Shown here in pieces: positions 1 through 64,000 of a stretch of 64,000 bases of DNA (position 1 is its first letter; every line of letters starts with the position of its first letter). The notes beneath the pieces are model-generated. The model searched no databases, was not told where the DNA came from, and saw nothing but the letters and a program-made list of their open reading frames with translations. Source of the DNA: Actinostola sp. cb2023 (Eukaryota > Cnidaria > Anthozoa > Actiniaria > Actinostolidae). The stretch spans positions 175,665 through 239,664 of the forward strand of contig JAUJYZ010001547.1 of assembly GCA_033675265.1 (NCBI GenBank). The letters run 5' to 3'. The position numbers and the translations under genes were made by a program.

Positions 1-3000
1 TTTTTTTCAACAATGTTTGTGTTTCGATGGTCGTAAATAACTCTCGCAAAAGTTAAAATTAGCATAGATGGTCGATCAGATAACAGCAAAATACGAATTT
101 TGTTTAAACAACGTATATACGAAATTCCACCCATTCAAGCAAGTATGAATTCTGTTTAGTATTATATTTTATGATTAAAACTATTATTTCATGCCGCAAA
201 AAAATTATTCGAAGGGCAGTAGCGTGACTTGCAGCAGCTACATTGCGTTACATAATTGGCTTGTCAACAAAGTGGAGCATCGTGTCAAAATATCCGAACT
301 CTTCATGATAAAGCGCCAGTTTGAACTAGAAATCAGTGCAATTGTTTGTAAATCTTATTTGGAGCAAACTCTAAGCATTTTAGAGTGAAGAACCACAATT
401 TTCGGAAACGGTGTTTATATTTGATCAATGAATATGCTAATTGTCACTATTTTAGGAGCTTATGTGGCTGAAATAGCTCAAATATGGTTGAAAATAACTC
501 TTATTAACTCCAAGATTGTTATCAGTTGGCAGCGAGCAACTAAAAGTGCAAGATAGTCGTGTTTTGGAATTAAGTTTTGTGTTTTAACGACAAAAATGTC
601 CGCCACAGGACGAAAATTATGCTAATTTTGGCAGTCCCAAGCCTAATAGTTTTATTTCTCAAAAATGCTACATTGAATTCCCAAGCTGGAAACTTTCTAA
701 TCTGATAGAGCAAACGTGAAGCTTTCCTGGGACATGGCGTTTTCTTCAAAAATTGATGTACCAGATTCCTTTTTCGTATCTCAAACATTGCCTATATTTC
801 AACGTTCCGTTCATGGCGCTCAGTATACCTTTTTAAAACCAAATTTGAAAAACAACTACAGAAGTTACAGAAAAATAAATTATGCAGTAGAAAAGACCAT
901 GAAACGTTTATTCAGTGTACTGAATGTCATTGTTGTAGAGCTAGAGGTGAACACACACCGACTGTTCAAATTTGGCTTATTATTTAGCCGAAAATGTTCG
1001 GTCGACAGACCGGTTTTTAAAAACTGGAAATTTCTCCTAAAATAAAAATCGCTGGAACTTTTTAGTATTTTTCCCTAGAATAGGTCATCGAAAGGAATGA
1101 TATGGTGAAAGAAAATGAAATTCGAATTTTTTGAGTTGAAGAATTAGTCTCGATCCTTACTGGCATCCACTCTTAATATGTCGTTCAAAATTACTTCAGC
1201 AAAATTACAACTCATTTTAAATTTTTACTGATTTTCGTCCAAGTAGCACTTTAACGGATTAAAATAAGAAACCTTTCCCGCCATGGTAGAGAATTTGTCA
1301 CTGATACAAACTAACTTTTTTCAGCTTATTTCAGTGTTGATTCAGCTTCGTTATTTCTTGAATAAAAAGAAATTCAAAGCCAACACTAAAGCAATAAGAA
1401 GGACAACAATCGATAAATCATTAATTTATAATAAATAATTGATTGTCTTTCTGTTCGTTTTAAAAATGATACATGTAATAACAATAATAATAATATACAG
1501 TTATATACCACTTTTTCCTAAAAAGCCCAAAAGCGCTTTACAATATATATACACTGAGTTCGCTACAGTTTTGTTTGTTTGTTTATGCTTTGTAAACTAT
1601 CATGCTTTTCATTGGCAACGCAAGCATAAGAACTTGTGTCATGTACAAGTTTGCGAGCATGTCCGGCAAACTGGCCCAACGCGAGCATGATATATGACAC
1701 AATCAATTTCGCCCCTGTGCTCAGTTCTGCTTGCGTGGCTAGTGATCAGGCTGATCCGATTAAGCGTCGTTACCAAGAAAAAAAGAACCGATTATAAGGC
1801 CAAACTAGAACCACAAAAATGACCACAATTACTTGTTTATTTGCAATATTTTATTTACCTACCCAACCCGCTATTGTACTTTGTAGAGTAATTACCAAAG
1901 TATCAGTAAGCCCATACTCAAACCACAAGAATTATAATCGCTACAACTTCATTTCTCTGTTGTTCTGTAGTAATCATTTAGATTATTTATCATGCATTCA
2001 GCTACCGACCACACCCCCCGATGGGAGAATCGATCTAAAATAGTATAAATTTAATTCAGGCTTTTTCCTTAGAGCCTTCGTAGCCAGCTTCTCTAGCTGT
2101 GCGACGCGAAGAGTAACTCAGACGCTATGATCATTATGCTTACTGTTTTAAAGAATTGACAAGTGGCCACATTGACCGCGATTAGATTACACATCAGATG
2201 GCGAGTCGAATGAAGAATTCTAAATATTAATATATAGTACAAGTTGTCAATACAGAGCAATACTGGAGGAAGCTAGCTAGCGGAGACAAAGCTCAGGTAA
2301 CGTTTAGCTTACTCAGTTCGATAACCAGAACTGAGTACTTCGGAAAAAGTAAGACTTGATTTGGAAATTTTGAGAGCGTTGAAACAGAAATTGTATTGTG
2401 CGTTTTCAAAAATGTATTCTCTGCTTTGTCGCTTCCATTGCAAAATAAATCCTCTTACAAATTGGTATTAGTGATATAATATTCTTATATTTTAACACCA
2501 CTTAAATAAGACTAGCATGGCTCACTATATTATCACATGTTCACACGACTTCGATTCTGGGCTGTAAAACACATATTTTTCTCAAAAGTGGCATTAAATG
2601 AAAACGCGCCGAAAAAACAGTAACTCGGAATTGGTGGCCTCACAAATTATTTAAAACGTCAAAATCTACACTTTCAGATTGTAAAATAACATTGTCGATA
2701 TATGTAAAGAAAATCTATGTCTCTTAATTGCATATAAACTGAACTCCGTTAGCATGATCATGACGAAGAATCAGCTTGATTGACGCATAATTATTCATAT
2801 ATATTATCTTAGTCGGAGATTCGAATTCGATAAATGTGAAAACCAGCGAGGTCTTTATTACACTTTGAATTATAGCCAGTGATCTTTAAGCCAAAAAATT
2901 ATGTGTAGTTACGTTTGTTATTAATTATTAATTCGCTCCGGATTCGATCAATCATAACTGCTCAGAATTCCGGTCAGCTCGAAAACTGACAAAAGAGCGG

Positions 3001-3420
3001 AAAAAATGAATTTTCCCAGATGTAATATTTTAATTGCAAATTACAGGAAAAGCAAAAGCATATTTGGGTAAATATTGTGGAAACGTGATATGCATGTTCG
3101 GAGTGCCTAAAAAAATCAAACTTCAATTTCAATATAAACACATGGGAATTTGAGTGTAGAAAATGGGACAGTTTTGCTCTGTGTTTGAACTAAAAAATCA
3201 AGTTTTTATCCGGCTTTTAGTAATTACGTAGGAAACGACAGATTTTTATCGAATCTTTTCATTTGCGCACATTTTTTCTTCTGAATGGAGATGGATTTAA
3301 TAATAAAACAGCTGAAACCGCTATAAACGTATATCAATTACCAGAACGACGGATCACCGTTGAACTGACTCTTTCCTGTGAGGCGTGTATCACAGAATAA
3401 ACCGGCTTTATGACTATTTC
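1..3420. other. No gene recognised; AT-rich flank or intron
   Basis: Short open frames occur on both strands, but none shows domain-like composition, a signal peptide or clean splice sites in phase with the gene downstream. The stretch is probably intron or upstream sequence of the synaptotagmin-like gene, whose first visible exon enters through a splice acceptor at 3920-3921. An N-terminal Slp homology domain was looked for here and not seen. Confidence 0.5.
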
Positions 3421-3524
3421 TTTAGTACACTACGCTTGTACGTATGTATGTAGAACTATATTTAAACATGCCTTTAGTATACTACGCTTGTACGTATGTA
3501 TGTAGAACTATATTTAAACATGCC
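3421..3524. repeat. 52-bp tandem duplication
   Basis: Two adjacent copies of a 52-bp unit, 3421-3472 and 3473-3524, differ at one base. Each contains the segment GTACGTATGTATGTAG. The near identity points to a recent local duplication. Confidence 0.9.
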
Positions 3525-3921
3525 TTTTCTTGGGGTTTTCCTCGCTTGACGTCTTATTTATACAGCTATTGAACAAATATGTTGTCTGGATACTGAATAC
3601 TGAATACTGTATAGCTGTATCGATTATATACTGAGCCTTTATGTCTGCAAAACGCCAACGTACACACTCCTCCGAATCTGACCAGAGGAAATTAAATTAA
3701 CCCATGCAGCTTGAAATTATGACTTATTGAATTTTAATTATTAATCTCAGTTAATTTGAACTAAAATGTAATTCGGTACAAGTTATTCCAGCGTTGCAGT
3801 GTCTGTTAACATTCCGTCGAATCTGTAAACAAATATTGCATTTTATTACGGACATTTTGTATTGTCTAGAGATGCTGGTTGCCGTCGTTTGATGTTTTAA
3901 AGTTTTGTTTTGGTTTTGTAG

Positions 3922-12129
<8,208 letters not shown>

Positions 12130-12320
12130 GTATACAAATAATGAACTTAAGGGGTCTGTCATTTTAATACACCCGTTTTAAAAAGAAAGTATGATTAATC
12201 AGATAGAGACGAGAGCAGAGTCTGAAGCCGCAAAGAATCACGGGAGATTCCGTATTCCAGGAGTTTTTCCTGACAAGGTATTTCTAGGCCGAAAATCACA
12301 ATTCAAATAAGCCACACTCA
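12130..12320 (+). other. 3' flank of the synaptotagmin-like gene
   Basis: This follows the TAA stop at 12127-12129. No canonical AATAAA is evident before the foldback element that starts at 12321, so the polyadenylation site is undefined. Confidence 0.5.
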
Positions 12321-13326
12321 TTAAGGATACGGTTCACCTTGGCGGGTACGTCTCGGAAAAAAATAATAATTTGCTTATTATTTGACCAATTCCCATCAAC
12401 TTGACATCATTTTAAAGCTAATAGAATGAAGATCGCTACAATATCGTGATATTTTCTTTTAAATTAAAAATGGAGACGTCGCGGCTCATTGTTTTGAAAA
12501 CGACCATCTCCGTTTGACCGAATTAATAGACCTTGTGTTACATCCGACTCTATTGATCTTTATACCATATTAATCATGACACTTTGACCTGTCAAACTGT
12601 GTCAGGCTTTTGTCATATTCGATGTTGATCAAAAGTTATCTTAGTTGAAGTTTAATCAATCATAAATGTTGTTTCTTCTTCAGTTAACACGTTATAATTT
12701 TTGAGCAAAAATCAAAATCAAAATTCCCTGACAAAGTTTTTTTCTTCAGTTAGTCTGCTAACTTGTGTCAAAGTTTTAGCAAAATCCATCAAATCTAAGT
12801 ACCCTATTAATTCAAAAATATCTTGGTAACTTTGCGAAAACTCAACACGGAGAAAATGACCTTTGAAAGTTTGCAAACATTGTCACGCCCACTTCCTGTA
12901 ACAGACACCATGCCATCCAATCACGTTCATCCTTCACCACATTGTTTACATTGAGGACGCAGGAAATAGTAAGGTCGTATTACTTATTGCTCTCGTTTGC
13001 GCTCAAACTTCAAAGTGTTCGCGAGGCTGCCTGCTACGATCGTAAAATAATAATATTCCGAAATCAAAAAAAGCGAAATAGTGACAGGATCAAGAGAAGG
13101 TACCGAAAGAAGCATTACAGGACTCCCGGTCCTAATGGGATTATGACACCAAAGGCGTTGTGTTTAGAAATCAGAAATCCGTTTTTTTTGCGAATATCTC
13201 GTAAATAAAAAACATTTTCAACCAGAAAATACTAAAAAATGAAATTTCGATATGAAATCCATCCGTTAGTGACAAAAACAAAAAATCGTCAAACTTTTTC
13301 CACTCAAGGTGAACCGTATCCTTAAT
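12321..13326. mobile_element. About 1-kb foldback MITE
   Basis: The left end TTAAGGATACGGTTCACCTT matches the reverse complement of the right end (AAGGTGAACCGTATCCTTAA). The interior is AT-rich; the 88-codon open frame inside lacks recognisable features. It is interpreted as a non-autonomous DNA element. Confidence 0.8.
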
Positions 13327-13975
13327 TCCAAAGTACAAATAAATAAATGAATGTTATTTATAGAAAAATTATATTCCTTATTTCATAAACGCTGTAGGGT
13401 TGAAAACCATGCACATTAAATCGCGAGCGCGAGCGCAAGGGTGTCTGGGGGAAAACAGCAAAGTTGCCGAATTTCATTCAGTTGAAATAAATGTTTTCTT
13501 GTTTTCCAAAATCCAAGAACTATTCATCTAAGAAATTATAATAACAACAATAATAATAATAATAATGTTTTTTGAATGAATAATGGCGATTTCCCAGAAA
13601 TCGTTTCGCGTATGCCTTTCATGAATATCTATTTTAGACCCGAGGTACAATTAACGAGTTGTTATTGTTGTCAATATTAACCCTGCAACCTATATGCAAT
13701 TAGGTGTACACATGTATGAAAGCGAAATCGTAGTCAGACTGCAATGCAGTCGTAGCACGTTTAAACCTAGTGAAAAAAAACAATAAAATGTATTTAATAA
13801 CTTGAGTGGCATGGCTGCCATTTTTATCTTTTACACTTCTGTACGTACGGTCGTGTTCGGCTCAGTTTGTCGTTGTATTTCCAAAGTAACGAATGCAAAC
13901 CAACACACGGTTTGTCATTGTTTTACATCAACGGCAGAAAAATGGAAACCAAGAAATTGCTTTTTATTTTGGATT

Positions 13976-14238
13976 GAATGACAAAGATGGCAGCCATGTT
14001 GGATGACAAACGTAAGAAGCTATCTTTAGTTAATGTCATCCAACATGGCCACCGTGTCTTGGCTTGTAATCATTCCTATGGGAATAAAATAACAAAGATG
14101 GCGGCCATGTTGGATGACAACCGTAAGAAGCTATCTTTAGTTAATGTCATCCAACATGGCCGGCGTGTCTTGCATGCTTTGTAATCAATCCTTGGGGAAT
14201 AAAATGACAAAGATGGCGGCCATGTTGGATGACAAAGT
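13976..14238. repeat. Tandem repeat of about 110-116 bp, 2.3 copies
   Basis: The unit begins ACAAAGATGGCGGCCATGTT and includes TAAGAAGCTATCTTTAG. Each unit is itself an imperfect inverted repeat: CCATGTTGGATGACA is followed by TGTCATCCAACATGG. Open frames across it are coincidental. Confidence 0.85.
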
Positions 14239-14544
14239 CAAGAAGGGCGTGCAATGTCGTATATTTCCCAGACTGTGGAATAAAAAGCAGCTCAGTGAAA
14301 TAAACGTTCGGCGCTCAAATCAAAATAAAATCAAAACATATTACCAAGCTTTACTGAATAGTTTGTCAATCAATATTATCAACAAATATTCTCTCCAGCA
14401 AAAGAAACCGTCCACTAAGATTTTGACTGTATAGGGACCAAAATCCCGCTTAAAATGCATGGCGTTATTTCTACAAGGTCTGGTGAATGATTGGGACTGA
14501 TAAAACATATGCATATGAATGAGTGAGCATCGTATCTTTGATTC

Positions 14545-14857
14545 ACCTTTTCGTAGTTTCCCAGAATGCTTCATGATTCTGCGCGCGCAAGCGAGGTCAG
14601 GGTACAACATAGATTAAAAAATATTAAGAGAGAATGAAGAAATTCAGTAGAAAACTTAGACTTTTAAATTAAAAGTGCGTAAGAAGAATTACAAAGATAG
14701 ATGCAAATTCTCAACCAAAGAAAATAGTTTTTTCCTGTTCATGATTAGATACAGTAATCATATTTTCCTCAATACACGATCAATTCTAAATATTTTTTTC
14801 CCTGACCTCGCTTGCGCGCGCAGAATCATGAAGCATTCTGGGAAACTACGAAAAGGT
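14545..14857. mobile_element. Foldback element, arms of about 60 bp
   Basis: The left arm (14545-14606) contains CCCAGAATGCTTCATGATTC and CTTGC-type GC-rich sequence. The right arm (14797-14857) is its reverse complement with few mismatches. The spacer of about 190 bp is AT-rich. Confidence 0.85.
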
Positions 14858-15198
14858 CCATTGCTGTGAACCAACGTACGCTTGACTAATGTTTGCTTGG
14901 TATGTGAAATGTCCCATTATCTAAATATGATGACGTGGATGGTTGCTTGTGCTGGAGAGTATGGATGCGATGTATTATAGGTGTATTAAACCGATCCAAT
15001 AGATTATTAAGCTCGCAGGTTGACCTATATATTTCAATGGTTTCACAAGGAAACCTTCTAATAGATGTAATTTTAATAAATATTCTGTATAATAGGGCAA
15101 AACCTAGGTTGTGATTGTATAAAGGTTGTGATTCTTAATAAAGCTAGACATTCGATTAATACATAATGTTTACTTTACTAGATACTCTGGGGTCCCGA

Positions 15199-15765
15199 AA
15201 TAGAGGGTTTGCACGATCACGTGCCGGCAGCCATGACAGGGGGCAGGAACAATAAATTAAATAATTTTACATATTGAGAAATAATTAGCCAATAACAAAA
15301 CGATCAGGGGACTGGGACCAAGTCCGTAAAACTAATTAAATAAGAAACTATCAAAAATGGGCATCATTTTCTGAGAGAGCAGATCAAACTTAGCTAGTCT
15401 GAAAAGTTTGGTGAACTTTCGGCTTAATATTGACGATGCCAGAGGGCACCAAATATGTCTATTTTCCCATACAAACTCTGTAAATTTTTTACGCTGTTGT
15501 TTATCCGAACCAAAGATCCACTGTAAAATTTTGGCTGGACAACACAATTTCAAAACATTATAATTTCGACAGAATTCGCTCAAATCACATCAAACTTTGC
15601 ACAGATGCTAATTTTTAATTTCGTAAATGCATTAATTATAATAAACTCGTTCCCAGTCCCCTGCTCGTTTTGTTAATGGCTAATTCAATTCCTTAGGAAA
15701 AAGGTATTCCTTTCTCCTGCCCCCTGTCATGGCTGCCGGCAAGTGATCGTGCAAACCCTCTATTC
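15199..15765. mobile_element. Foldback element, 567 bp
   Basis: The left end AATAGAGGGTTTGCACGATC and GCCATGACAGGGGGCAGGA are mirrored at the right end as TCCTGCCCCCTGTCATGGC and GTGCAAACCCTCTATT. A second inner inverted pair (GGGGACTGGGA/TCCCAGTCCCC) lies inside. No transposase-like ORF is seen. Confidence 0.85.
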
Positions 15766-16337
15766 CCCTAACATCGATCATGATGATACATGCAAATTTC
15801 TTAGAAATCGGCTCGTGTGTTCCAAACATATGGATTTTCTCCTGAGATAAATCCGTGTGAATTTCAACCCGCGCGGTCTGTGGAAATTGTTGGAAGAATG
15901 GGTTCAAGTGTTTTGAATTGGGAAAAACTAAGTAGCACTCAGTTAATGTAATATATTCATAGAATCTATTGTATTCTATTGTCGTTCTATCTATTGTTTT
16001 ATGTGTTATTCATTGTATTTTTATGAATATATTACATCAACTGCGTGCTACGTAGCAACACCCGTTTTGAATTAGTTACGAGTTTTTCGAGGAGTTTACC
16101 ATCAATGAAAGATAATAGTGGGAATATCATTTGTATGGATTCAACATTCTTCTCTCTAGCACATCGGATAGGCTATACAGTTTTAAAGTAAGGGTTAAAG
16201 AATAAACGCGAGTACTTTATGGGATTTAGAGCTCCGAGCCGCCAGCAGATATCAATTCTTGGTTTGCAATCAATCCCTTGAGAATCAAGAGATAAAGACA
16301 CGGCGGCCATGTTGGTTGAACAAACAATAGACACTAA

Positions 16338-16926
16338 AGCCTTGTTCACGCACACGACGACATAAACATAGACATAAACATAAGCTTTCGCACATACGCA
16401 TGCGCAGTAACGAGCTGCGAAATTGACACTTTCAAGATGGCGGCTTTCAACAGGCGAAGGACTCTTGAACTTTTATCGCTTTTACTGCGTTATCGAAGAA
16501 AGAGACGGATAGCATCAATTAGAAATGTACGGCGGCAGGCTAAACAGAGAACTGTTTGGGTGAGAAACGTTTTTAGAAGGAGAAAAGATAAGGGAGAATA
16601 CGAAAACCTGGTTCGTGAGCTACAGCTAGGTGACAGGGAACTGTACTACTTCCGCCATCTTTTTTTTCGAGTGAGTGCATTTCCGCTGGTCAAAATGTTC
16701 GCATTATCGAGAAGTACTCGTTATGTTTATGCTTATGTCTATGTTTCTTCGGTTCACACGTGTAACATAACGACATAAGCATAAACATAGTCATAAGGAA
16801 TGGAAAAGTTTCGTTTTCTTATGTTTATGTTTATGTTTATGACTATGTTTATGTCGCACCGGTTCACACGTGCTATGCTTATGCTTATGTTTATGTCTAT
16901 GTTTATGTCGTCGTGTGAACCAGGCT
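16338..16926. mobile_element. PIF/Harbinger-like element with TAA target duplication
   Basis: The termini AGCCTTGTTCAC and (inverted) AGCCTGGTTCAC are flanked on both sides by TAA (16335-16337 and 16927-16929). A 3-bp TWA target duplication is the established mark of PIF/Harbinger elements. The subterminal regions are made of repeated TTATGT-like hexamers in inverted orientation. At 589 bp it is far too short for a complete transposase. Confidence 0.75.
16437..16778 (+). pseudogene. Truncated N-terminal Harbinger-type (HARBI1-like) transposase ORF
   Basis: The 113-codon frame starts at AAGATGGCGG. Its first 80 residues are rich in Arg and Lys and contain VWVRNVFRRRKDKGEYE and LVRELQLGD. This resembles the region before the nuclease domain in PIF/Harbinger transposases of animals (recognition by eye). 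After about residue 85 the frame runs into the TTATG-type subterminal repeats and loses protein character. The DDE catalytic region is absent. Its position inside terminal repeats with TAA duplications supports a remnant of an internally deleted element. Confidence 0.5.
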
Positions 16927-17338
16927 TAATGGGCAATCATTTGTTGAAGTTCAACCAAGATGGCCGCCGTAACGTGTATTGCAAACCAGCAATGCGAGGA
17001 GCTCTAAATTCCATCAAGCACGAGTGTGTGCTGTGGAGTTTTTGTTGGGGGAATTGAGGGATTTTAGGGGTAAAAATCGTGTGGTAGCCGTTGCAGCTAG
17101 CGCTCGTAGTTTCCTGCCTTGTCACTGTATAATACTGAGGGGGGGAAATAATAAAAACAACGTCTAATGTGGATAAAACTACCAGAAATGACTTTATCTA
17201 TAATTATTATTCAAACTTCATACACTGTACTAAATTGTGGCTTCTGATTGGCTAAACTCGATCACGTGATCATGTGTTATCTGATGACAACGGCACTAGT
17301 GCCGTCAATCACAGTTTTACGCACGGTGCAGCGGTGTC

Positions 17339-17472
17339 ATGGCGGCTGTTGATCCTGACAAAGACAGGTTTAACCAACTAGCTAAAGAAGAAATAGACGA
17401 AATAATAGCAGGTGCTCAGCCTAAAACGACTGTTCGTCAAACTCGTTGTGGAGTTTCAGTGATGAAATTAAG
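17339..17472 (+). pseudogene. Possible N-terminal fragment of a Crypton/ZMYM-type recombinase ORF or first exon
   Basis: The frame starts at ATGGCGGCTG and encodes a short segment with RFNQLAKEEIDEIIAGAQPK. This recalls the N-terminal region of Crypton-derived (ZMYM/KCTD1-like) proteins seen in many cnidarian genomes. A possible donor (AAG|GTATTT) follows at about 17472. No continuation was found downstream, so this is a fragment or an orphan first exon. The identification is weak. Confidence 0.3.
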
Positions 17473-17771
17473 GTATTTATTATTCAAAACAAGAACTTTT
17501 TGCCGTCGGTTCAGTTCTTGTTCGTTGAGTGAAAAATCTCAAACCTTAAAAATGATGAATGAAACTTGCCTTGTTATGACTTAAAAACAAAAAAATAAAT
17601 GCTTTATTCGGGTTTTCTTTGTAGAATAGTTGCAATTGGAATGGTTGTAGAGGAGATATCCAGCGGAAGCGTCGGAAGATCTAGCTAAATATATTTTTGC
17701 TTTATTTACCGTGATTAAAATTATATTTTGAACATTTCACAACTGCAGTGTATTCAGTTTGAATAATAAAT

Positions 17772-17953
17772 GGGTTAGAGACTTCTAGTTCGTGCTTTAC
17801 CGGCAAATAGACACACTTGCTGGCTGTAGAATGAACTCGAAATTCTTCATACTGCACTCTGCTACGCCTCGAGCAGTATTTGAATTCTCGTTCATTCTAC
17901 AGTCAGCGCGTGCGTCTATTTGCCGGTAAAGCACTCACATCAGTCTCTAACCC
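17772..17953. mobile_element. Palindromic MITE
   Basis: The left end GGGTTAGAGACT and TGCTTTACCGGCAAATAGAC are mirrored at the right end by GTCTATTTGCCGGTAAAGCA and AGTCTCTAACCC. It is 182 bp with no coding capacity. It lies just past the 3' end of the minus-strand ShKT gene. Confidence 0.88.
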
Positions 17954-18067
17954 GTAAATAATATATACAACAAGACACAATATATTTTTCATTTCATAGA
18001 AGTTTTTATTTTTCTTAATTTTTTACATGTTGATTGCTTGGGCTGCCTGTGATCATACCACTGCTTC

Positions 18068-21000
18068 CTAGCATAACTTGCAGGACTTCTTGCAATATTG
18101 AAGTACTTGAGGAAACTCCTTATTACACAGGTTGATTGCGGAATAGTGTGCACAGATGGGGTAATTGTCATCACAAGGTGGAGCTGAAATTCAGAATTAT
18201 CCAAATATTTTCATTAACTCAGTAGAAATTGAACAACAGCATTTCAAATACATCTTTCTTAATCCAATGATATTAGTGATCTTGTGCAAGATTTATCAAT
18301 TCACTAAATGAACAAAGCCAGTTTCTTCGTCGACATCCAACAGGTGGTATTTAAAAGGGTAAGAATTTGGGCCTCGGGGCAAAATCATTGAGTACCCCTC
18401 CCCCTATCTTTCTCGGAACTATTACAGTGTGTACCAATCATAATTAACAATTAAAAGATTGAGAGAGAGACGTTTGACCTTTAACCATGTAGACAAAGTT
18501 GCTGTATCCCACTCCAGTACAAAGTGTATCTCCACCACCACAACGCTCATAGCCTGCCCCGATACATGTCGTTGATGGGCCGTCATCGGCGTAGGTCGAG
18601 TTGGCATCTTTACCACTCCAACACTCGCCATAGTTTTGCAGTGAAAAGTACGTGTAGCCCTTGTGGTTTGCTACTACGGCGCAGCGACAAGATAGGCTTT
18701 TGAAGAAAGAATAATAATAATACTGAATAAACAAAGTAGCTCAATATACACACAAGGAATGAAATACGGCACTAAAGTCGTTTTTGTATGAGTGGGAAGT
18801 AGTTACGGTACGGTTCGTGCCGTGCGGTGACCGTGCCGTGTCCAAGCATTCTGATTGGTTAGCAATGATTTTGCGTGCTGTGATTGGTTGAATAGATGGC
18901 TTCCATTCCGTACCGTGACCGTAACTCCGTGCCGTAGATTTCCCACTCATACGAAAACTGACGACTCTATCCTAACGTAACATGTAAACGAGCAATAGAC
19001 AGTTCTGAGGCCGCGTAGCACTAGTATGAAACACTTAAAGGGGAACTGAAGGCAAAATTTATTTTCTCAAAAAAGTTAGATATGTCTTATATTAGCATTA
19101 CTTGAGTATTAATTTTTTGCAAATCTTTCTTAGATATCAACATAATGTACGCTCAGTATCAGTATGGAATATCATCCGCCATTTTGCCGTTTTACCGTCG
19201 GCTCAGATCCGCTTTTTGTTTGTGACGTCGTTAATGGGGAATATTAAAATCCGCTCACAACATTCTCTCGGGTTCAAGAAAATACAATGTACTTATAATT
19301 ACTCTACATTGTGATTGCACTTTCCCTTGGGATAGGTGACGTCAGACATGGGGAATAATTACTGAAGTGAGCCGCGCTCAATTCAGCGGTAATCCATGTC
19401 TTTTTAGAATTAAAACTCAAGTTCAGTCTTCTACATAAAAATAAAAAGAATTGGAAATTATTTCAGAAAATGAATGTACACAACATTCTCTTTGTTTTTA
19501 TCTATAGATACAATTAGGCTTCAGTTCTCCTTTAATTAGAAATTGAGAGAAAACTAAAGTGCTATAAAGATACCCTAATTATACCCTTTCCTAGTATTGT
19601 GTATATGCATAGTATAATGTATGTAGTATATAGTATATTTGTGTATAGTATATTTGTGTATAGTATATTGTGTATATGCATAGTATATTGTATGTAGTAT
19701 ATGTAGTATATAGTATATTTGTGTATAGTATATTTGTGTATAGTATATTGTGTATATGCATAGTATATTGTATGTAGTATATGTAGTATATAGTATATTT
19801 GTGTATAGTATATTTGTGTATAGTATATTGTGTATATGCATAGTATAATGTATGTAGTATATAGTATATTTGTGTATAGTATATTGTGTATATGCATAGT
19901 ATAATGTATGTAGTATATAGTATATTTGTGTATAGTATATTTGTGTATAGTATATTGTGTACTGATATGCATAGTATAATGTATGTGTATAGTAGTATTT
20001 GTGTATAGTATATTGTGTATATGCATAGTATATTGTATGTAGTATATAGTATATTTTTGTATAGTATATTGTGTATATGCATAGTATATTGTGTATAATT
20101 TATATATGTCGCGAATTTCCATAAATTACCCTCGGCCTGCGCGCTAGCTTCCAGTCTGTCCTTGTAGCTGGTAGAGCATCGGCCGGGAGCATCGGTGATA
20201 TCCGTTGCAAGGGTCCTGGGTTCGAATCCCACCAGGGCCAGAGATCTGATGTGCAGTTATTTTTAAATGAAGTGATTGGATAGTTTTGTTTGACGTCCGT
20301 TAATCGAAAACCACGAATATTAATTATGCACGACGTCAATCCTTCATGAGATTTCATTGGTTCATTAATCATGACGTCACGTTTGATGATATCCTATTGG
20401 GCGAATTTCTACACACCTTAATAATGCTTGGTCCATGTCATTCCAGTCAAACAACTGATGAGAGAAGACAGGACTGCTTGGATCCATGTCAGTGAGGATG
20501 AGGTCAGGCAGTGGTCTAGGAGGGTAGAGATCATCTTTGAAGCATCCAACCTTTGTGAATTTCACATCACATTGAACTTGTCCTAATCATACAAAATATA
20601 TTGGATCGGATGATCGAGATGGTGTGTAAATAAAATTTACATTGTTTTGAACATTTACAAGGGTTTTTCGAGGGGTTTTCTCCGGGTACTCCAATCTCGT
20701 CCCCAGAGCCCACGTTCCTCTTGGTCAGCACCGAGAAACGAGAGGCTCTGGCTGCAACCGATTTTAGTCTGAAAATCTCGGACCGAAAGTTTAGACTGCG
20801 CATGTTCCACAGGTAGCCCAAGCTGTGTATCAGTACATTATTATAAGAGAATGTATGTGGATGTCAATAAAATCAATAAGATAATACAGTTAATTATAAA
20901 ATAAAATCCTCTATAAAGTCCTCTGTATCTTCTTCAATCATTTATTTATTGGCTGTGAAGATTTGAAGCGATTTGGACGAGAATTGATCGAGTTATAGCC

Positions 21001-22116
21001 ATTTTAAAATTAGCCCTTCTCTGGCCGTGAATTCAGTTCTAGAATCCTGTCCTTTTGATATCTTGTATTACAATACAAGTACTTCTAAAACTGCTTTCAC
21101 AATAAAGATTAATATCTACTTCAGTCCTGTGTGTCATTTGTTTAGCGATTAGAATGGTTTTTAGCGAGTTTTGGGACAGCGTGTAGCTCTCGGGAGTTCC
21201 GCGTAAACCGTGGTAAACTCCGCCATTTTCTAACTACATGTAGTGAGTTTACTTCCGGTCCTTCTATTGTTTTGCCAAACCAATCAGAATGCTACAAAAA
21301 TCGGTTGCGGCCAGAGCCTTTCGTTTCTCGGTGCTGACCAAGAGGAACGTGGGCTCTGGGGACGAGATTGCGGATACTCCGGTTTTCCTCCCTCAATAAA
21401 AACGAACTAGTGAGCTGAAAGTTGTATGCATAGAATATTAGAATGTAGTGGTAGTGTGTGTGAGAGTACAGTGTCTCCCAATTAGTGAGCTGAAAGTTGT
21501 ATGTACAGAATATTAGAATGTAGTGGTAGTGTGTGTGAGAGTACAGTGTCCCCCAATTAGTGCGCAAGCACTAGAACACATTGGACACTTAAATAAACAG
21601 TTATTTATTTATTTTTTTACACACCATTTACCATTTACGTACTGTTGATAAACGAGCAGGAGTGTTTTATCGGTTTTAGACCCGATAAAACACGATCTGC
21701 GAGTTTCAGTTATTGAACAGCTTCAAAAACAATATTCCAAAGTAATACATTTCGGATGATTTCAGTAAAAAAAGAGCAAGGAAAACACAAATTAACATAG
21801 CAGTATCGTGTTGCTTACACATGCGCACCGATCAGTACTATATTATATTATATTATTTGTAACTGAAAAGCCCATATTGGGAGGTACAATAAACGATGTA
21901 TGTATGATACTACACCAATATCCATGAGACCTTCCCTTATTAGTATTCTTTACACCGGCAAAGAGCTATACATCGTGCTTTCATTTCGATGAATGTAGGG
22001 AAAAAAGCAATAAATACTTATGATTTTTGAAACTTCTAATTAAGCTTACCTTCTACTGAAGAATATGATTCAAGCAGAACTAGAACAAACAGTGAAATTA
22101 TTGTGCGAACGTTCAT
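18068..22116 (-). CDS. Secreted protein with WSC-like Cys domain and C-terminal ShKT domain (paralogue A)
   Basis: Four minus-strand exons, in order: 22116-22050, 20582-20417, 18696-18479 and 18183-18068. They join in phase to encode 188 residues. Exon 1 gives a signal peptide (MNVRTIISLFVLVLLES). Exons 2-3 form one extracellular Cys domain: KVGCFKDD near its start, then CRCA, GYTYFSLQ and GECWSG. The order GCxxD...CxCA...GYxxF...GECWSG resembles a WSC domain, but this cnidarian version may be its own family. Exon 4 is a complete six-cysteine ShKT domain ending in CKKSCKLC and the stop. ShKT is a fold shared by potassium-channel toxins, enzymes and adhesion proteins, so its presence alone does not show toxicity. 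AATAAA (minus strand, 18005-18010) lies about 58 nt past the stop. Gene B (26013-30876) has the same exon plan and is transcribed divergently. Confidence 0.85.
18773..18968. mobile_element. MITE, copy 2 of the family at 6103
   Basis: It shares ACGGTACGGTTCGTGCCGTG, the CCAAGCATTC-TGATTGGTT segment and the CCCACTCATACGAAAAC end with 6103-6312. It lies in an intron of paralogue A. Confidence 0.8.
19595..20105. repeat. Higher-order TA-rich minisatellite
   Basis: Motifs GTATAGTATATTTGT, GTATATGCATAGTATA and TGTATGTAGTATA alternate in a unit of about 70-75 bp repeated roughly six to seven times. It is in an intron of paralogue A. Long minus-strand Tyr/Ile-rich frames through it are artefacts. Confidence 0.9.
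20150..20245 (+). mobile_element. tRNA-derived SINE-like sequence
   Basis: A box A-like TAGCTGGTAGAGCA is followed by a clear box B, GGGTTCGAATCCCACC. The anticodon arm and acceptor stem do not pair well, so a functional tRNA is unlikely. It lies in an intron of paralogue A. Confidence 0.55.
20640..21392. mobile_element. Foldback element with CTCGTCCCCAGAGCCC arms
   Basis: The left arm (20673-20764) includes CGTCCCCAGAGCCCACGTTC and GGTCAGCACCGAGAAACGA. The right arm (21298-21385) is its reverse complement. About 530 bp of unrelated AT-rich sequence separates them. It is in the first intron of paralogue A. Confidence 0.75.
21411..21560. repeat. 75-bp tandem duplication
   Basis: Two copies, 21411-21485 and 21486-21560, contain AGTGAGCTGAAAGTTGTATG and GTGTGTGTGAGAGTACAGTG. 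They differ at a handful of bases. Confidence 0.88.
21641..21960 (-). mobile_element. Dispersed element, copy 2 (reverse of 10785)
   Basis: It starts GATAAACGAGCAGGAGTG and ends ATGAGACCTTCCCTTATTAG, the reverse of the copy at 10785-11106. A small TATTATATTATATTA tract interrupts this copy. Confidence 0.75.
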
Positions 22117-22807
22117 TACTTTAGAGCAACAGGTTTCCTAATCTGGTAGCTCGTACTTTATACGGCGTCGATGAGAACAAGTGACGCAGAACTGATCCCA
22201 GACTCCCTGACATTTATTAAATATCAATCCTGTTCTTATTGTTTCAAAATCTACCTAGATTTTTGTTATGTTCACTTGACCAATCAGTACCCAGATGATG
22301 TTTCCTCGATATTATGCACTCTCTATCTGATCGCTAGTAATCTCTATCTGATAAAGAATACTAAATGATACCTTTTGTTAATCCTAATAGAAGTCCTTAT
22401 CTGTATTCTCTCTCCCCTGTATACACGTAAGTGTTAGAATCTATAGGACGTTGTCGAATCGTTTTCACCTTTCCGCTTGGGAAAGCGTTGTAGAACTGGA
22501 GCAGATTCGTTTCCGATTCGTTTCCGTGAAGACGAATGGCCAAAACGGAGAAGAAAAAAAGCGTTTTAAAAAAAACCCTTGTCGTTTGGAAGAGATAGAG
22601 AACAATAGGGACTTACTGTAATATCTAGATTACTAACGAGCGAATCAAACTAATGCTACTAATTGCGATAAGCTTCAAAGGCTACTAATTATAATGACGA
22701 TGATAATTAATTAATGGTATTATACATAATTCAAACTAAACTAAGCTTAAAAAGTCACGGTTAACATATAGGCCTGCCGTGGTTTCGTGTGTCATGTCAC
22801 GCATTTA

Positions 22808-23315
22808 TAAGTCCAGTAGTAAACATTTCGTACTTTTTCCTGCTTTTATAAAATGCAATTATGATTTTAAGACATGTCATTATTAGGTCATTGAGGTTCT
22901 AAACCTCTTTTAATTTTAATTTTTTACACACTTTTGTTGATCATCATTGGGTAACTAGTTTCGTCTTCTAGACCTTTTCAAACCCTTTGAAAACTGAGAA
23001 GACGAAACTAGTTACCCAATGATGATCAACAAAAGTGTGTAAAAAAGAAAAATTAAAAGAGGTTTAGAACCTCAATGACCTAATAATGACATGAAGAATT
23101 CTTTTGAAGTCCAAGCAAAGAAACTATCAGCGGATTTTAAGGCAAGTTTTCAATTTTGTTCGTTACAAAAATGTTTGAATATCTGCGCGCGCGTGCTGTG
23201 TGCTCTCATAATGCAAGCGGAATACGCATCCTTTGGCCAATCAGAGCGCGCGTTATATCATAGTTCTTTTATAAAAGTCCAGTAGTAAACATTTCGTATT
23301 TTTTCCTGCTTTTCA
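22808..23315. mobile_element. Dispersed repeat interrupted by a hairpin insertion
   Basis: The outer repeat includes ATATCTGCGCGCGCGTGCTG and GGCCAATCAGAGCGCGCGTT. It recurs uninterrupted at 47165-47330. In this copy 261 bp (22872-23132) are inserted, flanked by a 9-bp GATTTTAAG duplication (22863-22871 and 23133-23141). A second direct repeat, AGTCCAGTAGTAAACATTTC, occurs at both sides (about 22811 and 23277). Confidence 0.8.
22873..23093. repeat. 97-bp-arm inverted repeat (hairpin) inside the insertion
   Basis: Arm 22873-22969 is mirrored almost exactly by 22997-23093, with a 27-bp loop. The end sequence is CATGTCATTATTAGGTCA. Transcribed RNA would form a long near-perfect hairpin. Confidence 0.9.
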
Positions 23316-26012
23316 GTGTACTTTCTCGTGGATTGTTGCCTCAGGGTAGCAAAGGGGTTACACGTGACGCGTGATTTGGCCCAAACATGGCGCGTACGAA
23401 TCGTGAAAAACACTTCATAAACAAAAGATAAAACCGTGAATTTGCAAGAAAGACGTGCGTGAAATGGCTTAATGATTCTTTTGAGTCGTGAATCAACCCC
23501 CCCCCCCCCCCCCCCCTTTGCTACCCTGTTGCCTTAGGTATCTTGTTTTCATGATGAACTCTTTATTTCATGTTACTTAAAGTTGATCATAGTGAAATAT
23601 TTCTCACGGGATTTTGTGATTTTAAGTTGACAATTAGGCTAATTGGCACAATATGCTTTTATTTTTGCTCTTCTTCACTAAAATGCTAGGAAAAGTCTTT
23701 CTAAAATGCTCAAAAATTCCCAACATACTAATTTAAAATATACACAGAAAACAAATTATTTTCATTACCTAGAATGGCATTGTGGCAACGACGAGACAAA
23801 ATGGTAATTGCCCTATACCATTATGACGTAACGGCTTATTTATGAGGGGGACAGAATCGTGAAGAACAATAGAAATTTGAACTAATTCTGCTCTGCTGCG
23901 GTTCGCTTGATTTCAAATTGGCTAGTTTCCAGATATTATGTCCATCGATGCTTTTCCCACAATATTTACTGTGTTTGGTAACTTTTATCACTTTCCGGAC
24001 GGTCTGTAAAATACATTTATTTATAAATGTTGTTGCTGTTTTGTCCCCCTCTCGCGACCATGATCCTTAGCGTTTAAACAATAGATTGTTTTGATGTGAC
24101 GTCATAGTGAATAGGGCAATTGCAGTGAACTGCATACAGAAACTGCTGACCAGTCAAAGTGCAGGGGCTGAAAAGCCAATTGCCAGAAATCAGAGACATT
24201 TTGCGTCTACGATTATTTGTGTCAGCGGAGTTACCCAGAATCAAAAGATTATGCTCAAATTCATGTAAACTATGTGAAATCTGAATCACAAACTAATAGT
24301 GTGAAGCGATCTTGATCATACAGCCTCTACATTTTAAAATAATTGCAAATTTAGCAAAAAGATGCGAAAATGGTATTTACCACAGGAAGCCCAAAGTTGA
24401 ACCCCCTCCCCTCCATCGTCTCTCCTATTTCTCGCTTTTTGAGCCTAACTCAGCTAACTATCTCTGGGTTTCCTGTGTAATCTAACAGGCCAGGCTACTT
24501 ATGTAAACATGGCGATCCAAATAATCTTGACAGAAGCGTTTCATCGAGTGAAAAACAACGGTGAAAACAGTATATTTACTCAGTATGCTTCTGTATCGGC
24601 GAAAGTGGAATTTAGCTTATCTTTGGCTGGACTTTGTCATATTAGAAGTGGAATTTATGGCCAAACAAGTGTGATATTCTGTGAGTTTAGATGACGTCCT
24701 TTCGAACTGGCTATCGGGAAAGTGTGTACCACGCACGACGAAGCTGCTACCGGACTCCAACTTTTAGGAATTTACTCAATTTGGCGGCCTTTTACAGTAA
24801 ATGATAGAGGTGAGATGTTGTTGAGAGAGCGATTTTTGAAATCGATTTTGTCATACTTTATTTTCGCTTGATTGTATCATGTAACGCGTCCGAGGTTTAA
24901 TATCCTTCAATACCAACTCAATAAAATTAAGTATCACAAAAGGCAGAGGAAGTAATCTCTTTGTGTACGAACCTTACAAACTCGATGACAAACAGTTTCG
25001 AATGAACTGCGTCGCGTTTGTCAAAGGTACAATCGACCAAGGATAAGCTGTATTTGATCAGGAATGGAGAGGTGTGTGCATTAATTCGTTTTCATTGGCC
25101 GATGTATCGATTTCTTTTATAAGGAACATTAGAGTGGAATTATGGATCGGATGAATGAGGCCGGAAACGAATGAAAACGATGAGTGTCAGCTCGCGTCCG
25201 TCAAACAATCGAAATCAACTTTGTTTTCAAGTTCTTTATATTCATTAGTGAAATAACGAAGTAAAAAAGTGAAAAACGACAAATAAAATATAGAAATATG
25301 AAGAAAAACGTTCCGTAATTTCATTATATATTGAACAGACAACGGTTACACACAATACAGATAACAACGAAAGTAAAAATACAAAAAAAGAAGAAAAAGA
25401 AAAATGAAAAAAATGAAAAAGAAAAAAAAAGAAAAAAAAAGAAAAAGGAAAAAGAAGATAAAGGGGAATATAAGAGTTTTTGTAAATGAAAAATATATAT
25501 ATCCTGTAAATAAAATTAATACTGTAATCAATACGGCACATTTCCGAAATGTTATTTAATAAACCGAACAAAAAGTAACTTCGAAGGGGAAATAAAGTAA
25601 AAGTTGAAGATGGAGATTTCGCTGATAAACAAAATGAACAATCGATAACAAAACGACAAGAAGGTTAGTTCATTTTAATGTTGATATTGGTATCATTAAA
25701 GCACATTTGTATATCTAGTGGATATTAAAACTAAAAGAACCGGAAAATCTCCACTAAAAGTAAGGAAATCTGTATCGATCAACTTGTCAAACATTGTTTG
25801 TCTTTCTCTATTGGGGCCCGGAGAAGTCCGTCTTAGAAGTGCAAAATAGTGTCAAGACCTTTATCGTATTTTGCTCTCAGATTTATTCTTGGTTCTTCAC
25901 TTTCGTTCCTGAGTGTCTCTCAGATTCTAAATTCTGTTCCTGTAGACTTATAGGCCATCTACCGCCGTAGTACAGATACCCAAATACATGTTTATGAAGC
26001 TCATTATCGAAG

Positions 26013-29000
26013 ATGAAAATTAGAACAATAGTTTCACTGTTTGTTCTAGTGCTGTTTGGGCCATATTCTTCAGTAAAAGGTAGGCAGTTAGAAGAACAAG
26101 TGGTAATGATTATGTTGCGAAAATAACTGAATTATTTCTGTTTGTTCTACACGCTGAGCAGGCCAAAAAGATGCATACATTGGACTGATACAAGGTATGG
26201 TTAGTCTGATCACAATCCGTCCCGTGTCGGCAAGGCATTGGGGTTTGCGGTGTTGCGATGCTGGGCAATTTTTATTGCGGTGTTGCGGTGAAAAAAAATA
26301 AACATTGCGGTGTTGCGGTGATCGTAAATCCTGCGGGATTTGTGTTTCTAAACCTACGGTGTTCGGTGAAGCGATATATTACTTGTGAAGTTGCGGTGTC
26401 AAACCCTTTTTTTCGCTTTGGTCAGTTTTCGGGTTTTTTCGGTGATGCGGTGTTTTCGGAAATTTTTTGCGGTGTTGCGGTGTTCAGAACCCCCCAATGT
26501 CCCCCTCGGCAAGTTTTCTTCGTCTCATGTTAGATAAACTTATTTCAAAGGCGCTCGTTTTATTTCCTTGTCTCAAGAATAGGATCTAAATAAATAACAG
26601 AGCAGTCAAACGAAGTTTCCCTAGCTGAAGTCGGTACAATGTTCGCTTCAGTACACCTATTTCAAAAAACGTTGACAACGATCGATCTGATGAACTTTTG
26701 AAAATTCTGAAAATTCACGTTAACCATATCTCGTTCGAACACCAAGCGTGGTTCCAAGCTTGAGGTTGAATGAATGAATTGTGCAAGTTACTAACGAAAG
26801 ACCCTCAGACACCCCGGCTCAAAGGCCCTTGCCGCATAATTCTTCTTGATCTCAGATCATCCATTTCTGATCGCCCGTTGTCCCAAAGTTTTTTGAAATA
26901 CGAGTCAGTTTCACAATCAGTTTTGTGAAAGTATGTCTTCGCTTCTCTAACTTTCTTCTCTATCTTTCGTTTTGCTTATTCTTAATTACTACTTTTCATC
27001 CAACGTTTAAGCCCTACACCGATATTTTTACATCGAATTTTCCAGACATCGGATTTAGGCTTTTATATATCGGTGACAAGTGTGACAGCAAGTGTCTGTG
27101 ACTAACACAAGGAAAAACAGACTTGTGAGTCTTCACAAAAATGAGTTTGAAACTTTTAGAAAAGCTTTTTTTCTGTACCTTAAAAATTGCAGAAGATTGA
27201 CCTTGCGTTCTCCTAATATTAAGTATATTTTCATTGCCGAGAGATAAGAAGACACGAAAACTCGAAATTGATTAGGAAGTTTGTGTTTTCAATCGAAAAT
27301 CATCCAATTTGGGGCATTTATAGTACGTATATGAATAAGAATATAATTAAGCTAAAATCCATCGAAAAAGGACTATATAAATTATTATTGCTATATCCTT
27401 CAGAATTTTGGTCTCAAAGAAAACTCACTAATTACTGAGTCATGATTTCTTTAGTTGCCTTATCGTTTTACCTTGTTAGATATAACCTTAATTGAATGTC
27501 ATTGTTATTATACTTCATTCAATCAATCAATCTTCTTCTGAAATTTAAAACAAACAACGCAAAACTGAAGAATTGAAAAAAAAAAATGAAATTACTGAAT
27601 AACATAAAAAATCAGGTTTTAATTTGAATAAATGAATAAATGAATGAATGAATGAATGAATGAATGAATGAATGAATGAATGAATGAATGAATGAATGAA
27701 TGAATGAATGAATGAATGAATGAATGAATGAATGAATGAATGAATGAATGAATGAATGAATGAATGAATGAATGAATGAATGAATGAATGAATGAATGGT
27801 TTATTAATAATGATACTTAGCATGGAACCGCAATTTTATACAGTTTTGACTAGCAGCGACTACTAGGCCTCGTAAGTATAGCGACCATCCGCGGAAATTG
27901 CGATCAGAGACTGAGCTCGGCTGTTGAAACTGAGAGTAACGACTGACTGTGTTTCTAATTTGTTACATCGGTTGCTAGGATACCAAGGATTCCCGCCAAG
28001 TCTGGAGTCTGGCAATGCAGCTGGTAAGACTACTTGTAACATTAGTGACGTCATCATGCGTAATAACCGCGCCTGCAGGCACTTTCATGCAATTTCAACA
28101 TTCCAGTTAACTAAGGGAAAATCCCGCATGAATCTGAAAAATGGTCACCGACCAGTTGAAAGTAGACTTTTCCCTCCAGAATCAGTCGAACGAGAGAAAA
28201 TTAAAACCGATATCGATTTCGGGAAAAGCCGATCCGCGTCCACGGGATTCTAAAAACTCGTCTTCACTGAGTCTGGAGGGAAAAGGAGGGACTGTTCGCA
28301 GACTAGTTGAACGGAATGTCACAAATGAACCCAAACACTCACTGTATATACACCTATTCCAAATATCGTTGTCCGCGCCGAAAGCAACAAGCAAGAAGCT
28401 GACGACCGCAAAGGGCATTGGGACTTTCTCCATATTCATTTATTCATCCGTAGACATTGTGACAACATGCATTTTCAAATGGCCGAATAGTTCCAAATGA
28501 TTGCTATTCAACGCTCGTAGGGATAACTTCTCAAGTACCACGGATAAATTAATTAATTAGGAGATTCCCAAAGTCCTTTGCGGTCATCAGCTTCTTGCTT
28601 GTTGCTTTCGGCCCGGACAATGATATTTGGAATAGGTGTATTTTATACCCGATAATCTCGTCCAGATACACCGAAGTCACAAATTTCCAACACAAAAGTC
28701 CTTCGCATTTCGCGTCTCTTTAAATCACGAGTAACCCCCACCCCCCCCCCCCCCCCCCCCCCCCTGGAGCTAAAATGATAGTCGCAATTACGTCAGTTTA
28801 TATACAAATACGTTGATGTTGCTTATCAATAGAACAGCTGAGTAATTGCGCAGTGAAAGTCACAAAAGTAGGATGCTACAACGATGATCTCTACACTCCT
28901 CGACCGCTGACCAACCTCGTCCTGACCGACAGGGATCTCAACAGTCCACTCTCGGATGGTCACATGTTTGACTGGGAAAAACCGGCGCAATCAATGAAAG

Positions 29001-30876
29001 AGTGAGTAGAACAATGACGTCATGATCACGAAACAATGAAATCTCACGATGCAGCGCTTTTGAGAACAAGTAGTAATAGAATGCACCCAATAAGCCTGAC
29101 GTTTTAACAATGTTTTCTATGTGCCAGAGATTGGTTCTCAAATGTGGCAGCTTCACATCTTTGTTAGCCTGATTTTCAGACGGTCAGCGGTCCTCCGGGG
29201 GAGTGTAGTGTAGCGGAGAACCGCTGACCGTCTGAAAATCAGGCTAACAGACTATACAGGCTACATCTTATCAGCATATCAAACTTATGTTATACAAAAG
29301 GTCATTGTTTCACATATGGAGATGAGGCGACGGCGGTCTATCAATAAAAACAGCACGATTTTGATACATTTTTGCCTTTTACTGCACGGTTAAAATAAAA
29401 ACCAAAAACCTACCATCAAAAAATAAAAGACAAATATGTAAGGAATGAATAAGCTAGCAATTCAAGCACGAATAAATATATGTGACCGCGGCATTTTCCG
29501 TTTCTTCAAAGTCGATCGAACTGAAATCTCTGAAGAGATATAGGAGAGCGTGACATACGCTATACACAAAAACCCTCTGAATTCCTTGAGAATTGTGTCA
29601 ATCAAAAATCTACCGCCAGATTATAATACTCTGTAATTGTACGCGCGTTTTGATATAAAATACATGTATATTGGATATAATTAAGCTGTGGCAAAATGAA
29701 ATCTAAAACTCTTTGTTTGGTAATCGTGAACATCATATTGGTGCCTGAGTTGGTGCTCTGTATGCAGTAGCTACATAGGGGAATTCGCAAATAAATTATG
29801 GCTCGGAAAGGACGTTTTTTGAAGGCAATTTCCAATATTTACACACGAGATCAATAAGTAAGTTCGAATTTGTGATATATTTTCCCCTGTACGTTGAGGA
29901 AACATATGCAGCTTTTCCATCCTCTCTTATATTTTAGCTACCTGATTTACACAGATGAATTCAGAAATGATAAACCAGTCACGTACGAATCTGCTTTATT
30001 TAGCGGCCACAGAACAAATTGCTGGATCAATCGGGCCTCAAACGTGCATTAGTAAACAAAGCACATTGTAATTCAATCATTTTGCGCAAGCGCATTAACA
30101 AAAACGTTGTCCGCGTGATACTGGATCCCAACAGGAGCAAATGTTCAATGATGCAGGACATAAGTTTGATATGAGAATAGGGGATTCTATTCCTGTACAT
30201 TTAATTTTCTATCATTCTTTTTCGTAAAGTCTAGCTTGTCGTTGCGCTAAGAAAGTCATCAAAATGGGCTACTCACATTTTTCACTGCAATACTTTGGCG
30301 AGTGCTGGAGTGGTAAAAATGCCGCCTCGACCTACGCCGATGACGGCCCATCGAGGACATGTGTTGGGGCAGGATTTAAGCCTTGTGATAGTGGACCAGA
30401 GACACCTTGTACAGGAGTAGGACGCAGCAACTTCGTCTACACAGCAACGGAGAAACCAGCTCTACCAACAACTCCAGGTAACAATAACGTTGGACAAAAA
30501 ATATTTATCCTTCTCTCTGGCTCTGCTCCTCTCTCTATTTCTATTTCTCTTTCTCTCACTTCCTCCTTCCTCCTTCCTCCTTCCTCCTTCCTCCTTCCTC
30601 CTTCCTCCTTCCTCCTTCCTCCTTCCTCCTTCCTCCTTCCTCCTTCCTCCTTCCTCCTTCCTCCTTCCTCCTTCCTCCTCCTTTTTTTTTACTCGTTCCT
30701 GCTTGCCATGACATATTAAATTCCGTCTTTACGAAATATTGCAGTTATTTTGAATTTCAGCTCTGCTATGTGTTGACAAATACCCCATCTGTGAACACTA
30801 TGCCTCCATCAACCTGTGTAATAAAAAGTATCCTCTTGTACTTCACTATTGCAAGAAGTCCTGCAAGATATGCTAG
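26013..30876 (+). CDS. Secreted protein with WSC-like Cys domain and C-terminal ShKT domain (paralogue B)
   Basis: Exons are 26013-26079, 26162-26194 (33-bp microexon), 28833-29001, 30230-30477 and 30761-30876 (TAG). Together they encode about 210 residues. Exon 1 is a signal peptide (MKIRTIVSLFVLVLFG), closely matching paralogue A. The microexon, in phase and with AG/GT borders, has no counterpart found in A; skipping it keeps the frame. The main domain runs KVGCYNDD, CRCAKK, GYSHFSLQYFGECWSG. A Thr/Pro linker about 10 residues longer than in A follows, then a six-Cys ShKT domain ending CKKSCKIC. The acceptors at 28831-28832 and 30228-30229 were chosen by phase; nearby downstream AGs would give stops. 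Role unknown: a cell-surface or secreted recognition protein is plausible, and a venom role cannot be inferred from ShKT alone. Confidence 0.85.
26222..26510. repeat. GCGGTGTTGCGGTG interspersed repeat
   Basis: GCGGTGTTGCGGTG and close variants recur at least five times with irregular spacing in an intron of paralogue B. It looks like a degraded minisatellite or a terminal part of a dispersed element. Confidence 0.7.
27618..27799. repeat. (AATG)n microsatellite
   Basis: Over 40 tandem AATG units sit in the third intron region of paralogue B. Shorter AATG arrays also lie at 41858-41886 and 53101-53183, and a CATT array at 51849-51880. Confidence 0.97.
28225..28305. mobile_element. Small foldback repeat, copy 2
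   Basis: It shares AAAAACTCGTCTTCACTGAG and GGAGGGACTGTTCGCAGACT with 7349-7427. The left terminus differs, so this copy is partial. Confidence 0.65.
28348..28641. mobile_element. Palindromic MITE, copy 1 (second at 53779)
   Basis: The left end ACACCTATTCCAAATATCGT plus AAGCAACAAGCAAGAAGCTG is mirrored at the right end. Arms are about 75 bp and the whole element about 294 bp. A near-identical copy occupies 53779-54072. Confidence 0.9.
28739..28764. repeat. Poly-C tract
   Basis: A C run of about 25 bases lies just upstream of the Cys-domain exon of paralogue B. Confidence 0.9.
29163..29248. repeat. Perfect 29-bp-arm hairpin
   Basis: Arm 29163-29191 (GTTAGCCTGATTTTCAGACG and on) is an exact reverse complement of 29220-29248, with a 28-bp GC-rich loop. 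It is compatible with a minimal MITE or a hairpin RNA. It lies in an intron of paralogue B. Confidence 0.9.
29250..30229. other. Intron of paralogue B, nothing recognised
   Basis: AT-rich unique-looking sequence without domain-like frames or clear repeats. It ends in the acceptor TTTTTCGTAAAG at 30229. Confidence 0.6.
30560..30682. repeat. (CCTCCTT)n heptamer array
   Basis: About 16 copies of the 7-bp unit CCTCCTT lie in the last intron of paralogue B. The Ser/Leu/Pro frames across it are artefacts. Confidence 0.95.
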
Positions 30877-30961
30877 CAAGTTAACCAGTGGTATGATAGA
30901 ATTGTATATGCATGACAAACATTGCTGCTACGTTTTCTCCACACCAGATTCCTGTTAAACA

Positions 30962-31325
30962 TGTTTATTCCCAGGACTGATTCTTGCTAAACAGTTATAT
31001 CTATCACATTCTTGCTAAACAGATTTATCCCTATCACACTTGCTAAACAGTTATATCGATCCCAGCACATTCTTGCTAAGCAGGTTTATCCCCATCACAT
31101 TCTTGCTAAACAGGTTTATCCTCATCACATTCTTGCTAAACAGGTTTATCCCCAGCACATTCTTGCTAAACAGGAGTTATCCCCAGCACATTCTTGCTAA
31201 ACAGGTTTATCCCCATCACATTCTTGCTAAACAGGTTTATCCCCATCACATTCTTGCTAAACAGGTTTATCCCCATCTCATTCTTGTGCTAAACAGTTAT
31301 ATCGATCCCAGCACATTCTTGTTTT
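30962..31325. repeat. 30-bp minisatellite downstream of paralogue B
   Basis: The unit is close to ATTCTTGCTAAACAGGTTTA plus TCCCCATCAC, repeated about 11-12 times with substitutions (AGCACA for ATCACA). It begins about 85 bp after the stop codon, so it may be in the 3' UTR. Confidence 0.93.
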
Positions 31326-31510
31326 TTTTAATGGTGATTTCAGATAGAAGCTAGAAGCTGCTAATCGATGCAAGGATGATTGATGGCTTCCTCCCCCAAT
31401 CAAGTGACTTCGTTTAGACCACCAGTTAGCTTGATTCTTTCAATAATCATTTAGATCTGAATAAAACAGTTCAAGAATTAGTTATGGTATTGAATTGTGC
31501 CCTATAATAT

Positions 31511-32142
<632 letters not shown>

Positions 32143-32195
32143 TCCCCCCCCCCCCCCCCCCAAGGGCTACACTGTAGTACATTACAGTCCTTGTT

Positions 32196-32460
32196 GCTGC
32201 CCCAGGGGGGGGTACTCAGGGGTATCAGTGACGGGGAGGTGCGAATGAGACCAAATTTTTCTCCGCATGAAATCGAGAAAGGTATAGGATATCATTTTTA
32301 TCAACCCCCAAAAAAGTCCTTGCCAAAATGTTTATATCAAAAAAAGGCCACCAGAAAATTGATAACCCCAAAAAAGTCCCAAGCCGCGAATTTCAAACCC
32401 AAAAAAGGTCTTCGCACCTCCCCGTCACTGATACCCCTGAGTACACCCCCTGGGGTTGCT
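32196..32460. mobile_element. Foldback element with GC-rich arms
   Basis: The left arm contains GTACTCAGGGGTATCAGTGA and CGGGGAGGTGCGAA. The right arm (32411-32460) is its reverse complement. The spacer repeats CCAAAAAAG-like motifs. The 113-codon frame across it is not protein-like. Confidence 0.85.
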
Positions 32461-33863
32461 GCACGAGGAAATTGGGTCGAAAATCCCCTTCCCCCAAATA
32501 AGGCTCGCCGGCAAAGTAGACTACCAAGTTAATTACAAATGATCTGGAAGAAATTCCACTGACAGTTCTAAGCTCATCTAAACAATTAAGGGAAAATCGT
32601 TGATAAAAAGTATATTATGGCGATGTTCCATGTTTGCAGCGCACATACCAGAAATATAACAGTTTACTCAGGATAAATTGGCTGATTTCTTTATCGGAGC
32701 GTAATCACCTGCATCAGACTAATTCAACAAAATAGTCTGTTATAAATTTAGAACTAGACATTGCTATGGGCAATGTACACTCGTGCCCTGTTGGGAACGA
32801 GCTGCATGTACTGAATGCTTCAAGAATTGGGAGTTTGATTTTCGCTTGAAAGCTTCCCTTTTCTACCTCGTTCTTCAAATACTTGCTAGAAATAAAGATT
32901 GATAGTTATTTGAAGGTTTGAGGCGTATTTTAATAGTGGGTTTCGGGCACGGTTGTTTTCGCCTGAACAGTCTGAACAGCTCAAAGACGTAGCACGGCAA
33001 TAAATATAGTTAAATGTATAAACTAATGAAATTAAATGGCAATCGATACGCAAATGCAATAATGCAAGGAATTCAAGTCCAATTCATCTTCAAGTTTATA
33101 GATATAAATAGCATACTTGCTCATACTGTATATTCACCATATAAATCTTGACTGATTGTCAGTTCGTCAGTCTCTCCGGAACTGACTCATTGCATTCAAC
33201 TACATTGTAACTTTTGCCGTTCTGGATCGGATCAGTTTAATACCCAGCCGCCATGATAGGTTTGTAATGCTTCAGGTTTAACTTCAAGTTCGTATAACTG
33301 ATAAAGGCTTTCAAGGCTTCCATGTATCTCTGTTTCAGTTCGCGAATATCGGCCTGTTGACAGTTTTATCGAGCGAAGCTCATTGCATTCCTGGTCGGGC
33401 TCAGTTCATGTGGCGACGGAGTCCGGCAAAATAGCCATCTTCTTCGACTTCGTAATATAAGACACGATCGAAGGAGTGGCGATCTCAAATTTGTAGATCT
33501 TCTCGTCTACAACACTCAACTTAACACTCCGACGAGTAAAAAGTGCAATATTTCGCTCGTGAAACTCCATGAATCGCCGAAACCTTCTTCAGTCCTCGCT
33601 TTGTCTAAAATACAAGATGGCGTCTCGATAGCATGTGACCGGATATTGCACAACTTTGCGATTTTCTGACATTGAAAAAAAAAATACGCGTTGGGTTTTA
33701 TAACTCGTGCGGCCTACGGCCTGGGCACGAGTAAATAGCCATGCGCCGTTTTCGCTCGTTTTCGTATCCTGAAAACCGAGTATGGGCTCCCTGTGGAATA
33801 CACAGGAAACCCAGTTCACATTTCTCAGCTCGAACTGCATTATGGGATAATAGTGAATCCAAG
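32461..33863. other. No gene recognised; upstream of the NDUFB4-like gene
   Basis: Unique AT-rich sequence. From about 33590 it contains promoter-like GC-richer sequence leading to AAGATGGCGG at the NDUFB4-like start. No TATA box is obvious near that start, as is common for housekeeping genes. Confidence 0.5.
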
Positions 33864-36271
33864 ATGGCGGGTGTTCCTTTTGGACCAAATCCTCTGCACG
33901 AAGCTCAGAAACACATGGTAGGGAACCGTTTCTACCTTATATAATGCTTGAACGTCTCATGTAGCATATTCTATATTTAGTCTGCTCTCTTGAAATGACC
34001 TCTGAATTCTCATCGTGTGCAAAATGACAGTTTTATTGTGGTATTTTGTGTTCGTAGGCTGAGATGGCAAAACGACCAAATCTATCTCCTGAACAGTACG
34101 GCGGTTTGATTGTGAGTTTTAAGCTTAAATGATGAACTTATTTACTTTATTGTATATTCTGCTTTGAATTTGTGTTAGTTGTGATTTAAAATATTTTAAT
34201 GTTTAAAAATACAGTATGTACTAAAGTCAAGCCTTATGCACTAATCAATTCCAAGAGTGCCCATAAATTTATGTACTTTCCTTTTGACCTTTTTTTAGAG
34301 GGATCCAGGAATAGAACGATACGGTTGGATCAGAGAGAACTGTGATATGTACTTTAGATTCAAGCCACGTTCCATATTCTTATCTGTTATGGTCGCCTTA
34401 GTAGTACCTGGTGTATTGTACTTTGGTTTGAAGAAAATGCAGGTACAAGCATACACGGATACCGTAAATGCTCGATTAAGCACCCTGCTTCCAATAAGCG
34501 CCCCCTCCCCTCGAATAAGCACCCCCCCCCCCCCCCCCCCTTTAGAGGTCTAAAAAATTTATAATCGCCCCCTTCCAATAAGCACCCCCCCCCCCCCCCC
34601 CCCCCCTCCTTCCAATAAGTGCCCCCCTCCCCCTAAAAGAAATGCAGAAACTACTCTCTTGTATTATTTAATAAAATAAAACTTGCGTTCACCAAGTACC
34701 GCACGGTACATGTTTACTATTTTTATTCACTGTATATGTATGTTGCAGTATAGTATACCGGTAATAAAGAAAACATTGAGTCCAACATCTGAGAAAATAA
34801 ATAAGCGCCCTGCTTCCAATATGCGCCCCCCTCGAATAAGCATACCCCCCTAGAGGTCAAAAAAAAAAAAAGTGCCCAGGCGCTAAATCAAGCATTTACG
34901 GTACGTTATGGTTAAAATGTTCCACTGGTTTAAATTGTTTAGTCCCTTGTTTTGGTTTCTTAATTCACTTCCTTTCTGTTTGATCCTTTACAATGAACCT
35001 AAACACATAACTTACCCACCATAAAACCCTTAACCTAACCTTAGAACAACCCTCAGAAAAATTTACGCCAGTGGGAAAAATTAAACCACAACATATAATA
35101 ATAATAATAATAATAATGGCCATTCTTATATTTTACGCATTTCACATTCATCCCAATGCGCCAATGGAGGACTTTTTTGAGCTGCATATGAAGGCACCTA
35201 TGGCAGCTGAGCAGCTTATAATCATGAGGAGTTAGTGTACGTATTAGTATGTTACGCCTCCAATTTGAAGTAGGCTGTATATACATATATACATGTATTG
35301 TTTGGTCAGTCAGTTATGGACCAAGGTTTTTCTCTACTGACTTATGAAAATTAGAGATTTAAGGTATAGACCAAGCAAACAGTTAATCACATGAGTTCCC
35401 AGTGGTATAGTGGTTAGAGCGCCTGACTAGTATCCAGCAGGTCACAGGTTCAAATCCTGTCTGGGCTCAGTCTCTTTACGCTTGAAGAAACCTTGCGAAC
35501 TACATTACTAGTTAATAAGATATTTATTATATTGCTTTTGCACCAACAAATACACATATATATATTGTTTTATTTGCTACGGTCCATACATGTAGTTATG
35601 GACCACTAATTGACCAATCACAAATCACCAACTTTTAGAAACAGTTTTATTACCACTGTTTGTATTTCTACACAAGTCGCAACTTGTAGTTGTATGTCTT
35701 CCATCATTTCTAGCAGGTCTACAGGGTCGCAGCAGTAATAATCTCTAAAGCTGTTGCAGTAACCTTGCTATATGGCAAAGCTGAATAAAATAAAACAATA
35801 ATTCTAGACTTGAAACATCAATGATGCTTCATTTGACACATTTAGCTGCGTCAGGTCCATAAATTTTTAAAACTGCTGGCTGCAAGAAAGGATGATTATG
35901 CCTTGCCTGCCTTGCCCACCAGCCTTGTCCACCTGCCTTGCCTGCCCTGCCCACCTTGCCTGCTTTGCCCACCTTGCCTGCCTTGCCTGTTTGCCTTGCC
36001 CGCCTTGCCTGCCTTGCCTGTTCACCTTCCCCGCCTTGCCTGCCTTGCCTGTTCTTAGAATGGTTGTACATGTAAATGACCCAGTGGTGATCAGAATCCT
36101 AATTCTTCTATTAAATTCAAAGAAATTATAGGAGAATTTATAACATGATCAGAAATCACTTGCACTGCACTAAGACACACAATAAATTATAACAATTTCA
36201 AATATGTCGCTGTTTTCTTGCAGAGAAACAAAGACATCAAAGCTGGAAAGCCACCAAGAGATTTCCTATAA
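33864..36271 (+). CDS. NDUFB4: NADH dehydrogenase [ubiquinone] 1 beta subcomplex subunit 4-like (NDUFB4/B15)
   Basis: Four exons, all in phase 0: 33864-33917, 34058-34111, 34299-34442 and 36224-36271 (TAA). They give a 99-residue protein. The start ATG lies in AAGATGGCGG. The N-terminal half has LSPEQYGGLI, then RDPGIERYGW and FRFKPRS. A single hydrophobic membrane segment follows (FLSVMVALVVPGVLYFGL, about residues 62-80), then a basic tail (KAGKPPRDFL). The order of a short amphipathic N-terminus, an R-x-[F/P]-rich loop, one membrane span and a charged tail matches NDUFB4, an accessory subunit in the complex I membrane arm of the mitochondrial inner membrane. Vertebrate NDUFB4 is about 129 residues, so this one is shorter at both ends. 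There is no transit peptide, as in the family. Identification is by eye on moderate similarity. Confidence 0.7.
34470..34890. repeat. AATAAGCGCCCCC-type interspersed repeat with poly-C
   Basis: TTCCAATAAGCGCCCCC and CGAATAAGCACCCCCC recur several times, with two long C runs (34520-34540 and 34584-34606). It begins shortly after the exon 3 donor of the NDUFB4-like gene. Confidence 0.85.
35394..35470 (+). mobile_element. tRNA-derived SINE head (not a functional tRNA)
   Basis: It has a box A (TGGTATAGTGGTTAGAGCG) and an excellent box B (GGTTCAAATCC), with 3' CTGGGCTC partly pairing with the 5' GAGTTCCCAG. The anticodon arm carries extra bases (CTAGTATCCAG loop) and the acceptor stem needs a bulge. 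A SINE or tRNA pseudogene is therefore likelier than a tRNA gene. It is in intron 3 of the NDUFB4-like gene. Confidence 0.6.
35898..36054. repeat. (CCTTGCCTG)-type minisatellite
   Basis: Imperfect units of CCTTGCCTGC, CTTGCCCACC and CTTGCCCGC are repeated over about 155 bp in intron 3 of the NDUFB4-like gene. Cys/Leu/Pro frames on either strand are artefacts. Confidence 0.9.
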
Positions 36272-36446
36272 TTTGTGTAGGAAAATAATTTGCTTGTAAA
36301 AATTATATTTTAACTGTTTGGATTGATTGCTATATGCGTGACAAGCTTACTGTAAACTCACTCTTAAGCTGGTGCGTGTAAAAACATTGTTACATTGAAT
36401 ATGAATACATTTGTAATTCAAAAACTTTCAGTATCTTTTTTTAAGC

Positions 36447-37392
36447 TGATGGTGATGATGACGATGGTGGTGTTGACGATGGTGGTGATGATGGTACATT
36501 CATACATACCGGTATTCTTTATTTGCACTTTTGAATGAATAGATACAATAAGTAATTAATGGTGATGGTGTTGGTGATAACAATGATGATGGTGATAACG
36601 ATGGTGGTGGTGATGATGGTGATGATGGTACATTCATACATATTCTTTATTTGCACTTTTAAATGAATAGATACAATAAATAATTAATGGTGATGGTGAT
36701 AACGATGTTGATGATGGTGGAGATGATAACGAGGGTGATGATGATGGTTATGATGTTGATGATGATATGATGGTGGTGGTGAAAACGATGGTGATGATGC
36801 ATGTGATGTCATCTCGATGATGCTGATAATGTTGATGATGACATGATGGTGGAGATGATAACGAGGGTAATGATGCATGTGATGTCATCTCGATGTTGAT
36901 GATGACATGATGGAGATGATAACGAGGGTAATGATGCATGTGATGTCATCTCGATGATGCTGATAATGTTGATGATGACATGATGGTGGAGATGATAACG
37001 AGGGTAATGATGCATGTGATGTCATCTCGATGATGCTGATAATGTTGATGATGACATGATGGTGGAGATGATAACGAGGGTAATGATGCATGTGATGTCA
37101 TCTCGATGATGCTGATAATGTTGATGATGACATGATGATGGAGATGATAACGAGGGTAATGATGCATGTGATGTCATCTCGATGACGCTGATAATGTTGA
37201 TGATGATATGATGGTGGAGATGATAACGAGGGTGATGATGCATGTGATGTCATCTCGATGATGTTGATGATGGTGGTGGTGATAACGAGGGTGGTGATGG
37301 TTGTGCTGATGGCGATAATGATGGTGGTGATGCTGATAATGATGGTTGTGATAATGTTGATGGCGATAATGATGGTGATGATGATGCAGGAT
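36447..37392. repeat. GAT/GGT repeat region with a 76-bp higher-order unit
   Basis: A background of GATGGTGAT-type triplets surrounds a higher-order array. AACGAGGGTAATGATGCATG recurs with 76-bp spacing (about 36997, 37073, 37149, 37225), with one 61-bp interval near 36860-36921. About six units are present. A second, longer duplication (TACATTCATACATA plus TTTATTTGCACTTTT) occurs at about 36495 and 36630. Confidence 0.93.
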
Positions 37393-37999
37393 GATTGTAA
37401 GCTTTTGTCATCACATCTCCTTTGAACCATTTTCCTATGAGTTAGTTGCGTTACATGACGATAAAGCAAACAGCTACGACGTTGACTAATTGAACACTTA
37501 CTTGTTGATGCGCATGAGCTGACAGCGTGGATCTGGAAACAGGTTTTTAGTGAGTGGGTTACCTGTGGTAAGGGTGTTTGCAACCCCCCTCGACTTAGTC
37601 CCTCTCGATTGAAAACCATGACCACAGGTAACCCACTGCCCGTAGACCATATGGATAAAACATCGTATGTGACGTCACATACAGTAATTTATCTCTTTAA
37701 AGAAATAAAAACAAATCGATTTTTCACAACTGATTTGAGATTCTCGGTTCTTACAGACATACGCTCTTAAAAAGCCGCAATAGCATGAAGGCACGATCGA
37801 CTTTCGTACAATAAGCAATTATTGGCTGACTGACCACCTTAAAACACCCCCCAGAAATATACAATATAGAAATATACAGGATATTAAAATTAAATAGCTT
37901 AAAAAGGCCACAAACAATCTCGCCTCTACCACAAATCGCCAACTGAGTCGCCGCCAAGTGAACGCTTCTACTGAACGTCTATTAATCGATCCAGTACAT

Positions 38000-38284
38000 A
38001 GCTAATTGCATAATCGTTGCCAGTCGGGTTGAAAATCATAAATCATAGAAGCTGAGACCGCAAGGATGGATGGCCGGAAATCAGTTCATGACCTGCATTA
38101 CATGCAGATGCATTCAATGTTCTCGTAGTTTTGAAACTATATGAGCTATTTAACTAAGATCCTACAAGTCTGGACAAAAAGATCGATCATTTGACGGTGT
38201 TATTTGAGAGTTTTAATTTCCCAGAATTCCTTTTGTTCATATAGCTTTCATGATTTTCAACCCGACAACGATTATCCAATTAGC
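38000..38284. mobile_element. Palindromic MITE
   Basis: The left end AGCTAATTGCATAATCGTTG plus CGGGTTGAAAATCAT is mirrored at the right end by ATGATTTTCAACCCG and AACGATTATCCAATTAGCT. It is about 285 bp. Confidence 0.85.
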
Positions 38285-38736
38285 TATACAGACTCAAAGG
38301 GTTTTAGAAATATCAAGTTGAACTTGGAGGCGAAGTGATTGAAACAGCCGGTAGTGTCAAAGTGAAAAGATGGCCATGTATAAAGTTGTGAGGTCAGCCA
38401 AACTCTAATAAATGAGATTTTCTGGCTGATTCCGCTCTTCTGAACAAGGGACAATTGCGGCGGAAGAGATTGCAAATGTGAGCCGGGTTTGTCCCGGGAA
38501 TCACGTACCTTGGTCGGCCCGGTATCTCATCATTTCGAAATTGTTTTTAATTGACTAGGGTGGGTGAGAATTTCCTTCTCAAGACATGCAAAACTACTCA
38601 TCCCGCTCTTTTTAATTGTTGAAAATAATGTATCTCGTACAGAATTATAGTTTCTCCTACATGTATTCATTGTGGAGATGGCGAGAAGAATTTTTAAAAT
38701 TATCACTATGTTTTGTATTTGACGCTATATAAAATA

Positions 38737-38737
<1 letters not shown>

Positions 38738-38781
<44 letters not shown>

Positions 38782-38782
38782 G

Positions 38783-38877
<95 letters not shown>
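38738..38877. repeat. (ATT)n microsatellite
   Basis: ATT units with rare GTT interruptions. A unique flank, GGATGAGTTTCGACTTAGAAAC, directly follows and recurs at about 39046. Confidence 0.95.
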
Positions 38878-39143
38878 TGGATGAGTTTCGACTTAGAAAC
38901 TATACTATATAAATATACTTATGTTACCATTTTCTTTTTGTTAATTATATTTTCGAGTTCAAGTAGTCAATTGTAAATTACCTACATGTAGTGAGATTTG
39001 CAATTGTTTGTGTAAAAAATACATGAAATAAAGTTTCCATTATTTGGATGAGTTTCGACTTAGAAACTATATTTATAAGAAAGACAAACGCAAGGAAATT
39101 ACGACGTTTCGACATCGTCCGATGTCATTATCAAGTGAGTTTA

Positions 39144-39240
39144 ATTTGAATGTGAACTTTGACCTCTAGCAAGCTGGGTTGCTTTGCTTGTGCCCGTTGT
39201 TTATCCAGGTTTATTTTCTTCTTTTTGTCTCGATCTTTTC
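39144..39240. repeat. Dispersed repeat, copy 1 (second at 40388)
   Basis: GACCTCTAGCAAGCTGGGTT, TTGCTTGTGCCCGTTG and TTATCCAGGTTTATTTTCTT recur at 40388-40480. The flanks are T/C-rich and diverged, with no intact ORF. Confidence 0.8.
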
Positions 39241-39904
39241 TTTCTTTTCTTTTCTTTACATTTTGTATTAATTTCTTTGTCTTTCCGTTTGTTTTCTTTT
39301 GTTTTTCGTTTCTCATCTTTTCGTTTTCATTAATTATTGTATTGTACTGACACTATTTTTTCCTGTTTTTTACTCGGCCTTGTTGTCCTTATGTGTCAGT
39401 TGTTTGTATTACTATGCTAACGTTATCCAGATCTTCTGCGCATATTGTTGGGTGCCGGACTACTGTGGTAGGACATTTTCAAAACCATCAGTGGACTAGA
39501 AGCGGACCGCACGGAATATCGATCGTGCAATATGTTGTTGATGAAATTTCTTTCAAATTGACCCAAAGATAGTCTTTGAGTACTAGAGTTGAATGAAAAC
39601 CAAGATAAAAAATAGGGGTCACCGTATTGGATGATATGCGGAATTTTCAAAATACATTGAGTGATGCCATATGTAAACGTGTTGTCATCCAAAAACATTA
39701 ATTTCTAGATTTGTAGTTTCGTCTACCGAGTTTTCACAACATCATGAAAATGCCTTTTCGAATTCATTTCAGATTTTTGAAGTTTTGAGTGCATTTAATT
39801 AACTAATAACATGTAGATCTTAAGTGCTGCTGCATACTGTAGACCGAATGGCAATAATGGCGTCCAATTTCAATAGTCTATTTTCGCGTTCACAGATCCC
39901 GTTG

Positions 39905-40128
39905 TAAAACCGCTGTACTTATTGACAACAGACGCATTTGTACAGGGTTAGCCTCGAGTCAGTATAAATTATTCACTAATATCAACAAGAACACGAACAA
40001 ATGTTGACATGAAACAATAGAAACATTTTTGAATTGCACGGACTGGTTTCTGAATCGAGGCTAAGCCTGTTCAAATGCGTCTTTTGTCAAGGACAGCGGT
40101 CATCTCTAAACAACGCGAAACTGGAGTA
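39905..40128. mobile_element. TIR element related to the 61110 element
   Basis: The left part has ACCGCTGTACTTATTGACAAC and CAGACGCATTTG. The right part has CAAATGCGTCTTTTGTCAAG, ACAGCGG and CGCGAAACTGGAGTATT. This is the same terminal design as 61110-62450, but without the tandem array between. Confidence 0.75.
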
Positions 40129-40230
40129 TTGCCATTGTTCTGGACTGACTAGCCTCGTGTTCATGTGGAAACACAAAAAGTATTTTCACCTGTATGATCG
40201 AGAGGCTAGTCAGTCCAGAACAATGGCAAT
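40128..40230. repeat. 29-bp-arm hairpin element
   Basis: ATTGCCATTGTTCTGGACTG (left) is mirrored at 40202-40230. The loop is about 45 bp. It abuts the right end of the TIR element at 39905, and an AATTGAAATTG tract follows. Confidence 0.85.
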
Positions 40231-40387
40231 TGAAATTGAAATTGGACGCAATTAATGTATTCGGACGTCTATTCCCATGATAAAATAAAGACTGGCTCCT
40301 GGATGTAGTTTGTAACTTCCTTCGTCAAACTTGTTGCGCATTTTTCGTTTAATATACTGCGTTGCAGACTGCAGGGCAGCTTCTCTT

Positions 40388-40480
40388 GAATGTGTACTTT
40401 GACCTCTAGCAAGCTGGGTTGTTTTGCTTGTGCCCGTTGTTTATCCAGGTTTATTTTCTTCTTTCTGTCTCTTCGTCATT
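40388..40480. repeat. Dispersed repeat, copy 2
   Basis: This is the second copy of the 39144 segment. It continues into the unit at 40594-40800, so both probably belong to one larger element. Confidence 0.75.
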
Positions 40481-40593
40481 TCTCGTTCGGTCTTCTCTTT
40501 GTCTTTTCGGTTCAGTGTTTTTCTTTTCTATTCTTATCGATTGTTCGTATTGTTTACAGCACTTGTGATGTCGAGAAACATGATACTGACATT

Positions 40594-40800
40594 ATCTTTT
40601 CCAGGTTCTTATTGACCTTGTTTTGTCCTAATTTTGTGTGCCCGTGTTTGCATTACTGCATTACAATCTTTATTCAGATGAGAGCTGTGTTTGGTTATCT
40701 AGACATGGACGGTGGAGCCGTTGCAGAAGTGTATGGGGGTGGAGAGGGGGACGTATGGGGGTGGAGAGGGGGACGTATGGGGGTGGAGAGGGGACGGCGT
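40594..40800 (+). repeat. Repeat flanking the secreted-protein cluster, copy 1 (second at 52370)
   Basis: CTTTTCCAGGTTCTTATTGA, GATGAGAGCTGTGTTTGGTT and TGGACGGTGGAGCCGTTGCA, followed by GGGGGTGGAGAGGGGGACGT repeats, recur at 52370-52595 in the same orientation. The 161-codon frame here is not supported as a gene. Confidence 0.88.
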
Positions 40801-41265
40801 ACCTATTTAGAAAAACGAACTCGCTTCTACAACCTACTAGTGTTTAAACGTCCAGCTAATGCTACGTCCAACTAAAGACCTTTCTATTTAAATCGGCCAA
40901 CAAGCTGCAATAGTCCTATTTACCTTTATATTATATTATTTTATTTTATTTGTCAGCGCTTAGAACAGTCCTGTATAGGCGCTATATAAGTAATTATTAT
41001 TATTATTATTAATGCAAGGCGCGAGTGATTGCTTAGAATGTTACTGAGTATGGCGCTGAATGCCCGAACTCATATCAGTTATGTAGTGTTTTTCGATAAA
41101 AACTCTCCGCAACATGTCATCTCTCCGGCTAGTAAAGAATATTGAGTTGACTTTAAAGTTGTAACCAACATTCCTGGCTTGCAAAACCGACCTCGAGTGA
41201 GTTGCCTACACTGCAGCAATCACAACACATTTATAGGATCCTTCATATTCGTCTTATTATTATTA

Positions 41266-41458
41266 AGCCGCATCTACACGAACAAGTTTTTTCTTGACAA
41301 GTTTTCCTTGACAAGGAAAAATTGACAATTTTTTGTCATCTACACGAGCAAGTTTTCCTTGACAAGGAAAAATTGGCGATGTTTTTGTCGTCTACACGAG
41401 CAAGTCTTCCTTGTCAAGGAAAACTTGTCAAGGAAAATTTGCTCGTGTAGATGCGGCT
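41266..41458. mobile_element. 193-bp MITE with TTA target duplication
   Basis: The termini AGCCGCATCTACACGAACAA and inverted AGCCGCATCTACACGAGCAA are flanked by TTA on both sides (41263-41265 and 41459-41461). The interior repeats CTTGACAAGGAAAA and CTACACGAGCAAG. TTA duplications and an AG...CT terminus fit a PIF/Harbinger-type MITE. Confidence 0.85.
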
Positions 41459-41738
41459 TTATTCTTAGCAACATCCGTATTTGTTATGGTCTGTTATGCT
41501 GCCTAACTCGCAGTGGCAGCTTTTTTGTCAATCGTTACCCCATAAACTAATTTGTATTTCTTTTTAACATCTTTCAGTTGGGAATAAATATGTAATAAAA
41601 ACTTATTTTTCAAGAAAACGCACCAGTGTCTCTCCAAATAGTGGGGGTCTAAGTGAGCCCCAACCCCCCTATTTTTTAACTAGGGGTAAAGACGTCATTG
41701 GCCCCAACGTAATGGTTCCACCGCATACTTAGAGATAT

Positions 41739-42309
41739 TGTGAAATGAAGCATACGCACTGACGATTTGTGGTATTTGTTTGCTCAGCATAAGAAAAAAC
41801 AATAAAAAGTAGGTGCAGTTGGCCAGTTTTATATCAACACAGATACCATACTTTGTTGAATGAATGAATGAATGAATGAATGAATGCCTTTATTTACTCT
41901 AAAATTACAACAATATTGACATATATAATTTATAATAATGTAAAAAGAGAAAAGAGAATCAACTCTATTAATTAAGAGTAATGTTAGAGCCTGAGGGCTA
42001 AATTAATTGACAAATGTTCTGTTAAGGTTTATGTGTTTGGTGTTTGTTTATCGATGTGGGATACTGTGAAATCGAGCATGCGCACTGGTGATTTGTGTCA
42101 TTTGTTTGATCAGCGAAATAAAAGCGCAAGATGCGAGTGTAGTTGGCCAACATTATATCAACACAGATACCATGTATTGTTCCAGCCCTTTGTCAATCTG
42201 TATCAATATTGCATCCAATCCTGGTGACGTTACAAACTAATACGCCTATAAAAGAGCAAGAGAGAAGTGATCATCCTTACTTGATTAAGAGTGTCCACTT
42301 ACTACAACC
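41739..42309 (+). promoter_or_regulatory. Conserved 5' region of secreted-protein gene 1, with duplicated module and TATA box
   Basis: A TATAAAA box lies at 42247-42253, 57-63 bp before the ATG. A CRE-like TGACGTTA lies about 22 bp upstream of it. A module of about 115 bp occurs twice, at 41739-41858 and 42064-42186; it holds GCATGCGCACT, a TTTGTTTG-type core, AGTTGGCCA and TATCAACACAGATACCAT. The whole region is nearly identical to those of the other two genes in the cluster. Confidence 0.8.
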
Positions 42310-44249
42310 ATGAAGTCGTCCATTGCTGTTATTTTGCTGTTCGTAGTTCAAATCTACGCTGAAGATGTTCTTAGTGAATATATGTTAGACGATAGTGAGG
42401 ACGATCCAGACAGACACCTCTATGTGGTAAGAAAACCAAACTCTTATTATTTTATTGTACTTTTTTTTTACACTATGATAAAGTTTCATTCTACACACTT
42501 GATTGTTGTAATCCGACGCAGTCTCTACTATTTAAGTCATTTAACCACTAATCCCTATCAGTCTCTACTAGTTTAACCACTAGTCCCTATCAGTCTCTAC
42601 TAGTTTAACCGCTAGTCCCTATCAGTCTCTACTAGTTTAACCGCTAGTCCCTATCAGTCTCTACTAGTTTAACCGCTAGTCTCTATCAGTCTCTACTAGT
42701 TTAACTACTAGTCCCTATCAGTCTCTACTAGTTTAACCGCTAGTCCCTATCAGTCTCTACTACGGTCACCGCTAGTCCCTATCAGTCTCTACTAGTTTAA
42801 CCGCTAGTCCCTATCAGTCTCTACTAGTTTAACCACTAATCCCTATCAGTCTCTACTAGTTTAACCGCTAGTCACTATCAGTCTCTACTAGTTTAACCGC
42901 TAGTCTCTATATGTTATTATTCATTCAATCTGATTGGTTGAGGAAGTCATTACACATTACCGTATTGCATTGTCTAATGATTTAATATTTCATACAAATA
43001 TTCCACAGCAATGCAAGATTGATTTTTACGATTGCATTCGACTCGGAAAAGTGGACAAAACCAAATGTCTCAAGGTTTATACAAACTGCTTAGCTGGTAT
43101 CCTCCCTACAATACCCCCCAGAATAGTAAGTATCACTAACACTACTCGTGTTACCTCGTCATAATATCACATGACTGTTCTAGTAACCCTATCAACAATG
43201 GAACAATGAAGTATATATTTACTGAACTAAACTTATTTCGTCACAAGTCCAATTGTAATGCCGAACTGAAGAGCTGCCTTGCTGGTGCCAGTGGTCTGTG
43301 GGAAAAAGCAAAATGTTTCACTGGATATGCAAAATGCTTGATTCCAACTGGACACCCTTTCTTTGTAAGTATGTCGAACACCGAATAAGCCACGTATAGC
43401 TCTCGCCATTCCTACTCGGTCCAATTCACCACAGGTAACCCACTCGCCTTGCGGATACAATTAAGTAGTATAGTAGTCCCTCATCGTTTCTATTTCTCTT
43501 CTTTGATGCTGACTAAAACATGTTTATACTTATTGCAGAAATGCAAAATAGAGTTGGTTAAGTGTGTTAAGGATGGAAAAACAGGAAAAGTCCGGTGTAT
43601 GTTGAACTACACGAACTGCATGGCACAACTTCTCCCCTCTCTCCCCACCTACCTGGTAAGTTTTGCGACTATTGCCGGCAGTTGGACATGCAACTCCATT
43701 GGCCGCCATCATGTCGCCTTTACAAACATGTAAAAAAAATGATTTTGGAAAAGTACCCTTGTTTAGTTACAATATTAAAGAGCGTGTCCCTTCACTCGAA
43801 AGGGTTCTTCCACCGGGCGGACAATGCGCTCTTTAAAACCCTCCCTCCATCAGTGCTTTGCGGAGTGTTTAAATCTACACTGAGCTACTCAGTGTCATGG
43901 AGAATCGAACCGAACACCTCTCGCTTAGAAGGCCGCGCACTAACCAACTAAACCATCCTTACTCCTCGATCGAAACCCCCAAGCAAAAATAATCGGCTTT
44001 TTGATCGAACGTCGTTCCTGAGTTCCGTTACAATATATAACTAAACATTGAGATCTGCCGTCGAAAATGCCCCACCATTTTAGGTAGGATCTCACTTCCA
44101 AAGCCTTGTTGGATCTAATAAATGTCGTTTTCTTTTTGCAGTCGAAATGTAACTCCGCTCTGATGACGTGCATTATAAACGCTGTTGGCGTACTAGATGC
44201 CAGTCAGTGTTCTGTTGATTATGGCAAATGCGTAAAGAAGGGCCGTTGA
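42310..44249 (+). CDS. Secreted protein of four tandem C-x6-C modules (cluster gene 1)
   Basis: Five exons, all phase 0: 42310-42426, 43009-43125, 43248-43364, 43539-43655 and 44142-44249 (TGA). Exons 1-4 are exactly 117 bp each. The product is 191 residues. Exon 1 is a signal peptide (MKSSIAVILLFVVQIYA, cleavage likely after YA) plus an acidic stretch with EDVLSEYMLDD. Each later exon is one module with four Cys: spacings 6-10-6 (exon 2), 6-12-6 (3), 6-10-6 (4) and 6-12-6 (5). Exons 2 and 4 (type A) start Q/K-C-K-I and end with a Pro-rich tail; exons 3 and 5 (type B) have C-N-[AS]-x-L. The i/i+7 Cys spacing suggests disulfide-linked helical hairpins (inference). The C-terminus is KKGR. AATAAA lies at 44311. 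I recognise no known family. Confidence 0.87.
42520..42912. repeat. 32-bp minisatellite in intron 1 of cluster gene 1
   Basis: A unit containing CTCTACTAGTTTAACC and GCTAGTCCCTATCAGT is repeated about 12 times. The same unit fills intron 1 of cluster gene 2 (50681-51225), in the same orientation relative to the gene. Confidence 0.95.
43770..43972 (-). mobile_element. tRNA-derived SINE, antisense in intron 4 of gene 1
   Basis: On the minus strand the head has TTAGTTGGTTAGTGCGCG (box A region), CTTCTAAGCGAGAG and GGTTCGATTCTCC (box B). The body includes TGTAGATTTAAACACTCCGC. Related copies lie at 48953-49035 (head only) and 57848-58096 (full length). Confidence 0.75.
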
Positions 44250-44589
44250 TAATGTACATATCGTCACATGCAAGATACCGTCTGGAAACCGGACTACTCA
44301 TTAACTAACCAATAAAATATTAAAATATCAATCTTGATGTCATTTATTCCAGTCTCAAAGTCACATAGAACAAATCTTTTTCAGACTAATTACTAGATGT
44401 CACTTTTTTGAAGAAATTACAAGATTGTAAAACTTACGTTGAAGACTTTTTGATGAGCTGAAGTATGTTCACTTTTTTGAAGGCCGGGTGAGCTGAGCTG
44501 AATTATGTTAAAGCTGCTATTATGGAACAAAACTTTGATATTTTTTGTTGTTGTATTCCTAAAACGTGTCAAAATGACTTGAAATTTGG

Positions 44590-45065
44590 ACCATCAATAG
44601 AACTTGGGTAGATAAAGAGCCTTAACTCAAAACATTTGCATTAGGGGTGGTCACGTGACCAGTTAGAGAGATAAAAGCAATACACAATTATTTTAAGCCG
44701 TTGGTGGCGAGTTCAAGTGATAAATTCTAGCTAGTACCTTAAAGCTATTTCGTTGTAAGTGCTTTATAGATTGACGTTCGGAATGGGTGACTTTCATTTC
44801 TTTTTAAGGAGATATGGGGTAAAACAGGTCACGTGACCGGATAATCAAAATCATTTTTATTCAAATTCTCTTTTCAAACAAACAAGAGCCACCCACACCG
44901 AACGACAATCTATAAAGTACTGGGAGATAAATATATTTAAGGTATTTGTTAGAATTTCCTACTTGAACTCGCCACCAACGAGCTATTTTTCTGTTTTCCA
45001 ATGTAATGACCGTGACGTCATAGGTCACGTGATCATAAAAAGCTTAGCACTAAAAAGTTAAGGAC
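44590..45065. mobile_element. Foldback element downstream of gene 1
   Basis: GGTGGCGAGTTCAAGT and TTATAGATTG-type segments in the left half are mirrored at 44885-44984 (ACTTGAACTCGCCACC). Outer GGTCACGTGACC and AGGTCACGTGATC motifs also face each other. No ORF. Confidence 0.75.
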
Positions 45066-45404
45066 CCGAAATCCAATGTATGCACTAGTTTTCGTTTAAA
45101 CATAACAAATGTTTGCTGAGTTATTGAACAAAACGTGAATTCTCAAGAAGGTCCAAAACCCAGGCCTTTTAAAACATACTTGAGAAATCTGGACAATCAA
45201 CGAATTTGGAGATGGTTCTATCAAAATATATTACATAACGTAGCAATTTTCAATACAGTAAATGTATGGGAGAAATCATTTTTTCCTAATTTTTCGCCTT
45301 ACTAGATGTTGCGTTGCAGCTGCTCAGCCGGATCTTTTCCAATGTCATTTTTTGAAGAAAGCCCGAAGGATTGTAAGTTAAAAAATCTGGACAATCGACA
45401 CACG

Positions 45405-45720
45405 ACAAATCGATCAACCTCAACATTCAAAATATGAGTTTACAGTAAAACCACCTTAAAATTAAAAGAATATCGTATCCATGTAGAAAATTATTTAAAT
45501 TTTGAAACTGAGCGGATTTTGTCAAATCATTCAAGAAAAGAACTCAGTTCAAGTGTAAAGAAAAAGAATAATAAAAGGATAAACAGCAAAAAAAAAATTT
45601 GAAAAATATATATTTGACCGGACCGGGACTCGAACCCGCGCGCTACTTCGGAAATTGTATGCAAAACACTAAAAATCGACCATACTCCCAGACTTAAATG
45701 CTGAGTCACCGTATGTTACG
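45405..45720 (-). mobile_element. SINE-like repeat, copy 1 (second at 46803)
   Basis: On the minus strand a box B (GGGTTCGAGTCCCGG) is followed by a 3' body with GGATACGATATTCTTTTAA and TTACTGTAAACTC. The body recurs at 46803-47015, where the box B part is cut off by a hairpin. Confidence 0.65.
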
Positions 45721-45917
45721 TATAGGACGAAGGTTTCGGCCTCATCCGCGCTATCGGGTAGTACACAATCAGCGAAGTAGTCAAAGAGGGAGGGAACAGT
45801 CGTATCCTAGTCCTAAATGACTGCCCCTTACCACTTCAGCTATCTGTACTTCCGATTGTTTTCGAGGGTAAATTTAGTAGTCTATCGTATAACGGTTATT
45901 GTTATGGAAATTTATTG

Positions 45918-45992
45918 GCAAACGTGGTCCTCTGGTTAAGTGCTGGGATTTGGAAACCAGCGACCCGGGGTTCGACTCTCGGTGCGGCCATG
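45918..45992 (+). mobile_element. tRNA-like sequence (SINE or tRNA pseudogene)
   Basis: TGGTTAAGTGCTGG (box A region), an anticodon-like stem GCTGG/CCAGC, and box B GGGTTCGACTC, followed by a T-rich stretch. The acceptor stem does not close properly, so a working tRNA is unlikely. Confidence 0.45.
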
Positions 45993-46477
45993 ATTTCTTC
46001 TTTTTTTTCCTGCACTTTTTTCTCTTGTTTACTTTATTTTATTTCTTCAGTTGTTTTTCTTTTTCCGTTTTCATTGTAAAAAATCTTATCACTGAAGTTA
46101 ATTTCAGTTGCGTACCCCACTAAAATCTAAGCCCCGCCTGTTTTATTAATGAAATGATATATCACTGTTAATAATCATAGTACGATGAAGCTTATCTGAT
46201 TAAAAATAAATTCAGTATTTAACTAGCTGAATATTATCCGGTGAAACGTTTCAACTGTCTGTCATGGATTGTCCAGCCTCTCGCGGCCAGATCAGTGCGC
46301 TCAGCTAGTCCCAATTTGTTGAGCAAGTTTTCCCTTGTTGACATGTTCGAGGATTTGTTGATCTTGACACGGATTTCAGACGACGATGAGTTTGCAGCGA
46401 CTTTCAATTCTTTATTCTGTGTTATTGGATACGACATTCTTATGACTGGACAATGATCCCATGCAAGGAACACAAAT

Positions 46478-46685
46478 GCAAGAATGGTTTATAGTCCATT
46501 GAAAATCGTTGATTTGGGCCATTTTTGCGCACTTTGCACAAGCTATAGTCCATTGAAAGACGTCATTTTGGGCCATTTTTGCGCACTTTGCATGGACTGT
46601 AGTCCATTCAAAAATCGTAATTTTGGAACATTTATGCGAATTTTGCATGTCCAATGAAAATCGTCATTTGAGGCCATTTTTGCGG
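46478..46685. repeat. Imperfect tandem repeat of about 65-75 bp, three copies
   Basis: ATAGTCCATTGAAA, GGGCCATTTTTGCGCACTTT and a GCAT tail recur three times with about 80% identity. Confidence 0.8.
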
Positions 46686-46802
46686 CAGAGATATTTCGTA
46701 TGTATGGGCTTCCTGTGGTAAAAGAGGCGCGCATCACGAGTTAATACTGGGTTCCCTGTGGAATCTAATCTCACTGCACAATATACGCGTTGTTCCTAGT
46801 TA

Positions 46803-47020
46803 GTAAATTACGACAAACCGATCAACCTCAATATTCAAAATAAGTTTACAGTAAAACCACCTTAAAATTAAAAGAATATCGTATCCATGTAGAAAATTAT
46901 TTAAATTTTGAAACTGAGCGGATTTTGTCAAATCATTAAAGAAAAGAAATTCAAGTGTAATGAAAAAGAATAATAAAAGGATAAACAGCAAAAAAAAAAT
47001 CGAAAAACTAAATTGACCGG
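46803..47020 (-). mobile_element. SINE-like repeat, copy 2
   Basis: It shares AACCTCAATATTCAAAATA-type sequence, CCACCTTAAAATTAAAAGAA and AAAGGATAAACAGCAAAAAA with 45405-45620. It stops at a TTGACCGGACCA junction and runs into a GC-rich hairpin. Confidence 0.75.
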
Positions 47021-47027
47021 ACCACGC

Positions 47028-47120
47028 GGGGACTGATCAGAACACGAGAGAAGTGTTAGGAGAAGCACGACGCGTAACGGAGTGCTTCTCAACACTTCTC
47101 GAGTGTTCTGATCAGTCCCC
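47028..47120. repeat. 30-bp-arm hairpin
   Basis: GGGGACTGATCAGAACAC (47028 on) is mirrored at 47091-47120 with two mismatches. An inner AGAAGCAC/GTGCTTCT pair extends the stem. It begins next to the truncated SINE head. Confidence 0.88.
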
Positions 47121-47164
47121 AAGTGCTATAAATCTGCACATAGCACAGCGGACGAGTTCTCTAT

Positions 47165-47330
47165 TTCTTTTATAAAATACAATTATGATTTTAAGGCAAG
47201 TTTTCAATTCTGTTCGTTACAAAAATGTTTGAATATCTGCGCGCGCGTGCTGTGTGCTCTCATAAAGCACGCGGAATACGCATCCTTTGGCCAATCAGAG
47301 CGCACGTTATATCATAGTTATTTTATAAAA
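47165..47330 (+). repeat. Dispersed repeat, uninterrupted copy of the 22808 repeat
   Basis: ATACAATTATGATTTTAAGG, ATATCTGCGCGCGCGTGCTG and CATCCTTTGGCCAATCAGAG match the split copy at 22848-23275. Here GATTTTAAG occurs once, so this copy represents the empty site. Confidence 0.85.
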
Positions 47331-47540
47331 AGTGTTATAGATCGATAAATAAATGGATGAATGGTTGGAGTGATGAGATGGATAAACGGTTGGAAAGAAT
47401 GGTGGATAGATGGATGCATGAGTTGATTGAAGGAGAGAAGGAAGGATGGGATAGATAGATAGAACGGAGAAAAGGATTTATGGAAAGGATGGGAGAAAAG
47501 GAAGGGTAAAAAAATACATGGGATAGATGGTGGATGATAA

Positions 47541-47671
47541 TAATTTAAGGGAGGGGCTCAGCTAGAGTCTTAGTTCCTTTATGACTATAAATCAAAGTGA
47601 TTGTTGCTTTGTACATGCACATATATTTTAATATATGAGAACTGTTATTACATATAAGGGGTCTTGTATCT
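47541..47671 (+). repeat. Dispersed repeat (reverse copy at 58712)
   Basis: TTAAGGGAGGGGCTCAGCTA, GAGTCTTAGTTCCTTTATGA and ATGAGAACTGTTATTACA recur in reverse at 58712-58838. Confidence 0.8.
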
Positions 47672-48690
47672 TATGTATGGCGAGCAAAATTTAGTTGCCA
47701 TTGAATCAACCAATTTAAAGAATTATAGGGCTACATTTTAAAAGATCTTGTTCTTAATCTATATACACGAAGAGACCAGACAACGGGCGATGTGGGCATG
47801 AAATGGATGAACTAAGATCAAGACCAATTATGGGAAACTGAGGAATCAAGAAATCTGTGCTGTTTACGTAGACCGGCTTACGGGGACTGGGCACGAGTTT
47901 ACCGGTCACCCTGTGTTAGGTTTCCCAGTCTTTTTGGCCGTGTTACAAAATGGAGGACAAAGTTTACATTCATTTACTCGAGTTGCTGTAAGTTTGGATG
48001 GATTTTTCGATAAAAATCGTACTTTTAAGCGAAAAATATTTACAGGGTTTCCAAATATGGTAAGTACATTGCCCAAATATGGTAGTAGAAAAGCTGGCCG
48101 AGCAAACAGCACATTTTCATGGGCAATTCGGCGAAATTCATTCATTCGACCTCAAACTTGGAATCACGCTTGGTGTTTGAACGAGATATGGCGGAGGTTA
48201 ACGTGAATTTTCAGAATTTTCAAAAGTTTCAGATCATGCATCCAATTCAGATCGACCGTTGTCAACGTTTTTTTAAATAGGCCTAGGTGTAACTTGCTGA
48301 ATAAGATCAGCTTGTACGTTTCACTACAAGCATCTGCGCTTAATAAACACACCCAGTGTACCTTCACTTGTAAAAACATTTGTAAACTGGACATTGCAGC
48401 AGAACGGGTTTGAGAACAGCAACATTTTCAAGCACAAATTCAGCTGTCATTAGCTATATTTATAGGAACGTGTCAGACAGTTTGTAGAGGCGAGAATTAC
48501 TGAGTTCGATTCGCAAAGGATTGTGGTAAAATGGACGACCGCCATTGTTTTTTTAGTACATTAGATTCTCCCAACTATCCCTTGAAACTGGCATAAATGA
48601 CATCCAGACTGATATTTAAATATCATTTTATTGGTTAGTTAATGAGTAGTCCTTCCATACGATATCTTGCATGTGACGATATGTACATTA
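47672..48690. other. Intergenic tail-to-tail region of genes 1 and 2, distal part
   Basis: No gene is recognised. 48195-48300 (AATTTTCAGAATTTTCAAAAG, CCGTTGTCAACGTTTTTT) is a diverged reverse copy of 26645-26725. AATAAA for gene 2 (minus strand) is at 48627-48632. Confidence 0.55.
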
Positions 48691-51429
48691 TCAACGACCC
48701 TTCTTTACGCATTTGCCATAATCAACAGAACACTGACTGGCATCTAGTACGTCAACAGCGTCTGTAATGCACGACATCAGAGCGGAGTTACATTTCGACT
48801 GCAAAAAGAAAACGACATAGTTTATTAGATCCACCACACCTAAAATGGTGGGGTATTTTCGACAGATCTCAGTCATTGTTTGTTATATTGTAACGGAACT
48901 CAGGAACGATGTTCGATCAAAAAGCCGATTAGTTTTGCTTGGGGATTTCGAGGATGTAAGGGTGGTTTAGTTGGTTAGTGCGCGGCCTTCTAAGAGCGCG
49001 AGTTGTGCCCGGTTCGATTTTCCAGGCCGATAAAAAGGGTTTGGAGAAGTGCATTTCTACATGTTTGTAAGGACCAGAAGACGGGGTGTGTGGCTAGGGG
49101 TCGGTACGTGGAGGTGTGTGTCCTACCACTAATAGTGACAAAACTTACCAGGTAGGCGGGGAGAGAGGGGAGAAGTTTTGCCATGCAGTCCTTGTAGTTC
49201 AACATGCACCGGACTTTTCCTGTGGTTCCATCACCGAAACACTTGACCAAATTTATTTGGCATTGCTACAATAAGCAAACGATGTTCATCAGTGTCGGTT
49301 ATACAGGTCTCTACACGTGACCATACTGGACAATTTCCATTCGTCTGATAGGCTCATAAATTATTCATGAGTTTGATAAATATACTTACAATGGATGGGT
49401 GTGGTTTTGGAAGCAAGCATTTTCCATACATGGCAAAACATTGAGCTTTTTCCCACAGACCACTTGCACCAGCAAGGCAGCTCTTCAGTTCGGCATTACA
49501 ATGGACCTTGTGACGAAATAAGTTTAGTTCAGTGAATATATATATTATTTTTGTAAAAAAAAAAAATTAAAAACTTTTTTTTTTAATATTAAAAAACATT
49601 AAAAAAATAGATATATTATTTACATATTCTTCGTGTAAATTTCGTGTATATTTCATGCGGTAAGGTTAGTGTAAATTCGGTAACGTAATAACCATTTACA
49701 GTTTCAATTCCGATTATATTCAATTTGAATTTCAATTCAATTTCAGCGAAATTCTATGTAGATGTCTAAAACCATACATACCTAAGAATGAATCAAATAA
49801 TTTACACGCAATTCACACAGAGCACGAGATTGACACAAAATGTATACGGAATTTGTACAGAATGTATACGGGATTTACATAGAATGTATACGAGATTTGT
49901 ACAGAATGTATACGGGATTTGTACCGATAATGTATATGGGATTTGTACCGATAATGTATACGGGATTTGAATAGAATGTATACGAGATTTGTACAGAATG
50001 TATACGAGAATGGTACACAATGTATACGAGATTTGTACAGAATGTATACGGAATTTGTACAGAAGTACACGGGATTTGTACAGAATGTATACGAGAATGG
50101 TACACAATGTATACGAGATTTGTACAGAATGTATACGGAATTTGTACAGAATGCACACGATATTTGTACAGAATGTATACGGGATTTGTACATAATGTAT
50201 ACGGGATTTGTACAGATCTATTCGGGATTTGTAAAGAATGTATACGGGATTTGCACAGAATGTATACGGGAGTTGTACCGGCGAAGAGCGTACATTTTTG
50301 CAGTTTGTGGTGATGTGGGTTTCTTAGTAGTTGTGATACAGTGTTAGTGATACTTACTACTTTGGGGGGTACTGATGGGAGGAGACCTCCAGCTAGGCAG
50401 CTTGCATAAACCTTGAGACATTGGCTTTCCTTCTTTCCGAGTCGAAGACAATCGTACAAATCAATCTTGCATTGCTGTGGAATACAGTATGTGGTTCTAA
50501 TTGTGAACACTGTGTACCATGGTTACCAGAGGCTTTTATTTTCTCTCTCTCTAAGCTCTACGAGAGCGCCTACGCCTACGGTCTACTGTATTTGTATAAA
50601 ATAATAAATCATTAGACAATGCAATACGGTAATGTGTAATGACTTCCTCAACCAATCAGATTGAATGAATAATAACATATAGAGAGTAGTTGTTAAACTA
50701 GTAGAGACTGATAGGGACTAGTGGTTAAACTAGTAGAGACTGATAGGGACTAGCGGTTAAACTAGTAGAGATCAACTGATAGGGACTAGTGGTTAAACTA
50801 GTAGAGACTGATAGGGACTAGTGGTTAAACTAGTAGAGACTGATAGAGACTAGTGGTTAAACTAGCTAGTAGAGACTGATAGGGACTAGTGGTTAAACTA
50901 GTAGAGACTGATAGGGACTAGTGGTTAAACTAGTAGAGACTGATAGGGACTAGCGGTTAAACTAGTAGATACTGATAGGGACTGCCGGTTAAACTAGTAG
51001 AGACTGATAGGGACTAGTGGTTAAACTAGCTAGTAGAGACTGATAGGGACTAGTGGTTAGTAGAGACTGATAGGGACTAGTGGTGACTAGTAGAGACTGT
51101 ACTCCGACTCTACTAGTTTAACCACTAGTCCCTATCAGTCTCTACTAGTTTAACTACTAGTGACTAGTAGTTAAACTAGTAGAGACTGATAGGGACTAGT
51201 GGTTAAACTAGTAGAGTCGGAGTACAACAATAATCAAGAGTGTACAGAATGAAACTTTATCACTAGTAACTTATGGATATAAGAGTTCAGTGTATTTAGC
51301 TGTATTTCTTACCACATAGGGGTGCCTGTCTGGATCGACAATACTATCGTCTAACATATATTCACTAAGAACATCTTCAGCGTAGATTTGAACTACGAAC
51401 AGCAAAATAACAGCAATGGACGACTTCAT
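48691..51429 (-). CDS. Secreted protein of four tandem C-x6-C modules (cluster gene 2)
   Basis: Five minus-strand exons, in order: 51429-51313, 50474-50358, 49506-49390, 49265-49149 and 48798-48691 (TGA). Exons 1-4 are 117 bp each and all junctions are phase 0, giving 191 residues. The signal peptide is identical to gene 1 (MKSSIAVILLFVVQIYA). Cys spacings are 6-9-6, 6-12-6, 6-10-6 and 6-12-6; exon 2 has one residue fewer between the inner Cys pair but keeps 39 codons through a longer tail (GGLLPSVPPKV). The exon 3 acceptor is read as CACAAG|GTCCAT by phase and comparison. Exon 5 is almost identical to gene 1, while the exon 3 tail (LLPKPHP) is like gene 3, so the gene is a mosaic. It is tail-to-tail with gene 1 and head-to-head with gene 3. 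Function unknown. Confidence 0.87.
48953..49035 (+). mobile_element. SINE head remnant in intron 4 of gene 2
   Basis: TTTAGTTGGTTAGTGCGCGG, CCTTCTAAG and CCGGTTCGATTTTCC match the SINE in intron 4 of gene 1. It has the same antisense orientation relative to the gene, which implies insertion before these two genes duplicated. Confidence 0.75.
49815..50285. repeat. GTATACGGGATTTGTACAGAAT minisatellite in intron 2 of gene 2
   Basis: A unit of about 23-24 bp (AATGTATACG plus GGATTTGTACAG) is repeated about 20 times with variants. Many open frames on both strands cross it and are artefacts. Confidence 0.93.
50681..51225. repeat. 32-bp minisatellite in intron 1 of gene 2
   Basis: Units of ACTAGTAGAGACTGATAGGG and ACTAGTGGTTAA repeat about 14-16 times. 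The last 127 bp flip orientation and form a perfect palindrome. Confidence 0.95.
51099..51225. repeat. Perfect 127-bp palindrome (63-bp arms, 1-bp centre)
   Basis: 51099-51161 is the exact reverse complement of 51163-51225, with a single G at 51162 between them. The outer ends are GTACTCCGAC and GTCGGAGTAC. The arms contain minisatellite units in opposite orientations. Confidence 0.95.
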
Positions 51430-52005
51430 GGTTGTAGTAAGTGAACACTCTTAATCAAGTAAGGACGATCACTTCTCTCTTGCTCTTTTATAGGCGTATT
51501 AGTTTGTAACGTCACCAGGATTGGATGCAATATTGATACAGATTGACAAAGGGCTGGAACAATACATGGTATCTGTGTTGATATAATGTTGGCTAACTAC
51601 ACTCGCATCTTGCGCTTTTATTTCGCTGATCAAACAAATGACACAAATCGCCAGTGCGCATGCTCCATTAGTATCCCACATCGATAAACAAACACCAAAC
51701 ACATAAACCTTAACAGAACATTTATCAATTAATTTAGCCCTCAGGCTCTAACATTACTCTTAATTAATAGAGTTGATTCTCTTTTCTCTTTTTACATTAT
51801 TATAAATTATATATGTCAATATTGTTGTAATTTTAGAGTAAATAAAGGCATTCATTCATTCATTCATTCATTCATTCATTCAACAAAGTATGGTATCTGT
51901 GTTGATATAAAACTGGCCAACTGCACTCACTTTTGTATTGTTAATTATTATGCTGAGCAAACAAATACCACAAATCGACAGTGCGCATGCTCCATTTCAA
52001 TAACT
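51430..52005 (-). promoter_or_regulatory. Conserved 5' region of cluster gene 2
   Basis: On the minus strand TATAAAA is at 51492-51486 with the CRE-like TGACGTTA just upstream. The duplicated module occupies 51551-51672 (proximal) and 51881-52005 (distal), separated by the ATG-AATG microsatellite segment. The order matches genes 1 and 3. Confidence 0.8.
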
Positions 52006-52023
52006 TCTTGTTGGAATATTTGA

Positions 52024-52137
52024 AATGGATTCGATTTGGTCTGAACTTCAGGCGTTGAGTGCCGAACTACAACGTGAAATGCCTATGTTTGACGACGCAA
52101 AGAGAACGAGAATGTCAGTTCGTAATTTGTCCAGATA
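52024..52137 (+). other. Short ORF, 37 codons, unassigned
   Basis: ATGGATTCGATTTGG opens a 37-codon frame with a plausible amphipathic composition (WSELQALSAELQRE) and ends in TAG. It lies in the head-to-head interval of genes 2 and 3. There is no support beyond composition; it may be a fragment of a mobile element gene. Confidence 0.15.
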
Positions 52138-52369
52138 GTTGTTTTCAGTCAAACGGACCACAAAAAGACGATGTCATTCATGAAATTTAAAGGCGGCGCA
52201 AATTTAATGAAAACGTGGAAAATGAAACAATTATGAAAATAATAAACAATAAAACACTTTATTCGAACTTCGTCGTCCTCGACGTCGTCGTCCTGGTGCT
52301 TAAGGTCCCTAGTATAAACGGACGGTCGACCAAACTCTGTATTCAAGTCTAAAAATATACTAAGCTGCC

Positions 52370-52595
52370 ATTATCTTTTCCAGGTTCTTATTGACCTTGT
52401 TTTGTCCTAATTTTGTGTGTCCGTGTTTGAATTACTGCATTACAATGTTTACCCAGATGAGAGCTGTGTTTGGTTGCCTAGACATGGACGGTGGAGCCGT
52501 TGCAGAAGTGTATGGGGGTGGAGAGGGGGACGTATGGGGGTGGAGAGGGGGTGGAGATGGGGACGTATGGGAGTGGAGAGGGGGACGTACCTATT
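52370..52595 (+). repeat. Repeat flanking the cluster, copy 2
   Basis: It matches 40594-40800 in the same orientation, including the GGGGGTGGAGAGGGGGACGT repeats. The two copies bracket genes 1 and 2 (about 11.8 kb apart). Confidence 0.88.
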
Positions 52596-52782
52596 TAGAA
52601 AAACGAACGAATTCAATTTGTGAATATATGCGAAATCTTGGCATAGCACATTCGCTTCTAGCAATCTGGCCAGTATTCTAAAGCTCAGCTAATGCAAGGA
52701 GTTATTGCCATTTAGCATACTTCAATATTGAGCTATCCACCATGCCGTAATCGCAAAACATTTAGATAGTCCTTAGTAGCAA

Positions 52783-52835
52783 GAAGAAGAAGAAGAAGAA
52801 GAAGATGATGATGATGATGATGAAGAATTAAGAAG
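52783..52835. repeat. (AAG)n/(ATG)n microsatellite
   Basis: AAGAAG units change to ATGATG and back to AAGAA over about 50 bp. Confidence 0.85.
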
Positions 52836-52974
52836 AAAGATAAATTTTAAAGTAAATATGTCAAGATAAACGCACATATATCTCTAAATAGTGGGGGGTG
52901 AGGCTACCCTCATTTTTTAACTGGGGGGAGAGACGCTCGACTGAACTCCTACAACGGCTACCACTGCCTGTGTT

Positions 52975-53638
52975 AGGTACATTGTGAAATGGAGCATGCG
53001 CACTGACGATTTGTGGTATTTGTTTGCTCAGCATAATAATTAACAATACAAAAGTGAGTGCAGTTGGCCAGTTTTGTATCAACACAGATACCATACTTTG
53101 TTGAATGAATGAATGAATGAATGAATGAATGAATGAATGAATGAATGAATGAATGGATGAATGAATGAATGAATGAATGAATGACTTTATTTACTCTAAA
53201 ATTACAACAATAGTGACATATATAATTTATAATAATGGCAAAAGAGTAAAGAAGAATCAATCAATCAATCAATCAATCGTTTATTTATCCACGTAGAAAT
53301 GAACTATATTTATTAAGAGTAATTTTAGAGCCTGAGAGCTAAATTAATTGATAAATGTTCTGTTGAGGTTTATGTGTTTGGTGTTTGTTTATCGATGTGG
53401 GATACTGTGAGCATGCGCACTGGTGATTTGTGTCATTTGTTTGATCAGCGAAATAAAAGCGCAAGATGCGAGTGTAGTTGGCCAACATTATATCAACACA
53501 GATACCATGTATTGTTCCAGCCCTTTGTCAATCTGTATCAATATTGCATCCAATCCTGGTGACGTTACAAACTAATACGCCTATAAAAGAGAGAAGTGAT
53601 CGTCCTTACTTGATTAAGAGTGTCCACTTACTACAACT
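52975..53638 (+). promoter_or_regulatory. Conserved 5' region of cluster gene 3
   Basis: TATAAAA is at 53582-53588, with the CRE-like TGACGTTA upstream. The two modules lie at 52979-53103 and 53406-53520. Between them are an AATG array (53101-53183) and a CAATCAAT array (about 53254-53278) that the other two genes lack or have in shorter form. Confidence 0.8.
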
Positions 53639-56600
53639 ATGAAGTCGTCCATTGCTGTTATTTTGCTGTTCGTAGTTCAAATCTACGCTGAAGATGTTCT
53701 TAGTGAATATATGTTAGACGATAGTGTTGTCGATCCAGACAGGCACCCCTATGTGGTAAGAAATACACTGAACTGTACACACCTATTGCAAAAATCGTTG
53801 TCCCCACTGAAAGCAACAAGCAAGAAGCTCACGACCGCAAAGGGCATTGGGACTTTCTCCTTATTCATTTATTCATAGATATTTTGACAACATGCATTTT
53901 CAAATGGCCGAATAGTTCCAAATGATTGCTATTCAACGCTCGTAGGGATAACTTGTCAAGTATATGTACCACGGATAAATTAATTAATTAGGAGATTCCC
54001 AAAGTCCTTTATGGTCGTCAGCTTCTTGCTTGTTGCTTTCGGCCCGGACAACGATATTTGGAATAGGTGTATATATATATATCCATAAGTTATTAACTAT
54101 ACATTACCGTATTCCGTTGTTTAATGATTTCATATTTTATACAAATATTCCACAGCAATGCAAGATTGATTTTTACGATTGCCTTCGACTCGGAAAAAAG
54201 AAACAAACCCAATGTCTCCTTGAATACAAGAACTGCATAACCGTTCTCGTCCCATCAGTACCCCCCAAAGTAGTAAGTATCAATAACATGATTTACACAG
54301 AATATTCACTCGTTGTATAAGAAATGTATACGGAATTTACACGGAATTTACACGGAATTTACACGGAATTTACTCGGAATTTACACGGAATTTACACGGA
54401 ATTTACACGGAATTTACACGGAATTTACACGCAATTTACATGGAATTAACACGGAATTTACACGGAATTTACACGGAATTTACACGGAATTTACACGGGA
54501 ATTTACACGGAATTTACACGGAATTTACACGGAATTTACACGGAATTTACACGGAATTCACACGGAATTCACACGGAATTTACACGGAATTTACACGGAA
54601 TTTACACGGAATTTACACGGAATTTACACAGGATTTACACGGAATTCACACGGAATTTACACGAGCACCACTGAGTGCTCTACGGTAATTGAAACAACAA
54701 TGGACCAATGACATATTAATTAACTGAACTAATTAAAACTTATTTCGTCACAAGTCCAAGTGTAATGCCGAACTGAAGACCTGCCTTGCTGGTGCCAGTG
54801 GTCTGTGGGAAAAAGCTAAATGTTTTGCCTCGTATGGAAAATGCTTGCTTCCAAAACCACACCCGTACTTTGTAAGTATATATATACCACCAAATATGGC
54901 ACAGGCAGCCCAACCATTACTTTTGAGGCCACTAAATAATTAAATAAAATGATATTTGCGTCTTTTTATGGGTTTCCTGTGGTAGAGCGCGCGCGCGCGC
55001 ATAATATATACATAAAGGATTGGTGAACGCCTAGCGTGCATCTGTCGAGTTTTAGATGCACGCGGGAGGTTGCTAAGCACGAAAGAAGCGAAAGAGTCGC
55101 ACGAGGCGAAGCACTCAAGAAGCTACTCTAGCTTCTTGAGTGCTTAGCAACCGACCAAGTGCATCTAAAACTCGACAGATGCACGCTAGGCGTTCACCAA
55201 TCCTTTTATAACATAGCCACAATCAAATGTTAGATAATTACTGATTTGTTTATTTTATATTAGAAAACTAACTTTCTTGGCCGATCGCGCGATGAGTTAA
55301 GTCTTAAGACATACCGACGTAAAGAAAAAGCTCAATAAGTTAATTATAAAACGGCAAATTAACACCACATGTTCGGTCATATTCATACTAGTTCGAGCTC
55401 TGAATGAAATCGAAATAAGTACAAAGTTTTTAAAGTAAATAAGCTTACATTACAAAAGTTTTTGAATACATCTGATTGTTGTACTTGACCGTTGAGTACT
55501 TGCGATTTGAGCTAACATTATTTGCAAGTTTTCGGCAAAGAAACAGGTTGTTTTTGAACGATGGGAAAAATTGAATCCTCTTTGAAAATCCATTAACATT
55601 TCTTGTAGACGTTTTGAGATCCCTTTTTCATTTGCTAGTTTGGAGATGGTTGAGAATTCGACGTTTGCACGTTTCCCAAGCTTCAATCATCGACTGTGTT
55701 AGTGTGTACTTAGACTACTTACAGTTGTGTAGTTTGGACTCAGTCGAAGAACGAGTGTTGTAGTCTTGTAGTCAATCTCAGTTCATTTCAATGGCCACAT
55801 TGAGCTGTACCGAATCAGAATATGGTGATTTTGAGCCAGTGTTTCTACAGATTGATTTTGGTAAACCCTGCAGCTTCACTCGAGTCTTGTTGAATCACAA
55901 CGAAGCGACATTACAAACACCAAAACATCAGAATTTCCACATCTTTTTCTCCGATATTTGAAATATGCCGTGGCACTTGACTTCTTCTCAGAATGATAAA
56001 GCGTAATTCCCTTAAATGCATTGTTTTCCTGTCTTTTTTGAGGTTCATCTCGCTCTTTGAAGCGTCTTTCAGTTCATGAAACTATTTGAACAACAACAGT
56101 TGGCAAGTGATTTTCCATGACGTCATTAGCGTGCATCCATGGAGAATTGGTGCACGCTCTATTAGCCAATCAGAGCGCGCGTTATATGTTAGATATGTTA
56201 TAATACGTATTATGTTGGGTTCCCTGAGTTGAGTAACGTATATTAATTGTTGGGCTTCCTGTGTGCGTCCCGCAAGACGCGGCCTACCACAGGAAACATA
56301 TAAAAAAGGCGGCAAATATCATTTTATTGAATTATTTTGTAGCCTCAAAAGCAATGGTTGGGCTGCCTGTGATATGGCTGATATCACTAGCTGGTTTATT
56401 CCTTCTCGGTCCAACTGACCACAGGTAACCCACTCGCCGTGTTTATGGATACAAGTAGTACAGTAGTCCCTGAACGTTTCTATTGTTCTTCTTTGATGCT
56501 AACTAAAAATATTGTTTGATTATTGTAGCAATGCAAGATAGATTTGACTACATGTTTCAGGGATGGAAAAACAGGAAAACTACAGTGCATGTTGAACTAC

Positions 56601-57212
56601 ACGAAGTGCATGGCACAATTTCTCCCTAGTCTTCCCCCCTACCTGGTAGGTTTTGTGACTATGATTAGCAGTAGAAGCCCATAAGTAGGAGCATCCATGT
56701 AGCATTAAAATCTGTCACGACGTTTGAACAAGTTTGACTATTTTTAGAACACGAAATTGATCAATCACTGTTGCTGTAAATTAACGAGTTACGGCAAATA
56801 AAACGAGTTGCTGCAAATAAAACGAGTTGCAGCAAATAAAACGAGTTGCTGCAAATAAAACCGGAAGTGCACAGTCATTGGTCAATTTCGAAAAATCGTG
56901 TTCTAAAAATAGACAAACTTGTTCAAACGCCGTGACGTAGTATGGATGCTCCTACTTATGGGCTCCTAGTAGTATAGGTTATCCACTTCCACCGGCCCCC
57001 AACCCCAACCCCCGCCCTCTCGCCCCTACAAACATTCTAGGTAAGATATCCCCTCAAAAGCCTTGTTGGATCTAATAAACTATGACGTTTTCTTTTTGCA
57101 GTCGAAATGTAACTCCGTTCTGATGACGTGCATTAATGACGCTGGTGACTACCTAGACGTTAGCCAGTGTTCTATTGATTATGGGAGATGCGTTGAGAAG
57201 GGCCGTCGTTGA
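53639..57212 (+). CDS. Secreted protein of four tandem C-x6-C modules (cluster gene 3)
   Basis: Five phase-0 exons: 53639-53755, 54156-54272, 54755-54871, 56529-56645 and 57102-57212 (TGA). Exons 1-4 are 117 bp each; the last is 111 bp and ends KGRR, giving 192 residues. The signal peptide is identical to genes 1 and 2. Cys spacings are 6-10-6, 6-12-6, 6-10-6 and 6-12-6. Exon 2 carries more changes (CLLEYKNC, ITVLVPSVPPKV) and exon 5 reads CINDAGDYLDVSQC, so this is the most diverged member. Introns have been remodelled by elements: a palindromic MITE in intron 1, a minisatellite in intron 2, a large palindrome in intron 3 and a foldback in intron 4. AATAAA lies near 57263. Function unknown; a secreted structural, immune or venom-type protein are all open. 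Confidence 0.87.
53779..54072. mobile_element. Palindromic MITE, copy 2, in intron 1 of gene 3
   Basis: It is about 90% or more identical by eye to 28348-28641 and has the same inverted termini. It sits where genes 1 and 2 carry the 32-bp minisatellite. Confidence 0.9.
54306..54664. repeat. GGAATTTACAC minisatellite in intron 2 of gene 3
   Basis: An 11-12-bp unit GGAATTTACAC is repeated about 30 times. The array opens with AATGTATACGGAATTTACAC, linking it to the unit in intron 2 of gene 2. Confidence 0.95.
55014..55207. mobile_element. Palindromic element in intron 3 of gene 3
   Basis: The outer arms (AAAGGATTGGTGAACGCCTA, then GATGCACG-type) are mirrored at 55155-55207, and the inner arms ACTCAAGAAGCTA/TAGCTTCTTGAGTG meet near 55132. 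It is nearly a complete palindrome of 194 bp. Confidence 0.88.
55208..56528. other. Remaining intron 3 of gene 3, nothing coding recognised
   Basis: The sequence is AT-rich. A segment with CCAATCAGAGCGCGCGTTATAT (56163 on) is the same motif that ends the dispersed repeat at 23237 and 47292. The 78-codon minus frame at 55450 is not supported. Confidence 0.5.
56676..56964. mobile_element. Foldback MITE in intron 4 of gene 3
   Basis: The termini AGCCCATAAGTAGGAGCATC are inverted at the right end. The interior has GTTTGAACAAGTTTG inverted and about four copies of a 22-bp unit with AAATAAAACGAGTTGC. Confidence 0.88.
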
Positions 57213-57550
57213 TAATCGTCACATGCAAGATATCGTATGGAAGGACTACTCATTAACTAACCAATAAAATGATATTTAAATATCAGCCTTGATGTCATTT
57301 ATGCCAGTTTCAAGGGATAGTTGGGAGAATCTAATGTACTAAAGAAAACAATGGCGGTTGTATATATTTTACCACAATCCTTTACGAGTCGAACTCAGCA
57401 CTACTGGCATCTATAAATTCAACGAGCTACTTTTATTCATCAGTGAATAAGCTGAAGTTTTGTCAGAATTCTGCTGATTGTCAATTCTTTAGAATTGTTT
57501 TATTGCATAAATTTAGTTTTCATTCGAAAGTTTGTCCACACCAAGACATA

Positions 57551-57810
57551 CAGTCATTCTCAAAAAGGTTGTCCAGATGAAAAGACTACAGTACTACAAT
57601 AAAGTCACATGATTCATTATGTATTCGATTTTTTTTTCACGTGGAATTTCAATTTGAGATGCCAAAGTACACGGCATTGTGAGAAATGAATGTAATGCCG
57701 CTGGTGTCAACTCGCAGTTCCGCTCGCAGAAATTGAAAACATAATGAATCATGTGACTTTATTGTAGTACTGTAGTCTTTTCATCTGGACAACCTTTTTG
57801 AGAATGGCTG
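57551..57810. mobile_element. Mariner-like MITE, 71-bp TIRs, TA target site
   Basis: The left TIR (57551-57621) starts CAGTCATTCTCAAAAAGG. The right TIR (57740-57810) is its reverse complement, and TA flanks both ends. A TA duplication with CAGT termini is typical of Tc1/mariner elements. The 118-bp core has no ORF. Confidence 0.9.
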
Positions 57811-57847
57811 TATATCTCCGGCATAGTTTTTATATACATCATCCATC

Positions 57848-58096
57848 ATCCAAGGATGTCTTAGTTGGTTTGTGCGCAGCCTTCTAAGCGAGAGGTGCCC
57901 GGTTCGATTCTTCATGACCTCACATCTTTGTTTCGACTTCCCTCTAATCCGTGTAGCTCAGTGCAGCTTTTTAAAAATTTAAAATTTAAAAATTTAAAAA
58001 TACCCGTAAAACGGAGCACTCATGGAGGGAGGGGGTAAAATGGTGCACCGTCCGTCCCCTGAGAGATCAGTTTCGACTGAAGGGGTTATGGACGTT
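57848..58096 (+). mobile_element. tRNA-derived SINE, full-length copy
   Basis: The head has TTAGTTGGTTTGTGCGCAG, CTTCTAAGCGAGAGG and GGTTCGATTC. The body has AATCCGTGTAGCTCAGTG, an AATTTAAAAATTTAAAA stretch and CTGAGAGATCAGTTTCGACT. It shares head and body with the intronic SINE of gene 1. Confidence 0.75.
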
Positions 58097-58670
58097 AAAT
58101 ATATTACCTTTGCCTTTTATCCACGTTAAAATATCCCTCCAGTGAAAAAGGCGGTTTTAATTACTGCATAAAAACTAGACAGTGGAGCGATTTTGATCAA
58201 ACTTCACAGTAGTAAGTCATGCCATTCATATACTCTTTTAGCTCTGAAAATTTCATATGAGAATTGCGATTTTGTGTTGTATTTTTCGTCGTCGCGAGGA
58301 GTTGCCTGCAACTTTTAAAATATATATAAATCGTTTAACTTGGAAATACTCGAAATCTCAAGAAATTAAACTGAGCTGTAAAAGTTAACATTGATTTTAT
58401 TATTTGGAAGAAGTCGAAGATGAATTAGAAGAAGCAACCAAAATTTCAGTGATTTGATTGGACGAGAACATTAATTGGTATTCAGTCAGCATGGTTTGTA
58501 ATTTCCAGAACCTTTATATATACAAAGCAAGCATGAGACGAGATTGACTTTATTGAATTTTTATTGGTCAATTTGTTTTTGCTATTTTCTGAATACAAGA
58601 TTATTTTTTAGACGACCGTCTTGCAACAGTAAGCCTTAGTCGAACCAGCCATTGCTTGACTGTCTTGCTT
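58097..58670. other. No feature recognised
   Basis: AT-rich unique sequence between the SINE and the next foldback cluster. No long frames. Confidence 0.5.
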
Positions 58671-59285
58671 TTAAAGTGCCTATCACCCCTGTGAGATTGT
58701 TTTAAAAATCATAGACCCATAGACCCCTTATTGTAATAACAGTTCTCATATATTTCAATATCTGTGTACAAAACAACAATCACGTCACTTTGATTTATAG
58801 TCATAAAGGAACTAAGACTCTAGCTGAGCCCCTCCCTTAAAGTGCAACTAACCCCTGTGAGATTGTTTTAAAAATCTATTCAATATAAGCTGAATAGTTG
58901 TTGGGTTCAGTATTTTGTGATTTTAACCTTGCGTTTATGAGTTATAGAGGTTTGAAATCTCAATATGCAAATTAGATGACGTCTACTAAGGAATTTGCCA
59001 TAACTTATTTAGACTTTTCCAAGAAGAGCTTATTTTTTGAAATGGGGAAAAAGTTATAAAATCATTTATAGAGACTGTGAAAATATTCTATAAGTTTTCA
59101 AATGTCAGTAATCAACACAAGGGCGTTTTTGTATAATAAATGATTCGATTCCTAGTAGACGTCATCAAATTTGCATATTGAGATTTCAAAGGTTCAAATC
59201 ACAAAATACTGAACCCAACAACTATTCAGTTTATATTGAATAGATTTTTAAAACAATCTCACAGGGGTGCATGATAGGCACATTA
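58671..59285. mobile_element. Foldback MITE and its partial duplicate
   Basis: The complete element is 58837-59285: CCCCTGTGAGATTGTTTTAA and TGTTGGGTTCAGTATTTTGT on the left are mirrored on the right. A partial left end repeats at 58671-58725, and the segment between (58712-58838) is the reverse of 47541-47671. Confidence 0.85.
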
Positions 59286-59492
59286 AGGAAACAGTGACCT
59301 ATTTGATCATGGTTTTATACCAGTCCATCCACAGGTACAGAAAAAAATGGGAGACCAGTACATTTACCCGCAATCCTTTGCGCGCATAAAATAATAATAA
59401 TAATAATAATAAGCCACTATATATCGTAAAATCTTTACAAAATATGTTTTTGAACATGTCAAAACTTACAAGAATGAAGCTGTTATACCTTC

Positions 59493-59526
59493 TTTATTTA
59501 TTTATTTATTTATTTATATATATATT
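59493..59526. repeat. (TTTA)n tract, possible polyadenylation region
   Basis: TTTA units give several AATAAA hexamers on the minus strand, 56-90 nt beyond the stop of the fibrinogen-like gene. Confidence 0.6.
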
Positions 59527-59581
59527 AGGTTCGCAAAGGATTACTGGGTAAACTACGGAACGGATCGGATGACTTAACAAG

Positions 59582-62500
59582 TTATCTTAGATCATACATG
59601 TTTCCCCCAAACCACCATTGGGTAGTACTAGCCTCGTTTTCAGTACCTCTAAAATAAACATTACGGGTATGTGGACCTTCACAATAAAAACCAAAGTTAT
59701 TTTCCCCGACAATTGTACCAGAATAGGGCTTAAATTTACACTCTCCCTGAGCACTATCAATATGAAGGGCCTGTTTGCCTTTGCGCTGCCAAAACTGAGC
59801 TTGTGTTTTGTAACCTGAGAATCCACGAATGTTGATATAGTCAACATCCTTGCATTCGCCGTTGCCTTCAAATTCAATGATGTCAAAGTCTTCAAACTTT
59901 CCTCTCACGTAGTCACGGAAGTCATTTCCATAGGTGGAGAACCCGGTAGTTGCTCGCCAATAGGAGGACTGGTCAGCAATTGTAAGCATTCGTTGTTTTG
60001 ATAGTCGATAGGAATCCCAGTTGGGCGAGTTCTCGTGGACAGGAACACTTTGTGAGAGCGAAGACTGACAGAACGCTGTCAAGTTGCTGTGTCGGACGGA
60101 ATGAGACATGATCAGAGTCCACGCGAACCCTGGTTCAGAGTGGAAGTCACACCAGATCTGGTAATGTTCGCCATTGCCATCAGATACCGTATAACCACCA
60201 TTGGTGCAGTAGCCACGGAGGCGATAGTCTAGACAGGATTTGAAGTCCTAAACGAACAATCAATAATGAGTAACATAACCAACGACAAGGATGATTAATT
60301 AAAGTGTGATGATTTTTTTTTAATCGATTACATATGAAGTGAATAGTGACAGAGATGTTTCAGTATTTTGTGATTTGAGCTTCGCATTTGCGAGTTATAA
60401 AGGTTTGTAATCGTGATATTTGGTGACGTCAGTTTGTTTTTAATTTATTATACAAAAGCACCCTTGTGCAAATTATTGACATTTTTAATCTGGCAAAAAG
60501 TTTTCTAAAACTTATTTACATGATGTTAAACTTTTTTGTTATATTACAGAAAGGAGTGCTGCTTGAAAAAAAGTTATGGCAAAAAATCAACTGACGTCAC
60601 CGAATTAGCATAACTCGCAAATGCGAAGCTCAAATCACAAAATACTGAAATATCCCACTATTCACTTCATATGTAAAATATTAAATGCTTTAAATGACCC
60701 AAGAAAATGCTTGGGAGAGTGAGAAGATAAGAAAATGAGCCCAAATGGAAAAAGATTGAATTCGTATCTGATCACCGTTGGAAGTTCCACCAGCTGAGGT
60801 ACTCCAGCGCTCACTGCAAGCAGGCTGTAAGCGCATGGCTTCGATGCTTATAAAACATTAGGTTCCTATATATGACATCGATCTTGTAGGTCAATAAACT
60901 ACTTCACGATTCTGTTGAGTACCCATGAACAATGGTACCAAGTTGAGGTTGGCTTTGTGCAAATACAATAATTGAATGAAAGAAGGCCAACCTTGACTTG
61001 GAACCATTGTTCATGGGTGCTCAACAGAACCGTGAAGTAGTGTATTACTTTAAGAACACGAACTGATTTTGTATGAATAAATAAATAAATTCCATTAGGA
61101 GAAAAAATTCAATACTCCAGTTTCGAGTTTGTTTAAACACCGCTGTACTCCTTGACAAAAGACGCCTTTGCTCAGGCTTAGCCTCAATCCAGAGAATAAC
61201 CCGTGCAATTAAAAATGGTTTCTATTGTTGAATGTCAACACTTTTTCGCGTTCTCGTTGGTATTTGTAAATAATGTACACTGAATTAAGGCTGAGCAAAT
61301 GCGTCTTTTGTCAAGGAGTACAGCGGTATCTAACAATAATTTACACTCAGATTGAGGCTAAGGCTGAGCAAATGCGTCTTTTGTCAAGGAGTACAGCGGT
61401 ATCTAACAATAATTTACACTCAGATTGAGGCTAAGGCTGAGCAAATGCGTCTTTTGTCAAGGAGTACAGCGGTATCTAACAATAATTTACACTCAGATTG
61501 AGGCTAAGGCTGAGCAAATGCGTCTTTTGTCAAGGAGTACAGCGGTATCTAACAATAATTTACACTCAGATTGAGGCTAAGGCTGAGCAAATGCGTCTTT
61601 TGTCAAGGAGTACAGCGGTATCTAACAATAATTTACACTCAGATTGAGGCTAAGCCTGAGCAAATGCGTCTTTTGTCAAGGAGTACAGCGCTATCTAACA
61701 ATAATTTACACTCAGATTGAGGCTAAGGCTGAGCAAATGCGTCTTTTGTCAAGGAGTACAGCGGTATCTAACAATAATTTACACTCAGATTGAGGCTAAG
61801 GCTGAGCAAATGCGTCTTTTGTCAAGGAGTACAGCGGTATCTAACAATAATTTACACTCAGATTGAGGCTAAGGCTGAGCAAATGCGTCTTTTGTCAAGG
61901 AGTACAGCGGTATCTAACAATAATTTACACTCAGATTGAGGCTAAGGCTGAGCAAATGCGTCTTTTGTCAAGGAGTACAGCGGTGTCTAACAATAATTTA
62001 CACTCAGATTGAGGCTAAGCCTGAGCAAATGCGTCTTTTGTCAAGGAGTACAGCGGTATCTAACAATAATTTACACTCAGATTGAGGCTGAGCCTGAGCA
62101 AATGCGTCTTTTGTCAAGGAGTACAGCGGTATCTAACAATAATTTACACTCAGATTGAGGCTAAGGCTGAGCAAATGCGTCTTTTGTCAAGGAGTACAGC
62201 GGTATCTAACAATAATTTACACTCAGATTGAGGCTAAGGCTGAGCAAATGCGTCTTTTGTCAAGGAGTACAGCGGTATCTAACAATAATTTACACTCAGA
62301 TTGAGGCTAAGGCTGAGCAAATGCGTCTTTTGTCAAGGAGTACAGCGGTATCTAACAATAATTTACACTCAGATTGAGGCTGAGCCTGAGCAAATGCGTC
62401 TTTTGTCAAGGAGTACAGCGGTGTCTAAACAACTCGAAACTGGAGTATTGAACATTCTGAACCACAGCATGGCCGCCGTAGGAACCCTATGTTCATCCAG

Positions 62501-63303
62501 CTATTGCTAGATATCAATCAGCTGTTAAAACTCCTTGAATCTCATTATTTGCTTCAAATGACGGGCAAACACTGCCCTCCATGTGCTATCAAGCAGAGAG
62601 TATTCTATTGAAAAGGTGCAATTCAGCTGATAAAAATTCCTCACGAGACCGGAAGTGACGTCTAATGAAATCCAGCTATTAAACAATACCTGCTTCTTTT
62701 TCTTGGGTAGATATTGTTCTTCCTTTTGGACTGGAACAGCATAAGGATTAAAGATGCCAGCTTGAAATGCAAACAAGGGGACTTTGGTGGGATCACATGC
62801 CGATGGCTGGAATTGCGGCTGGGCGAATGGTTGTGGTGCAAATGATTGTGGTGCAAATGGTTGTGGTGCAAATGGTTGTGGTGCAAATGGTTGTGGTGCA
62901 TATTGTTGTGGGGCATATGGTTGTGGGGCATATGGTTGTGGGGCTCCTGGATATGGTTGTTGGGCTCCTGGATATGTAAGGGGTTGTCTTTGGTGATGTC
63001 CGCCGCCGTATCTTATGCCTGTCCTTCCAGGAAACTCGGATACAGGTCTTGGTGCTTCATACCTTTGTTGAGGCATCACAGATGGACGATATGTCAATGC
63101 ATAGGTCAAAGCAGGGTTGTATGATACTGGTCTAGGAGCGACAAATCTTTGTTGACCAATTACTGGAAGTCGCGAAACTATGGGTTGTGGGTACCCTGTG
63201 GCGGGGTTAAACTGAAGCCAGGGTGATCCATAGCGGGCTGGTATTACTTGAGGTCGATTGGCGGCCCATAATGGTCGAGGTGCAGCAAAAGATCGCTGTT
63301 GAC
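59582..63303 (-). CDS. Pro/Gln-rich protein with C-terminal fibrinogen-like domain, 5' end missing
   Basis: Two minus-strand exons join in phase 0: 63303-62690 (614 bp) and 60247-59582 (666 bp, TAA). They encode about 425 residues. Exon 1 enters in phase 1 after TTCGTAG, so upstream exons, presumably with a signal peptide, are missing. It encodes Gln/Arg/Pro-rich sequence with recurring QQRxxAPRP motifs, then pentapeptide repeats (APQPF/APQPY, about 62820-62960), then a basic KKKKQ end. Exon 2 starts DFKSCLDYRLRGYCTNGGYT, with QIWCDFHSEPGFAWTLIMSH: the opening of a fibrinogen-related domain (Cys, GxYxI-like strand, WC/YCDM equivalent, WT). Later GEC, FYCEGPH and QWWFGG follow. It resembles coral skeletal organic matrix proteins with fibrinogen-like domains (established as a class; the match is by eye). 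Lectin-like recognition or a matrix role is likely. Confidence 0.8.
60330..60674. mobile_element. Foldback MITE related to 58837
   Basis: ACATATGAAGTGAATAGTG and CAGTATTTTGTGATTTGAGC on the left are mirrored on the right. The internal CAGTATTTTGTGATTT is shared with 58837-59285. It lies in the intron of the fibrinogen-like gene. Confidence 0.88.
60898..61041. repeat. Palindromic hairpin, about 60-bp arms
   Basis: ACTACTTCACGATTCTGTTG and CCATGAACAATGG-type sequences are mirrored at 60985-61041 with a few mismatches. Confidence 0.85.
61110..62450. mobile_element. TIR element containing a 73-bp tandem array
   Basis: The termini CAATACTCCAGTTTCGAG (left) and the inverted copy (right end 62450) continue inward with GCTGTACTCCTTGACAAAAG and its inverse. 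Between about 61290 and 62400 a 73-bp unit, containing GCAAATGCGTCTTTTGTCAA and ACAATAATTTACACTCAG, is repeated about 15 times with very few differences. Arrayless relatives lie at 39905-40128 and (partial) 8994-9103. It is in the intron of the fibrinogen-like gene. Confidence 0.93.
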
Positions 63304-64000
63304 CTACGAAGAAATTACATTGCTGTGAAATCATGATAGAATAATACTTTTATCTATTATTCAAGTAATTATAATTAAGGAAGTTGATTCTTTTAAGGAA
63401 TCAGTTTCTTCAAAATGCTACTAGACATGTTTGACTTAATAGAATTAACAAAAGAGAAAGAAAAAGACAGGACGAAAAGCCAAGGGAAACTGAGAAGAAG
63501 ACAAGAAAGACAATTATCAGTTCAGAGTCAGGCCTTTATGTTGTAGTGAAAGAGGCGACCGATGAAGATGACTACCGCCAAGGCCTATCGACTTCAGTCC
63601 TTCACAGGAACCCTTCACCCAGGCAATCAGTCTCATCCATTCACTCTGTTGTTACTGCGTTTAGCAGATAATAATGCGTATATATTGCCCTTGTAAAACT
63701 CTTTGGTATCAGGCTGATTCTAATAATGTTCTGTCAGTAAACTTATCGCTATACAGCGAGCTATCTGGTAGAGAAACAATGGAATATTCAGTTGCCTTGG
63801 CGGGACTCGACGGACCACGGCTTCAGGATGCCAGTCCGATGTGTTACCATTAAAGACAATAAGTGAGAAATGAACTTAAATAAGTTCCATTAGTATTTAC
63901 CAAATATCAGTGGATAGCAATTTTGGTGCGTTTTGATGGGCTCCCGAATATCCAACTCGGGAATATGGCGTCCGTTTGGCTATTCACTGTTTTGGGACGA
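63304..64000. other. Upstream intron of the fibrinogen-like gene, no exon recognised
   Basis: The region was searched on the minus strand for a signal-peptide exon ending in phase 1; none was convincing. The gene's 5' end is probably beyond the window. Confidence 0.5.

What the first reader, a model, noticed from the sequence alone, without database searches (positions are those of the whole stretch)
42310..57212. Three-gene cluster of an unrecognised secreted protein built from one-exon, four-Cys modules
In all three genes exons 1-4 are exactly 117 bp and every junction is phase 0. Each of exons 2-5 encodes one module C-x6-C-x(9-12)-C-x6-C. Invariant exon length, symmetric phase and conserved Cys spacing make it a shuffle-ready modular design. 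The twin C-x6-C spacing (i, i+7) predicts two helices cross-linked by two disulfides. I know no named family with this pattern.
Basis: partly seen in the sequence, partly recalled or inferred. Interest (0 to 1): 0.92.

Follow-up and report, generated by a model that had tools for sequence, protein, structure and literature searches.

The report
Unnamed anemone-coral tandem four-cysteine proteins
A deep-sea anemone carries three neighbouring genes for a probably secreted protein built from small four-cysteine blocks, one per exon; relatives exist in another anemone and in reef corals, I found no name or study of them, and what they do is still unknown.

Summary
The window is Actinostola sp. (sea anemone). 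Three genes (+, -, +) have five exons each; exons 1-4 are 117 bp in all three, 12 of 12 introns are GT-AG and phase 0, and each of the 12 exons 2-5 encodes one C-x6-C-x(9-12)-C-x6-C module. Gene 3 equals a deposited hypothetical protein. Relatives were found in Actinia, Desmophyllum, Pocillopora and Porites; no Pfam, NCBIfam or PDB family was reached. Two corrections. First, there are two module types, A and B (46:38, support 100/99); in 15 of 15 proteins counted, A comes first, B last, B never follows B, A may repeat. The unit is A(1-3)B, not one free module. Second, exon length is not invariant: another locus has 120, 117, 168, 117, 189, 117, 108 bp. Best reading: a hexacoral family of secreted, disulfide-stapled tandem hairpins, perhaps a defence-type effector. 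Function is inference.

The parts
42247..42254 (+). TATAAAAG, 63 bp before the gene 1 start codon
   Evidence: a consensus match, not a tested promoter
42310..42426 (+). gene 1 exon 1: hydrophobic N-terminus (probable signal peptide, by eye) and acidic pro-region
43009..43125 (+). gene 1 exon 2: module A
43248..43364 (+). gene 1 exon 3: module B
43539..43655 (+). gene 1 exon 4: module A
44142..44249 (+). gene 1 exon 5: module B and stop
44311..44316 (+). AATAAA, 62 bp after the gene 1 stop
48627..48632 (-). AATAAA, 59 bp after the gene 2 stop
48691..48798 (-). gene 2 exon 5: module B and stop
49149..49265 (-). gene 2 exon 4: module A
49390..49506 (-). gene 2 exon 3: module B
50358..50474 (-). 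gene 2 exon 2: module A (loop x9, one residue added after the module, still 117 bp)
51313..51429 (-). gene 2 exon 1: probable signal peptide and acidic pro-region
51485..51492 (-). TATAAAAG, 63 bp before the gene 2 start codon
53582..53589 (+). TATAAAAG, 57 bp before the gene 3 start codon
53639..53755 (+). gene 3 exon 1: probable signal peptide and acidic pro-region
54156..54272 (+). gene 3 exon 2: module A
54755..54871 (+). gene 3 exon 3: module B
56529..56645 (+). gene 3 exon 4: module A
57102..57212 (+). gene 3 exon 5: module B and stop
57263..57268 (+). AATAAA, 51 bp after the gene 3 stop

Best explanation
Three duplicated sea anemone genes for a secreted protein: probable signal peptide, acidic pro-region, then modules A-B-A-B. 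Each module is one exon and, I infer, an autonomous pair of antiparallel helices joined by two disulfides inside the module (Cys1-Cys4, Cys2-Cys3). A Pro-rich hinge joins A to the next module and B closes the unit. Most modules are net positive while the pro-region is acidic. The most likely use is as a stable, multivalent extracellular binder with a defence-type role (mucus, gland or venom). Shown: gene structure, the two module types and their order, charge pattern, distribution among hits, fixed cysteines amid changing module residues. Inferred: secretion, fold, disulfide pairing, binding, defence. I give about 0.7 to the stapled hairpin and about 0.35 to the whole chain including defence.
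For: Gene structure and motif. Intra-module disulfides: every module has four Cys, odd module numbers occur, and Cys outside modules occur in only 4 of 21 proteins, at places I read as signal peptide, retained intron or truncation. Helix-like C-x3-hydrophobic-x2-C: 90 of 90 distinct second halves and 57 of 68 distinct first halves have a large hydrophobic residue at +4; no Pro in 158 distinct C-to-C cores; mean moment at 100 degrees not reached by 500 of 500 shuffles (first halves) and by 483 of 500 (second halves). A/B split 100/99 and order rule in 15 of 15 proteins. Modules net positive in 67 of 78, N-terminal pro-region acidic in 15 of 15. Over six Actinostola copies 59 of 151 module columns vary but 0 of 16 Cys columns (P 2e-4), against 3 of 39 columns in exon 1; module dN/dS 0.85, 0.67, 0.64 between the three genes.
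Against: No structure model. The averaged first half has its largest moment at 180 degrees (0.43 against 0.28 at 100), as an alternating strand would; Chou-Fasman means do not separate helix from strand. Net charge of the whole chain after residue 18 is negative in 3 of 15 proteins and zero in 1, and 7 of 78 modules are negative. dN/dS is below 1, and with fixed 80-nt flanks exons are better kept than introns, so no positive selection is shown. No proteome, venom or tissue evidence was found. No activity is known.
Confidence: 0.35

Rival explanations
1. A structural extracellular protein (mucus, matrix, nematocyst or skeleton): stapled hairpins pack through the Pro hinges into short stiff rods strung on acidic linkers.
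For: Up to eight modules per chain, conserved Pro-rich hinge after A (P..P in 40 of 46 tails), fixed order, repeat spacing mostly 36-40 residues within a unit, as in helical repeat proteins.
Against: Short chains of four modules exist in anemones; module residues change fast between duplicates; no evidence of any tissue.
Confidence: 0.27
2. A precursor cut into several single-unit peptides, as in plant alpha-hairpinin cassettes.
For: Signal-like N-terminus, acidic pro-region and linkers, repeated cationic modules; the layout resembles multimodular alpha-hairpinin precursors (passages of PMC7191063).
Against: I saw no dibasic cleavage signal in the N-terminal pro-region or inter-unit linkers printed (by eye); the Pro hinge between A and B is conserved, which argues for keeping the pair joined.
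Confidence: 0.15
3. A different small disulfide fold, with strands in the first half or with disulfides between modules.
For: First-half periodicity at 180 degrees; propensity means near 1 for both states.
Against: Second halves look helical at 100-120 degrees and not at 160; odd numbers of modules and repeated A modules favour closed modules.
Confidence: 0.15
4. A very distant branch of a characterised family that sequence searches miss.
For: Sub-threshold matches only: CVNH in P0006 (22.6 against a cut-off of 24.5 bits) and DUF matches, CagY_M and Phospholip_A2_2 in the C369 relative (16.9 against 21; 12.5 against 22).
Against: None of 14 proteins scanned reaches a Pfam cut-off, none of 7 an NCBIfam cut-off; the CVNH match is in one member only; a PDB profile search with 8 sequences gave no hit to E 10, and a single-sequence search one hit at E 0.015 that I take as chance.
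Confidence: 0.1

Closest known systems
Plant alpha-hairpinins and scorpion kappa-type CS alpha-alpha peptides
   Same: Four Cys per module as two spaced pairs, multimodular precursors with a signal peptide and 2-12 modules (passages of PMC7191063); our predicted pairing Cys1-Cys4 and Cys2-Cys3 is theirs.
   Different: Their motif is C-x3-C twice; ours is C-x6-C twice. The Tk-AMP-X genes have no introns and the MiAMP2c gene one intron outside the modules; ours has one exon per module. No sequence link found.
Acrorhagin I and octocoral helical-hairpin peptides (U-GRTX-Esi20, 21)
   Same: Anthozoan, secreted, helical hairpin held by disulfides (section 20, part 1 of 2, of PMC11896702; passages of PMC11722136).
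   Different: Acrorhagin I has four disulfides in one small peptide and the octocoral genes are intronless; ours have four Cys per module and one exon per module. PDB sequence searches did not list acrorhagin I.
[quoted passage not shown]
   Same: Secreted proteins with tandem Cys-rich domains, a broad descriptive class (passages of PMC6262176).
   Different: A class by layout, not a homologous family; in the passages seen its only cnidarian example is a Kunitz-type protein.
Helical repeat proteins with cysteines: CagY and Hcp/SEL1 of Helicobacter
   Same: Tandem helical motifs of 31-39 residues with regular Cys, CagY motifs also called A and B (passages of PMC2581425).
   Different: Bacterial; two Cys per module in CagY (passages of PMC10706595); only sub-threshold CagY_M matches here.
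Mitochondrial twin CX9C / CX3C proteins
   Same: Paired Cys spaced by whole helical turns (passage of PMC5404111; helix spacing recalled).
   Different: Different spacing and compartment; ours has a signal-like N-terminus.
Sea anemone 8 (SA8) toxin family
   Same: Actiniarian, clustered genes, one inverted within a cluster (passages of PMC10210398).
   Different: SA8 has ShK-like Cys spacing; ours does not.

Membership tests
alpha-hairpinin / CS alpha-alpha | C-x3-C ... C-x3-C | tested here: not met
   All 110 modules were found by, and fit, C-x6-C ... C-x6-C
alpha-hairpinin / CS alpha-alpha | antiparallel helices with Cys1-Cys4 and Cys2-Cys3 | not testable with these tools
   structure prediction off
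alpha-hairpinin / CS alpha-alpha | several modules in one secreted precursor | tested here: met
   2-8 modules per protein in 21 proteins; the signal peptide was judged by eye only
acrorhagin I type helical hairpin | sequence similarity to the solved peptide | tested here: not met
   not among PDB hits to E 10
acrorhagin I type helical hairpin | helical hairpin fold | not testable with these tools
SA8 / ShK | ShK-like Cys spacing | tested here: not met
   module spacing; no Pfam hit of that kind
mitochondrial twin CX9C / CX3C | Cys pairs nine or three residues apart | tested here: not met
CagY repeat | Pfam CagY_M above its cut-off | tested here: not met
   10.5 bits in P0009, 16.9 and 15.3 bits in the C369 relative against 21
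SCREP (descriptive class) | tandem Cys-rich domains in a secreted chain | tested here: met
   secretion inferred

The most novel reading that the evidence does not exclude
The twin C-x6-C module is a distinct stapled alpha-hairpin with Cys pairs two helical turns apart (between the one-turn CX3C and three-turn CX9C kinds), used by hexacorals and built up exon by exon under a strict A(1-3)B order into secreted effectors whose surfaces change while the cysteines stay fixed.
Probability: 0.33. Interest if true: 0.7.

Novelty: new variant of a known kind. Interest (0 to 1): 0.5.

Why it matters
It outlines a hexacoral protein family that, in my searches, has no name, no profile and no paper. Genes 1 and 2 were not returned as deposited proteins by the three protein searches. 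The family has a simple testable grammar, a clear predicted fold and a visible exon-by-exon growth history. If the hairpin is right, it adds a compact disulfide scaffold to those known in anthozoans.

Tried and rejected
Module exons evolving faster than introns: suggested by local alignments, but these keep only the alignable pieces of intron. With fixed 80-nt flanks the module exons are 83.9% identical (1150 of 1371) against 60.7% and 61.3% in the flanks, so I withdrew it.

Idealised helix geometry fitted every Cys spacing tried and built its second helix by mirroring: not evidence. Chou-Fasman means: not discriminating.

Prokaryotic or viral relatives: 29 and 20 stretches matched a peptide pattern, none encoded a relative by tblastn.

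Literature, ten searches. Those aimed at this family: the Actinia locus name (0 papers), C-x6-C names (155 papers, 20 listed, none of the listed about this; the term twin CX6C had 0 occurrences in the listed ones), six module peptides (0 papers). The rest were for context. Passages only were seen of 13 papers, and section 20 part 1 of 2 plus passages of PMC11896702. Supplementary tables, where expression might be listed, were not open to me.

Rows left out: the module tree and the order count used 15 of 21 proteins (84 of 110 modules); P0003, P0007, P0012, P0020, P0022 and P0023 were left out as near-duplicates, short, truncated, chimeric-looking or with retained-intron-like stretches. P0007 has one module with x8 that looks like an A first half joined to a B second half. 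Module types were set by loop length plus three names taken from the tree. The charge count used 15 proteins chosen separately (78 modules).

Full report
Where it is. The window is contig C1280, 175665-239664, of a 424-Mb assembly. Gene 3 is identical over 192 residues to QZH41_018424 of Actinostola sp. cb2023. I take it to be the hydrothermal-vent Actinostola genome of PMC10803348 (424.3 Mb; passages seen). Its genes were predicted from homology and de novo, and the words RNA and transcriptome have no occurrence in the main text held, so the deposited model is not transcript evidence.

Gene structure. Gene 1 (+) 42310-44249, gene 2 (-) 51429-48691, gene 3 (+) 53639-57212. Exons 1-4 are 117 bp in all three; exon 5 is 108, 108 and 111 bp with the stop. 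All 12 introns are GT...AG and phase 0; 11 donors are GTAAGA or GTAAGT, one GTAGGT. Each of the 12 exons 2-5 holds one four-Cys module. In gene 2 exon 2 the loop is one residue shorter and the stretch after the module one longer, so the exon is still 117 bp. TATAAAAG lies 57-63 bp before each start and AATAAA 51-62 bp after each stop. The N-terminus looks like a signal peptide by eye; no signal-peptide program was run.

Other loci in this genome (36 matches). Contig C965 carries all three genes in the same order and relative orientation; the main collinear pieces are 93.5-98.1% identical (a list filtered to at least 93% and 200 bp): probably the other haplotype, possibly a recent duplication. 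Contig C1098 carries the six-module protein QZH41_017076 (P0002), exons 120, 117, 168, 117, 189, 117, 108 bp, 6 of 6 introns GT...AG and phase 0. So one exon per module and phase 0 hold at all loci that I modelled, equal length does not. Contig C369 has more distant relatives, two modules in one exon, and other single modules followed by Arg-Pro-rich stretches; one of its exons finds gene 3 exon 3 at E 2e-4.

Relatives elsewhere. In three protein searches (the last scored only the best 8,000 candidates) the hits with a species name are Actinostola, Actinia tenebrosa, Desmophyllum pertusum (locus tags OS493_013871, 013872, 013875, 013876, on one contig length), Pocillopora verrucosa and meandrina, Porites lutea and evermanni: anemones and stony corals. 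Four of them encode 321-343 residues on contigs of 1,097-1,146 bp (P0005, P0006, P0009, P0018); the C1098 gene of 311 residues spans about 3.1 kb, so these contigs are most simply spliced transcripts, though intronless genes are not excluded. Eight ORFs picked by eye run from an exon end in frame into V (P0013-P0016, P0020, P0024-P0026), as a phase-0 GT donor would. No Nematostella or Exaiptasia protein was listed; the search needs shared five-residue words, so absence is not shown. Prokaryote and virus scans found no relative.

Two module types and an order. Twenty-one proteins hold 110 modules. Cysteines outside modules occur in 4 of the 21 (P0005, P0006, P0020, P0023), and P0011 and P0019 have extra Cys inside modules. 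A maximum-likelihood tree of 84 modules from 15 proteins separates 46 A from 38 B at 100/99 (few columns, bootstrap not settled). Both types occur in anemones and corals, so the split looks older than that divergence. In these 15 proteins each starts with A and ends with B; steps are A-B 38, B-A 23, A-A 8, B-B 0. The proteins are related, so they are not 15 independent trials. After A there is a Pro-rich hinge (P..P in 40 of 46 tails, 17 of 38 after B); the linker after B is variable and often acidic. The unit is thus A(1-3)B.

Fold. The Cys of each pair are seven residues apart. Position +4 is a large hydrophobic residue in 90 of 90 distinct second halves and 57 of 68 distinct first halves (10 others Ala, 1 Gly), and none of 158 distinct cores has Pro. 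The mean helical moment is not reached by any of 500 shuffles for first halves and by 17 of 500 for second halves. Against: the averaged first half peaks at 180 degrees and propensity means do not decide. The hairpin is likely, not shown.

Evolution and charge. Over six Actinostola copies 59 of 151 ungapped module columns vary, 0 of 16 Cys columns (P 2e-4), and 3 of 39 columns in exon 1. Module dN/dS between the three genes is 0.85, 0.67, 0.64. Between the two copies of each gene, non-synonymous to synonymous codons are 2:1, 7:11 and 7:2, too few for a claim of positive selection. 67 of 78 modules are net positive, 7 negative; 15 of 15 pro-regions are acidic; but 3 of 15 whole chains are net negative.

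Reading. A probably secreted tandem protein of closed four-Cys modules whose other residues change readily: I favour a defence-type effector, with a structural rod and a multi-peptide precursor as rivals. In layout it is nearest to plant alpha-hairpinin cassettes (passages of PMC7191063) and in setting to anthozoan helical-hairpin peptides (PMC11896702 section 20 part 1), but Cys spacing and gene structure differ and no sequence link was found. I therefore call it a new variant of a known kind, with the fold and the function open.

Noticed in passing
L011 (C369:447000-454000) 3275-3607 and 460-789 (-); C369 455272 and 456137 (-): Distant relatives of the family with x12-x13 loops; two modules in one exon, other modules followed by Arg-Pro-rich repeats. 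Possibly a second branch of the family.
   Followed up: partly
L009, L010 (C965:266500-276400 and 285500-292500): A second copy of the whole three-gene cluster with an expanded gap between genes 1 and 2; probably the other haplotype left in the assembly.
   Followed up: partly
window 42540-42910 and 50679-51099: The same 32-bp tandem repeat fills intron 1 of genes 1 and 2 (11.6 and 13 copies); gene 3 intron 1 is 400 bp and has no row in that listing.
   Followed up: no
window 49835-50278 and 54330-54663: Tandem repeats of 22 bp and 11 bp in intron 2 of genes 2 and 3, a main reason for the unequal intron lengths.
   Followed up: no
window 44235-44249, 48691-48705, 57195-57212: The three proteins end in KKGR, KKGR and EKGRR, which resembles a C-terminal amidation signal (recalled); the Actinia, C1098 and coral relatives printed do not end so.
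   Followed up: no
P0007: One module joins an A-like first half to a B-like second half with x8 and still has four Cys: a recombinant or an assembly chimera.
   Followed up: no
window 11776-12126 (+): ORF with a C2 domain (Pfam E 5.5e-15).
   Followed up: no
window 59585-60247 (-): 221-residue open frame rich in Cys, Trp and Tyr, no Pfam match at E 0.01.
   Followed up: no
window 62528-63349 (-): 274-residue open frame with repeated Ala-Pro-Gln-Pro stretches, no Pfam match at E 0.01.
   Followed up: no
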